Source of the DNA: Prostheceraeus crozeri
Taxonomy: Eukaryota; Platyhelminthes; Polycladida; Euryleptidae
Direction of reading: 5' to 3'
DNA: 64,000 nt
Assembly: GCA_907163375.1 (NCBI GenBank)
Contig: CAJQUW010005374.1
Coordinates: forward strand, 1-64,000
Part shown: positions 1 to 64,000 of the stretch, one piece after another
Numbering within the stretch: the stretch's first letter is position 1
How the letters are laid out: the number at the start of each line of letters is the position of its first letter
Notes under the pieces: model-generated
Databases searched by the model: none
Told to the model about the DNA's origin: nothing
The model's input: the letters and a program-made list of their open reading frames with translations, nothing else
Position numbers and translations under genes: made by a program

Positions 1-14
1 GCTTATACAAATAG

Positions 15-705
15 GTGTATAATTTCATGCAATGTAAAAGATCTGGAGCAATAATAATGTACTCTCATTTTGGAGTTTGCTAAATTGTTAGCTTGGAAGT
101 TGAGCTTTATTGTTGCAAGCGTTTGATCATAGTGAATGGAAATTCTCCATGTGTTGATGAACATGTGATGAAGTATAAGCACGCAGTCTAAGCAGCATTC
201 ATGAGCGACCATATTGGAAGATATAAAGACTGTAAACTCGTTAGAAATTTGGAAACTAAAGATATCTGTGATGAGTAAAAGAATATCTATGATAGCTCAA
301 ACTTCTGCGCATTGTCCGATATCTTCGTGAGGAATACACATCCTCCATTTCTAGTTCAGATGGTTCAGATAGTTCAAATCGATTTCAGATCTGCACAAAT
401 GAATTTCAGATATGATCCAGATGAATTGGAGATCTCCGGTTGAATTAAAGATCTTTTCAAAGTTGAGCTTGTGACAGATATCTGAAATTCATCTTATGTC
501 TGAAATTCATTTGGAAAGATCTGAAATATACATGGAAAGGTGCAGTTGGTACCAAAAGTTAACACACAGGGATGATAGAGAAGTTTTCGTACTTTGAATA
601 TCACATAGTCTTTTCAAACGACTACAATAAGTCTCCAAAACAAAGGAAAAAACGTCAATCACCGAAAAATAAATTTCAAAATTTTCCATTTGCATCACTA
701 GTTGA
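15..705 (-). repeat. Dispersed repeat, copy A (inverted relative to 12.3-13.4 kb)
   Basis: This segment reads, reverse-complemented, like 12330-13372. Shared stretches include the part around ATTTCATGCA and CTCCATGTGTTGATGAACATG, the GTCCGATATCTTCGTG block, and the end with CGTCAATCACCGAAAAA next to AAAATTTTCCATTTGCATCAC. The copies are clearly diverged. Copy A lacks about 310 bp that copy B carries at roughly 12642-12955. No coding potential is apparent; short open frames here are shared by chance in both orientations. The family is unknown to me. Confidence 0.8.
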
Positions 706-1524
706 ATGGAAGCTTGCTCCACCGACGACTTCTGAGCGCAGATGACCACAATTAATAGTCGCACAAGCAATCAAGTAAAATGGTCTGACAATTGGTTTCG
801 GTGGTAGTGAGGAGATCGAGTGCCGTCTTGCTGAAAACTTCGCGCCCTCTCGTGAAAAAAGGCACAACTTTTTTATTGTGAGAAAAAACAATATCGTTGT
901 CCAGTCATCATGCGTTTTCACGGATATGTCAACGGCCATCACACCGTTATAGATGATGCCCGCACACAATATCATCAGACTTGCAGTTCGGCCTGGACTG
1001 CAAATGCGTTTCATTGGATTTTCAGATCCACACTTATGAACATTATATGCTGTTTCAAGTCACCAACAACATTGAATACACATTCGTCGGAAAAAGTGAT
1101 TTTTCTTTTAAAAGCTGAACACAATTGAGCTCTTGCGTCACCGTCTCCAGGTAAATGGCATGCACCGATGCAGTTTGTTGCTTTTCAAAATTCGACGCAA
1201 TGAGAAACTTTCAACGCGTCCGAGAGCCGTCGAGCCCGCCAACTTTGTTCTCACCATAGTTGCAGTCATGTCTAGTGGAACGAGGGCGGTTTTTTTACAA
1301 GATTACCAGTCAGTCTCCTGCAGTTTGTCTCTCCAACAGGACGCAGTTCTCCTGAGCGGTGCTATTACTTGCTAAATTATTCGAAATAATTTTGGTGGCT
1401 TCCTTCTCAGCTAATTTTCAATGCAATAAATGGGTCATTCTACGAAAATTCATGCCCTTGAGTTCTAGACCACACCAATCATCTGTGACATCGGACTTGC
1501 TGTCAGATTGGGATCCTTATAATT
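706..1524. other. Non-coding stretch, nothing recognised
   Basis: Short overlapping open frames occur on both strands, none with a recognisable domain or consistent splice sites. I see no RNA gene or repeat here. Confidence 0.5.
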
Positions 1525-1980
1525 CACTAGGTGACATGCCACGCTCAATTGCGCGTAATTCACGAGTAAACTACGCGTAATTACACATGACCCTAAACAT
1601 CCGTGGCTATGCGTGACATTGCTGCAACATCTGTCGGCAGTCCTGTCATAAAGACTTTCCGTCTCATGTGTCTGCATGTAGCAGAGGCTAAACAATGTGA
1701 TAGGACCTCAATTTCATGCTCAGGGAAGACAGAACATGCTTAGCGGTTCATCCGTGGTTCAAGCGGCAACACATGCAACCGTAGACGACGCGTAAACTGT
1801 AAACGCTCATCCGCGCCTATTCACAAACATTCCCCATGTTTTAACAGCATCAGATCAAGTGATTTCTGACTCTTAGTGCAGCGCGTATGTACGCGCGTAG
1901 AAGAATAGAATGTCTTTAACCACGGATGTTTGGGGTGTTCTGTAATTACGCGTGAATTACGCGTGGCATGTCACCTAGTG
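1525..1980 (+). mobile_element. CACTAGG-ended MITE, copy 1
   Basis: The 456-bp element has terminal inverted repeats: it starts CACTAGGTGACATGCCACGC and ends with the reverse complement GCGTGGCATGTCACCTAGTG. A second copy lies at 30082-30521. Both share long internal blocks, for example around CTCATGTGTCTGCATGTA and CCACGGATGTTTGGGGTGTT. It carries no transposase. The CACTA end suggests a non-autonomous CACTA-type family, which is an inference. Unlike copy 2, this copy has no clear target-site duplication. Confidence 0.85.
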
Positions 1981-3534
1981 AAATATATCCATAAACATTC
2001 AAAAGGATAACTGCACATTTCAGTTGGAGACAGTCTTATACAATGAGAGTCTTGGCGGACATAGGACGAGTTTGGAGTATATCTTATAAAGTTGAATAGT
2101 CAGTTGATAATTGAGCTAATGAAACTGAGCCAGAAAATGTCGAACGCATGGGATATTTCTTTCTATAGAAAGGGTATACCCACACACCTGACACATCAGT
2201 CGTCTGTGTCATGTCCACCGTCATTTGAGTTTCTCACAGGCTTGTAAGTCTGAAAGTGCTACATGTAGTGTCACACAATGATGCGTCATTCTGCGACATT
2301 ATTTATTGTTGTCGAATGACGATTTTGATTTTCCTTTAGATGACAAATACGTCAACGAGCTGGTCTATGGCATTTCACATATTTAAAGTAATTAGGTACC
2401 GCATGTAATATGAAGGAATTGTTTTGATTATGACCGATGCAATATCAAAAAATAGTTAAATAACGTCGTGGAGTGACTATTTTTGACGAAGCTTTTCAGT
2501 AGGCAATTTAATAAAATCAAGGTGACTTTTGTCGATTTTTTTCGATTTAGCAGACACCTTGGTGCTCTTGAAAAATAATTGGCATTGATTTGTTCAGATG
2601 AATGTATACGATCGAGTACGGTATCTTGAAATAATCGTAGACATTTGATATTTTGTCACTATATATCTAAAAGAACTGGCCTACTGCAAAAAATCTGAAA
2701 ATCGGTGATACCAGTATATTTGAGCAGAAATAGATTACAAATTGTGGAAATATGGATTAATAACCATGAGCTTGTGGCACAATTGAGCAAATCTTCGATG
2801 TTCTAATTTTTGCCCTAGATGTTTACATCAAAATAAAATTGCACACCTGCGCTTCCAAATGCGGATAAACAATGACCACATCTAATTCTCTATCAAAATA
2901 GAAGTTCAATCGGACGATAGGTCATGAGCTAGATGCGAAGAACTCATATTTCCCATATTAGTCCGCTGCCCATTTTATAGTCCCGCGTCTACCATTCTGT
3001 GCATGCAGATCAAAAAGCCTCAATCACAAATGGAAGGCATTTTTATTACCAGAATCACAATACATTTCAGTAATCAATTTGACAGCTTTTTGAAATCAAG
3101 AAAACATAAAAAATGCGACCACCACTTCTTAGTCCCAAAAATGTACACCAAATCAACAAGTTGAAAGACTATCAACTTAAGAGAAAATTGGCCAAACAAG
3201 ACAATTCATATATCTCATAAACAATTTATCAGCTTTATCTCTTTGACCGATAAGAAATGACTTCATTTTGTTGTAAAATCCGTAAAAATTTTTGCTGCTT
3301 ACAAAAATGCATTTATTTATCAGCTATAGTTGGCGCTTGGGGTCATTTACGATCCCACACCATGTTCGTTGAGCTACTTTTCAAGGAAATGCTGCAAGCC
3401 AAAAGATATTTCTTGCTTTTTTTACTTGTAGGTAGTTGTAAGTAATCCTGCAATATTGATTTTAAATATGATTTTGGTTATTTTGCACTTAAAAAATTAG
3501 CGTATTTTATTATCTTTTTACTTGTTGGTTTGCT
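1981..3534. other. Non-coding stretch, nothing recognised
   Basis: AT-rich sequence with only short random open frames. No domain, repeat copy or RNA gene was recognised. Confidence 0.5.
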
Positions 3535-3943
3535 TGGTGTTTCGGTGGAATCGAACAAGAAAATCCTCGGAAAATCTTCATTCAGGTAGACGACCGCAGA
3601 AAACAAACACTCCAACCCTTGGTCAACGACCATATTGCGTTCGGTACACGAATTGTTTCTGATGCATGGGCTTCCTATGCAGATATTGCTCATATGTCAA
3701 ATGGATTTGGACACGATGTCATAAATCATACTCATCACCTTGTCGATCCACGACATCCTGATATCCACGCCAACACCATCAAAGGTCTGTGGGGTAACTG
3801 CAACAAGAAGCTCAAAGAACTCTATGGAACAAGTCATGCGCTTTTCCATCGACGAGTTTGCCTGGCGCTGGTGTAGTGATGCATTAAATGGCAAAAAGGT
3901 TCTGGGCAAGTTTATTCTTGCAGTGAATGAACAATATAATTGA
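3535..3943 (+). pseudogene. Merlin/ISXO2-like transposase, C-terminal part, frameshifted
   Basis: Translation from 3535 gives a Gly-Gly-Ile-Glu block (WCFGGIE), then IVSDAWASY and, further on, a HANTIKGLWG block and KELYG. This order matches the DDE core of the IS1016/Merlin (ISXO2-like) transposases, which cut and paste short DNA elements: the D of SDAWASY and the acidic/His-Asn block line up with family signatures. Near 3845 the frame shifts; the continuation (SIDEFAWRW and about 25 more residues) lies in another frame and ends at 3943. The N-terminal zinc-ribbon part is not visible upstream, so this is a truncated, dead copy. Terminal repeats were not found. Confidence 0.7.
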
Positions 3944-4650
3944 GCATGTAGGGCCTATATAGTTTTGAATAATACAACGGATTTTGTATGTTTTTTTGGT
4001 TTGCAATTGCTTATGTTATGTAATAAAATAAAATACGATCCAACAGGAAACATATATCCCACCGAAAGATTCTCTATGCGTGAAAGGTCAATCCAAGACG
4101 AGTGCAGAACACTACAAAAATCAGATATGCTGCTATGTTCATATTGTGACAAAGGAACACATTCCGTGCTCATTCATTCAAAGATGCTCAAGGAACCATC
4201 TTCTGCGATAATCTCGGAGGGTAGCACACTACAACGCCACAAAATCTGAACCAGCAGGTTTTTTTCATTTCTAGTGTAATAGCTAAAGCTCGACATAATA
4301 AATTTTCAACTAAAAGCTAGTTTTTCAACTATTTTGACTGCTTTAGAAATAAAACAACTATTTTTCGGAAAAGAGTCAATGACTTTCATCAAATTCAATC
4401 AAATAGCAGAAGATTCGAGGCTTTCATATGTAACTATGTAGGCGATATTCGGACTGGCAGTTAAATGGATTTCTATTATCCAGTTTTCAGCCAATTAGAA
4501 TTCCATTATAGCTGTTTATCAGCAAGTTCTTCCAGATTTGCCGCTCCCCCGATTCCCGTTGTTACTTGTTTGGTTTCCCTTCTTGCCATACATTTTGAAG
4601 ACATAGAACCAGTTATTGAGAATCTGTATCTGTTTCACGAGCCCAATCTA
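3944..4650. other. Non-coding stretch, nothing recognised
   Basis: An open frame at 3965-4249 has no recognisable domain and is probably chance. No repeat or RNA gene was seen. Confidence 0.4.
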
Positions 4651-5035
4651 CAGTAAACAAGCCTTCGCTGAAACGGGACCTAGCATGCATCCACGACAAT
4701 CTATCTTTTCTACCTGCTTCCATCAAACAACTGCAGAATCAGAGCTTGGCTTTGGTAGATGCGAGGAAACGACTGAACAGTATTTCGGGTGCCACTGGAG
4801 AGAAGCTGCAGACGAAGTTGGACGTTGACAAAGAATCCAGCCTTCAAAATTATATCCGGCAAACATTCTGCGTGGAGGCAGCACTGACGTTCCTGACTGT
4901 GTGACCTCCAATGACATTTCAAATTGCGATTCTGTCCGGTAGTGTCAGCGGATGTAGAGAGGTCCTTCACTAACAACAAAATGATGCTAGCCGACGGAGA
5001 CAAAGTCTCACAGAGGAGAATATTCACCACATTAT
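4651..5035 (+). pseudogene. hAT transposase C-terminal fragment
   Basis: In one frame the sequence encodes a helical stretch (KPSLKRDLACIHDNLSFLP, then KQLQNQSLALVDARKRLNSI) typical of the region just before the hAT dimerisation domain. After a frame change near 4905 it gives PVVSADVERSFTNNKMMLAD, the conserved hAT C-terminal dimerisation motif (x-S-x-x-x-E-R-S-F). hAT transposases mobilise DNA elements with 8-bp target duplications. Only about 130 codons remain, the frame is broken, and no terminal repeats are visible nearby. This is an old remnant, unrelated in position to the hAT copies at 16.7-20.2 and 62.1-63.5 kb. Confidence 0.65.
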
Positions 5036-7884
5036 GATAACAAGCTGTTATTACAATAATTGTTGATTGTTTTCTTGTTGATGTCTTTTTGTCGTTAATT
5101 GAAATTGTTTTTCGTTCGTGGTTTTACAGCACCTTAAAAAGGATGTTATAAGTAAAAACAGTTTAGCTTTGTTTACCGATCCATCGCATAATTACTTAAA
5201 GAAAAAAAACTTAAAAACTATTGACGAATTTTACCAACTAAATCCAAAACATTTTCTGCTTTCAAAATAAGCTATTATTCTCGAGCTCTAGTAATAGCCG
5301 TGCCAGGAAGCCTATAGTGTGTATATACACTAAAGTCTATTATCAAATCATAAACAAGTCAGCTTTTGAGCATTTTCTATTTGAGCTGACAGGTAAATAC
5401 CCACAGCTTTTTAGAGAGAAATATGATAATTTCATGTATTAGGGTAGTTATTATATTTACACAAATTTTGCGCTCATGATTCCGGAAGTCTTGAGAAATG
5501 ATTTTGAGCCTTGTATTGCTTCAAAACTGGCAGAATACAAAACGGTTGTGGTGATTAGTAAAATATGCAAGTATTTAACTGCTGCGTTCCGATTGCTTTT
5601 ATTTTACATTTATCCTTTTTTATATTTTTGCACTATTTTATCTGCGGTGTTGTAGTTTGACGATTAAGAGCAGTATCCAGATAATCTCTAGGCAAAATAT
5701 GATACATAGCATAATTACATCAAGGAAGTAGTCATTTAGTCCACACCAGAAAGCTGCTTAGTTAGAAGAAAATTGTAAGGAAATATTCCCACCGATTTGA
5801 TTGGACTAGATTGAAATTTTCTATAGTCTATCCAGCGGTAAACAACTGATCCAGAAGTGAATCAAAATCAAATCCAAAAATTCGATTTTTTTCCTCCGAG
5901 GTAAACTTGCGGAAAAGCCCGAAATCTTACTGAAATTGACAGCACAAGTTCCATTTCTAATTTAAATAGTTATGTGTCTTCTGCAATCTTGAATTAAAAG
6001 CAACATTCTATTGCATGAATTACAAACAAGCAGGCTCAGACACTCTCAGAATACTTTTCATGATAAATCGTATCATAATGCGCAATACTACATGCGACTT
6101 AAAACAAAAAAAAACAATTCGAAATCTATCGAACAAATACTTTGCTTTCCATACTGAAATCTGCTACAAATATGCAATGAGCTATACTGTTCGCTATAGT
6201 CAGATGTATCCCATGTTTAATGTTACTTTATGATTACAATGTATGATTCCTTGAATATTATGCCTTCCAAATATTATGCTTACAACGATAAGGAAATGTT
6301 GAGTGCTGTTTTATGAAAAGTTATCAAATGCAGGCAAGGGAGGGGCGGTTGGTTTCACTCGATATTATTGGACAATTGTGAGAGGCTTCATGCTTCTTTA
6401 GAGTTTCTTAAGTTCAGCAATCAGAAGCATACATCAGAAAGCATAATTGTGCATTTTTAATTTGAAATATTTTCGATTTTAGACTATATATTTCATTAGA
6501 AAATTGGATTTCTGCTTGCGGCTAGCTTTTTATAATCAGATGCCCTAGATTTGAGGAATGTAATTGATATGTACCCTGACTGTATTCGTGACTGCTTTAT
6601 CATGAAAACCATTTTACAGAAGCAATAAAATGTCTGAGGGACTTAGAGGTGACGATCTGTGTAGAATTCGAGGAGTCTTTTGAAGTCTCTTTGATAGCTC
6701 ATCCAATGCACATAATTTAATGCATTTCATATAAAAGTTGTCATGTTGAGTTGATATATTGTGAGCTTCATCAAAATATCCCTTAGTTTTAGAATTATTT
6801 AAAATAATAATGTAATACATATTAGAATTATTATATTTATATTAAAGATATGATATAATAATTATAATATTCTATAATTACATTATTAGAATAATAATAT
6901 CTAAAATAGCTCATTGTACTTTAAATATGCGTATTTTTCATCTATTGAAAAAATATACGCTCTGATAGTCTGATATTCTAAACCGTTGGGTGCTGAGCTA
7001 ATAATACATTTTGCAAAGTTTTAAGTTCGTTGATTGCATAGCTCTTTCCTAGGATATTGATGAGAACTTTGATGAGTCACGTATTTGAAAAACTAACGGA
7101 TTTATGGCCAAATTTCGCAATTTTGGAATCTCCCAAAGATAAGCAGTCATTAAATGAAGCTTAGGCGAATGTGACGGTTTTCTTCACAGCAGAGGATGAC
7201 TTCATTGAGATTTTTTCAGAGGCAGCTGATTGGAAATGACCTGAAATGTAAACATATTTGATTAATATGGAATGAACCAATGCTTAAACAAAATGATAAT
7301 TAACGCCGCACTGCATTTGAGACGCAAATTAGAATATTCAGCGAATTTTCTCGGGTATTTAAAACCCTCGGTTATGTATTGATCAACAAATGCTGATTTC
7401 ACAAATTCTGGTAAATTAAGAAAATTTGGTTTACGATAAATAACTTTGGTTTTTTTCGCACATTATCATATTTTCATGACACCATACATATTAGCATTGT
7501 TAATAACCATAATCAAGCTAAATGATATGTAACTTTCATTCAAGTGATCAATAAAATCACAAAATCGTGACCGATGCATAATTGTACCGCTCTGAACAGT
7601 TTCTAGTGTTCAAGATAATTTATTTTGCAGCGGTCCTACTCGTGCTCATAGGTTACAAAAACTTGAGCATGTGAACGTTGATGGAGCAAAATAAGTGCAG
7701 TGTAGAGCAATTAGGGCACTTAGAATAGACGCAGAAGACGTTCTACACGTGCGAAATGCGAGCGTGGATATCTGTGTATAGAAGTATACCTCAACCATTT
7801 TACTTTCTCTTGTCTGACGTGCGCGTAGACAAATTCTAAAAAATGCTGAAGTAGTCTGAACTGAATGATGCAAAACTCGGTTAC
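5036..7884. other. Long non-coding stretch with an AT-rich tract
   Basis: No gene was recognised over about 2.8 kb. 6780-6910 is extremely AT-rich (ATTAT/ATAAT runs) and looks like decayed microsatellite. Small open frames, for example 6015-6233 and 6614-6820, show no domain. Confidence 0.5.
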
Positions 7885-8035
7885 CTCCACGAGCTTCTTT
7901 CGATCCCATGTCGCTTCATATGGAACACTGTCTCTTCCGAGCACAGCACGAAGTTGATTATCAGTCATCATCATCACTGGGTCAATATCCTTCGATTTGA
8001 AGATGATTTCACTGAGCAGTAGTCGAAAATGTTTC
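7885..8035 (-). CDS. Possible internal exon of an unidentified gene
   Basis: Read on the minus strand, a TTTCAG acceptor (complement of 8036-8040) is followed by 151 nt that stay open, then by a GAG|GTAAC donor at 7884. The encoded 50 residues (KHFRLLLSEIIFKSKDIDP, then MTDNQLRAVLGRDSVPYEA and WDRKKLVE) have the charged helix-turn look of a SAP/LEM-like segment, as found in some E3 ligases and DNA-binding proteins. The exon enters in phase 2 and exits in phase 0. I do not recognise the gene, and flanking exons were not found with confidence: a weak one may lie near 7780-7810. Conserved homologues or RNA evidence would settle it. Confidence 0.35.
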
Positions 8036-8497
8036 CTGAAATTGATTCATTTACATTTATAGCAAAACAACTAAAAATTTCGAAGTTTTGAAAGTATTTG
8101 ATATTTCTATGGTTAAAATGTCGTGTAAATCAATAAGTCCAAGACTTTATTCAACCGGTTTCATATAAGAGGCGGTCAACCACTTTGAACTCAACTGCGA
8201 AGATAAGTAATTTTCATTTTGTGTGGCAGTGAAAAGATATCTCTTCTATGTACACTGCCGGGAGAAAAAATCAACTTTTCAGTCCCACAGGATCACAAAG
8301 CTAACTTTTCCTCCAGCAGCTAACTTCTCTTGTGCAAGCTTCTGTGTAAAAAGATCATAGAAGTCTGTAGACACATTGTGATTAGCCAGAGACTACCAAG
8401 ATATCGCTACAGTCCCTGGATTATCTCAGTCATAGATTTCGCGGCATAGCCGTCAATTTCATAATGAACACTAGATATCTAACAGTCACAAAATGAA

Positions 8498-8627
8498 AAG
8501 CTACATTCTTTGAGAGGAAATAAACGTTTCCTCCCTTAGCTATCTGTCCATCCCTCGCGCTCAGGCTGTACAACATAGCTAAGGGAGGAAAAGTTGATAT
8601 TTCCTCTCTCAAGAAAATAGCTATGAA
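8498..8627. repeat. Fold-back (hairpin) element
   Basis: Arms of about 45 bp pair with each other. The innermost parts, CCTCCCTTAGCTAT (8530-8543) and ATAGCTAAGGGAGG, are perfect, and the arms extend outward through GAGAGGAAATA and its complement to GCTA-rich ends. The loop is ~28 bp. It looks like a small MITE or its hairpin core. Confidence 0.7.
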
Positions 8628-9390
8628 ATTTATATGTTCGTGTGGCTAGCGCTGTATTGTACCATAGTTCTGAGTTATTCATTCATAGGACATAAAATAA
8701 TAAATTACCATAATTTCATAGCTTTGCTATGAAAATGTGAAAATAATTGAAAACAGTGAAAATAACTGAAATGCTCATTTGTAAGAGTAGTTCAGTTATT
8801 TTCACACTTGATGACAGAGCATGCTCTATAACAATATCATTGTTGGTTCGATTCATTTATTGGAAAAAAGGTGATATATGCCATATTAGAATAGTTAATA
8901 TTACGCAGCGTTGATATCACGATAGAATGCATTTCCTTGCTCCATTTGGTTCTCATTTGTTTACTAACCATTTATTTTTCATTCTTCATCGGTCTAGCAT
9001 TAGAAGAAGCCAGAATCTGGCTTTTCGGATATGAACATAGAAATTGTCCGGCTAGTTCAACTTCACTTGCTAATTTGTGTTACTGTTTTGGTTATCTTTG
9101 ATAACTTATTACTAATGACTGTTCGTTTGAGAAGCATATTACATTTCTTTGAATTGTTGGGAATGTTCATTAAATCAACCACAAGGATGCTCTACACAAG
9201 CAAAGTTTGCATGAGTCAATTTTAGAAAACAATTTAATAAAAATTTGTGGCAGTTTTGTTACTAATATGGCTCCATTGGTTTACCATTATGATATTTGAA
9301 GGTCATTAATTGCTTCATCCGTATTTCCTGTAAATTCGAAAACGATTTTCGTACTGTCTTCTTAATTGAAATTTCTACTGTTCTAAACAA
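8628..9390. other. Non-coding stretch, nothing recognised
   Basis: The open frame at 9031-9225 is hydrophobic, starts at an arbitrary ATG and lacks any recognised domain. I see no other signal. Confidence 0.4.
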
Positions 9391-9749
9391 ATGCACATCA
9401 AAGTAAAACAAAGATAAGAAAGAAGACGCTAGCTAAAGAACGGAGTCATAAAAAGACCCAAGATCTATCTTGGTTCGGTTGTTGGAACGGAAATGTTTAG
9501 TCCAAAGAGATTCCTTCACTATTCTCCTTTTCCAGGAGCGTTCCCTGTCCACCACAGTCATGGAATCAATGTCGATCCTATGACCACTGTCCATCACATG
9601 CTTTGCTAGCTCGGATCGGTCGACGTCAAGCTCACGTATCATCCGTATGTGTTCGGATTTTCTCTTGTCGATAGATCTTGGGCCTTTTTATGACTCTGTT
9701 CTTTAGCTAGCGTCTTCTTTCTTATCTTTGTTTTTACTTTGATGTGCAT
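9391..9749. repeat. ~80-bp inverted repeats flanking a Penelope-like fragment
   Basis: 9391-9469 and 9670-9749 are near-perfect reverse complements. They share ATGCACATCAAAGTAAAA, GAAGACGCTAGCTAAAGAA and CCAAGATCTATC, with a few single-base differences. They bracket the minus-strand GIY-YIG-like coding fragment, whose last codons and stop lie inside the left arm. Inverted or partial duplicate ends are typical of Penelope-like retroelement copies. Confidence 0.8.
9433..9690 (-). pseudogene. Penelope-like element, C-terminal GIY-YIG-type domain fragment
   Basis: The minus strand encodes about 85 residues ending at a stop at 9433. Recognisable are IRELDVDRSELAKHVMDSGH, IDIDSMTVVDRER and WKRRIVKESLWTKHF. 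This LAKHV-x-x-x-GH-x-ID pattern followed by a Lys/Arg-Glu-x-(L/W) helix matches the C-terminal half of the GIY-YIG endonuclease domain fused to the reverse transcriptase of Penelope-like retroelements. The GIY and YIG strands themselves and the RT are missing upstream, so this is a 5'-truncated copy. The flanking inverted repeats support a retroelement origin. Confidence 0.6.
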
Positions 9750-11179
9750 TACTTGCAAAATTTTAAGAGTAACATGCTCATTGACGTATTTTTGCTGTTA
9801 GTTTAGGATTTTTGTAATGTGTTTAATGTAAATGAATTTGGTCTAGAAACTTCCCTGTGATAACTGTTTATGTCTGATTGATCCAACAATAAACGAACAG
9901 TCGCTTGATAATGACTGGCGGTGTCGGTCGAAAGCGCTTGCGATAAAGTGTTTTTACTTTCTGATATTTCCATCAAATATGGAGTGTCCTCCTACTGACA
10001 ATATTGAAATACACTCCCTATTCCATCAATAGTCTAGAATATACACACCATTTGTTTGATTCTTTTACCCTGTCCTCCACAGCTTCTGACCAGTCCTGGA
10101 GTCTTCTCTTGATGGCCTGCAGCTCACGAATCTCAATCATTGCATTCTTTCCAATGTAGTTTCTTCTTCGAGTCTTCCAGCTCCTTTCGAACATCTTTTG
10201 CTTGAAGACGCCGTCCTCTGGCGGCCGGCAAAAATTTATCATGTGTTGGTCGATTACATTATTATAAGTACAACATACCAAAAGTAAGTACAATTAAGTA
10301 CAAATAAGTAACAATAAATAACATCGAAGCAAGTACAATAAGAACATCGTCGCCACCCTGTATCTACCTGATGCTTTTTTATCCATGCAAACATACATAT
10401 ATGAGTTTTTCTATGCACTATGGACACCAGCTGCTCTTCAGTGCTGTTACGGAGAGTATTTCAAGAAAATTATTATCAAATTACAACGAGAAATGATGCG
10501 CGAAAAGCATATTCGGCATCATTTTGGGCTTCTCATTGTCTACACCGCTTTTAGCGTGATGTGAAGATGAGATGCTAATAAATTCCTGACAGAATTGTTT
10601 GCATTTAACCTTACTATTGTCTTAAACAATCACACGTACATTCATCTGGGCAACAAAAAATCTCAAAGCGAAGCTCACATCCTTTCATCCATACATCATT
10701 CTTTCTGTCACTTACAGACAATATCCTTGGCATTGAGGTTCCACCGACTTTTTGCATATTGTAAAAGTCTTATCTCCTTGCGATTTGAATTTCAGACTAC
10801 ATTCTGCTCCTGATTCCGTATTCATTTTCAATACTTGATTCATCGTTCTGTTGTGTTTCTGGAACAATTCAAGTTTTTCATAATCAAAAGAAGGAACTCA
10901 CAATTTCTCATTAGCTGCGATGAATGAAAATTTGAATCGATTGATAATATCTGTGATTGAATTTTATATCTAGAAGAAATTGAGTTGCATCTCAAACTTC
11001 ATTAAGAATATGAGCAACTTCTCCAACCCAATATTAAAAGATCATGAATGAGTGACTGGTTTAAAGCATGGCCAACGAATTACATGATTAACCGTGCGAT
11101 TATGCTGCTATGGAATGTAATGCTAACAAAACGCATAAATATAGTTCACAAGAGGATTTTTTACAAATTAAGCTGTAAT
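9750..11179. other. Non-coding stretch; small GTACAA/TAAGTA-rich tract
   Basis: 10265-10345 contains iterated AAGTACAA/TAAGTA motifs. A minus-strand open frame at 10018-10293 encodes a charged peptide that I cannot assign. Otherwise no signal. Confidence 0.4.
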
Positions 11180-11189
11180 AGTCGAATGA

Positions 11190-11399
11190 TGAAATGATGG
11201 TTTAGCGTCACTACTCTGCCATACTGAGGGGCTTGGACGGTGCTGACTTAGTCAGACTTTCATCTGGAGTGCTGTGATCTTTCAGTCCGGATTCCCTTCC
11301 TGACAACTTCCAATGACACTGTTGGGGCTCGACCTCTGGACTAGAAGATCGCGAGGCCAAGCACTTAGCCACTGTGCCACGGAGACCACTCCATGGGGG
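11190..11399 (-). mobile_element. tRNA-derived SINE, copy 1, with 10-bp target duplication
   Basis: On the minus strand the head reads GGTCTCCGTGGCACAGTGG, giving a Pol III A-box (complement of 11364-11379), followed by a B-box around GGTCGAGCCCC (complement of 11323-11335) with tRNA-like spacing. The non-tRNA body continues past CAGTGTCATTGGAAGTTGTC to a short ATC-type tail. AGTCGAATGA occurs on both sides (11180-11189 and 11400-11409), a good target-site duplication for LINE-driven insertion. A second copy lies at 34287-34460. Confidence 0.85.
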
Positions 11400-11528
11400 A
11401 GTCGAATGACACTTAACGTAATTTTGAGTCGGGTGAATGATTACAGTCTACTATGATAGATATTGAATGAACAATAATGATTGCAATTTTTTTATTTTGA
11501 GGGGAGAGCACTTCACCAAATATAATCG

Positions 11529-12104
11529 TTGTCGCTTCTCAAATATTTATCAGACGATTGTCTCCTTCTTGTCCACAGCAGAGAACAAGCCATAAATGTC
11601 CCAAAGAACAGTCAGCACGATGCTCTCAAATTCGACATCGGATTCCCAGCATGTGAAAAGTCTGCGTTGGACTTCAAAGTGACTATCAGTAGTGAAAGCG
11701 GACCAAAGTTTGAATTTTACAAAAAAGATGCCAAGAAAGAATTATACGTTCATTGCATGTCCATTATCCACAAACATCGAAGATTGATTTTATCATAAAC
11801 AAAAAGAAAAGATAAGAAAGCTGTACAAGTGACATCCACTTCAATAAACAAAGTAAAGCATTTGACAAAACATAGAAGAACTAGAAGAACCAAAACATTG
11901 GGAAGCGCTCTAAGAAAGCGACGCATTAACGAAAATTGCAAACCAACAAATTGCTATATAAATGATTCAAAACTGCGATTGAGAAAAAGCGTTGTATATC
12001 AAGGGCGATGTAAAATTGTCAAGAATGTTGCATTAGCAGTATGGTTTGTCCTTTATAATACGGTTCAAGGAACATCTACAGTCGCCGCAATCATTGGTCT
12101 ATAA
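11529..12104 (+). pseudogene. Probable Penelope-like/RT fragment, decayed
   Basis: The first ~80 codons include SALDFKVTISSESGPKFEFY followed by KKDAKKELYVH. This resembles the late reverse-transcriptase segment (F-L-D-x-x-I then F-Y-K/R-K-x-x-K-x-x-Y-x-H) of Penelope-like and related elements. The frame stops near 11798, and another at 11829-12104 is rich in Arg/Lys and may represent the downstream linker. Catalytic RT motifs are not present. The assignment rests on a short motif only. It is on the opposite strand from the GIY-YIG fragment at 9.5 kb. Confidence 0.4.
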
Positions 12105-12329
12105 ACATAAAAACACATGTAAGCAGTGACCACTAAGTGCAGGCATTCCTGCCAAAATTGTATTTCAAATGAAAATCATCATCCAAGAGGTTTTCAGAAC
12201 AGTTTTTGCCAATTTTGGAACTTGAATTTCTAGACTATATCTCACTTAATTTCTCATCTGTAAAGGCTTCCTCGAAAATGTGGAAACATTGGATGCATAT
12301 GTTATAAAACTTGGTCGCAACAATCCACC

Positions 12330-13372
12330 AGGTAGTGATGCAAATGGAAAATTTTCCAGAACATTTTCCGGAAAATTTTGAAATTTTTTTTTCGGTGATT
12401 GACGTTTTTGCCTTTGTTTTGGAGACTTGTTGCAGTCGTTTGAAAAGACTATGTAACATTCAAAGTCCGAAAACTTCTCTATCATCCCAGCATGTTAACT
12501 TTTCGAACCAACTGCAACCTCCATGTCTATTTCATATCTTTCCTACTGAATATCAGATATTAAATGGATTTCAGATTTCTCTAATTGAATTTCAGATATT
12601 TGTCAGAAACTCAACTTTGAAAGGATCTTAGATTCAACTCCAACTTGCACTCACAGAACATGATTTTCGCTGTAAATTCTTCCCCGACATGCAAAAATCC
12701 TTTTACATCTTAGATTACATTATCTTCTTGGCATTCTTTACTACATTCGACTTGCTACGTCAAAGTGTGTTTATAGATTGGAATATTTATGTGTCAAGTC
12801 ATTGCCTGTGAGTCTTTCAAAATCAAATTTGGATCTTACTGTTTTGGATTTGACACATGAATTTCCTGCGAATGAAGTGTACAAAATTGATCTTACTTTG
12901 ATGTACAACTTCCACTTCTTATTTAAACTTTGGTAAATTTTCTTTTCCTTGCGAGAATCTCCAATTCATCTGGAAAAGTCGGAAATTCACAGATCTGATA
13001 TCGATTTGGAACTATCTGAACCATCTGAGCTAGAAATGGAAGATGTGTAGTTTGTCCTCCACGAAGATATCGGACATTACCCCAGAAGTTAGAAGCTATC
13101 ATATAGATTTTCTTGTACTCATCACAGATATCTTTAGTTTCCAAATATCTCACGACTTTACAGTCTTATCTTCCAATATATCGTCGCTCATGCATAATGC
13201 TGTGTTGGACTACGTGTGCCTGTGCTTCACATGTTCATCAACACATGGAGAATTTGTATCATTGCAATCAAGGCTGCATGATAAAGCTTAACTTTTAAGC
13301 CATAAACAAGCTCCCAAATAAAGTGCATTCTTTTTGCTCCAGATCGTTCACAATGCATGAAATTATACCCCT
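12330..13372 (+). repeat. Dispersed repeat, copy B
   Basis: This is the partner of copy A (15-705) in opposite orientation. It includes an extra ~310 bp (about 12642-12955) absent from copy A, so that segment is either an insertion here or a deletion there. Family unknown, no coding potential. Confidence 0.8.
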
Positions 13373-14501
13373 ATCGTTAAAAGGAAAAAATTCACGTTGT
13401 CCCAAAAAATGTCTGTGTTATAATATTAAAAATGCCAACAAATTGCCACAAGCCACTGGTGGCAAAGGAATGCTAAAAACTCCGCGGACGGGATTCGTAT
13501 TGCCAAGATTGTTTTAATCGAAATGATATGATGAAATCAAGAGTTTTGGAACAATTCTATTGATGTGTCTATGCATGCCTCGATCGGCTGTGATAGAAAA
13601 CGTAAAAATTATGTCACAAAAATTCAAATTTTTTCTTTTTTCAAAATCGGTTTAATCAAAATGATGATCAAGATCACCACTTTTAGACCCATGCTATTGG
13701 TGTGTAGCTGCCTCGGCTGTAGAAGCGGTCAAAGCAGAGGGCCTATCACAAAAAATTAGAACTTTAAAAATTTTCCAATATTTTCCGATTTTTCCAAAAT
13801 TTTCCAATATTTTCAAAATTTTCCATAGAAAATTTTGATTCAAAATTTTCAGGAAAATTTTCATCACCCACCAGTATATACGACATCAACGTACGTGAAT
13901 CAATAAGCTGTCAGCAGAGGACACCTGAGCTGGTGAGAAATGCGTGCCTTCTGTGATATCACTTCGCAAAATGTATCACTTAATATCACTCAAGTGTATA
14001 GATACTTCATGTTTGACGGATAAAATCTATACTATCCGTTTTATCTGATATGGATATTTTGCTCGTTAGGATAGGGAGAACATGCCGCCACTTCCCGATT
14101 TTCTAAACATCATGTCTGCGCAGCCATCACTTAGCCAATGGGTACCGACAACTCCTGTGTTGGTATTCACTCGGTGCGCCGACACGGTTGACAGCCGACA
14201 CCAAAGATATGGCCGACACTGCCCGACTATTTGACGAGACAGCGCCGACGATTTTTTTTCACCGGGTTGATACATCAAGATGGACAAAGAGAAGTCAGAG
14301 GGATAAATAATGAAATATTCTGCCTGACGATCATCTAGTGTTTTCTGTAATAATAAAAAAATGCCAGAAATATATAGACGGTTAATTCTAATGTGTGTGG
14401 GACAAAACTCAACGCCTAAAAAGTGTGGGGGGCAATCACTACTGCTTTAAAAAGTGTCCCATGCCTACACGGATGCGCGTCGCCAAAGGATGGTATTAGC
14501 A
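13373..14501. other. Non-coding; TTTTCCAA-type low-complexity tract
   Basis: 13760-13870 is built of iterated AATTTTCCAA / ATTTTCC motifs and their complements. No gene was recognised in the rest. Confidence 0.5.
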
Positions 14502-15052
14502 TATATTCATTCCTTTTGATATCCAACTTATTTCATACTACTTATTTAGAAGAGTCATCATAAATTGGCAAATTTTGACTTCTTTCAAAAGTGCTCAAAT
14601 AATTTTTTTGGACCACGGGAGCGTAATCTCCGCAAAAAACTGAATCTTTTGATATAAAACTTTTCAATGTATACAGGTACTTTTTTGAGTCGACAATACC
14701 TATCCCTACTATATGGTCAAAAATGCACGAATGATATTGCGACTTTTTCATGAAGACTTCAATTATAATACGGATTATGAAATTTCCTTGATAATCAGCT
14801 TAATTTCCTCTCAGTTAGGATGAATATTCATTCCCTTTGATATCCAACTTGATTCATAACTACTTATATAGGAGCGTCATCTCTGTAGTATTTAAATTTG
14901 TAGACTTTTGACTTTTTCAAAAGTGCCCAAATAATTTTTTGGACTCCGGAAAAATTTCCGGAAAGATCTGATTCTTTTGATATAAAAATTTTCACTGTAT
15001 ACAGGTACTTCTTTGAGTCTACAATCTACCTATATATCCCTACTCTATGCAC
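14502..15052 (+). repeat. Two ~225-bp direct repeats
   Basis: 14502-14725 and 14823-15052 are diverged direct copies. Both begin near CATTCCYTTTGATATCCAACTT, pass through TTTCAAAAGTGC and CAAATAATTTTTT, and end near CTTTTGATATAAAA and GTATACAGGTACTT. A partial tandem duplication or two neighbouring copies of one element would explain this. No coding. Confidence 0.75.
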
Positions 15053-16694
15053 AAGTTTATTTAATAAAATCGAAAGTGTATACGTGGACATTGGTATTTG
15101 AATGAAGCTGAGTTGGCACTCTACCAAGCATACTTGCTACATATCTATCATTAATCGGGGCTTCAATAGATCGACAATTGGTTATATGCCGAATACAGGC
15201 CTTAGATTATCCTCTTCATTTTCCCTTTTTTGCATTTCGCAGGGTGAAAGTGTAATCGCCAGAAGGCGTTGGCAGTCACCAATTGAAATCTAGGCAATGT
15301 GTAATGGCAAAGGATGAAATTTGGAAGAAGAGACACACAGTTACATTTTTGGGGTATATGTGAGTGGTGATGGAAATGATGGTGTGCACAGCGAGCATAT
15401 GAATGCGAAAAACTGACTTTAATTGAGACCATGAAAAATATTGATATTTTGTTTAACTCATCCAATTTTATATCTAATTACAGTTAGGCTTATAATTTGG
15501 ATTTAAATTACTCCCATAAGGAAATAACACGAATCAGGAGGTAACTTAGTAAGTAGGACACTCCAAGCCCTTTTTGTTTTTCTCTTAAATGTGAACTGCA
15601 AAATACAACATGATGCTTAATGCAATTTTTCAGGAATGCTACCACAGCTTTTCCCCGATATTTGTATGTGTATGAACGCTAACATTAACTTCTCTCAGAC
15701 TGGAACTACCAATGAATGGTGTCATTAAATGCTACGGAAACTAAATTCATGTCTTAAAGAATCGATGATGCGAAACACAACAAATGATATGCACTCTCAT
15801 TAACGACAGTTCGTGCATGTCTTAAATCAAAAGCAAAGTTCTCCCAAAGAAAAAAAATTACTCAATGTTTCTGCATACGTTTTGGGTGCAGACTCATTTC
15901 CTCCTCCCCTGGGCACTCCTCGCCAGCAGTAGGCACTAAGTTGTCTCCTGTTTGTGTCGCTTCATATTGTCATGATACGAAACCTCCTATCAGTTGAACG
16001 GAGTCGGGTGAAACGAAAACAACAACAACCCTTTTTCGAAGCAATACTGTATAGCACGGTGTGATTGTGGACGGACATATGTGATGTGAAGTGCATCACT
16101 TTTGTGCATTCGTGCACTTTCATAACACTGGATCGCTTATGATTTGCTCGGATGATACCCTCCAAAACTTAAACATTCTGAAAGATAGCTCTGCTGAATA
16201 TTAGTATTTGATTATCTGGAAAATTTGTTTCTATTATAAATATGCGTACTGGCTATTCCGACGCAAAATTACGTACGAGTAGCCAATTACCCATAGTGAA
16301 GTTATTTGCACTCACCGTTCCGTTGGAGTAACGATTCTATTGCCATGTGAGTATTCGCATGCATCTGTGTGTGTGTTGTAGTAATCGGGCCCTATCGAGA
16401 TAGTAATGATATTTAAACGCAACTATCTATTTGAATAATTATTTTATTGCTAATCCTTTATTATCTCTATTAATGCATGCGAATAACGATTTCCTTGGTT
16501 CACATTATTCAGACGCTGATATTTCATCGCTTCGGTTTTCGGTTTTTTCCTTGGAATATTACTTTTCAGGTTCTTGCCACTTGTTGCAATTTTCTATCTT
16601 GCAATATAATTCATCCCCATGATGGAATCGCTCTTCCATGGTCCGAATACAATGCCTAAGTGCTCTTCGAATTCACTCGTCTGATTAACATTGA
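15053..16694. other. Non-coding stretch, nothing recognised
   Basis: Several short frames on both strands, none recognisable. No RNA gene or repeat copy was detected. Confidence 0.4.
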
Positions 16695-17029
16695 GTGCAT
16701 GACAGCGGTGGCGGAGCGTAAAATAAATTGGCGGCTGTATCGAAGTCAGCTTGAGCCAATTTCTAGTCGCTCTCCTCCCCCCTTATCTCAGTTCTCATCT
16801 CTCTTTCAAATATATTATAGCAATAGGCTAAATACCTAGGCAATATTCAAAATCAATATTCACTTCATTCGACATGAAGTCGATTTTGGTGGAGGAAATA
16901 AAGCAATGTTTTAAGTATTCAATCTATTGCTCATGTTAAGTTTGTAAGGCTGCTATTTACGTACACCTCACTCTCACTCATCCCTTATTTCGTCTCTTGC
17001 TTGCAGAAGATGCTGGGTTAGACGTTTGC

Positions 17030-17240
17030 TGCTTGAGTTTGGACTTCCATTTCGGTCGATAACTGGCGTCCGCTTCGTGTGCTCCAACACGTTTGAGGTC
17101 ATCTTTCACCATCTTACCACTCTACTTCTATCCACGTAACTTTTCTGATCCACTGTGTCTCCTCCCTTCTTTCCACGTGGCCAAACCAACGTAGTCTTTG
17201 CCTTTTCGCGACGTCTGTGATCTTCTCAGGACCCATTGCT
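17030..17240 (-). pseudogene. Non-LTR retrotransposon (RTE/Jockey-like) C-terminal fragment
   Basis: On the minus strand one frame gives AKRQRLRWFGHVERREETQW; after a frame change it continues KDDLKRVGAHEAD, YRPKWKSKLK and SNPAS. The LRWFGHVER block followed by a D-D-L-x-x-x-G segment is the common C-terminal signature of non-LTR reverse-transcriptase proteins. No catalytic domain is left. It lies inside the hAT element, between its left end and the transposase 3' end, so it inserted into, or was captured by, the hAT. Confidence 0.65.
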
Positions 17241-17445
17241 TTCCTCATTGTGTCATTCGATTTCCTGTCTGATAGTCTGACACCAAATCATGTACATTTC
17301 AAAAAATGCGAATGTTTATTTCCATCAACGTTCACCAAAGTACGCAACTGTGGTAGCTTCCCTTTTGCCAGAAATGAATTGCTTCGCAAGTTTTTCTGTT
17401 GAGATACTATCTGTAATGTCATGGTAATGTTTCAAAAGAAGACAA

Positions 17446-19564
17446 TTACTCAACTCCAGTTTGAGTTATACTTGATCTCGTGAATGTTATAATATGCCTC
17501 AACAAAGCGAAGGATCTTTCTGGTGTGCAAGTGGTAATTGGAATGGTCAAATATATTGTTGCCACCTTTATTATTTCCGAAAATATCCGCCCGGCCACAT
17601 GTAATGTTTTTAGGATTTCAAAAACGGTTAGCATGCTAGTGACTTTTTTCAATTGTTCTTTCCTGGGTTCATTGTACGTTTCTATTGCACTAGGAAACCT
17701 TTTAAGCTCCGTAAGAAGTTAGCGTTACCGTTAATATCTCTTTCGTAAAATGAAGAAATCAAGGCAGATGATAGCTCGTCGACACATCCATTGGTTCTTT
17801 TCACCTTGGAGCGACAACATTCAGACACAAGTCGATGACTTCCATGTATTGGAGCCTGAAGTACAGCTTGTGCGATTACCAAGAATGGGCATTTTGGTAT
17901 TGATCATCAATCCGTTTTGAAACTTTTCGAAGTTTGGGCACCGAATCCTCTGGCAATGAACAGCCTCACTTTTCAACGCCTTCACTGAGACTTAGATCGT
18001 AAAGTTAATCGAATTCCTGTTCATTGCGTAGTCGAATCAGAAATGATTTGTACGTATTTCCAGGGGATACTGCAGTTTGAGAATCGACATCATGGGCCTG
18101 AAGGGCACGAGATACCTGTTCACGAACAGAATATATCAGGTATGACAGGCGTAACCCCAAAAAAGTCCTGAAGGACACAAGACCCTCGTATAAACCTTTC
18201 GCTTTTGCGTGGTTCGGATCCGATCTATTTTCTGCTGTTGCACATAACTCTCTACTTAATGGGTTGTTGAAATTGTTCAATGCTGCTTGGAAAGCACTTG
18301 TCCGTGCAGTAAAGCGTGTTGGACATGGAGATTTGAGACTGAAGAGGCTATGGGTTTCATATTCGTCCATGAGTTCAATTTGAACATTTTAGAATTTAGC
18401 AAGCCGTCCATTCGCCAAATTTATAAAGTTATATAGTAAGTCTCTACGCAAGTCAAGAGATTCTGTCATCAAGTGGACAGTTTTGCACACGTCCTGCAAC
18501 ATTAAGTTAAGGAGTAACAAAGTGTAACATTAAGTTACAAAGAGAGTTTACATGATTGGAAGATCCCTTTGCAACGCCACTAAGCTGACCGGACATCACC
18601 GAAGCAACATCGTAAGACTGGCCGCGTATCTTGTTTTCGTCTAGCCCACATCTGAGAATTAAGTCATGAATAGTATTGAAAAGGGATTCAGCATTTGTAT
18701 TTTCAAGAGCACATTAGCCAATAAAATCTTCCTTGGTTATCAGTTTGGCTTTGAATTCTTCTGTACCTCCCCAGCATAAATCGTCGACATGAGTGCATAT
18801 GATAGCACCGAGAATACCAGATGAGTCTTTCCATGCGAAGAGTCTGTTGTCCATGGGAGAGATGGAGGCACCGAGAGATTGTAGTTCTTCATTTCATTCA
18901 AAGTTCCAACATCCACTTCTCATACGAAGAAAACGGTGCAAATTTCCCTCACAATTTTCTTCCTTTCCATTTCGTCTGACGACAATACCTTGCCCCATTA
19001 CAGCCTTAAGAGTAGATATCACTTTCAGTAGGCATTGATAATGCTCTTCTCTGTCCTTTTCGTGGCCAGCATTTATAATTTCAATAACTAAAGTTCTCTG
19101 GAAGTTCATCAACTTTTCATTTGCCTCCAAGTGGTTTAAAGAATTCGCATGCCTTTCAAATTTTTCTAAAGCCTTTTTCCAGTTGTTGAACCCAACCGAA
19201 ACGAAGACATCCTCTGCATTTAGAAAATATTAAGAGCTAAATTGCTTGCTTTGCAGCAAGTAAAACAAGTTACTTTATGTCAAGTGCATAACTTCAGCCA
19301 TGGATAATTTTCGACCCAATTTTCTGAAAAGGACCTTGTTTGATAAGCTAAAGATTTTTTGGTGTTCAATGTGTCTTGCATCGAAAAAGTATGGTTTGGT
19401 TTCGTCATGGAGAAGTCACAACATTCGCACGATGTATGTGGACTGCGAGAATTCTGACTACTTGAAGCTTCATCATGATCACGATTACAATCCTTAATTT
19501 CGGACACTTCCTCAACAGATTTCGAAATCTCTGCCTTTTCATTTTCAGTCGAGAAGAAAGACAA
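17446..19564 (-). pseudogene. ZMYM1-like hAT transposase, fragmented
   Basis: Pieces appear in the right order on the minus strand. At 19.56-19.28 kb a TTF-type zinc-finger entry ends SFSENWVENYPWLKL. At 19.23-18.90 kb come GFNNWKKALEKFERHANSLN, LEANEKLMNFQRTL and HYQCLLKVISTLKA. At ~18.65-18.54 kb comes ENKIRGQSYDVASVMSGQLS. At 18.37-18.00 kb CPTRFTARTSAFQAALNNF leads to GLRLSYLIYSVREQVSRALQ. At 17.65-17.45 kb lies the dimerisation motif YLTIPITTCTPERSFALLRH. This matches zinc-finger MYM-type-1-like hAT transposases, which excise and insert DNA by an RNase-H-like fold. Stops and frameshifts separate the pieces, and a copia fragment sits around 18.74-18.89 kb. The gene is dead. Confidence 0.8.
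18735..18890 (-). pseudogene. Ty1/copia reverse-transcriptase fragment inside the hAT
   Basis: The minus strand encodes RLFAWKDSSGILGAIICTHV, then DDLCWGGTEEFKAKLI. The H-V-D-D box followed by W-G-G-x-x-x-F is the copia-type RT catalytic motif (x-V-D-D), flanked by the usual F-x-W and G-x-I-x-x-H. Only about 50 codons remain. hAT coding sequence resumes right after it (TKEDFIG, then ENTNAESLF), so the fragment replaces or interrupts hAT sequence. Possible origins are insertion of a truncated element or filler DNA from break repair. Confidence 0.65.
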
Positions 19565-20235
19565 TAATGTACGCTGTTTCTTTCTGGGAGGTACTATCAG
19601 AAGAAGGCGGTGTATTCGTAACGAAGGCCTGCTTAACAGAATGTCAAAATCCCTGGGTGATGATGAAGGTCAGAATTTCAGAAAACTCGACGCTCGAATT
19701 TATGGCGTGTGTCAAGGAAGAAGTGATGTCGCATTGATTTTTCTCAGTCCGCATTCGACGGAAGCATGAGAGAAGATGTGCGTCACACTGAAGTGAATAA
19801 GTGCTGAACGCGATGCGATAGTCGACTTCGGTGATTGGTAGTATATGGTGTGACTGTGAGTGTGACGTCAGTCAGTTGGGAAGACAAGCGGTTCGTTGAT
19901 TATAGCGAGCGAGAGAATATCAAATAGGCTACGTAATGCCAGTCGTCATCGGATTTTCCCTGACTGAAATCGTCAGCTGGTGTAACAGCCAGCCTGCGAT
20001 ATTTCAAAAAGAGCAATAGGCTATTCTAAATTGGGACATTCTAAACATAATCTCGATCGCCACTTTCGCAAGATTCTTTTCTTCACCTGAACCTCTGTTA
20101 TACATCATGGACAGTTTTAACTTTTCTTGGCATTGAATAGCTGGAGGGGCTGATGAAGGATTAGCCCCATAATTTTAAAAGTGGCGGCGAGGAGGGGAGG
20201 CTTAAGCCACACCTTCCGCCACTGACGGTGCATGA

Positions 20236-21022
20236 CCGACGAGCCGAATGCAGAGTTTTAACTGCTTCCGCAAAGTCGTTGTCTTTTGTAGAGCAGGCGA
20301 TTTATAAGTGCAAAGGTTTGCTCGATTTGCTCAAAAGTGCAAGTTGGTAGTTGCTGTAACCGCTTACCGCTAGCAGTAGCAGGAAATTCTTTGGAACGTA
20401 GCGTTAGATGAAGAATTTTCATCCATCAGGATCCCAGCATTCGGTCTGTAGCTGCATGTTTTCTCTCACACAATTTATTGTTCCAAGAACTTCCAACACC
20501 CGTAGCATGGATTCGTACGTTTCATAAATCTGATGACGTTGACATTTTCCTCATTTCTCTCAATTCTGATTTGTTTAATGACTCCTTTTCTGCTTCAAGT
20601 CGTTTTATCGAACTTTAACTCTACATTAGTCCCGGGCAAATAATAGGCCCTTTCAAATTGGACATTGTCTAGCTGCTTTTAGTCATTTCATCGCATTTTG
20701 AAATGAAACGCACCTACTCCTTTTTTTGGATCATTTTGATCAAATTAGCGTTATAATGCTAAGATTTGTCAGCTCTACAAAATGATCCTCATCCATCTCT
20801 ATACTGTTGAAAGACGTCATCTCATTGGTCGTCAACTACATCTGAGGCGAATGCGTGAAAAACTGTCTCAAACTTCACTGCTTTTGCTGTTGATGTATCT
20901 AATGAACCGGAATATCCTTTAAACTTCTTCAGCGACCGTCTGGTTTACTCGAACTGAGTCGATCTTTTGTCTACCGAATAACACTAGCAATTCTTCTGAT
21001 CTTCCAATGTTTGCATTACCAA
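20236..21022. other. Non-coding stretch, possibly copia remains
   Basis: No clear domain was recognised. The minus-strand copia gag fragment begins just to the right, so degraded retroelement sequence is plausible here. Confidence 0.35.
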
Positions 21023-21295
21023 TCAGCTCAAAACAACATCCTGTGGCAGTATTATTTCCTTTTTCAGGAAATCTGCTTTTTCAGGTCTGCTGTATTTCTG
21101 ATCAAATTGAACCATAGTGTCAGTCACTTTCTGCCCGCCAACAGGCGTGCACTTTTTGAAGTCCTCACACTTACTTAGGCAGGCTTGAATATCATCCTTT
21201 TCAAGCTTAAACTTCCTGAAATCCAATAAGGCTGTCAAGCCATCGTCTTCGTTCAAAGCATCATTGTCCAATTGTTCAAGGCATAAAATAGATTT
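21023..21295 (-). pseudogene. Ty1/copia-like Gag fragment
   Basis: The minus strand encodes NEDDGLTALLDFRKFKLEKD, then a Cys/Lys-rich stretch and MVQFDQKYSRPEKADF, ending ILPQDVVLS before a stop. The pattern G-(L)-x-x-L-L-x-F-x-x-x-x-x-K-D-D followed by (F/Y)-x-x-x-Y-x-K and LP-x-x-x-L is what I recall of Gag in copia elements of aquatic animals. Gag forms the particle that packages element RNA. The fragment has about 90 residues, no zinc knuckle and no linked pol; the copia RT piece at 18.8 kb is on the same strand but lies inside the hAT. Confidence 0.5.
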
Positions 21296-21923
21296 CGAAC
21301 CTTCAATCCTTCAGTCCATCAATCCACACTCAACTCATTTATTGCCAGGTTACTATATTTAAAAATGTCTGAAGAGTCCGAAATCAAATAATCATATTCC
21401 AACGTGATATTCTTAATGTTTCTAATAGAAGGCTCTTTAGTTAAGTATGAAGTGAATTTTACATTTTTGCTTTCCAGGATCAAATTTTGGAAGACTTTTT
21501 CATTTGGAGAAATGGCAACATCTGGTAAGCTCCGTCACATTTTTGATGTTTATCTATCAACATTTATGGCGGTATTGTCAATGTAGGGGACAATAGAACG
21601 TCAGTAAAAGTGATTATATAGAAAATTAACCAACGACCGAGATTTTTACTTCAATTTTGGAAAGCTCACTATTCAAATCACACAATCGGTCTCTGCAGTT
21701 GGTCGAAAAAAATCGTTTCATTCAACAGCCCTCCCAGAAAAGGTTTGATGCATCTTGGCATAACTACAGATCTTCTAGAACATCCCCAGGTAGTTCGTAA
21801 ACTTAAATTGTAGTGACAGTAAAAATCTACATGGGCTTTAAAAATAGTACTTAAATACTACTTACAAAATGTGAGTAATGTGAAAAAAGTTGATTTTGAA
21901 AATTCACATTTTGAGCCATTTAC
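21296..21923. other. Non-coding stretch, nothing recognised
   Basis: AT-rich, short frames only. It precedes the left long inverted repeat. Confidence 0.4.
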
Positions 21924-22275
21924 TCTGAGAAATGGTGGAAACAATTTGTGTCTATGGAGTCCTCTCATTATAATCTTTCCGAATATGGTAGCAAAATTTA
22001 CATATAATCTTCACATATGTCAATAAATTCCCTTTAGATAAAACATAAAAGTCTGTCTTTTTGAAACTTTTTTCTCTTGAAATTTGGCATATCTTTTATT
22101 TCTTAGATGTTTGAGCCGCATATCCTGCAATTTCAATGTATACATTTGTAGTGCAGATCTTTAGGAACAATTCAAGCGTTCATTCAAGGAATTCGGATCA
22201 TTGGTTCAAATTTTAGAACTGCTGAAAGACAACGTGCCACCGAAGTGAAAATGTGAATTCAGTCGGAAACATGCT
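21924..22275 (+). repeat. Left long inverted repeat
   Basis: It starts near CTGAGAAATGGTGG and ends near GTCGGAAACATGC. Shared blocks with the right copy include ATAATCTTTCCGAATATGGT, CATATGTCAATAAA, AAAATTTACATATAAT and GACAACGTGCCACCGAAGTG. It contains ~60 bp that the right copy lacks. Confidence 0.85.
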
Positions 22276-22514
22276 ATTGATAAAGTTACAAGCCCAAAAT
22301 ACTCATTTTCTCGGATATCTGATTGGATGGAGAATGAAAAATTGATTGGATGTTTTTCTAATTGCTACGGACCTATTTACTCATCGATGAAAACAAATTT
22401 TTTTGACAAATTGAATTGAGTTTCCAAAACAATCAAAATGTGAATAAAAATCAATGTTCAGTCACTATTTTCTTCCAATAACTCATCAATGGACCGATGA
22501 TTTTGGCATTCAAC

Positions 22515-22980
22515 TGAACTCATACATCCACACACTTCAGTGCATTACAAATTGTTCATTCGGCAAGAGCGGCATTTGACGACATGCACTTTTTGTGCAG
22601 TGACACACACTGTCAATTCAAGAAGACCGACTGGACAAGGCTCATTTGTCATTAATAATGGCTGTAGACTACTCTCCGTAATAATGCATCCATGTTCGGT
22701 CGGTGATGGCAAGTTAAGCATAGCCTGCATGGCTGATTTCCACACATGAGTTTGATGATTTACACGTTGAAGGTGTTGGTACAGGCAATTAGCGGTCGGT
22801 GGCAAATTTTAATTTCTTTGACCGTTCTGGCAAAACAGCCAATACCTAAGGTGATCAACATTTTTGAATGTGTTATTGCCGGAAGCATATATCGAACAAA
22901 TGAAGGATTGAAACAAACGAGCAGATGATGACAAATGCACTCATCTTTTGTGGCTTCATTAATCTCGATTTCATCTCCTA
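22515..22980 (-). pseudogene. C-terminal part of the CXC-tailed uncharacterised protein
   Basis: In minus-strand order: NNTFKNVDHLRYWLFCQNGQ, a stop, then LPPTANCLYQHLQRVNHQTH, LPSPTEHGC, CPVGLLEL and the Cys-rich end KCRSCRMNNL-stop-CTEVCGC. I recall this LPPT-x-x-x-x-x-x-H, P-x-P-x-x-x-G-W-like, L-L-E-L, then CxxC-rich CXC (tesmin/TSO1-like) order from multi-copy 'uncharacterized protein' predictions in many animal genomes; that is memory, not a search. At least two in-frame stops break it. The hAT-like insertion at 22984-23779 separates it from the rest of the gene. Confidence 0.65.
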
Positions 22981-22983
22981 GTT

Positions 22984-23779
22984 CAGTGGTTCCCAACCTT
23001 TTCATGCTGCGTACCCCAAAATGGAAAATCATAGGATTTTTCATTATTCTGCATACCCTCACCTAAAAAAATATCAAGAACTCAATCACACTAAAATTGA
23101 ATTACGTGTAGAAATATACGAAATTCGTAATTTAATAACACAAAAATTTAAGTAGGCGTAGCTGATGCGCGCTTGTGTAGCAACACAAGCGCAGCGAAAG
23201 TAATGCTCCAACATCAAACAAGCTCTTTGTTCGCTTTCAATCATTACTATGGTGGTGAATCCGGATTCGCATAAGTATGTGGTCGAGTTGGTGGTCGATA
23301 ATCAGCATGCTTCAAGGCCAGATGACAATCCAATGTGGAATCCGCACAAAGTTAACAGTGACCCATGAACAGGAAAGATATCAAAGCAAAGACGATTTTT
23401 AGAGATTGGAAGGAGCCAAATAAATTGGTAGAATTTATCTATAATTGCTAATTAGTGCAATATATTTCTGCTAGTATCCGAAGCTATCATAAGGCAGTAA
23501 GTGAATGATTTGCAGAATAAAATTTGAAATTCACATCACAAGAGATATATAAATAAAGATATACAAAATATACAAAACTATGGCAAGAGAAGGAGCTATG
23601 CGGCAGGTAGTAAAGGGTTACATAGTACCAATAGCATTTATAGCAAATGACCTGACAGGAAGACTTTGTTATTCCACAGCAATCAGATTTTTAATTCATA
23701 TCCTATTTCTTCCCTTTTTCTTCCTGTCAGGTCAATTCACAGTTGTTCGGGTACGCGTTCCCCAGGTTGGGAACCCATG
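22984..23779. mobile_element. Non-autonomous hAT-like element (CAGTGGTTCCCAACC ends)
   Basis: The left end is CAGTGGTTCCCAACC; the complement of the right end is CATGGGTTCCCAACC. Flanking 8-mers TCCTAGTT (22976-22983) and TCCTACTT (23780-23787) match at 7 of 8 positions, as expected for an aged hAT target duplication. It has no transposase. An internal 14-17 bp inverted pair (GACCTGACAGGAAG with its complement, ~23650-23735) is present. It interrupts the CXC-family pseudogene. Confidence 0.75.
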
Positions 23780-23819
23780 TCCTACTTGAATAAGACAGCG
23801 CCGATGTTCGCTATTGTCT

Positions 23820-26053
23820 ACTATCATGTTAAAAGCTTTCCTTTTTCCAAGACCAGAAAATGCACTGGTGGTATCGTATGTAATCGTAGTAACCTGTCAA
23901 TGCATGCAAACCTGGCAACAATGAATATAAATCGGCTCCCAGATTTTCAACAACTCTATGTATGGGCATGTATCTAGCTCTATCCTTTACACCAGTTCAC
24001 ATCCATAACTGTGTGCAGAGCATTTTTCGAGGTGTTTCTTTCTTGACTTTTGATTGAGATTTTGTCATACCGATTGCAGATAATATCAAGGTGCCTGCAT
24101 TCATTTCAGAATAATACTCCTGTGATTTGTTTGTAATATTAATAAGCTAGCTCCCCAAATGTCGAAGAGCCACATGACTTTGCTTTGCCATTTGCATGAT
24201 TGCCATCATATCATAGATGTTGACTGTGCTTTTGTTGCCCGTACCAGATTCCGGTAGACAAGGCTCACTTGTGATTTTATCTTCAAGCACATCGAAAAGT
24301 GCGCTTTTATTCGTTTTCCTTAGGCTACTATCTGAATATGCGATGGATGTTGACACCGCTGAAAGTTCGTAGCTTAGCACATCCTTCAAATTTAAATTTC
24401 TCAATCGAGCAACAACCATGAGGCACCCAAAAAGATTCCTGTATGCACCAATTACGAATTCTTTCTCGTCTGCTGACGTCATGATTTTCATCGTCATTGA
24501 GTCAAATAATTTGATCCTTTTTTCGGAATCGAATTTAAAAAGAATACCTTTGTATTCAATCGCTGCTCAACCAAATTCATCATTTCAATGGTGCGATTAT
24601 CGTACAAATTCAATCACTCATCAACAGAGTCTGAGTCCATCATGACACCCGTAGAAATGTTGACAAGGGGTTCAGTGCCATCCTCGTTGTCATTTAAGGA
24701 AAATGGATTGGTTATCAATTCAGATTCAAGGGCTGTTAGTGATTTCTGTACATCTTCGTCTCTCTCTACTCTTTTAGAAACTCCTTCACGGTGAGATCCT
24801 ATCCGTCTTGCGTCTTGGAGATCACACATATCTTTCAATTTTGACGTTTTCAAAGCTCGATGATGATTAGTAAGAAACCGTCGGTCTTGTGCTCCCGTTC
24901 GCTGGTTAATGCCTACGATGCCTCCAATTGTCTTTCTGTCGCGGTTGATTGATTTTTCACGTGCCATGTCCGTCCAAGTCTTTGAAAAGAGTTTAGTCGA
25001 CCGATTGATGGCATGGTCAACCTTCATAAATTCAGCATGCACGTCAGGATGAGATATACTTAGCTGATTCATATCTGACAAGTAAACTGGAAGCCATCTT
25101 GAGTGATTAGGGCGATCCATGGAAAAGAAATGCGGTTTCATGGCTGCAGTTGAAGACAAATGAAGAGGCCAATCTTCTGTTCTCTCTGCTTTGATGAAAT
25201 CTACAAGTAATTGCACCATTTCGAGATAATCACTTCAATAGGCAAACAGATTCGATTTTGTCCGTCCATAACGCTTGAATCTCTCGAGTTCTTCAGGAAG
25301 TGCCTCAGTCGTGTCACAAAATGATTTCATTGGCTTTTAGAGATCTTCTCCGTTCTCAAATGCCAGATGAAATTTTCTAGCTTGATCCATGATTGTTGAT
25401 CTATCAAGGCTGAGTAGATGTTGACTTTCTCGCCAACTTATGAAAGTCCTCCACAATATGCGAAACATGGATTCTATCACAAGTTTATGGGTCCTCACAG
25501 CTCGATTTTAGGATTTACCTTTCATGATTACTGCTGTTGTTGATTGACCGTAGGCATCGAACTGCACAAGAAGATCTTCAATTTCGGAAGACTCGTATTT
25601 TTTCCCTAAGAGTGAGAAGTAGTTCAGGACAATATGGAATCCTCCTAAACGTATAACAGTATCGTCAATTCGTCATTTCTGCGCCATTGAATCTCTTTGG
25701 CCTTAACATAAATAGCGAGATCAAATGTGATGACGTCATCTTTTTGATCAAGACTTAGCATCATAGTTTGTACTTTCTTCATGACAGTATAGACTGTGTT
25801 AAAATCTGTCGACACACCATCTATAATTGGACAACAACCAATTTCAGTTATTTCAACAGGTACGGAAGAATGAACCACGGCGTGAAAAGCAGTCCATCCC
25901 GGTATACCCTGTCTTTCCTTTTCTATCATATTCACCTCAAGTAGCTTCATTGGTATCATTCTAACCACAGATCATGCAAAATCCATTTGATGAGCTGCCG
26001 ATATAATAGATGAACTACTCTTAAACCACTCTTTCCGGTATCTCACACTTATA
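23820..26053 (-). pseudogene. Central part of the CXC-tailed uncharacterised protein
   Basis: Downward on the minus strand come WFKSSSSIISAAHQMDF, VRMIPMKLLEVNMIEKERQG, GWTAFHAVV, CCPIIDGVSTDFNTVYTVMK, VITFDLAIYVKAKEIQWRRN, RLGGFHIVLNYFSLLGK, RTHKLVIES, then MVQLLVDFIKAER (25219), LHLSSTAAMKPHFFSMDRPN, SRWLPVYLSDMNQL, VWTDMA-like and GGIVGI blocks, YELSAVSTSIAYSDSSLRKT, NRYDKISIKSQERN, and finally LPGLHALTGYDYTTSAFSGL. There are at least three in-frame stops between 25220 and 25640, a stop at 24614 and several frameshifts. About 100-150 residues seem deleted near 23.97 kb. No enzymatic motif known to me is visible, so function is unknown. Confidence 0.7.
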
Positions 26054-26200
26054 GGGCCATATGCACCAACAATAGCTTAGCCAAAGATATATCCTATGGT
26101 TTGTTAACCAGTTGGTTTTCTTTTAACCCGAAGGTAAATGCACCAAGTTTAGTCATCGATGGTTAGTAACCCATCGACGGCTAATTTATCCAACAAGAAT
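26054..26200 (+). promoter_or_regulatory. Harbinger left subterminal repeats (TAACC/GGTTA clusters)
   Basis: Besides the terminal GCACCAACA there is a second ATGCACCAAG, with repeated TTAACC, TAACCC, GGTTAG and GGCTAA motifs within ~150 bp. Myb domains typically read YAACNG/TAAC cores, so this is a plausible binding region for the element's own Myb-like protein (inference). It also lies just upstream of that gene. Confidence 0.5.
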
Positions 26201-26309
26201 TGTGATGTTTTTCTATTTATAGTACTTACGTGATCATTCTGCGTCAGCTCAACAATAGTTTAGTCGACACTCGCAGCTACAGCGGACAGTTGAAAATCCC
26301 ACATGAGCA

Positions 26310-27113
26310 ATGACTAGTCGAAGGCAACAGCGCGCTAAGAACTTTACTCCGACAGAATCAGCCACCTTATTTGAGATCATTGACCTTGATCGTGCCACTG
26401 TTCTGGAAGATAAATCGACAAACGGGCCGATGGTGAGACGCAAGACGGAGTGCTGGAACGAAATATGCACCGAGTTCAACGCCATGGGGCTGGGTATTCG
26501 AACTGCTTGTGAGCTGAAGGAGTATTCGAGACGCAAGAAGAAGGAGTTGAAGAGGGCACTATGTGAGACTCGGCGTGAAGTAAGAAGGACAGGTGGAGGC
26601 TTGGGAAAATCAGTGATGGGGCAACAGCTACAAAAATTGGCTCAGATAATTCCTCAAGAGACTTTAAATCCTCCCAGTGAATTGCTTAACATCTACGATT
26701 CCAACGCATTCATTCTCGCTGCAAACAGTGGTCAAGATATGATAACATATACAATAGATTCATCAGCAACCGATCTGCCAAAAACTTCCGGCTTGAATAA
26801 GTCTCAAACAGGTATTGGTATTCATGCGACTAATTTGGAGGACTCGGCAGCTTCATCACTCTCAAGTGAAGACGTAGAAAATAATCCTCCTGGTCCGATA
26901 ACGTCTCAACATGTCGAAGCGGAACAAATAAACGCGGGAAACATGCACAGATCCATGAACACTCGAAATAATTCACGACGCCGAAAGCGACAACCGATGA
27001 ATGAATTCCAAAGTCGATTATTGTCTTTGGCGGAGACTGAGCATCACACACGAATGGAAATATTGAACTTGAAACTGCAATATTGGAGAGGAAAAGGAAA
27101 TACATCTTCTTAA
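26310..27113 (+). CDS. Harbinger Myb/SANT-like DNA-binding protein
   Basis: A 267-residue intact frame. Residues ~8-90 form a trihelix Myb/SANT-like domain: NFTPTESATLFEIIDLDRAT, then KTECWNEICTEFNAMG, then the charged third helix KEYSRRKKKELKRAL followed by RRTGGG, the Gly-rich turn usual in these proteins. The middle is acidic/Ser-rich and disordered-looking; the last ~50 residues form a basic helix (RRRKRQPMNEFQSRLLSLAE) likely for oligomerisation or nuclear import. In Harbinger elements this second protein helps import the transposase and bind the ends. Start chosen as the first ATG in frame, 256 bp inside the element. The transposase gene lies downstream, convergent, about 500 bp away. 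Confidence 0.88.
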   Translation: MTSRRQQRAKNFTPTESATLFEIIDLDRATVLEDKSTNGPMVRRKTECWNEICTEFNAMGLGIRTACELKEYSRRKKKELKRALCETRREVRRTGGGLGKSVMGQQLQKLAQIIPQETLNPPSELLNIYDSNAFILAANSGQDMITYTIDSSATDLPKTSGLNKSQTGIGIHATNLEDSAASSLSSEDVENNPPGPITSQHVEAEQINAGNMHRSMNTRNNSRRRKRQPMNEFQSRLLSLAETEHHTRMEILNLKLQYWRGKGNTSS

Positions 27114-27618
27114 AGTAGTCTTGTGGTCGATGGTTTCTTTGTTTGATGTTATGTACATGTATACATTTTTGAAACTCGAATTTTGATGCTGTGATCTACA
27201 GTTACGTAATTCATCTTTGTAGACTTTTTTCGACCCAATATATTTTGTTGACATCAATTGTGTGTTTTAACTTGTACAAATTCTAGAGGTGGGTTGGAAA
27301 ATGGAAAGATTTTAAATTTATTCTGATAAACAAAACCTGAAATTCACCATATCTAGCATAGATTCATTTCAGTCATTCAGAAATAAGCTGCTGATATAGT
27401 AATTCTCCAATTATTGAATAGTTTTAGATGCGACAAAAATTATTTCGAAAAAATGTTGCAATTGAGAAATCTTGCGGAACTCAATTGACTCAACAAATGA
27501 CTCCCCAGAGGAAAATTTAGACTAACAGAGATAAACAAAATGGATTTACGGAGATGATGATTTATTCACGCATAGACAGATTCACAAAATACTACATCTC
27601 GGAAGATACAACATATAT

Positions 27619-28674
27619 TCAACTGGAGTTGCTAAAGTAATTCACAACAACGGAATTACGAACTGCATTTCCTCTTCGCTCATCAGGACATTCCATCGGT
27701 GTCATTAAATCCTCGCGTTCATCTATTTCTGATTTCTCGTCATCAAACTCTCTCTCGTTGCACATTATTGCAATATTGTGCAACACTGCTGTGGCGACGA
27801 TGATTCTTGGACAATTTTCAATTTTGACCCGAAGATGCTTCAAACAAGAAAAGTGGCGTTTCCACACTCCAATACATCGTTCGACAGTACATCTTGCTCT
27901 CTTTTGACTTTTGTTGTAGACTTCCTGTCCAACACTTGTGGGACAAAGGAACGGCGTGAGCAGTCCACTTGAACATCCATAACCAGAGTCACCGAGAACC
28001 CAGTAGCCTTGAGGTAGGGTAGAGATAAAGTCACGTAGAGATGATTCGTTGAAAATACGCGAGTCGTGAGCAGAGCCATACCAGCGACTAACGATGTTTC
28101 TTATTCGTAAATCACTATCACACACAACTTGTACGTTGATTGAAAAATAGTCTTTTCTATTTCGATAGAGCTCCGAAACGGATGTTGTAGGGGCGTCTAT
28201 TTTCACATGAGTACCATCCACAACGCCGACAACTCCAGGAAAATTGTGTTTTCGAAAAAATTCAGCGGCCATTTCTTGTCGTTCTTGAAAAGTTGGCAGT
28301 CGAATAAAGCGACAAGCAGCAAGAGCAATGACATTGGACACTCGATGTACTATTCTACAGGCTGTAGATTGGTGTACACCGAAACTGTCGCCATCGATAA
28401 TTTGGAATGTGTTCGCAGCAAAAAATTGTAGAGTCAGGAGCAACTGCATTTCAGGTGACACGGGATTATTTCTCTTGCTACTTACTGTTGATTCTTCTCC
28501 GAATAGTTCGAGTAGATAATGAAACGTTGCCTTAGTAAAGCGGAATCGCTGCCTAAATTCCTCTTCGCTGAACGAATCCATAACATCACTTGGACGAGTT
28601 TTGTATGTCTTCTCTGTACGTGATCCTAGCCGCGAAAGGCGATGAAGATAGTCATAGCTTTCTAGTTGATCCAT
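27619..28674 (-). CDS. Harbinger DDE transposase (HARBI1-like)
   Basis: A 351-residue intact frame, about the family's usual length. The N-terminal helical region (EEEFRQRFRFTKATFHYLLE) is followed by an HTH-like part (FGVHQSTACRIVHRV). The DDE_4 nuclease fold carries Asp153 (GVVDGTHV), Asp229 (VLGDSGYG) and Glu265 (RCTVERCIGVWK), with the S-A-H-D-S-R-I-F box at ~201-208; D229 to E265 spacing is 35 residues. All catalytic positions are present. The enzyme cuts at the inverted ends and integrates with a 3-bp duplication. Together with the Myb-like gene and good ends, it makes this copy a candidate autonomous element. Confidence 0.95.
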   Translation of the reverse strand: MDQLESYDYLHRLSRLGSRTEKTYKTRPSDVMDSFSEEEFRQRFRFTKATFHYLLELFGEESTVSSKRNNPVSPEMQLLLTLQFFAANTFQIIDGDSFGVHQSTACRIVHRVSNVIALAACRFIRLPTFQERQEMAAEFFRKHNFPGVVGVVDGTHVKIDAPTTSVSELYRNRKDYFSINVQVVCDSDLRIRNIVSRWYGSAHDSRIFNESSLRDFISTLPQGYWVLGDSGYGCSSGLLTPFLCPTSVGQEVYNKSQKRARCTVERCIGVWKRHFSCLKHLRVKIENCPRIIVATAVLHNIAIMCNEREFDDEKSEIDEREDLMTPMECPDERRGNAVRNSVVVNYFSNSS

Positions 28675-28739
28675 TTCTCTAGTCTCTGTGAATTAGCGAA
28701 ATAACAAGATACAGTTTCCACCTCCTGACGTCAAGTTGA

Positions 28740-29020
28740 AGTACACCAACGCATTCTGTGATTGGTCGGTACGAATAATGTCTGTCTTATCCAAGGTTTT
28801 AACCCTGCCCTTTAGCAAGGCTATATTTTGCTGGTTAAGTTTGCAGTTATCTCCATGGTTATCATGAAGGATTTGTTGGTGCATGCGATCCAATAACCTA
28901 CTGGCTAAGTTGCGAGTTAGCCACAGTTATTTGATGGTGCATATCGGCCTTGGTTAAATTGAAAGATAACCGCGTAATTACCTTGCTAACCGCACGGTTA
29001 GCTGTTGGTGCATACGGCCC
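28740..29020 (-). promoter_or_regulatory. Harbinger right subterminal iterated motifs
   Basis: KTTGGTGCAT-type motifs occur three times (about 28878, 28933 as GATGGTGCAT, and 29004), and more than ten TAACC/GGTTA/GGCTAA units lie within 280 bp. They overlap the likely transposase promoter, so binding could couple transposition with autoregulation (inference). Confidence 0.5.
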
Positions 29021-29023
29021 ATA

Positions 29024-29410
29024 GCCGGTAGCTGATGGACGTTTCCCATATGCATTGAATTCCAAAAGACTTTTCCATCCCTCCCACTCCAAGTGATCGT
29101 ACTCTTTTTGTATGGTCCGTGAATGAAAGGTCCATCGGCCTTGGTCCAAATGCTCCTCTTTGAGTTGCATGGGTTGTTTTGCTTCCATCAAACGTTTCCT
29201 CGTTGATATCTATGTTATCTACTGCCACTTGTGGGAATGAACCTGGTGAAATGTTTGGTGGGATCAGCACTCCGAAGAGATATGTTTTTGCAAGAGTTAC
29301 GTTCGCAAGACCTGTATCCAATATGAGCAAGTCATCATAAGAAATGCAATGTCCCATTCGATTAGGCATTGTAATAAGAAATTTTGAGCGAGTCATGTGG
29401 TGAATCACAA
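29024..29410 (-). pseudogene. N-terminal part of the CXC-tailed uncharacterised protein
   Basis: The minus strand encodes HHMTRSKFLITMPNRMGHCI, SYDDLLILDTGLANV, VLIPPNISPGSFPQVAVDNI, DINEETFDGSKTTHATQ and, after a frameshift near 29100, EFNAYGKRPSATGY up to the Harbinger insertion. The A-x-D-N-I-D-I-x-E-E-T-x-D-G-x-x-T-x-H-A-T block is the most conserved signature I recall for this multi-copy animal family. The 5' end upstream of 29410 is unclear. The other pieces are at 23.8-26.05 and 22.5-22.98 kb. Confidence 0.65.
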
Positions 29411-29561
29411 CACAGAGAGCTACATGTCATGCAGAGCATCTTTGCTCGGGCATGGGTTGCACTAAAAATTACATTGAATTACAAATGAATTTGTATAGAC
29501 TTTTATAGTCTATCCATTTCTATTCAAATGAATCAGATATGTGCTTCTGATGTTGACTAAA

Positions 29562-29853
29562 CAGCATGTTTCCGACTGAATTCACATTTTCACTTCGGTG
29601 GCACGTTGTCTTTCAGCAGTTCTAAAATTTGAACCAATGAGCCGAATTCCTTGAATGCGGCTCAAAAATCTAAGAAATAAAAGAAGAAGCAAATTTCAAG
29701 AGAGAAAAGTTTCAAATAGACAAGATTTTTATGTATCATCTAAAGGGGATTTATTGACATATGTGAATATTATATGTAAATTTTGCCACCATATTCGGAA
29801 AGATTATACTGAGAGGATTCCATAGATACAAATTGTTACCAACATTTCTCAGA
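29562..29853 (-). repeat. Right long inverted repeat
   Basis: Reverse complement of 21924-22275 with ~60 bp deleted. Key shared parts are GCATGTTTCCGACTGAATTC (29574 onward region) and ACATATGTGAATATTATATG versus the left copy's complement. See the composite element entry. Confidence 0.85.
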
Positions 29854-30038
29854 ACTTTTGAAATGTCCATGGATTTCGCGGAGATTTCTTTGAATAAATG
29901 TTTCCAATACTTCTTCAGAAATGATTTCAAGTGTATTATTGAAGAAAACATGCTTACTCACTAATTTAATAACGATATATCACAAAACCTCAAGTGAGCT
30001 GAATATGAAAACGTGTTTCGACTGGTGACTGCATGGAG
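29854..30038. other. Short intergenic stretch
   Basis: AT-rich, no recognised signal; some hints that homology to the left flank of the long repeat extends weakly here. Confidence 0.3.
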
Positions 30039-30640
30039 GGATAAGATTGTCGAGGGCTTTATCCAGGAAAAGCTGAATATACACTAGGTGACATACCACG
30101 CTCAATCACGCGTAATTACACATGACCCTAAACATCCGTGGCTATGCGGGATATTGCTGCAATATCTTTTATATAAGTTAGTATAGTTGTCAGTCCTGTT
30201 ATATAGACTTTGCGTCTCATGTGTCTGCATGTATCAGAGGCTAAACAATGTGATAGGACCTCAATTTCATGTTCAGGGAAGACAGAACATGCTTAGCGGT
30301 TCATCTTAGTGGTTCAAGCGGCAATACGACGCGCAAACTATAAATGCTCTCCTGCGCGTATTCATAAACATTTCCCATGTTTTAACAGCATCAGATCAAG
30401 TGATTTCTGACTCTTAGTGCAGCGCGCATGTACGCGGGTAGAAGAATAGAATGTCTTTAACCACGGATGTTTGGGGTGTTCCGTAATTACGCGTGAATTA
30501 CGCGTGGCATGTCACCTAGTGTAGGATTGTCGATGAATGAAGACAGGAAAAGTGAAGGATAAAATTGTCGATGAATGAATCCAGCAAAAGTCAGGGATAG
30601 GACTGTCGATGAATGAAGCCAGGAAAAGTGAAGGATTGCC
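30039..30640 (+). repeat. ~38-bp minisatellite, split by a MITE
   Basis: Units follow GGATAnnATTGTCGATGAATGAAnCCAGsAAAAGTsAr-type sequence: one diverged unit before (30039-30076) and three after (30523-30633) the MITE at 30082-30521. The MITE therefore inserted into a pre-existing tandem array. Confidence 0.75.
30082..30521 (+). mobile_element. CACTAGG-ended MITE, copy 2, TA target duplication
   Basis: The ends are CACTAGGTGACATACCACGC and GCGTGGCATGTCACCTAGTG. TA flanks both sides (30080-30081 and 30522-30523). It is 440 bp and closely related to 1525-1980. It carries a private ATATCTTTTATATAAG-like insertion near 30163 and lacks ~30 bp found in copy 1 near 1765. Confidence 0.85.
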
Positions 30641-30766
30641 AGTTTTGAAGACGGTGCTGTCCGAAGCTCCTTGAAAGTATTTTGCAAAACATGGATTTCA
30701 TCCCTACTCTGATAAACATATTTTATAAAATGAGTTCACTGACTTTGAGTAATCCTTTCTTTGCAG

Positions 30767-31663
30767 GAACTTGGAAAGTAATTATCTTTGCTGAAGATAT
30801 CAGTCTCGACAAGCATTTCCTGTTTTCACCTGAAACAACTTTGAGCGAAGTGTTGGATAGTTGGAAGAAACATTTCGGTATTTTCGGCCATTATGTCTTC
30901 AAGTCCGAGGACAGGGCTGAGGATTATGATCTGGATTTTACTCTCCGGGATGTGGGAGAGAGTAAAGATGGCTCGAAGAGGGTGGAGCTGGCGCTCGTCC
31001 TTTCAGATCTCCCGACACCTACTCCAACGCGAAACATTTATGTGGTATTGAATGGCCGATACAAACATTACCACGTGAGGCCATTTGATCGACTCAAGTA
31101 CATAATCCCAAACTCTGCTGGAATGACTTATTCATTCAATGGAAGGATTATCAATATTAGCAAGACAATTCGGCAACTGAAGATTCCTGAAAATGGAATC
31201 ATCACAGCCGTGAAAACAATCCCTGTTAAGATCTCGAATGGCAACCACAAGACATTGAATGCATTAGAGGGATCAGTGGCATCTCAGCTGAAGAATATTA
31301 TCAAGCAATTTGAGGAAGAGGATTTCTTCGTTAAATCCAAAGGACGGATTGTTCTTGGCGACGAGCTGATTGATTGTAAAGACGCCGAAGTTTCGGTGAT
31401 CAGACCGAAGTTTGAAGTGAAGATTGGACATCAAAACTTCACATTTCCCGCTAACGGAGGGAAAGTTTCCTTCCAAGACTTCACGTTTGCTCTCTCCATT
31501 GTCTCTGGAATGGAAAGGTGTGAACTCTCCCGTCACACGTACGTTTGTATGGGATGTAGAAGGCGAATTGGTGACAATGAAGAGGAAGGGCAGCTGGTCA
31601 ACATTGAGTGCTGCCGTGTCCGCTCGCTGTCGTTAAAGGTGGAAGAGGCTGCGGCTCATGAAG
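30767..31663 (+). CDS. Ubiquitin-like-fold protein, first visible coding exon
   Basis: A TTTCTTTGCAG acceptor at 30756-30766 opens an 897-nt (299-codon) exon, closed by GTGAGT at 31664. It enters and leaves in phase 1. The frame also stays open upstream to 30682, so a start at ATG 30730 cannot be excluded, but the phase-1 acceptor fits the rest of the gene. Three to four beta-grasp-like segments can be seen: GTWKVIIFAEDISLDKHFLF onward; NIYVVLNGRYKHYHVRPFDR to the NGRIINISKTIRQL block (Rad60-SLD/SUMO-like turn); VKISNGNHKTLNAL to RIVLGDELIDCKD; and FEVKIGHQNFTFPANGG onward with a CMGC motif. Function unknown: probably an adaptor or scaffold, cytosolic or nuclear, without signal peptide. Confidence 0.7.
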
Positions 31664-32784
31664 GTGAGTTGTTAACACTGTATATGTGAAATCTTGGTCT
31701 GTCATTCTGATTTAAGTTTTGAGAATGGTCAAGTCTTGTGTTTTGAAACGCAAAATACTATCTAAGGCCGCACTATTTTCTCAGCAGAATATCTTCAGAC
31801 GGAAAAGTGCTTATGCTTCATTTGGTTTGCTTATTTATACTTTCTTAAGCTTCATCAACTGTATTTCAAATCTTGCTTAACAATGCTTAAAATACGAGTT
31901 ACCGATAAATCTTGTTAGCTCCCCTAATGTATAGTTATTAGGTATGAATTTGCGGGCAGCAATGATAGAATTGCTGAATGAAGAATTCACAACGTCTGTC
32001 TTGTCTAGATGCTTGACATCAATGATGTATTCCGTGGTCGTAAGAGTGACATCATGTTGGCTTCTATCGTTCACTACACCAACGGACAGCGAATCACGTC
32101 GACTGATGAAGTCACCGTCAATATCGTGATTTCATCAGCAGTCGAAGTTCAAATGGTAAACATCTCTTTCATATCATTGTTGCATTGGTCGAATCAAACG
32201 ACTATTCCTAGGGTTAGAGGAGCAAGTCCACAACTTCAGACTAAGAAAACCTCGTACAGAATGAAATACAAGATAATTGTGTGGGACGGAAAACATGGCT
32301 GGCTGCAACTCAATCTATTACAGTTTTTGGATGCTTTCTGTGGACGCATTCGAGTACGTAAAAGTTGAGGTTGTTGAGTACGAGTTTGTTAGATGCATTT
32401 GAGCCAATGGTGAAGCCATAGACTTCTCTATAAATAGTGGTTCTGAACTGGAAGCGAAAAAAGTGCGCGTACGTTCAATACCAAAGTAGGGGTAGAGAGA
32501 AAGGCAGCCACAGGCTGCGCTCTCTGTAGGAAGCTCACAGATCATTGTCTTAACAAGACGAACATGACAGATCGGCGATGCAGCCAGCGTCATCGAAGCC
32601 TGTCTCACGTGTTGTCCATGGCATCCTCTGTCGACTACACAAAAGAAGATGAATCGATCGCTGTTGTTGCGTGAATCATCAACTAAACGCAGCTGCCAGT
32701 AAAGTGTCAATGCATTAGCTGTGTGAGACTGGTGTCAGTCACAGATAACTCAATCGGCATCCCACGTTGTCTTCCTTCGACCCC

Positions 32785-33930
32785 GGAATTCCAAAATCCA
32801 GGAAAATCTCACCCGGGATCAGCCTCGGGATTGAGTAGAATTGTAAATATCTCATTACAAAGCATAGATAGGCCTACATGTTGATAGCATGTGATGCGGG
32901 TAGTGATTTAAATGTCGGATTCCTTGGGTTAGTGCAAATCCCAAAATCCCAGGATTAATTTATCGATTCAGTTGTTATTTTGGTCGTATTTTTATAGATG
33001 GTTTACTGCTTCGGTAGGGAAAACCGAGTCGATTTTGGAATATCTTTTCAATATCTTTCTTTGAGTTACTTATTAAGAATTGTAGCCTACATATTACAGT
33101 TGTGTCAGCATATTTGCATCTGTGATTGTATACTTGCGCCCTTTGTGTTTTCTTATCACACGTGTATGTACAGGGTAGAGATTCCACAATCCCGGAAAAT
33201 CTCGGTCACAGGATACCGGGATTGAGTAGAATAGTAACTATGCCATGAAAAAGCACATGTGTTTCCCAATGATTATGCTGGGATGTGGGAATAGCAGAGA
33301 GAGGGAATTTCCAAAAGTCAGTTTACTTGCAATAGGCCTTCATCACAATTGACAAGTCAACTTAAAGTTTATTGCGTTTTATGCACAAATTGATGGCGGC
33401 AACGTTGAGAGTAACAGGGAACAGTTGCGAATTCCTGATTTTTGCACTTTCAATCTGCGATTTCTTGAGATTCGGGATTGGCAGAGTGAATATCCGGGAT
33501 TAAAGCCTGCCTACAAAGTCCCGACTTTTCTTGATCCTGGGATTTGGCATTACACTCTCTGACTCGGGTTCGAGATTCACAAAATATGAGCACACCAGCT
33601 GCATCTACAGTATATACAAGTAAAATGGCAAGATAATCAAAATCACAGCCATTTCCTCAATGCAGTGCATGAGCACATTGAGATTGCAAAATCTCTACCT
33701 CTGGATTGTACGATTGAAGAATATTTTACATGTTTTTTTACCGCAAGCTAAGCTGAATAACAACTATGGTCAAATGAGAATAATTCTTCCTGAACAGATT
33801 AATCCTGGCATTGAGTTAACCAATAGCTAATATGTAAACGAAAACTGTGGATTAATGAGAAATTTGCATCCTAAAGAACCCAATCCCGAGGATTAGCTCT
33901 ATTCCTAATCCCGGTATTGTGTATAGGCGT
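32785..33930. repeat. Scattered ATCCCGGGATT-type motifs and a ~60-bp direct repeat
   Basis: 32785-32845 and 33180-33238 are direct copies, sharing GGAAAATCTC and GGGATTGAGTAGAAT. Six or more further CCCGGGATT / AATCCCGG / TCCTGGGATT variants occur up to 33930. They could be pieces of one degraded repeat. No coding. Confidence 0.6.
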
Positions 33931-34286
33931 CCAATGCCGGTCAGAGATGCATTTCAAACGTATTCAATCATTTCTATGACTCATTTCACAATCTGTTGCC
34001 TTCCTACGCTACTTTAAACTGTTGTTCACCTCCTGAGTTTCATCTGCAATTATTTAAGTGTTCCTTAATTGCTGCTAGATGTTTTTTGTGGTCATCAATC
34101 CACTGTTGAAGTCGACATCTAGCTTCACCAATATTCTGGCTACTTGGATGAAAATTCATACACAACACACGAACTGCATCAATGGAATCACGCTTAAGTG
34201 AGAAATGTGATTTTACTTCGTTTGTGCTAAAAACCACTTCTTGCGCCTACTTTATGTGGTTAAAGCTGAATTCATCGCGTTGCATA

Positions 34287-34460
34287 GGTCTCCGTGGCAC
34301 AGTGTTTAAGTACTTGGCCTAGCGATCTTTTGGTACACAGATCGAGCCCCGAAAGTGTCATTGGAAGTCGGCCGGAAGGGCATCTGGATTAAAAGCACTA
34401 CTGCACTCCAGAAAAGTCTGACTATGTCATCACCGTCCAAGCATCCAACTCTCAGATAGC
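34287..34460 (+). mobile_element. tRNA-derived SINE, copy 2
   Basis: The head GGTCTCCGTGGCACAGTG has the A-box; AGATCGAGCCCC (34339-34350) is the B-box. The body shares GTGTCATTGGAAGT, GGAAGGG and TCACCGTCCAAGC with the SINE at 11190-11399. I see no clear target duplication. It lies in sense orientation in an intron. Confidence 0.8.
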
Positions 34461-34811
34461 ACGAGCGCTCATTTTTCACATTTTCCTGTAGTGACTAATC
34501 AAGCAAGAATAGCATTACCCTCATTTCTGTAAACATTTCAATATGAACGGATCTACTGACGATGGAAGAAGACAATTCGTGAGCACTTTTCAAGTGAAAT
34601 TGGAATTTTTAAGTTTTTAAAAATATTCCATGAAACTTAACGTCAAAATCTACAATGCAGGTGTACATATTTTAAGTAAATTCTTGTGATATAAAGCAGT
34701 GAGTAAATGTTGAGAATACGAGAATGTTTAGGTACGAGAGACAACATCTGTGTCTTTGGAAGCATCCGGACATCCCAGGCTATCGTTAATGTCTTTTTAT
34801 ATTTCTTTCAG

Positions 34812-35057
34812 ATGAGGAATCAAATGATTTGCTGATCAGTTTTGAACGGAAGTATTCCAAGTTATTATCGGAATACAAACTGCTTGACAGAATGGAAGCT
34901 GACGCTCGATACAAGCTATCAACTTTGAGGTCAAAATTGGAAGAACTTCAGCTATCAAATGGACGACTACAGAAAAGTCTGAACAAGGAGAAAACCAAGA
35001 GAAAGAATATTGAGGCCACCTGTCAGAAACTTCAAATGACCCTCCTTCGTTTACAGA
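34812..35057 (+). CDS. Ubiquitin-like gene, coiled-coil exon
   Basis: A 246-nt exon (82 codons), phase 1 in and out, between TTTCTTTCAG and GTAAGT. It encodes FERKYSKLLSEYKLLDRM, ADARYKLSTLRSKLEELQLS and LQKSLNKEKTKRKNIEATCQ, with leucine/hydrophobic residues at heptad spacing and many charges: a clear coiled coil of about 75 residues, suggesting dimerisation or partner binding. Joining its phase to the 299-codon exon is frame-consistent, and both splice sites are strong. No catalytic motif. Confidence 0.75.
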
Positions 35058-35472
35058 GTAAGTTCCGATGAATTGCAGCAGAATTCCTGTGCATTCGGGC
35101 CCAGAATTCGTTAAAATAAACACAGGATCCTGCGGATCTCCGCCGCGAAGTTTCTAGACTGAGATTCAATTCTCCGTCGCCTCCTGCGGAGATCGAGAAC
35201 ATCCTGCGGATCTGCACATTCTCCACGAAATGATTTGATATTTCATAAGGCACATTATCTCACAACGTCTATAGTAAGCAATCTGGAATATCATCATATT
35301 GGAGATGATCACCTACAATGCTGGCCAATTTATTAGACACACCCATAAAAACGCAGTATTTGTGATTTAAATCAGTGCTTTTCCTCCACAAGAGGAAGCT
35401 ATTCACTTTTTTCAATCAGAATTGCAAATGATATGAAACACAACAAGTTATTTATCAAGCGCAAGGAATATA

Positions 35473-36418
35473 CAAGGTGAACATAAAAGAATATCCCAAC
35501 TTCAAACTATTATTATTGCAAGACAAAGTAACGTGCCAGGTTTGGCAATATACCATTTGAAAGATGACGCTTTAAAGTTGTTTTACTGACACAGCAATAT
35601 CCGAAAGTTCTTATTGCCTTTATTATAACTCTGATTATAAAAATGATACTTTTTCATTCATAACAAAACGCAGCGTTGATCATTTTCATATCTCGCTAAA
35701 ATGAATAAGCTTGATTATTTCATTTTCGTGTTTTTCCGTTTTCCATTTAATCTTATTTGACAAAGCGATAATGTTGCAATATGAACCATCTATTCCTAGC
35801 AAAATGACGTCACAAGTGCTCAACATGACCACCTTGTGCAGCGCGAACAACGTCCATTCGATAATCAAACTCATGACACACGTTTTGCAGCATTTCTGAA
35901 GTCACTGACCGGATAGATGCTGAAACCAACGCAGTATGTGTTTCCTGTCGGGAGGAACAACCCCAAATTTGGATCGAAAAGCGCGTTAGACGACTGTTGT
36001 TGATTCAGATTTGCTGAGTTTAATAACACAGAAAGCTTTCTGTTTCGACTGAGCCATGCCAGCGAACAACGAAAAATGACGTACTGTTTTGCTTAAAATC
36101 GCTTATAAGAGTCATTCACGATTCAAGATTTCATTGATTCATGCTGCGGGAACGCCTAGAGGGAAAAATAGAAATTACTCGATTAAGTTATTTACCAACA
36201 TGAGAATCCCAGTGATCTGAAATTTTACTGATTTCAAACCTGCACCTGGTATTTATGACCGGTTAAGTTTGGAGAATCTTTTGAATATATAGGTAATGAA
36301 TAAGCGTGTAAAAAATCTTTAAAGCTTCATCTTTCAAATGGTATATTGCCAAGCCTCGCGCGTTACTTTGTCTTGCCATAATAGTTTGAAGTTGGGATAT
36401 TCTTTTATGTTCACCCTG
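35473..36418 (-). mobile_element. mariner/IS630-type element with ~105-bp inverted repeats, internally deleted
   Basis: 35473-35580 (CAAGGTGAACATAAAAGAAT, then ATCCCAACTTCAAACTAT) is mirrored at 36315-36418, ending TTCACCCTG. TA precedes the left end; the right flank is CT, so the duplication is lost or mutated. 946 bp, with only the two ends of a transposase gene inside. Terminal CARGGTG is common in this superfamily. Confidence 0.75.
35810..36056 (-). pseudogene. Transposase N- and C-termini joined by internal deletion
   Basis: From ATG at 36056 the minus strand gives MAQSKQKAFCVIKLSKSEST and, past a stop, FRSKFGVVPPDRKHILRWF. This resembles the HTH (DUF4817-type) N-terminus of some mariner-like transposases: F-x-x-x-(F/Y)-G-x-x-P-P-x-(R/K)-x-x-I-x-R-W. 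About 40 bp on, another frame encodes VTSEMLQNVCHEFDYRMDVV, AAQGGHVEHL-stop, the typical last 30 residues. The whole catalytic DDE core is absent. This explains the element as a MITE-like deletion derivative that could only move with help from a full copy. Confidence 0.6.
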
Positions 36419-36671
36419 CTCGCATCGATCATCATCTTCGAGTCACAGATACATGACGTCAACTGCTGATCTGTCCTTGATTCTTGGATTATTTGAAAAG
36501 ACGCTGTCATCGCATCATTTATAAACCCGACTGTATTTGTGAACAATCACTCCTGTTTAGGACAGTGTAGGAACAATGTAGGGCACTTTAGGGTGCGTAA
36601 GTGCCTGAAAATGTCCTACATTGTTGCCCGAAAAAAATTATGTTAATAATGGGATGGGATGCGTAAATGCA

Positions 36672-36768
36672 ACAATGTTATTATGTAGATTTTGCATGTA
36701 ACAGTGCTTGCGCGCACTCAAAATTCTGCATTGTTACATACAAAAATCTACACGTAATAATGATATTG
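36672..36768. repeat. Fold-back element (~38-bp arms)
   Basis: The left arm CAATGTTATTATGTAGATTT...TAACAGTGC pairs with the right arm GCATTGTTA...AAAATCTAC...AATAATGATATTG. The loop contains TGCGCGCA. A further CAATGTAGG...CCTACATTG pair lies just upstream (36565-36630). Confidence 0.7.
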
Positions 36769-37199
36769 TCCTAAGCTGTATTTCTATGGGAAAATACCGT
36801 GAAACAATGTAGAAAAAAGCGTGATCCATGTTATAGATATAGGATAAAATAATAAAATTATCATGATGTGTAGATAACTATGATTTGAATTTCAATAGTA
36901 CACATGAAAAAAACTAAATCATTTATATTGATACTGTTGTCAGTTCAGATATCAGTCTAAACAGGTATATTGCGGTTCAATATTTTAACATTGAAAGATA
37001 CACGAACCTAAACACAATGACACTGCGGCACTTGAATATGTCCATCAATGTCTTATTGCTATGTACGAGTCCGCTGACATAGCAATGCCATTGATAGACT
37101 ATTCTGCGTGTCGTAGTTATTCATTGTTGCCTTCGTGAGTGAATGTGCCTTGGCTCGACATAATTTTAATTTCCCAAAACTTTAATTAAAATTGTTGCC

Positions 37200-37600
37200 T
37201 TCATTTTCCACATTATCATCATCATCATCATCAGCCTTACGTGCCACTTACTTCTTCGATCTTGCGCTTTCTGAATCCAGTTCCTCAATATCCTCTCTCC
37301 ATCTTCTCATTGGCCTTCCTCTTCGCTTTGGTCTTTCTGGTGGCGTCCATTCCGTTACTTTCTTGGTCCATTTGTTGCTGTTCATTCTGGCTAGGTGTCC
37401 TGTCCAGTGTCCCTTCATCGTTCTGATTTTACTCGTTATGTCAATGATTCTCGTCCTTTCTCTGATGTTCTCGTTCCGTATTTAACATTGCTCATTCCAT
37501 ACTTCTTTGTGCCACAGCCAGTTTCCATTCTTGTCGTTTTGTTAGTGTCCACGTTTCTGCAACCTTCCGTATCAAACAACCTTCGTTTCAGACATATTGG
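37200..37600 (-). pseudogene. RTE-like non-LTR retrotransposon 3' end with (ATC)n tail
   Basis: On the minus strand: WTLTKRQEWKLAVAQRSME, then after a frameshift RIIDITSKIRTMKGHWTGHL, ARMNSNKWTKKVTEWTPPER and RRGRPMRRWREDIEELD, then a stop followed directly by an (ATC/GAT)n microsatellite (complement of 37208-37230). The W-x-G-H-(L/V)-A-R-M, G-R-P-x-x-R-W order is the C-terminal signature of RTE-type reverse-transcriptase proteins, whose copies commonly end in short microsatellite tails. About 120 codons of a 5'-truncated copy, frameshifted, dead. Confidence 0.75.
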
Positions 37601-37847
37601 GCGTTTTAGCCACATTATACCATAGCTAAATTGCGCACAATATTTTATATCTTACCCTTCTGGCTTCATAGAATACTCATTTCCACTGTGAATGAATAAA
37701 GTTCACCAGATTATTACATAGTTGTAGAAGAATATTTCAGAATCCCTTCTATATTTGATAGAATTTGCTCCGAGGGAAAATCTTAGTAGAGAGGGATTCT
37801 ATCGCAAATATCATGGTCCTGCTTCATATATAATATTCTGGCATACT

Positions 37848-38010
37848 TAAGTTACGGATAGATGATAGCTATGCAATTCTCTAGGACATAGCACGTGAGA
37901 TTATTTGATATATGATAATCCTGGGGCTAAAAACCCTTTGGGTTCATCAAATCATTTCCCTTTCTATATCCCAGAGAATCACATAGCCATCATCTATCCA
38001 TTACTTATTA
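37848..38010. repeat. Fold-back element, family member 1
   Basis: Arms of ~65 bp: GGATAGATGATAGCTATG...AATTCTCTAGGACATAG...GATTATTTGAT pairs with its complement ending ATGGCTATGTGATTCTCTGG. The centre is GGGGCTAAAAACCC. The related copy lies at 39620-39760. Confidence 0.7.
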
Positions 38011-39507
38011 TCAAACTCCCTTCCTATCATAGAAGTAGATAATAATAATACACTAGAATGGAAGTTTGATATCTTGCCTATGTACAATGATGGCACATGG
38101 AAAAATCTATGGTTTGTAGATTATATTCGATCTAATACATTATCATAGTCAAACTAATCGGCAAGTTGGTTGTGGAAGTTGTTGACAGCAAATTGCAGGA
38201 TTTTCATGGAGAGAATTTTAAGTGAGATGGTGGCATTGTTTTATGTGAAATAGCCCCCTATTCCATGGATTAATATACTGCGTCTATTTGTAGCAGTCAT
38301 TGACAACTATTTTCCAATTTTTCAACACTGGAATACGAATTGAAATTTGGTTCACAGAGTCATTATCGAAAGTAGTCGGTGTACTGGTTGTAAAAACATC
38401 TCAAGAATTCAAAGATAAAAATTCTAATTATTGTATAATTTCTCCTTCTGGCAGTCACGAAACCTAGCGCTTTTCTGGAATAAACACATCGAAAGCTTCT
38501 CTAGCGACAGTCATTTATCAGATACATGAAATGTCGTTGGAACTTTTCAATTAATCACTAAATGACTTATGTACATTAATATAGTGTGATGATATTTTGG
38601 AAGCTCATACTCGAAAGCATGCAAAGGTTTTGAAAATTGCTCAAATATAATGAACAGGCCGGGAATCCTTCAAAGTGAAATGAATACTGTAAGATTTCTT
38701 GGCCTCTGATTTCAAGCTGGACCAATGCATGTTCTGTAAATCGACATTACAAGTTGCATATGTGTCTGATTATACTTTTGATTGATTATAGGAGCGATAT
38801 TTCAAAATGATGAACGTACAGAACGTTTTACAGGATTTCCTTCTTTGTCATCCTGTCAGCGCAGCATTTTGTAAATTCACTGTTGCTATGAGTACATGGT
38901 CTTTGAACAAGGGCCAACAATCCAGATCACAAATTGACTTGATAATTTAAAATGCCAACCAGAAAACAAGAAAGCCATTTCGCAAAATTTGCTTTTTGCC
39001 CCAACTAAGTTCCCCCGGCGTGTGCCATAATTTTCATGCGATTTCCATTCTAGGACTTTCTATGGTATTGTTAATTTCTATGCTTCCTATCTCCACTATG
39101 TTGAACTATGCGTTCTACATTTTCTAATGTAGAACGGAATTTCTATGAATCAAAATACATGTAATCCAATGGGCTACCGTGCTACATTTTTTTACCCTAC
39201 AATGCACCCAAATTGCAAGTAAGCTTAGATGATATCTTGGGTATAGATAATAAGGCTACACCTCATGCAAATGCCAGTTAAATATCGGTTCACTTGAAAT
39301 TCAAATGAAGGAAATGCACATAGAAGTAGATAATAGTACTTTCTATGGTATTGTTAATTTCTATGGAAATGCATGACATCAATATTGGATAGGCTATCTA
39401 CTAGGACTTTGGATGCCATGGAAAGCCAACCACGTTTGTGTTCTTAGCAGATTGTCTATATCGTCACTGGTCCATAGAGTTCATTGACATTTCTTGATCG
39501 TTTGATA

Positions 39508-39614
39508 ATAGTGATATAACTACTCCATCTGTACTACCATAGAAAGATGTAGCACTCGGCTTCGCCTCGTGCTACATTTTCTGTGGTAGTACAGATGTCG
39601 TAGTTATATCACTA
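39508..39614. repeat. Near-perfect 107-bp hairpin
   Basis: The arms ATAGTGATATAACTAC...TCTGTACTACCATAGAAA.GATGTAGCAC and their complement meet in a tiny loop within CTCGGCTTCGCCTCG. Arms of ~48 bp with only a few mismatches. Target context is AT-rich. Probably a small snap-back MITE. Confidence 0.8.
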
Positions 39615-39619
39615 TAATA

Positions 39620-39760
39620 TAGTTAATTGTGGGGTATAGAGAGAGAAATTATTTGATATCTCCTGAGGACTTTAACCCAAGAGATTTACCATTTAATTTC
39701 ACGAGCTATGTCCTAGAGAATCGCATATCAATCCTCTATCCATTATAAAGTATGTCAGAT
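39620..39760. repeat. Fold-back element, family member 2
   Basis: Shares ATTCTCTAGGACATAG, AATTATTTGATAT and TATCCATTA with 37848-38010, but its arms are more diverged. Nothing coding. Confidence 0.55.
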
Positions 39761-40354
39761 TATCAGCTTATCAACCATAGATATCCTTGATAGAATCCAT
39801 CTCTATTAAGATTATCTTCTAAATCCTTGGGAATAGTTTTTAGACATCATTTTTTGGAATGTTTTTAGATGTTTTGGTTAGCAAATCTGCAAAAAACTAT
39901 GAAGAGAACACTCGTGTATTATGAAAGAGAATGTTGGCATTAATCCGATCTGGAATTTATAACTCGGGCATTAGCTCTCATGAGCGCAATGCTGAGTCTA
40001 GTCAAGATGGCGGCTTAGCTTCCCCATAGGATGTATTGTATTGGGTCGCCATAAGAATCGCTATCCGGTCAACTGCTTCAGTCGCATGCTCCCCTAGCTC
40101 GCCAAAGACGGAAATAGCGAAAGGGACGCATGACCAACGGGAACTTGTTGACACATGAACAAGTTTGCCTAAGCGAACCGTCGTGTAAAACACCAATTAA
40201 ATTTCTATCCGAAGAAGTTATTCTCGCTCTTGATCTGACATTCCCGGATACGTGGACTACCTTATGATTCCAAAAGGAGCGATATCATTGTCGAGTGAAG
40301 GCAATTTACTTCTATGCATGCATCTCCATCTGGAAGATGTTAGATGTCTTATTT

Positions 40355-40912
40355 CTATGCATGTGTTGAAAAAGTTGATGTTACCATAGCCATCAGTAGC
40401 CCATGAGCATTACTTTACAATCCCTGTCCAACTTTACAGTTCTTGCGGTCAACACTTTGCAGTTCATGGCAAACTTTGAGGCTGCAAAGTGTATTTACGT
40501 CAAGATTTTATTTTCTCTATGTATCATTTTCATAGAAATTACGTTGAATATCCTTGACAAGTGCCTATATCTAGCATTTGAAGCAATCATAACAATGTAC
40601 TCAATTGAATCACATCGACCTTATTTAGAATCAAAGATATCAAATTGGCAAACCATGATTATCATTAACACATTTATTACCTTTATTTTGGCTTTCTGTC
40701 AGATAGCTGACAATGTTCGCTAAATTGACTCCATCTCTCTTTGTTTCTGTTACTACTATAGTCTTGTGGTGTTATTTCCTTTATTGTCATTTCTGCGGTT
40801 CTTTTCATTTTTGGTTGCTATTTGGTGAATTAATGGAATGTGGCAAATACTGCACACAAAGTATAATTCTGATCAAATTTAAATAGAGTCTTCTTTTGCA
40901 ATGTTAAGAAGG
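40355..40912 (+). repeat. ~550-bp repeat, left arm of an inverted pair
   Basis: Matches 43515-44062 in reverse complement over its whole length at an estimated 80-85% by eye. Shared blocks include GGTCAACACTTTGCAGTTCA, TATGTATCATTTTCAT, TTGGCTTTCTGTCAGATAGC and AATTGACTCCATCT. A 106-codon hydrophobic open frame at 40403-40723 is not kept in the partner, so I treat it as chance. Confidence 0.85.
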
Positions 40913-41759
40913 TGTCCACAGGGTGTCCAAAAATTAGCTCAGTTTTTGATTTTGCAGTGAGAACGAGGCTTTTCCGTTCAAAAATGATATTTATTCCGAG
41001 AAACGGAAAGAATTATCATGATGTTTTAGTATTTAAAGGAATTATTCAAAAAATCGTTCATATTCGGATAATAATATCGCCATTTATATCAATAGACCTA
41101 TAATATGCATGAGCTTATAATAAAAGTATGAAAATCACATCTAATGAACCCAATGTTGTATCATGCGTGCCACGAATTACACGGTTTGTGATTGGTCAGC
41201 TATTAAATAGTGCACCAGATACTTTGACAATGGTTCTGAACATTCATCACAAAGATAAATCTTAGCTGTTATCAAAACTTCATGGACGGTTAATTACAAG
41301 TTATCATTGAGTCAGGAATCAGGAAAACCTATCAACTCGCTTAGAAATTGTTCAACTGCTTTATGCAAGTGAAAGACTGAACTTTATGTGCATGTAAGAT
41401 AAAGAGATTCATTTGGAGCGTCACTGTAGCATCACACGTCCAATTTCAAAATTTAAAAAGACTTTCAGTCTTCTCGATGCCCCTGCAAAAGGCAGAAAGT
41501 TTGAAGTGGAAAATCGTGGCTTTGAAGAGGATACAAGTGATGTCTCTCAATCATCGAGCTCATTGAACTTGTCCAGCTGCAACAGTTGCTTTTCTGTCTG
41601 AAATTCCTAGATCAATTTTCATAGAATGCTGAAAGACAAATCAGAACATCATCCTGATCTCATTTCTTTGCATCGTATCAGGCAATCACTGCAGAAGTTG
41701 AAGGTAACCGAATAAGATTCGGTCAATAAGCAATGCCAGGATCATGTCAATGATTTAAT

Positions 41760-42252
41760 AGACAGGATTATTTGGAGTGATGGAGCAATGTTTCAATAAA
41801 TGGCTCAGGACATTGCATCACATGTGCAACTGAAAAGTCTACCATGACTTTGACTCGTTCCCCCACATTCATCATTTGTGTTGTGATATGAGCAGCCTTT
41901 CTCAGTAACACAAATTGAGTTGCTCTTTTCCTCCAACAATCAATGGCAATAATTACAATTAAATGCTGAAGAATGACTTCATTCCACAATGTCAAACGAA
42001 AGAATGCTTGCTGCTCCACAGCAACTTTCCAATAAGATAAAGCGTAGCTTCACTTTCCTCTGCATGCTGCAGCAACTTTAAGAGAGCCGAAAATTCTTCA
42101 GAGGGGTTTTTGGACGCGGCTTTGAAACAGCTTGGCCGGCATGATCCCTGATCTGATGCTATGAGACTGCCGGCTTTGGATGGTATTGAAGAACAGGTTG
42201 CATCATAATCCAAGCCAAAACTATTGACGAACCAAAGAGAAAATCGGCACAA
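41760..42252 (-). other. Coding-like minus-strand sequence, unidentified
   Basis: Two overlapping frames read well, with a shift near 42000: PSCFKAASKNPSEEFSALLK, LLQHAEESEATLYLIGKLLW, then FFRLTLWNEVILQHLIVIIA and RKAAHITTQMMNVGERVKVM. The composition looks like a former protein-coding region rather than noise, but I recognise no domain. It could be a remnant of a transposon protein. It lies inside an intron on the opposite strand. Confidence 0.25.
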
Positions 42253-42636
42253 AGTTTGATGAAACCAATAATAAAGAAATCAGATAGCTGTTGACATCAT
42301 CTAAGAAGATTGAATGCTTTATTATACGAAGATGAGTGATATTTTGAACATTCTCTGCATATACCAAAACCTCATGATATTCCCATGTTATTTTTCATTA
42401 AAAAATGATTTTCGAGCGGAAAAGGTCGCTCTAACATGGAAATTGAAAGCTGCGCCAATTTTGGGACGCCCTGTATTTTCCTATGGATAGAAATATTGTA
42501 CATTTCTAGTTATGGCCATAGACTTCTTAGCGTCATGGTATGGCCGACAAACAGGACGCTAAGATATCTAACATCTTCCAGATGGAGATGCATGCGTAGA
42601 AATGAATTACCTTCACTCGATTAAAAATCCTTTTCA

Positions 42637-42727
42637 GTACTCTGAGCGATATCGTTGTCTCGATCGTTGCGCTCTCTCATCAACGATATCGCTGCTCCAT
42701 GGATATCCATGGCTCCTCGTACTGAAG
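42637..42727. repeat. Fold-back element plus perfect 16-bp palindrome
   Basis: AGCGATATCGTTG (42648) pairs with CAACGATATCGCT; outward, AGTAC-like ends also pair. CCATGGATATCCATGG at about 42697-42712 is a perfect palindrome. No function implied. Confidence 0.6.
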
Positions 42728-43514
42728 AGTTGACTTTTTCATGGACTTCTAGATAACTATGACAGCTATATAGATATCTAATTATCGATAATTATAGACG
42801 TCCATGCTTCGTGAAAATAATTATAGCATTCTATTTGTAGGACGGGAGCTACTGACACTTTCTTCCTCAAAATTTTCGTACATTTTCTTTTGCAGAAAAG
42901 AAGCTATTTAATTATCATAATGAAAATGAAAATGAATTGAGTTCAAACACAACTATCGATTATCAAAGTAGAAGTGAGTCACATGATTCATAATCAGTAT
43001 TTGAATTCTGAGTACCTTCTACAAAAATTTCATGTTTCATGTTTGGACATAATTTTTTTGGATTTTTTACTCTTTTTCAGACACAATACTGAATCCTGTG
43101 GACTCACTTCAACTTTTTATACTTCAGTTATGTTCTTGAAGTTATCATGTCAATCATTCATGTTTCTTCTGAAATGTAGTATTCTTTCTTCAAAAGAAAA
43201 AAAACGAAAATTGCCCAACAATCTCACAAACCATAGATATCCAAAGATATGAATTTTGCCATTGGATTCCAAAGGGAATCCTTTAACCTTACCTATAACC
43301 GAAAGCTACTGGCTGTGACACTTAAGAATTTGATTTGTGTGTTCAGCGTTTCAAGATCCTTAAGTCCATGCTATTAAGCCCTTTGTGCGCGAATTTAGGA
43401 AGAAAGTGTCAGTCGCTCCTGGACTATTGTCGACCATAGATTGATATTAAGAAGTCTATGGCCATACCTAGAATTGCATAATATATCTACCCATAGACTA
43501 GGAATTGACATGGG

Positions 43515-44062
43515 CTACTTAACATTGCAAGAGAAGACTTATTGAATTTAAATTTCATCAGAATTATACCTTTGTGTCCAATATTTGTTGCATTCCATTA
43601 ATTCACCAAATAGCGACTGAAAATGGAAAGAACCGCAGAAATGATAATAAAGGAAATGACACTGCAAGCAAGTAGTAACAGAAACAAAGATAGATGGAGT
43701 CAATTTAGCGAATATTGTCAGCTATCTGACAGAAAGCCAAAATGATGATAATGATTGTGTTAATCATAATTATCGTTTAGCAATTTGATATCTTTGAATT
43801 TAATTAGGTTGACATGATTCAAGTAAGCACATTGTAATGCTAATATTTTTCAAATGCTGGATGTAGGCACTTGTCAAAGATATTCAACGTAATTTCAATG
43901 AAAATGATACATAGAGAAAATAAAATGACGTAAACATACTTTGCAACATAACAGTTCACCATGAACTGCAAAGTGTTGACCACAAGGACTGTAAAGTATT
44001 GCGCATGCGCTACTGAGGGCTATGTTAATATCAACTTATCAACGCATGCGTAGAAATGAAAC
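43515..44062 (-). repeat. ~550-bp repeat, right arm of the inverted pair
   Basis: Partner of 40355-40912, spacer ~2.6 kb. In the intron transcript the two arms could pair into a long hairpin. Confidence 0.85.
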
Positions 44063-45067
44063 TTTGTCATGATTATATTTCTTCTTCCCTGGGGCACGGA
44101 TTCGGCGTGGCGGTGGGCACGTCTCCATTGTGACCGATCACAGGTGTTCTCTTCAGTCGACGTAACTCCTCATTGATGAGTTAACCCCTCCAGCGCTTCG
44201 TGTGCCTCCCGCGCGCTTCGTTCCGTCACTTGTAGTGTTCTATCGGCTTGCTCTTCACATTGCATACTCTTGTCTTGCAGAGGTTGAGCTGCAAACCGCA
44301 TATTATCACCATTTTATTGAATATTTCAATATAACACAGGAAGTCATGAAACTGTCTGCCATAGTTAACATTGCATCACGAGTTACTGGTTCAGACGAAG
44401 AAAACCTCCTTGAAAGTTAGCGGATTGGTTCATGCTCATGATCTGGATCTGATCCGATTAAAACGTCGTGAAGATGAGCCGATCCGATGTGTGTTATTGG
44501 ATCATGAGCCGAATGATCCGGTAGGAAACCTGATATATACGAAATTTGCTTTTTAGAACTCATTATATTTTCCGGAAGTTTTGGACCGATCCCTGAACCT
44601 CTGTTTCAGACGGATCTGTGACCTGTTACAAGGTGACCAACCAGAACTAGCGACCTGATTTATTCTCTGCGAACTAACCTTAGTTAGATAGCTCTAAATG
44701 CAGTTAAATGTTCATCCGAACATCTCAGTGATTCAAATCTCGTTATCAGAGGCTCAAAATGTGAACTTCGTAGGCATGAATGTGAATTTGCTCGTTTGTG
44801 CTCACGTTCTAATCGCAAGCCATTGTTAAGTGACTGTGCACTCCGGAGGCTGACCTAATCGGTCAGTGAGAATTTATCGTCAACAGTTCCACGTGAGGAA
44901 AACATTTAAGAGACAAGATTGGAAACTTTCAGCTGTTATAGGACCTACTGGGATACCTTCTGCATGATTTCGTCATTATCATGAAAAGTCAATGAAACAG
45001 ATTCACTCATTTCATGTAATTTTATTCTCTTGATCGAAGGATTAATGAATTGCTTTTATTTTGACAG

Positions 45068-45109
45068 ATGCTCCGAAGAATGATGCGGCCGTGCAATTCC
45101 CTCCTCCCG
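45068..45109 (+). CDS. Ubiquitin-like gene, 42-nt micro-exon
   Basis: Flanked by TTTTGACAG and GGTAAGTT. 42 nt, phase 1 in and out; it would add 14 residues (APKNDAAVQFPPP plus the split codon), a Pro-rich linker between the coiled coil and the C-terminal domain. Being symmetric, it could be skipped without changing frame. Support is splice sites plus phase only, so confidence is moderate. Confidence 0.5.
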
Positions 45110-46322
45110 GTAAGTTCGAAGTTCTAATTAATAACATTCAGTCAAGATTAAAGGAGGCTCCATACTTTTGATTCAATTACATGGAAAGTGAGCACGTAAT
45201 ATGACACAGCTCCTTCAAACTCCTCTTTGAAAAGATCGACACGGAAATGTCGAATTAGTGGACTCCATAAATTTGGCAATACATGTAAGGATCATAGCAC
45301 TGCAAAGGCGGTTCCCGCCGCAGCCGCCAGTAACCATGATATCTTAAATTTCAAGATCATGTCGGCTAGCCATGTATTCTCTAGCAAGCCACTAATAATA
45401 GTGGCCAGTCAGAGACACATAACCAGCTTAAATGATAAGGAATAAGCGAAACAAAATTTTTCGTCATTCAAGTCGAAAGAGGATCGTTTTCTCCTCTAGC
45501 TTTCAGTGTTTACAGGGGATATGGGTGAGGAACGCATCATATTCTCTCAAATCTCGAGTGCATTATTGAAAATGAAATTCAACGCTAAGCATGGAATCAA
45601 AAATCGGCTCCACACGAAAACATCATTTTTAATACAAGATGAAGAATAGTTTGTGTAAATTGTCGAAGTTTGCGGCCGAAAACTCGCCCACTAGATGCTG
45701 TAGTTGTCTGATAATAAGACTGCAATATATGACAGCTGTGTTTGATTTAGTTATCTAACTTTATCTTCAATTTGATATCAAACCTTATAATCTTCACCTT
45801 AATCTGCTGTTTTTGCAGGTTTATATTGCTAAAAAGAATGTAGTTTCCATAAGGATATGGTTATGCAACAAATCACTTTTAAGAAAAGAATGTGCTGTTC
45901 AACTGCTCCGATCATTAACCTCCTGAGAGAACAGCTGAGTTTCAAAGTGAAAGTTGCAGTCCATGCGCTTCCCACAGACATTTTACAAGAAGCAAATTCT
46001 AATGAGAACAACACAGGCATTCAATCTTTTTATATTTCGATGACTTTTGATTGTCATTTTCATTGGATTTCAATCATTTGAATGAGGAGAATCCGTTTTT
46101 GAAGGATTTTCTTCTAATAAGTGAATTGCAGATAGAAAAGATGAATAAGAAAAGAAATGATTGGACAATCCGTTTGCAGGACGATCAGCAGTTGTCAATT
46201 CTCCGATGAAATGTTTTCCAAACAGTGAAAAATGATTTGATTAACAGAACGGAACCTTCAACTGATTTTCCTTCCAAAACAACTTCTTTGCGTCAAATTC
46301 ATTCATTTCCTCTTCTTTGCAG
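45110..46322. other. Last intron of the ubiquitin-like gene
   Basis: Bounded by GTAAGT and TTCTTTGCAG. An open frame at 45227-45445 (GCCGCAGCCGCC run) has no domain or fitting splice phase. Nothing else was recognised. Confidence 0.5.
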
Positions 46323-46663
46323 TTCGGTTCTGGCTGTATGACTACACGAGGACAGTGGGAGATGGATTCCACGATCTGCAGCTGCCGGAGACGCCGACGG
46401 TCGGAGATCTCCGCAGAGCTCTGGCGGAGAAGACGAAACTCCGGCCGGAGGCGTTGAGGATTGTGCAAGTGACCGCCGTCTCCGGAGATGGAGAGAAAGT
46501 GTTCGCGGTGAAGCAGGAAGGAGGAGGAAGGACCTTCTACACAACTGCCGCCGGGGAGGAAGTGGAAGAGAGGAATAGGAGATACGATGTCCTGGAGAAT
46601 GATGAGGAGCTGTTGGTTCTTCCTCCTCAGCGGTGCCGGATCCTCTACATCCTCCGACGATGA
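46323..46663 (+). CDS. Ubiquitin-like gene, terminal exon
   Basis: The CTTTGCAG acceptor enters in phase 1; 112 codons then TGA at 46661-46663. It encodes FWLYDYTRTVGDGFHDLQLP, TVGDLRRALAEKTKLRPEAL and RYDVLENDEELLVLPPQ, the beta-hairpin, helix and final strand order of a ubiquitin/RA-like fold: T-V-G-D-L then a helix, and an E-N-D-E-x-L turn. This exon is markedly GC-rich compared with the rest of the gene and the window; codons such as CTC, GCG, CCG and GGA dominate. A long minus-strand open frame over it is a shadow of that composition. No AATAAA was found close downstream. Confidence 0.7.
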
Positions 46664-47132
46664 TAATTGCAAGAACTTCGTTTCTATTTCTCCGAAAATC
46701 AAAACTTTTTCTCTTCTCTGACAATTGATTGAAAATTTAGAAAGAGAACAGCTTCGGGTTTGTAAAGAAATGAACTGCGATTGCACTTTCTGATCAAATT
46801 TCATCGACAAGAAAATATTTCCTTCTGGGATTCGATCTCTCGCCTGTGGGACTTGTGAATGCGCCTTTACCAACTGCGCTATAAACGCTGACTGAATTAT
46901 GAACTTATTTATGAAATTTATATTCATACAGTGATTTCATTTCTGAAGACAATTTAGCCAGTCTAATCAATCTACTTATTTGAAGGATATTGGTAACGCA
47001 AAGTGTCCGTTAAATTGTGAAGAGAGCATTCATTTAATGCCTCGCCTCTTCTTGACAGTATTTGGAGCGTTTGGTGACGATCGAAGCCATGCAATTTGTT
47101 ACGCGCCTAGGAACCAAACTCGAAACACAGAC
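46664..47132. other. Intergenic/3' region with a tRNA-like segment
   Basis: Contains the tRNA-like segment at 46822-46890; otherwise unremarkable up to the second Harbinger element. Confidence 0.4.
46822..46890 (-). repeat. tRNA-like segment, probably SINE head or pseudo-tRNA
   Basis: On the minus strand TAGCGCAGTTGGTAAAGGCGC is a good A-box/D-arm (GCGC pairs with GCGC) and GAGATCGAATCCC a B-box/T-arm, at normal spacing. The acceptor arms (AGCGTTT and AGAAGGAA) do not pair, so it is not a functional tRNA. It differs from the SINE at 11.2 and 34.3 kb. Confidence 0.55.
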
Positions 47133-47135
47133 CAG

Positions 47136-47290
47136 GGCCCGGTTGCATAAACATACTGCCCTGTTAAATGATAATAGGGCTGTTAAGTTACACTTGATGT
47201 GTGTTGTATAAAACTCACCAACAGGGCTGTTTAAAAAGACACTAAATATTTAACAGCCCTATTATTTGGTTGAAATGGATGACATGGCTT
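47136..47290 (+). promoter_or_regulatory. Harbinger-2 left subterminal repeats (CTGTTAA/TTAACAG)
   Basis: CCCTGTTAAA, GGGCTGTTAA, AACAGGGCTGTT and TTAACAGCCC occur within 150 bp of the end. The right end (61490-61620) has at least six more. CNGTTR/YAACNG is the classical Myb core, so they are likely sites for the element's own Myb-like protein (inference). Confidence 0.6.
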
Positions 47291-47469
47291 CTCATTCAAA
47301 CCATGTGAGACTTGTTGTAGCTTGCTTCCTCATGAAATCAATACCTCGGCTGACTCATCAGAATGACAGCTAACTTTCGATGCGTGCGTGGTTGTACATG
47401 AACCAAGTCTTTCACCCCGTCGGTCTACTATCTTTCGTCGAGTTGGGTTCGAGTCAATAACAAGTAATA

Positions 47470-48120
47470 ATGGATGTCAATAGAAAGAAAAGAAGCAACT
47501 TCAGCAGCAAAGATGCCTGCATTCTTGTTGAAATTTATGAAAAATATCATGCAGTGATTATTGGGAAACACCGAGGTCCAATGCGAACTCAGGATGCAAA
47601 GAGAAAAGCGTGGAACGACTTGACATCTGAATTTCATGCTCAAGCGGTGGATCAAAGACGAACTTTAGACCAAATACAAGCGAAAATTGAAAATATGAAG
47701 ACGAAGGCACGTGAACACGCTAGAAAGCAGCGATATCATGAAACTGGCGGTGGACCGGCTCCAGACTCTCCCCCAACATGGATTTCAAAAATGTTTGATA
47801 TCGTTCATGGAGCAACAGGAGACTGTTTGAATGGTATTGGATCTGGGATGGATAGCTCAGCAACCGTGAAAATATCATCTGTTGACCTCTCTACTGCAAG
47901 TCAAAACGATAACTCAGTTGATGCATCCGAAGTTAGTGATGACGAAAACAAATGGGAAGTACAACATGAAATGCCAAAGAAGCGACGCGTCTTGTCTGAA
48001 AGTAATTCAGATCTACTGACTGAACAGTTAGCAATGGTGAAAGAAAACAGAATTCTTATTGCAGAGCAAAGAAAGGAAATACAACTAAAGACGTATAAAT
48101 TGGAGCTAGAAGTTTTATAA
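47470..48120 (+). CDS. Harbinger-2 Myb/SANT-like protein
   Basis: A 216-residue intact frame starting at ATG 47470. Residues ~8-95: NFSSKDACILVEIYEKYHAV, RGPMRTQDAKRKAWNDLTSE and IQAKIENMKTKAREHARKQR, then HETGGGP. These are the three helices and Gly-rich turn of the zeste/Myb-SANT-like domain of Harbinger accessory proteins. After an acidic linker come a basic nuclear-localisation-like patch (KKRRVL) and a C-terminal amphipathic helix. Intact although its partner transposase gene is destroyed, so this copy could still feed accessory protein to other elements. ~330 bp from the left end; the transposase gene is convergent. Confidence 0.88.
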   Translation: MDVNRKKRSNFSSKDACILVEIYEKYHAVIIGKHRGPMRTQDAKRKAWNDLTSEFHAQAVDQRRTLDQIQAKIENMKTKAREHARKQRYHETGGGPAPDSPPTWISKMFDIVHGATGDCLNGIGSGMDSSATVKISSVDLSTASQNDNSVDASEVSDDENKWEVQHEMPKKRRVLSESNSDLLTEQLAMVKENRILIAEQRKEIQLKTYKLELEVL

Positions 48121-48585
48121 AAATTAAACAGGAGTTGTGTACAATGGGAATTGATCCACCAAGTAACGGACGATTTTCAGAGGACACGCTGATCAGTGAT
48201 TCTTTAAGTTTGTGTACATAGACATATTCTTGTGTTTTACAATTATGTTTCAATTGAAATAATATTATAATGTGTATGCTTTATATAATATAGAAGTTTA
48301 TTTTTTATGGGAGATTTTATTTTATTTTTATGGAAGAAGAAATTAGAAAGCATATAATCCGAGCTGCTGTAGTTATATCATAAGAATATTATGAAATGCA
48401 TACAAAGTCAGAGTTTTTACTTCTAAGAAATTGAAAGCTACTACATCGACGTTTCGCTAATCTTCAGCGTGATCATTAGCTGGATATTACACATTCTTTT
48501 GTACGTGCATATTATATATTGTGCATAAATATTACTAAAAACAAAATATTTTGGTTGAAAAACAAACAATTTATTCTGAAGAATT
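48121..48585. other. Spacer between the convergent Harbinger-2 genes
   Basis: AT-rich, with T/A-rich potential polyadenylation signals for both genes. A CTAAT...ATTAG hairpin with CGAAACGTCG lies at ~48446-48490 (see rejected items). Confidence 0.4.
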
Positions 48586-49400
48586 CTAAACAATCAGTAA
48601 ATCTGTCAGCATTTTATATACCATTAAAGTATTGGTCAATATGATGACTACGAAAAACATGCCCAGCCCATAATTCCCAACATCGTGGGTACATGGTTCT
48701 TCAGTCGTCTGCACAATGGATAATGAATTTGCAAAATCATTTCTTTCATTAAAAGAAAGTGCGATGTTGTGTAGAATGCAGCAAGCAGCAACAATTCTGC
48801 AAACTCGCTTGGGACACATCCGTATCTCACAATGTAAAACGCCAACTTGTCTCTTCAATGTTCCACGCTGTTTCAATGGTACACCTTGCCGTCATGTGCT
48901 TGGCGTTGTAACGTTTTTCCACTGCGGATAGTGGATTCAATAATGGAGTAAGCAACCATGTACTACAGGAATATCCGTTATCACCTAGAAGTATCCCATG
49001 TACCCTTCCCTGTTCAAAATCAATGCCGAGTTTGCTGAAACGTAGGATTCGAGAATCGTGTATGGAACCTGGCCAATCTGCCTCAACGTTTATAAATCGT
49101 CCCGTGTGATCACAAATACACTGAACTGCAATACTATGGTATCCTTTTCTATTAATTAACATAATGTGATTCTTGATCTCCTATTGGGTCTTGAATTCGG
49201 ATATGTGTCCCGTCAACGGCACCAATAATGCCTGGAATTTCAAATTTCTGGGAAAATCCTGATTTGATATTGCAGATATCACAGTCACTGGTTGGAAAAT
49301 AAATAAAGTCTTTCAACAAACTTGAGAGGCACAAGGAAACATTAAATATAATGCGACTAGCACTTGAAATATGTATGCCAAATGTATCGCCGATTGTTTT

Positions 49401-49985
49401 TGTTGTGTGCTAGGCAGTTTGTCTTCTTGCTTTATTATGCATTTATTATGCAATTTATTATTTTGTGAGAGCAATCTCCATTCCATTGTTAGAGCAATAA
49501 CTTTTCCGCGGCATGCATTTCAAGTTCCAATGTCATACAAAAGTCCAGCTTGTCAGCTATCTACGGTACATGACCGACAACAGACATGTCATGTCATCAG
49601 ACAATGGATGACCAAACAATTGGTAGCTGACCGTGAGCGAATCTTCACAGACGTATTTAACACGGCATGAACAACGCCCGTGCACCCATTCTGGTCTCTC
49701 CAAGCGAAGTTGTCGGCGAGAGCCGTTGACGGTGTTGCAGCCTATCTTCTATGTGCGAACTATCATCGAACTGCTGCGGACGTGATCACCACGGCTTGTG
49801 ATCCTGGAAGAATCTGGAGACTCTGTTGGTGCTGTGACTGTCTTATAACTGTGAACGTACCATCTGTCCTTGTAAGGACTGTTTGCACCATTTATTTATT
49901 TTCACAATATAATTCTTCCACATTTTTCATTTACATTTTTCAATCATATGTTTTGGGAATATTAAGAAAATAATAACCCGTAACA
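49401..49985 (+). repeat. 5' LTR
   Basis: Begins TGTTGTGTGCTAGGCAG and ends AATAACCCGTAACA. By eye every base equals the 3' LTR, offset 11144. Open frames inside the LTR are not genes. Confidence 0.93.
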
Positions 49986-49989
49986 TATT

Positions 49990-50007
49990 TGGCGACCACG
50001 CCAGGAC
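49990..50007 (+). other. Primer binding site
   Basis: TGGCGACCACGCCAGGAC starts four bases after the LTR. TGGCGACC is the usual start of primer sites reported for several Ty3/gypsy elements (tRNA-Arg type, from memory). Confidence 0.6.
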
Positions 50008-50309
50008 CCAGCTTTGTTTTCACTGACGCACAGCTCGCCTGAGAGCCGTCGGTTCTTCGAACTACCACTTCTTCCCAGTTAAGGTTCTGAACTTTTTCTT
50101 TTTTCGCTTCCTCGGTCCACTCTTTTTAAGTTAAGTCTTAAGGCTTAATAACTTTAGGCCTAAGCATAAGGCTAAAACTAACCGTGGGCAAGTTTTGAGC
50201 TATATATTTCTCGATTTTTTTTATCGCGTTTTTTGATCTTCCTAAATAAAATAAAATTTTCTCGGGTTATTTAATAAGGATTGTTAGGAATTAGCTAAGA
50301 ACGTAAGAA

Positions 50310-51757
50310 ATGGACTTCGATGCTAAAGAATTCCTTAAACAATTCAATGAAGCCCCAAATGTGCAACAGCTGAAGGAATTGAAGAAAGCGGAACTATTCG
50401 ATGTTGGAATCCAGTTGCAATTGCCAGTTAAGATGACTATGCGAAAGGAGCAAATACTCCAGAGAATCAAAGGGCATTTCATCGAAGAAGGCAAGATAGA
50501 AAAGGATGTCCAAGGAGAGTTGCCGGAAAATTCCAATGTGTTGTTAGAATTAAAAAAAATAGAATTGGAAGAAAAGCGATTAGAACGAGAACGAGAAGAA
50601 CGAAGAGAACAAAGGGAGGCCGAAAGAGAACAAAGGGAGGCCGAAAGAGAACAAAGGAAGGCCGAAAGAGAACAAAGGGAGGCCGAAAGAGAACAAAGGG
50701 AGGCCGAAAGAGAACAAAGGGAAGCCGAAAGAGAACTCAGAGAAAAAGAGATGAATATGCAAAGAGAAATTGAACTAGAGAGAATAAGAACAAAAGCAGA
50801 AACTGAAAAAAGAAAATCAGAAGCATCATTAAAAGAAAATGCATCCATAGTTCCAAAGTTTTCCGAAAGAGACGTCGAAACAATTTTTCCTGTGTTTTGA
50901 GAGGGTTGCTGAAACGGCAACTGGCCAAAAGAAAAATGGACCTTCCTGATGCAGACAGTTTTAACTGGTAAAGCACAAAAGGCGTATGCAGCCTTACCTA
51001 ATGGCGATGCCAAAGATTATGAAAAGGTAAAACAAGTAATCCTTGAAGCATATGAGTTGGCGCCAGAAGCCTACCGACAGAAATTCCGTTCATGGCAAAG
51101 AATGAAAGAGCAAAATCATTTACAATTGCCAAGATAAAGAAGTCTTATTTGATAAGTGGACGAAAGCCGAAAACGCTGATACGTTTGAGAAACTACGAAA
51201 TGTCATCCTCATCGAAGAATTTAACAACTGTTTGAGCCCACAAATCAAAGTATATTTAGATGAGAGAATGCCACAAAACATAACCGAAGCAGCAAGAATC
51301 GCCGATCAATACGAATTGACGCATAAAAAGCCACGGTCGCATTACCATTATGAAAAGCCAAGAAACTATTACACAAGAAGTGCAGAAAAATATCATGAAG
51401 ACAAAAGACAGGAAAAATATTATGAAGACAACAGACAATATGACAATAAAAACAAACAGCCAGAAGATATGAGAAAACGAGAAACGCCAAGATGGAAAAT
51501 AGAATGTGAACACTGTAAGAGAAAGGGACATGCAAAAAATAGAATGTTGGCAATTGCATGGACGACCAGAAAAGTACGATAGAAAGCCCGTAACGCTTGT
51601 TCGTGAAACGAACTGTGTACCGCTTGTTCGTGAAACGAACTGCCATCTTGAGACTGAGCAGGAAAAATCCTTTCCTACTAGTTTTTATGGTGTTCAGGTC
51701 AATGAGCATGATAGGTATACTTCAGTCGACGAAAGTGAACAACTTCAGATTGTTTCA
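50310..51757 (+). pseudogene. gag of the LTR element, frameshifted
   Basis: Starts at ATG 50310. Residues ~18-60 look like a SAP-type helix pair (LKELKKAELFDVGIQLQLPV); ~85-170 is a highly charged coil with six tandem 7-residue units (REQREAE, 21-nt repeats at 50610-50735). After a frameshift near 50890 the capsid region follows (LTGKAQKAYAALPNGDA, AYELAPEAYRQKFR), then in a third frame a segment ending ADQYELTHK and a CCHC knuckle, CEHCKRKGHAKNR. An extra A near 51543 throws the last Cys (CW) into another frame. Gag would package the RNA. The tail is cut at 51757 by the Tc1-like insertion. Confidence 0.8.
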
Positions 51758-51759
51758 TA

Positions 51760-53395
51760 AAAAATGGATCACCCTTAAACATCGCCTTAACTTCAACTTT
51801 GTCTAACTCCGCCAAACTTGAACGAATTTCTCTGAAATTTGGAAGATATGTCAGTTGTGCTTACTAATATCATTGTTGGAAATTTCAAGCATGAATATTG
51901 AGTTGTTTTCCTGTTATAGATAAAAAGGTAGTAGATAATTTGATCTTAATTTAGCAATGTTACACAAAATCATACCTCACTCTTATAAAATTACATTTGT
52001 TTCCTTTGTTATCTAATATGTTGTTCCACAAGCCAAAAGCTATCAAGCAAAACAAAAATAGAGAAAATCGGTCAATCAGAGCCAGTATAGCACCATTATT
52101 CATAACAATAATGTAACTGCTACATGTGATTAACTGGACTTCATGTTCCATAGCTTCCTGACTTCGTTGCGGTGGTGTTTGCAACACTCCTGATTGCTTT
52201 CAGCTAGAAATCTATCTCTTACCGGTTGGAAACAATACAAAGCACAAATGAACAATAACGAGATCGCATTCACAAAAGGCAAAGTGTCAGCCTTGCTAGA
52301 ACTAGGGTTTTCTTTGCGAGCTACAAACAAGCGACTAAATGTCCCTTACACAAATGTGCATCGATGGCATAATGATGATTTTCGACTCTGTCGTAAAGAG
52401 GGCTCTGGCCGTCCACGCAAAACATCCAAACGTAGAGACCGCCTAATTTTGAGATTTGTTAAAGTTGATCCAAGTCTCTCGTTAACTGAGATGGCTGCAC
52501 TAGACTCGTCTATTTCTAAGTCCACTATTCGTAGAAGACTTATTGAGTCGAATTTCAAAAGCTGTAGGAGGCCCTCTCAGATCGAATTATCAGATCAGCA
52601 TACAAAAAGACGTCTCAGATGGGCAATGAGTCATTGTCACTGGCGAAATCAATGGGATCGGATTGTCTGGTCTGATGAGGCATCAGTCCGTCTGAAGGAT
52701 AGTGATGGTCGATTGAGATTATGGATAAAATCTGATCAGGAAATTCCGAGACATTTACGTCGTCCCCGGGTACAAGGTGGTGCGACTCTACTGATTTGGG
52801 CTGGCATTTGGACCAATGTCCGCTCTGAACTTCACATACAGCAAGGAACCATGAATTCAGAACGCTATGTGAATGTTTTGCGAATGAACATTGGCCAAAT
52901 GACAGATCAACATGGAGATCCATCGACTTGGTTATTTATGGATGATAATGCTACGTGTCACAGGAGTAGTAGTCAACTTATGCAGGTCTCAATTAGGGCT
53001 TAGGACATTATCTTGGCCAGCTCGTTCTCCTGATCTGAATCCCATAGAAAATGTATGGAGTATTCTAAAACGTAGCATTCGTCGTTCACTGCTACCTACA
53101 GATGGCGTATCACAACTTAAGTCACTGTTAGAAAGAGAGTGCACTCTCCATGGAGAAAGTTAGATCAGTCAAAAATCAACGATATCATCGAATCAATGCC
53201 TAGACGAATTGGTGATGTCATTGACAATAAGGGTAGGGCCACAAAATATTAGCTTCTTAAGAACCGTTACTGTATCATAGCTTATCAGATTATATAAGGA
53301 CATTTAAATATATTAGGGACATGAAATAACATGAAAAATGCTTTCTGTATCATACTTATGTTTTATTTAGTCAAATTTTAGGATGATCCACATTT
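51760..53395 (+). mobile_element. Tc1/mariner-type element nested in the LTR retrotransposon
   Basis: TA lies on both sides (51758-51759, 53396-53397). The ends AAAAATGGATCACCCTTAAA and, complemented, AAATGTGGATCATCCTAAAA match at 16 of 20 positions. 1636 bp with one transposase gene. It separates gag from protease. Confidence 0.88.
52248..53252 (+). pseudogene. Tc1-type transposase with two frameshifts
   Basis: The first ATG of the likely protein is 52248 (MNNNEIAFTKGKVSALLELG). Two N-terminal HTH units are visible (FSLRATNKRLNVPYTNVHRW, and GSGRPRKTSKRRD as the GRPR-like hook), then the catalytic core: WSDEAS (first Asp), FMDDNATCH (second Asp) and SPDLNPIENVWSILK (Glu), the DD34E-type pattern. 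Frameshifts near 52985 and 53148 break the frame; the last part (IIESMPRRIGDVIDNKGRAT) ends at a TAG at 53250-53252. Nearly complete but inactive as read. Confidence 0.88.
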
Positions 53396-53810
53396 TATGA
53401 AACGGACTGTAATTGAAGAAGGGAAGCAAGCTTTCACGAAAGACGGTCTAGCTGGTAATGATAAAGATGATTTATATCCAGTTACAGTATGGCGAGATAC
53501 CGGAGCATTTCAATCATTAATAGTGAAAGACATAGTTCCAGTGTCACATGCTACATACACGGGATTATGTGTTCCACTCCGCGGCGTCGGAGATGTATCT
53601 CAGCTCCACTGCATAAGTTGTACGTAAAAACCGAGATAGTGGAAGGTACCTTCATAATTGGTTTAGTCGATCGAGAAGAAATTCCTATTGAAGGGATCGA
53701 TTTGATTGTTGGGAACGACTTAGCTGGATGCAAAGTTCAGGTACCACGTATGATAACAGACATGAAAGAAATTGAAGCAAACGATCGAAGGATAAATAAA
53801 AGATCATGAA
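53396..53810 (+). pseudogene. Aspartic protease (retropepsin) of the LTR element
   Basis: VWRDTGAFQSLI holds the D-T-G-A active site; after a frameshift near 53600 the second half follows (FIIGLVDREEIPIEG, then LIVGNDLAGC, the I-x-G-N-D flap-side motif). Retropepsins cut the Gag-Pol polyprotein. A stop at ~53808 separates it from the integrase region. Begins right after the Tc1-like insertion. Confidence 0.75.
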
Positions 53811-53888
53811 GCGAAAGAGAATGAACTGAAAGAGATTGAACTAGCGAAAGAAAGTGAACAAACAACAGTATGTGCCGTCACAAGATCC

Positions 53889-55327
53889 ATGAGTAAGAAA
53901 GAGAAATCAGAAAAAGAGAATGAAATTGATGAAAATATTGAAGAGAAAGAAATAACATTCGAAACGAATATAGATCGGTGTCAACTAATAAAAGAACAAG
54001 AAAGCGATGAAGAATTACAAAACATCTCCGCAGAACTGAACGAGAGAGATAAGAATGAGCGCATTTACTTTTACAAGCAAAATGGTATCCTATTTCGTTG
54101 CTGGAAACCAAGAGAAGCCACTCCTGAAGAAACATGCAAGAAGTACATCAAATTGTAATACCTAAGTCATATCGACAAAAAGTCTTAAGCGTTGCACACG
54201 AAAACGTATTAAGTGGTCATCTCGGTGTACGCAAAACTCACTATCGAATATTGAAGCATTTTTACTGGCCGAAAAATGTACAAAGATGTAGCTAACTTCT
54301 GTCGAACTTGTCATACATGTCAGATAGTTGGTAAACATCAGTTAGATCCTCCGAAAGCGCCGTTAATTCCAATCCCTGCGTGCGAAGAACCATTCAGTAA
54401 TATCATTATTGATTGTGTTGAACCTTTACCACGAACCAAAATGGGACATGAATATCTATTTACAATTGTGTTCGTCAACCAGATTTCCAGAAGCTATCCC
54501 ATTGAGAAGCATTAACGCCAAAAATATTTGTTCGGCTTTGATCAATTTCTTTACTATGGTGGGATTACCGAAAGTCATACGCTCAGATCAAGGCACGAAC
54601 TTTACATCGAAGATATTTAGTCAAGTGTCAGAAGTACTTGGAGTAAAACATATTTGTTCAACTGCTTATCATCCAGAATCTTCAAGGTGCGTTAGAACGA
54701 TTCCATCAGACATTGAAAGTTATGATGAAAACTTACTGTGAAGAACATCAAAAGGACTGGAATTTAGGTATACCAATGCTATTATTTGCCATCCGCGAAA
54801 CAGTTCAAGATTCACTCGGATTTAGTCCATTTGAATTAATTTACGGTCATGAAGTTAGAGGACCCCTGAAGTTGATGAAGGAAAATATGCTCAGCGAAGA
54901 GAAGAAAAGCACGAATTTGTTAGACTACGTGTCTGAGATCAAAGAAAGACTCACTGAAATACAAAAGTCTGCAAAGGCTAATCTAATAAATTCGCAAAAT
55001 AAAATGAAGAAGCAATTTGACAGAAACACAAAAGAAAGAACATTTCAGCAAGGTGAAAAAGTACTCTTATTATCATTGCCAATCTCGGGAGATCCGATGA
55101 AGGCAAGGTATCAAGGTCCTTATATGATACAAAAGAAAATAAGTGAAGTCAACTATGTTATAGAAACTCCGGATAGAAGAAAGAAACAAAGAATGTGTCA
55201 CATAAATATGCTCAAGAAATATCACGACCGAGACGAAGAGTCAACAACTGAGTCAAACCCTTCTGATGCTGTGCCGGAGAATCTGGTGTCAACATCGCAG
55301 ACGAATTTGCCCGCACTGGGTGATATA
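53889..55327 (+). pseudogene. Integrase of the LTR element, upstream of RT
   Basis: An H-x-x-H / C-x-x-C zinc domain is spread over two frames (SGHLGVRKTHYRILKHFYWP and CRTCHTCQIVG). The RNase-H-like core follows: IIIDCVEPLP (first Asp), KVIRSDQGTNFTSKIF (second Asp) and, in a third frame, the ALERFHQ Glu. The long C-terminal tail (FDRNTKERTFQQGEKVLLLS, then GPYMIQKKISEVNYVIE and CHINMLKKY) has the GPY-like module of Ty3/gypsy integrases. It reads open to 55327, where the CACTA-like element begins. Integrase inserts the cDNA. At least three frame changes. Confidence 0.85.
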
Positions 55328-58300
55328 CACTGTAATCTGGCACCTCCTAAAGTGGAAGAAATCTACATCCTAAAGCGCCACACACTAAAATTTCAGAAGG
55401 CTATGTTGAATTAGTAGGTGAGCATACTGAAGAGAACAATAACCCTTAGACGTAAGCAGCTGCATAGAGGAGAGCGTGAGTCACTGCTTGCCAGACAGCC
55501 GGGGCGCTGTCGCATAACAATAGCTGCTATTGAGTACATCATAAGTTCACGTTGCTGTATGTGGACTTCGCTTCATCTATCCAAGGTTATGTAGCTGGCT
55601 TTGACTTCGAGTGGCAAGTTGACTTTCCGTCAGTGATATTGCAATTAAATTGTTTATTGAAATTAGCTGTTGAAGTTGTGCGGTAGTAAATTGCAAATAC
55701 GAGCGTATATGGATATCATGATGTCATACCAGGAGACTACATCTTTCCCATCAACGTCGATCGAAATACGAGATAAATGGAAAAGAAATATAGTAAAACT
55801 TGAATCTAAATGGCCGAAAATTTGCATTCTACATTTTCTCGTGACAGTCAATCAAGTTGATATACTAATCAATCTGGTTCATCAACTAACGGCAGCTCTG
55901 AAAAATGAGGTGAGTTTCCTGTTGCTCTGATAGCCTATTCGAAAGAGTTGTAATACATGCATGCTGTATAGCACTAATGTAAACCAAGTTTAAGACTTCT
56001 TTAGTTAAAATGCCACTTTTTATAACGGGAATAAATAAATTTTTGCGGATAATGCAAATTATAAATTGGAAAAGCTGTAAATTTTCGAGGTAGGCATACA
56101 TTGTATTTGTCAATTTTATGCATTCAGTAGCGTTATCTGTGCACGGCAAAGCCTCTGAGAAGCAAATGCGTACTCATAGAAACTGCTCAAAGTACTCACT
56201 GTTATTTAAGTGGCGTGTCCAATAAGGCTTCCGAACGAAGGCAGAAAAATACACGCATATGAAGGGTTAATTGAATTGACATATCAAGTGTTTGATTCAA
56301 CCTGCTAATGTAAGCATTTATCACCAACTGTCATGATAATCTATAGTCAGATAGCTGTATAGACATCGAAAAAATGTAATAGACGACACTGAAGGACGCT
56401 CGTTTCCATGATGTAGTAGAATAATTGTCTTCAGTCTTTCCTGATTCGGACATTTAAGAAGAAACATATTCTTGTAAACTTATGCTTAAAATTTCGCATT
56501 CAATCTTCTAAACTTTTTTTATCTATTTTGTTAACTTTCTGCCGCCACATAGTTGCGAATTCGCTTAATAAGTATTAATCAAAATATATGAAATTCCGGA
56601 TGTTGAACTAGGGCTGCGAGACTATACTGAAACATTAAATCGTCTATACTTCTATATAGAATCTTCTGCCAATAATTATCCTTCTTGTCAGTATTGAAAT
56701 AACTGCGGTTTTTCTACAATGTCCAGACACTATTGTATGCAACGTATTTTTAATGTGCGGCGTTAAGTGCTCGACTTCCTATAAATATTCATTCCATCCT
56801 GTTGGCTACTTTTAAAAATAAATCCATTTTAGCAATGAAAGTCTCTCACATACTCTATTCATATTAGTCATTATTATTAAGTTCTCAACGTAGCATAATA
56901 TCAAGGTGAAAAATAAACTATAGCACAAATAGGAAAGACCAAACAGTCATCATCGCAAAAAAGGGAGATAAATTACCAATAACTTACATAGAATGTTTCT
57001 ATTCTGTAAAAATACATGATAAGGCAAGAAAATGTCCGCCTATTGAATGGAACTTTTTTATTCTTTCTCATAAAATCATCTCATGATCAGCATATCATGC
57101 TGATTTCCTGAAACGAACTATACTCACATAGAACCAAGACCTCTGACGTTGAACAGTTTCAGACACCTTCACAATGACTATTAAATCACCGTAGAAAAGG
57201 AGAAATTCCATTATTTAATTTTTATAAAAAAATTTAACGACGATCTTTGGCCATATAAGTCTAGTTAATATTTCTGAAATCAACTTAGCTCATGCATGTT
57301 TGGTGGAGACCTGTGACGCTGATATTGTTTTCACCTGATTAGTAAGTGCGGCTACTTGTTGCCGACACATAGCAGTTTACAAGACAGTGTATGCTGTCTG
57401 AAGTGGGAGAATCAACAAGAAACATGTGCAGTATTGCATTATAACTTTCAAACGAAAATTAATACTTGTGAATATGGATTATTAGCATAATATTTGCTAT
57501 TTGTTGAAGATCTGAAACTCGTGAATTTCCATAATCTGTAGAACATCAAATTACTAAGAAAGGAGACAATTTTCCGCAACAAGAGGTTTCAATAATTTTA
57601 TCAAAATACAGGTACATGTATTCAATTCAGCATTGATAAACTATATTATGTAGGCGTATATCAAAATAAATAGCGTAATAAAAATAATTAAATAACATGA
57701 TGTGCTCTGTGTATGCCTGTTTATGAGAAATTCTATTGTTTTCAATTATCTGTCAAATAAAAAACTTCGAATTTATGAAGAAATCATAATTTGCTCAGCC
57801 TGTTTCATGTAACATCTAGTTCTGACGATCTTGTCTCTTAAACTTAATTATTTCTTTCCCTTCACTCCATAGTTCGTAACTAAAATTCCTTTTTCTTTTC
57901 AGCAATCATTTCGACTTGAATATCAGTGAATACAAATATGTGGTGTCCAAAAATTAGATATGTGCTTTGACGGATGGAGCATCTACCATCATGGAATATG
58001 AAGTCTTGTTTCTAACGTATAATCTCCAGCACAATTGACAGTACTTGGCCACCATAGAAACTGCTGGAAGGACTTCTTCCTGTACTTTACATCTTCACCA
58101 AGATCAGCGCAAAAATCTGTGAATTTTTTTTGGTGCCATAAATTACTTTGAATTCTTTCGTTTCCATCTTTCTATAATAATTCCTTGATGTTTTCCATGA
58201 TGTTTTAGAGTTGCAATTTCTGTGAGTTTAGATCGTAATTTGATTGAAAAAAATAGATATTGCTTTGCTTATCTAGCACTTGATTGTTATTGTCTTGATA

Positions 58301-58963
58301 TTGAGACTCTATTTGTTACTTTATCTTTATTGCAACTGTTGATCTACGACTTCACACATGCTTTTATCCACATAATTCTGTAATAAAAATTTCTGACATT
58401 TTATACTGTCCCGACACTGATTATATTATATAGCATTTGTATTTTTGTCACCGAAAATTGCGTTGTCAGGCCAAAATTTTCATTGTACATGTATACATGA
58501 GATTTCGTTGTAGGCTATCTGTTACATCAATAGACCTATGATTGTGTTCATTTTGGTGCTGGGTGTCAATTTTATAAATTTCAAGTGAATTTCAGTAAAG
58601 GTTGCTGTATGTATTCGAATTGTACAACACTAATGACATGTTCTCTTGCATACAGTACCACATGGATCAAAGGGTTCTTATTTCCTTAGAGGGTTGTTTG
58701 TAAAGAAAGAGATAAATATTGAGTAAATTTAATGGGAGGTTTGTCTGCAACAAATCTCAATGCGCAACCCGTCTATTGCTGAATAAAGATACTAGTATGA
58801 ACTGTCATAAGGGAATGTAGAATATGGCATTGAAAAAATGTTTTAGGAGGTGAGAGGCTAGCCTTCTAAAAGGCGCATGCTTTAGGATTTTTTTATTAGT
58901 TACGAATAGTGTCTTGCTTTAGGAGGTGATTCAGCTTGCTTTAGGAGGTGCTGGTTTACAGTG
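55328..58963. mobile_element. Non-autonomous CACTA/EnSpm-like element nested in the LTR retrotransposon
   Basis: Ends are CACTGTAATCTGGCACCTCC and, complemented, CACTGTAAACCAGCACCTCC; TA flanks both (55326-55327, 58964-58965). Subterminal CACCTCCTAAAG/CTTTAGGAGGTG units recur at 55341, ~58846, ~58918 and ~58938, as in CACTA-type elements. 3636 bp with no recognised transposase; open frames inside (for example 55670-55930) are not recognisable. Skipping it and one TA leaves the integrase and RT in one continuous frame. Assignment to CACTA rests on the CACTG ends and iterated motifs. Confidence 0.75.
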
Positions 58964-58965
58964 TA

Positions 58966-60509
58966 AAAGAAAATTCTACAGGCACTTCGATCACTATGAT
59001 TGCGTCAGGGCAGTCTGCAGCGGCAACATCGCTGACGAACTTGGCATCGCCGGGTGATGCAGAAGAGGAAGTCAATCTCATCATGCCAAGAATGAATAAT
59101 TCAAAGATATTAGAAAATCTTGATAGCCATTTCCAGCATGTCGATTCCGAACAGAAAGAAAAGATAAAAGAAATAATTAAAGAGCACAAAGGAATATTTG
59201 CCGATCATCCGCAAATAACTACATGGGCAGAACATGATGTCGAATTATCTGAAGAAAGGCCAATAAAACAGAGTCCGTACAGAATGAATCCAGAGAAGAG
59301 AGAAATTATGAGAAAGGAAGTAAAATATCTGAAAGATCATAACATAATAGAAAATAGCAACAGCAATTGGAGTTCACCATGCATTTTGGTACCAAAACCA
59401 GATAAAACTCATCGTTTTTGTACCGATTATAGAAAAGTAAATGAATTGACAATCGCAGACAATTATCCCTTGCCGAATATCGAGACTTGCATTGAACAAG
59501 TAGGAGATTCGAAAATAATCAGCAAATTTGACTTATTGAAAGGATATTATCAAGTTCCTTTAACAGAAAGAGCAAAGCGAATTTCAGCCTTCGTCACCGA
59601 AGAGGGTTTATTTCAATACAAAGTTATGCCCTTCGGAATGAAAAATGCCGCATCAACATTTCAAAGATTAGCTAATAAAGTCATCGAAAATTTAGACAAC
59701 TGCGCCGTATATATTGACGACATAATCGTTTATAGTAATGACTGGCCAGATCACTTGGAACAAATACGAAAATTATTCCAAAGAATCGGCGAGGCCGATT
59801 TAACAATCAACCTCAGCAAAAGCGAGATTGGGAAACAGTCGTTAAACTATTTAGGTTTGAAATCGGACATGGGAAAATAAAACCTATTATGGCAAAAGTT
59901 CAAGCCGTTATAAACTTTCCTGTACCTAACTCAAGAAAGGAACTAAGAAGATTCCTTGGTATGGCTGGGTATTATAGAAAATTTTGCAAAAATTACGCAG
60001 ATGTTGTACACCCTTTGACAAGCCTAACGAGCCCAAAAAATAAAATATACTTGGAGTAATGAATGCCAAGTAGCTTTCGAACAAGTCAAAACAATGTTGG
60101 CATCACCACCGATTTTATCAGTACCTACATTTGAAAAGCCCTTCAAATTATATGTCGATGCTAGCGGCCTTGGTCTTGGTGCATTGTTGGCTCAAGATGA
60201 TGAGGCAGGGAACGAGCATCCATTATCATATTATTCGAAGAAATTCAATCATTACGAAAGAAAATACATCACGATTGAAAAAGAATGACTAGCTTTGGTT
60301 CAAAGTTTGAGACACTTTGCGTATTTCCTCAAAGACCGGCGAGCTACTTTTGTTTACACAGATCACAATCCGTTTAGTTTTCATTAACAAATGAAAAATG
60401 ACAATCAGAGACTTTTGAGATGGAGTCTGTGTTACAGGAATATAATATTATCATTCAACATGTACCCGGGAGAGATAACATCATAGCAGATCGTTTGTCG
60501 AGAAGTTAA
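58966..60509 (+). pseudogene. Reverse transcriptase and RNase H of the LTR element
   Basis: The RT begins around PIKQSPYRMNPEKREIMRKE. Motifs in order: WSSPCILVPKPD, CTDYRKVNE, KFDLLKGYYQVPL, MPFGMKNAASTFQRL and the catalytic YIDDIIVYS. A frameshift near 59870 leads to the connection region (FLGMAGYYRKFCKNYADVVH), another near 60050 to RNase H (KLYVDASGLGLGALL; TDHNP). An in-frame TGA lies at 60286-60288. The chain ends in an HVPGRDN-like stretch before a TAA near 60508. RT copies the RNA and RNase H removes it. Integrase is absent downstream; it lies upstream, which is unusual for Ty3/gypsy. Confidence 0.88.
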
Positions 60510-60544
60510 ATAAAAATGTGATTTTTATTTTTTTTGGTGGGGCG

Positions 60545-61129
60545 TGTTGTGTGCTAGGCAGTTTGTCTTCTTGCTTTATTATGCATTTATTATGCAATTT
60601 ATTATTTTGTGAGAGCAATCTCCATTCCATTGTTAGAGCAATAACTTTTCCGCGGCATGCATTTCAAGTTCCAATGTCATACAAAAGTCCAGCTTGTCAG
60701 CTATCTACGGTACATGACCGACAACAGACATGTCATGTCATCAGACAATGGATGACCAAACAATTGGTAGCTGACCGTGAGCGAATCTTCACAGACGTAT
60801 TTAACACGGCATGAACAACGCCCGTGCACCCATTCTGGTCTCTCCAAGCGAAGTTGTCGGCGAGAGCCGTTGACGGTGTTGCAGCCTATCTTCTATGTGC
60901 GAACTATCATCGAACTGCTGCGGACGTGATCACCACGGCTTGTGATCCTGGAAGAATCTGGAGACTCTGTTGGTGCTGTGACTGTCTTATAACTGTGAAC
61001 GTACCATCTGTCCTTGTAAGGACTGTTTGCACCATTTATTTATTTTCACAATATAATTCTTCCACATTTTTCATTTACATTTTTCAATCATATGTTTTGG
61101 GAATATTAAGAAAATAATAACCCGTAACA
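60545..61129 (+). repeat. 3' LTR
   Basis: Identical by eye to 49401-49985. Preceded by a GGTGGGGCG tract (60536-60544), the best candidate polypurine tract. Confidence 0.93.
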
Positions 61130-61489
61130 TATTCAATTTGTCTCCGGTAGCATAATATCTCAATGCACATAATAATTGTAACTCAGAAGTTACTGCATAA
61201 TTCCTTCTTGAAGCATGGGCCAAATCTTCATCAATCAAATTATGAATGTAGTTGAATGTACTTTTTGTAAAGCAGAAACGTTGCCTGAATTCTTCGTTAT
61301 ACTTTTCAAAACAATCCACTCGATCTGAGAATCTTCTTGGGTTTCTGTTTGCACTATCAACGTTAAAGGTAGGAATAAATACCATTTCTATTTCTTTTCA
61401 CTCACTCCGTATGCGTATATACGGGACTAAAGTTATAATGACACCTTTAACAGATATATCATGTTAAAGTAAGTTCACATCGCCTTTAA

Positions 61490-61638
61490 AATTGACCTGT
61501 TAAATCTAACAGGGCAGTAAAAATTAACTGCCCTGTTAATTATATGCAACTACTGTCAATTCAAGCGGCCCTGTTATGATATATTCTGACAGCTCCGTTA
61601 AACTAACAGCCCTGTTAATAGTTTTATGCAACCGGGCC
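61490..61638 (-). promoter_or_regulatory. Harbinger-2 right subterminal repeats
   Basis: CCTGTTAAA, CTAACAGGGCAG, TTAACTGCCCTGTTAATT, CCCTGTTATG, TCCGTTAAACTAACAGCCCTGTTAA: at least seven CTGTTA/TAACAG units within 150 bp of the end, in both orientations and in front of the transposase start at 61385. Confidence 0.6.
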
Positions 61639-61641
61639 CAG

Positions 61642-62081
61642 GGTGACTGTCCACGATGTCATTTGTTTCTATTTGTGGAAAGATATCTGTTGCGCTGGAA
61701 AGGTGCAATGCCAAGGCTATTTTGAAAAGAACCGAGGCCTCCGCTGGTTGAAAGCGAGATCACACATGACCGTGATTTGATGACTTTTTCAATTTATCCT
61801 GTACTTTTCAAGTGTTCTCGTTTCTTCTTTCGTTTGGTGTATTTGAACAAATAAATATTTTTATTTCCACAAAAGCAACCACACAATTTTACGCAACCAC
61901 TCGACGTCTGAGTATTATTAGTTCGAAATTCTTAATGATTCCTCTGTGTATTTCTCCTCTTCATGTATGTCAAACACTTGATAGGTCAACTAGGCTGTAT
62001 AAATGAAGAACTGATGCAGTGAAAATGTTGTTTTTTACATCCCTAGGACATGAATTCCTGCCTATAGGGAGAAATATCAAC
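61642..62081. other. Intergenic stretch, nothing recognised
   Basis: Sequence that was contiguous with the region left of 47133 before the Harbinger insertion. No coding or repeat signal recognised. Confidence 0.4.
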
Positions 62082-62089
62082 GTTGCAGC

Positions 62090-63496
62090 CATAAGCGTAC
62101 GGGAAAAATTTTCTAGGGAGGGCTGAGTCCTTGTGCCCGAAAAATTGGCATAATCACGAAGATCTAGTTTCTACACTTACCCCAGAACTCCGCGAAAGTA
62201 AAAACGCGACAATTTATACTATCAATGTAATAAAATTTTGCAAATGTTTTTATCAAAAATAGCACAATGTTGTCTACTTATCCGTAGACGAATTGGAAAA
62301 TTTCAGAAGTTCTAATGTAACTAGGTAAGTTTTAATTTTTCTCTAATATAACAGAAATATCGGGCGATATTATCAAAAGAACTGACATCTCCGATTTTTG
62401 CGACTGGCAAATGTATCAATGATTCTGGAAATGTCGGTTTCAATCACTGCGTTTGCATACGATCGCTCAATATTTATCAGTGCCAGGTGACTGAGGCGAT
62501 CTTGTCCCATCGTGCTTCGAAGATAAGTCTTTATTCTTCTGAGGGCACTAAACGACCACTCAGCGGAACAGGAGGTTGCTGGAATAGCACATAGCATTTT
62601 CACCACCTGTGCGAATTCCGGTACAAAGTCAATTAAGTGGTGATCATGTAAATTCCACAGTACGTCTGTGGCATTGGAGCACTGTATGTTTTTGTTCGAT
62701 TTGTAATTATTGCATATCTCATGTTCGGCAAAGAGTATGTCTTTATCCAATCCGTAGTATTTATTTAGCGACTAAATCAAAGTTATTCAAACTTGGCGCC
62801 GAATTCATAACTAAGTCTCCGAGACACAAAGGACATCCTGATCATTACCGGCAAACCGTGATTCCAATTCAGCAATTACTTTATCCAGAGCTGGATAAAA
62901 TATGCTGACCCGGTAATGGGACTTTGCGGTCAGTGTCAGAGGCACACCCGAATGTTCACCTACCAAGGCCTGTAGACGACGTGACGGCTTCTTTACCCTG
63001 AGTGCTGCTGGCTTTCTGAATGAGAATATTGTGTTCTGTAACCACATTTCTATTTTTGTGCCGACCTTCTCAGTAATCTCCCAAAGATTCTTCAGAACTC
63101 TTCACGGCATGATTGTAATGTAGGGATTGTTGCATTCGCAGTTCGTCGAGCGGTTCCAACATCCACGTACTTGACCGAATAAGCGAATGGCCAGTGTCTG
63201 TAGCATTATTAGTAACCGACATGTGTGGCATTTATCACCCGAATTTCGGATTCTTTTGGAATTCATTGGCACTCCCTCTGTCCCTCAATTACGACCGGTT
63301 GACTGCCCGGATTTCGGGCACATCGTCTCGCCTAATCGGAATAAAATCGTATATTTGTTTGCTTTGACCATAAAACGCGATTTTAAAGTTTATTCGCCGC
63401 TGCCAAAAATTTGGCAACTGCCCGAATGTTTTTGCCCGAGTCTTTGTTTGGGGGGGGGGCTGAAGCCCCAAAGCCCCCCCGGCCCGTACGCCTATG
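62090..63496 (-). mobile_element. Internally deleted hAT element with perfect 8-bp target duplication
   Basis: GTTGCAGC is present on both sides (62082-62089, 63497-63504). Ends are CATAAGCGTACGGG and, complemented, CATAGGCGTACGGG; next to the right end lies a G9 run and GGGGCTTCAGCCCC-like sequence. 1407 bp, carrying only the 3' part of a transposase gene. Confidence 0.9.
62373..63095 (-). pseudogene. hAT transposase C-terminal half
   Basis: Minus strand, downward: KNLWEITEKVGTKIEMWLQN, HYRVSIFYPALDKVIAELES with RF (63047-62811), then in another frame FVPEFAQVVKMLCAIPATSC and SAEWSFSALRRIKTYLRSTM, the hAT dimerisation domain (x-S-x-x-x-E/W-R-S-F-S-x-L-R-R-I-K), then LALINIER and a terminal basic tail to the stop at 62373. 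In the motif the usual Glu-Arg is Glu-Trp (AEWSF), a substitution at a conserved Arg. The zinc finger and first catalytic part are missing. Confidence 0.85.
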
Positions 63497-63549
63497 GTTG
63501 CAGCTGAGGTAGAAGTAATCGAGTGTGCTTATACAAGAGTGACCACAAT

Positions 63550-63723
63550 TATTCTATATTGCCGGCGAAATTAAAGAAATGGGTGAGATTCCCCTTCAGT
63601 GAGGCCGCTGATCAAATCTCCGATGACGACTTTGAAATGAAGAGAATCGTTATGAAGAAGATTCGTCGCTTGAGACAGAGTTTAGGGATGTATCCCTTCC
63701 TGAGCTCTGGATTCGACGACTGA
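63550..63723 (+). CDS. Possible coding exon or gene tail
   Basis: An open frame ends at TGA 63721-63723 and encodes WVRFPFSEAADQISDDDFEM then KRIVMKKIRRLRQSLGMYPF. The composition looks coding (acidic turn then basic helix), but the start is unclear and I recognise no family. It begins just outside the hAT element. Could be a terminal exon or chance. Confidence 0.25.
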   Translation, partial: YSILPAKLKKWVRFPFSEAADQISDDDFEMKRIVMKKIRRLRQSLGMYPFLSSGFDD

Positions 63724-64000
63724 ACCAGTTTCCGAAATTAGCCGCAGCTGCTCTTCCAGTACTTTTGATTCCCCACATCTTGAGAATGTGAATCTGCATT
63801 CAGTCAAATTTCTATCATGCATGTACCGGATGAATCAAAGGTCTTTGCCAACTGACAATTCAGTGCAAAAATGTGTATATCACATTTATTTGTAAACGGA
63901 ATAATATCAAGCCATCAAACATCACTGTCTAGACACGTCAGTTCTATGAAAGCAATAAAGGTGTTCTAAACATATCCGATGGATATTTTCGATTTCGGCA
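63724..64000. other. Non-coding end of window
   Basis: An AATAAA-like signal occurs near 63954 and could serve a gene ending at 63723. Nothing else recognised. Confidence 0.35.

Follow-up and report, generated by a model that had tools for sequence, protein, structure and literature searches.

The 64,000-nt stretch of DNA analyzed here (hereafter, the window; contig C4466 of a 2.05-Gb, 14165-contig host genome) harbors what is very probably a decayed cut-and-paste DNA transposon of the AcademX type within the Academ superfamily, a placement made from published description. The element fits AcademX because a DDE transposase combined with a nuclease and 3-bp target duplications matches the description of that group (a DDE transposase accompanied by a nuclease, with duplications of 3-4 bp) in the accessible part of PMC10045372. 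In the element family the RNase H fold DDE domain and the nuclease are predicted, TIRs are present, and the 3-bp duplication is found in related families. The preliminary description had proposed an undescribed class whose enzyme had not been named; going by that part of the source, the combination had already been published, and the proposal is not supported.

The element holds a minus-strand pseudogene (Table 1) that is colinear, with gaps, with residues 433-1611 of the 1615-aa relative P0012, from position 29426 down to 22470. The residues present, in order, are 433-554, 580-1083, 1086-1244, 1376-1450 and 1457-1611, which bears out the earlier reading of pieces following one order from an A-x-D-N-I-D-I-x-E-E-T block (AVDNIDINEET in the window) to a Cys-rich tail. 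The longest open stretch of the gene in the window is the 206-aa core with the Glu helix. The nuclease remnant, which the preliminary description had missed, matches P0012 residues 1181-1244 (E 2e-4), 1376-1417 (E 6e-10) and, weakly, 1387-1450 (E 0.03), and tblastn found no match in the window for the middle of the nuclease (residues 1245-1375). A Pfam search with the eight window gene pieces returned nothing believable (best E 0.03).

Table 1. Coordinates of the element and its parts, in positions of the window
Feature	Position	Strand	Remarks
Inverted-repeat arm pairs	21924-22054/29723-29853; 22047-22121/29655-29729; 22181-22278/29560-29657		92%; 85%; 98%
Left TIR (gene 3' side)	21695..22278	+	~584 bp; from the homology end in seven other-copy ends and terminus comparison
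Right TIR (gene 5' side), truncated at 29853	29560..29853	-	outer ~230 bp missing
Pseudogene of a protein with predicted DDE transposase, predicted XPG-type nuclease and CXC tail	22470..29426	-	tblastn of P0012; interrupted by two insertions
First catalytic block of predicted RNase H fold, VDNIDINEET	29001..29426	-	D150 in P0117 numbering
Second catalytic Asp block (predicted), VITFDLAIY	25630..26031	-	D329 in P0117
Core with predicted catalytic Glu helix, TDMAREKSIN	24617..25234	-	E586 in P0117
EXO1/FEN1/XPG-type nuclease remnant (fold predicted)	23780..24231	-	N-terminal YDMMAIMQ and LPGLHALTG helix-hairpin region
C-terminal segment, degraded CXC (tesmin/TSO1-like) cysteine tail	22470..22931	-	tblastn of P0012
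Nested PIF/Harbinger transposon	26054-29020		Myb/SANT ORF 26307-27113 +; DDE_Tnp_4 ORF 27619-28692 -
Nested short non-autonomous element, presumably hAT-like	22984-23779		CAGTGGTTCCCAACC end; flanks tcctagtt/tcctactt, 7/8 alike

Two of the gaps in the P0012 alignment coincide with insertions, which are the two unrelated transposons that had been seen inside the gene. The PIF/Harbinger element, flanked by a 3-bp duplication (ATA), splits the pseudogene between P0012 residues 554 and 580, and Pfam recognizes both of its proteins. The shorter insertion, which we take to be hAT-like from its end motif, falls between residues 1450 and 1457 and separates the CXC-tail segment from the nuclease remnant. 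We rejected a PIF/Harbinger identity for the main element, as the DDE_Tnp_4 and Myb-like ORFs belong to the nested transposon; with Pfam, DDE_Tnp_4 has no match on the gene pieces or on 13 relatives.

The N-terminal Cys/His region of P0012 (residues 1-432) has no match in the window element, nor in the other window-family copies read, except from residue 367 in L023. Because these residues are unmatched across the copies read, the window family appears either to be shortened or to have a diverged N-terminus. The window copy itself is dead: its 5' end is truncated, its gene carries stops and frameshifts, the N-terminal third is not found in the family, and two transposons have inserted into it.

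The inverted repeats of about 300 bp reported in the preliminary description are real, but the true TIR is longer, at about 584 bp, and reaches out to 21695; likewise, the repeats do flank the minus-strand pseudogene, but their symmetry is approximate only. Aligned over their whole length, the left and right arms of the window are 77% alike with gaps counted or 87.5% alike over letters only. In seven ends, the homology of other copies to the window extends beyond 21924 to 21695-21697, while in most other ends it runs out to 21711-21794, the terminal stretch there differing or being lost. The window-family terminus reads TAGGCAAGGAGCAGTT, followed by an end-specific stretch (16 vs 25 bp) and then by the long shared TIR; the terminus on the gene's 3' side continues GGTCGAAAAAAATCGT and that on the 5' side TCTCATACGGGCTCTAATTAAGGAG. 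The left TIR of the window lacks the outermost 10 bp of this terminus, TAGGCAAGGA, and the right TIR of the L017 copy is truncated at the same place as that of the window. We considered TA, which stands before GGC in the window family, as a target duplication and rejected it by analogy with the TAG termini of two related families (below), reading it as part of the TAG terminus.

In the host genome the left arm finds matches at 40 or more places, spread over 33 contigs; this is a lower bound as only the best candidates were scored, and the repeat is therefore not a chance occurrence. We read the loci around the left-arm match on 20 of the other 32 contigs (L009-L028). Pieces of the same protein lie inside the repeat in all 20 of these loci, as they do in the window, which establishes, as previously suspected, that the repeats belong to the gene; in L020 and L027 a single piece out of eight is seen. 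Half of the loci show both TIRs (L009, L010, L011, L013, L014, L015, L017, L022, L025 and C1450, the last with L029). As had been proposed as a check, homologous repeats recur at a near-constant distance from the gene. On the 5' side, the TIR lies 107-135 bp from the first gene piece in 12/15 loci with both in view (exceptions L009, L023 and L024; L014 is without the first gene piece), and on the 3' side the Cys tail lies 257-309 bp from the other TIR in 12/14 (exceptions L011 and L012). On seven of the 12 unread contigs a match to the core protein lies no more than 10 kb away from the TIR, and the other five are absent among the matches listed.

The recurrence of the TIR at 40 or more places would also suit unrelated MITEs lying by chance on either side of a host gene family. 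We give this explanation almost no credence, since gene pieces lie inside the TIR in every further locus read, mostly at near-constant spacing, and the window-family terminus starts with TAG, as both related families do at their ends. For the loci read, the gene pieces inside every TIR refute chance MITEs beside the gene.

The 20 loci are not all independent, because the window and L016-L020 share flanking DNA. The surroundings of the element at window 21140-33000 are found on six contigs of 59-99 kb at 91-98% identity, and the window and L017 are 98% alike over 3.5 kb beyond the right end. We read the window and L016-L020 as one insertion that was probably copied along with its surroundings, which points either to repetition of a large host segment or to uncollapsed haplotypes, with six contigs carrying the same insertion.

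Several other features lie in this neighborhood. Tandem and inverted repeats of 38-39 bp (30042-30636) stand beside the right flank, and a 346-codon open frame (30649-31686, plus strand) adjoins the element; both recur in L017 and L020. The frame looks ubiquitin-like by eye, with no Pfam match at E 0.01. Farther along the window are remnants of other mobile elements: a Myb/SANT ORF (47461-48117 +), a Tc3-type transposase (52194-53000 +), a retroelement integrase C-terminus and reverse transcriptase (54647-55411 + and 58945-59877 +) and a hAT dimerization region (62376-62771 -).

A search of the genome with the 206-aa core yielded at least 152 matches (the best 150 of 502 candidates were scored), some of which sit in frames that stay open for over 1000 codons. 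Two related families were read. Family one comprises C8704 and C5762, which are 99.2-99.6% alike, each with one 1507-codon frame and 547-bp TIRs, and ends in TAGTGGAGCAGCTTA. Family two includes C6296, with one 1600-codon frame and 671-bp TIRs that are 99.7% alike, and C8933, with an 1124-codon frame, and ends in TAGTCTGGGAGCCAAG. The termini of both families are of the form TAG...CTA. A 1600-codon relative (L038, ORF 2733-7532) shows Val in place of one of the seven nuclease acids described below (the D898 position), and may possibly encode an altered nuclease.

Perfect 3-bp duplications flank 6/7 two-ended copies of these families (C8704 ACA/ACA, C5762 TCT/TCT, C4143 ATT/ATT, C2634 ACA/ACA, C6296 AAA/AAA and C8933 TAA/TAA, with C9649 ATA/AGG the exception), where chance would give about 1 in 64 for each. 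The fourth base in register matches in none of the six. Within the stretches taken, C2104 and C8811 show one end each and C7396 none. Among window-family copies with both original ends in view there is no perfect target duplication: the triplets match at two of three positions in two old copies (C1450 ATC/TTC and L011 ACA/ATA) and not in L013. The expectation of a constant-length target duplication was thus borne out at 3 bp in the related families, with imperfect matches only in the window family, and by analogy a 3-bp target duplication would apply to the window copy itself. TIRs beside the gene, together with the 3-bp duplications in the two related families, support the earlier view that the unit is a mobile DNA element.

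Full-length relatives encode a single protein of about 1500-1600 aa, with an N-terminal Cys/His region, a DDE transposase, an EXO1/FEN1/XPG-type nuclease and a CXC tail, in that order. The transposase half is predicted to adopt an RNase H fold of the DDE kind, nearest to Hermes and RAG1, in which a long helical segment separates the second Asp from the Glu; structure prediction had been suggested as a way to look for a nuclease fold, and a predicted RNase H-type fold is what it returned. For the second half, which has seven conserved acids, the prediction is a nuclease of the EXO1/FEN1/XPG type. This domain precedes the tail, and the CXC-like tail is therefore not the sole motif of a known type, as had been claimed. 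Believable Pfam names on the 13 relatives scanned were limited to DUF6589, which runs approximately from the second Asp of the transposase to its Glu helix, and CXC; on P0012, the TCR/CXC match falls below the cut-off. A PDB sequence search with P0012 gave one chance match only, and a PDB search with profile A2 gave EXO1 alone (E 2, suggestive only). Foldseek returned no significant match for the transposase half, a result that says nothing about the fold. Relatives of the protein occur in amphioxus, sea anemones, corals and sea cucumber.

These hosts are of the kinds known for Academ. AcademX is reportedly a lineage of the Academ superfamily (Kojima, 2020), and its nuclease is of the XPG type. 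The element resembles it in its predicted transposase and nuclease, in its TIRs, in the 3-bp duplication of related families and in having aquatic-invertebrate relatives, and differs in the decay of the window family, from which the N-terminal ~430 aa are missing. The 5'-truncated L017 copy measures ~5.5 kb and the two related families ~7.4 kb, sizes similar to the mean Academ length of 5565 bp in bivalves given in the portion of PMC10294476 consulted, which also mentions 100 curated Academ consensus elements in its mollusc library. The available parts of PMC9587614 and PMC3627910 list Academ among the DDE superfamilies and mention accessory enzymes, including, in the latter, a RecQ helicase in Academ.

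We weighed several other placements. The AcademH lineage belongs to the same superfamily, and in the accessible part of PMC10045372 it has a helicase and 9-10 bp duplications. We rejected it, given that a Pfam scan of the 13 relatives shows no helicase family at E up to 1 and that the duplications are of 3 bp in 6/7 copies, not 9-10 bp. DUF6589 is common in fungi, where AcademH occurs. Hermes of the hAT superfamily, RAG1/Transib and ISCth4 share the predicted RNase H fold, in which a long helical segment is inserted ahead of the catalytic Glu, but the element family differs in its predicted fused nuclease, its CXC tail and its 3-bp duplications; target duplications are 8 bp in hAT and 5 bp in Transib. 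The hAT superfamily was rejected on the 3-bp duplications and the lack of any match to its dimerization domain (PF05699) on the 13 relatives. KDZ/Zisupton and Kolobok, with 8-bp and TTAA duplications, respectively, do not fit 3 bp either. Unlike EXO1/FEN1/XPG 5' nucleases, the predicted nuclease here forms one domain within a transposon protein.

A separate, undescribed superfamily that resembles AcademX only in domain make-up strikes us as highly improbable. The AcademX likeness does draw on a published description, Pfam gives the relatives no believable name besides DUF6589 and CXC, and in the literature searched (on CXC transposons, DUF6589, and Academ plus XPG) we found nothing relevant and no mention of DUF6589; against this, the enzyme combination with 3-bp duplications agrees with AcademX and the range of hosts with Academ, and we retain AcademX as the placement.

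Arm-to-arm alignment of seven two-ended window-family copies showed that in three (L009 363-5980, L011 628-7760 and L014 325-5197) the host flank itself forms an inverted repeat outside the TIRs. The inverted flank copies measure 397, 87 and 437 bp, respectively, with whole arms at 97.5-99.5% identity. All three copies have the 3'-type terminus at both ends, and in L011 a 41-bp remainder of the original 5'-type terminus (628-668) lies outside the copied flank. Within a copy, the TIR cores are 98.3-100% alike in L009, L010, L011, L013 and L014, and 90-93% alike to the nearest other copy compared; most of these five have gene cores with stops or gaps. The window (87.5% within the copy) and L017 (90.4%) are exceptions.

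A one-ended cut repaired off the opposite TIR, and running into its flank, would explain the inverted flanks and the near-identical TIR cores; the flanks probably arose by such TIR-to-TIR repair and look like the outcome of gene conversion. Inverted repeats are also prone to assembly error, and both the flank repeats in three copies and the near-identical TIRs could be artefacts of assembly; this is unlikely, as the flank copies give way to different sequence after 87-437 bp, identity over the whole arms falls short of 100%, and L011 retains part of its original 5' terminus. Between the two accounts of the flanks, assembly error seems to us less likely than opposite-TIR repair. The fuller proposal, that one-ended cleavage and opposite-TIR repair, aided by the fused FEN1/EXO1-type nuclease, rewrite the element ends, is speculative, and the odds are well against it. 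If true, such repair would hold the two TIR arms of a copy close to identity and would now and then overwrite the 5' end with an inverted copy of the 3' end and as much as ~440 bp of adjoining host DNA. A transposase-nuclease fusion would then be linked to a repair route that homogenizes TIRs and captures flanks.

Starting from the ends, the TIRs, the 3-bp duplications of the related families and the conserved acids that we observed, and from the predicted DDE and nuclease folds, we can sketch how an intact element may move. The DDE domain would cut at the TAG ends and join them, in a cut-and-paste reaction, to a target opened with a 3-bp stagger. The fused nuclease, whose activity is putative, may trim 5' flaps or gaps at the ends, and the CXC tail and N-terminal Cys/His region would bind DNA.

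The window element fits a decayed member of an already known kind of DNA transposon, the rare group AcademX. For its family, the predictions offer folds for both enzyme halves, a DDE domain nearest the Hermes/RAG/Transib type and a second half grouped with EXO1/FEN1. They also give a likely function, that of a transposase, to animal proteins now named 'hypothetical', 'uncharacterized' or 'CXC domain-containing'; as such proteins look like transposases, they should be masked in annotation. One genome also holds almost identical copies whose frames are open, which makes it possible to test what a flap-type nuclease does in a transposon.
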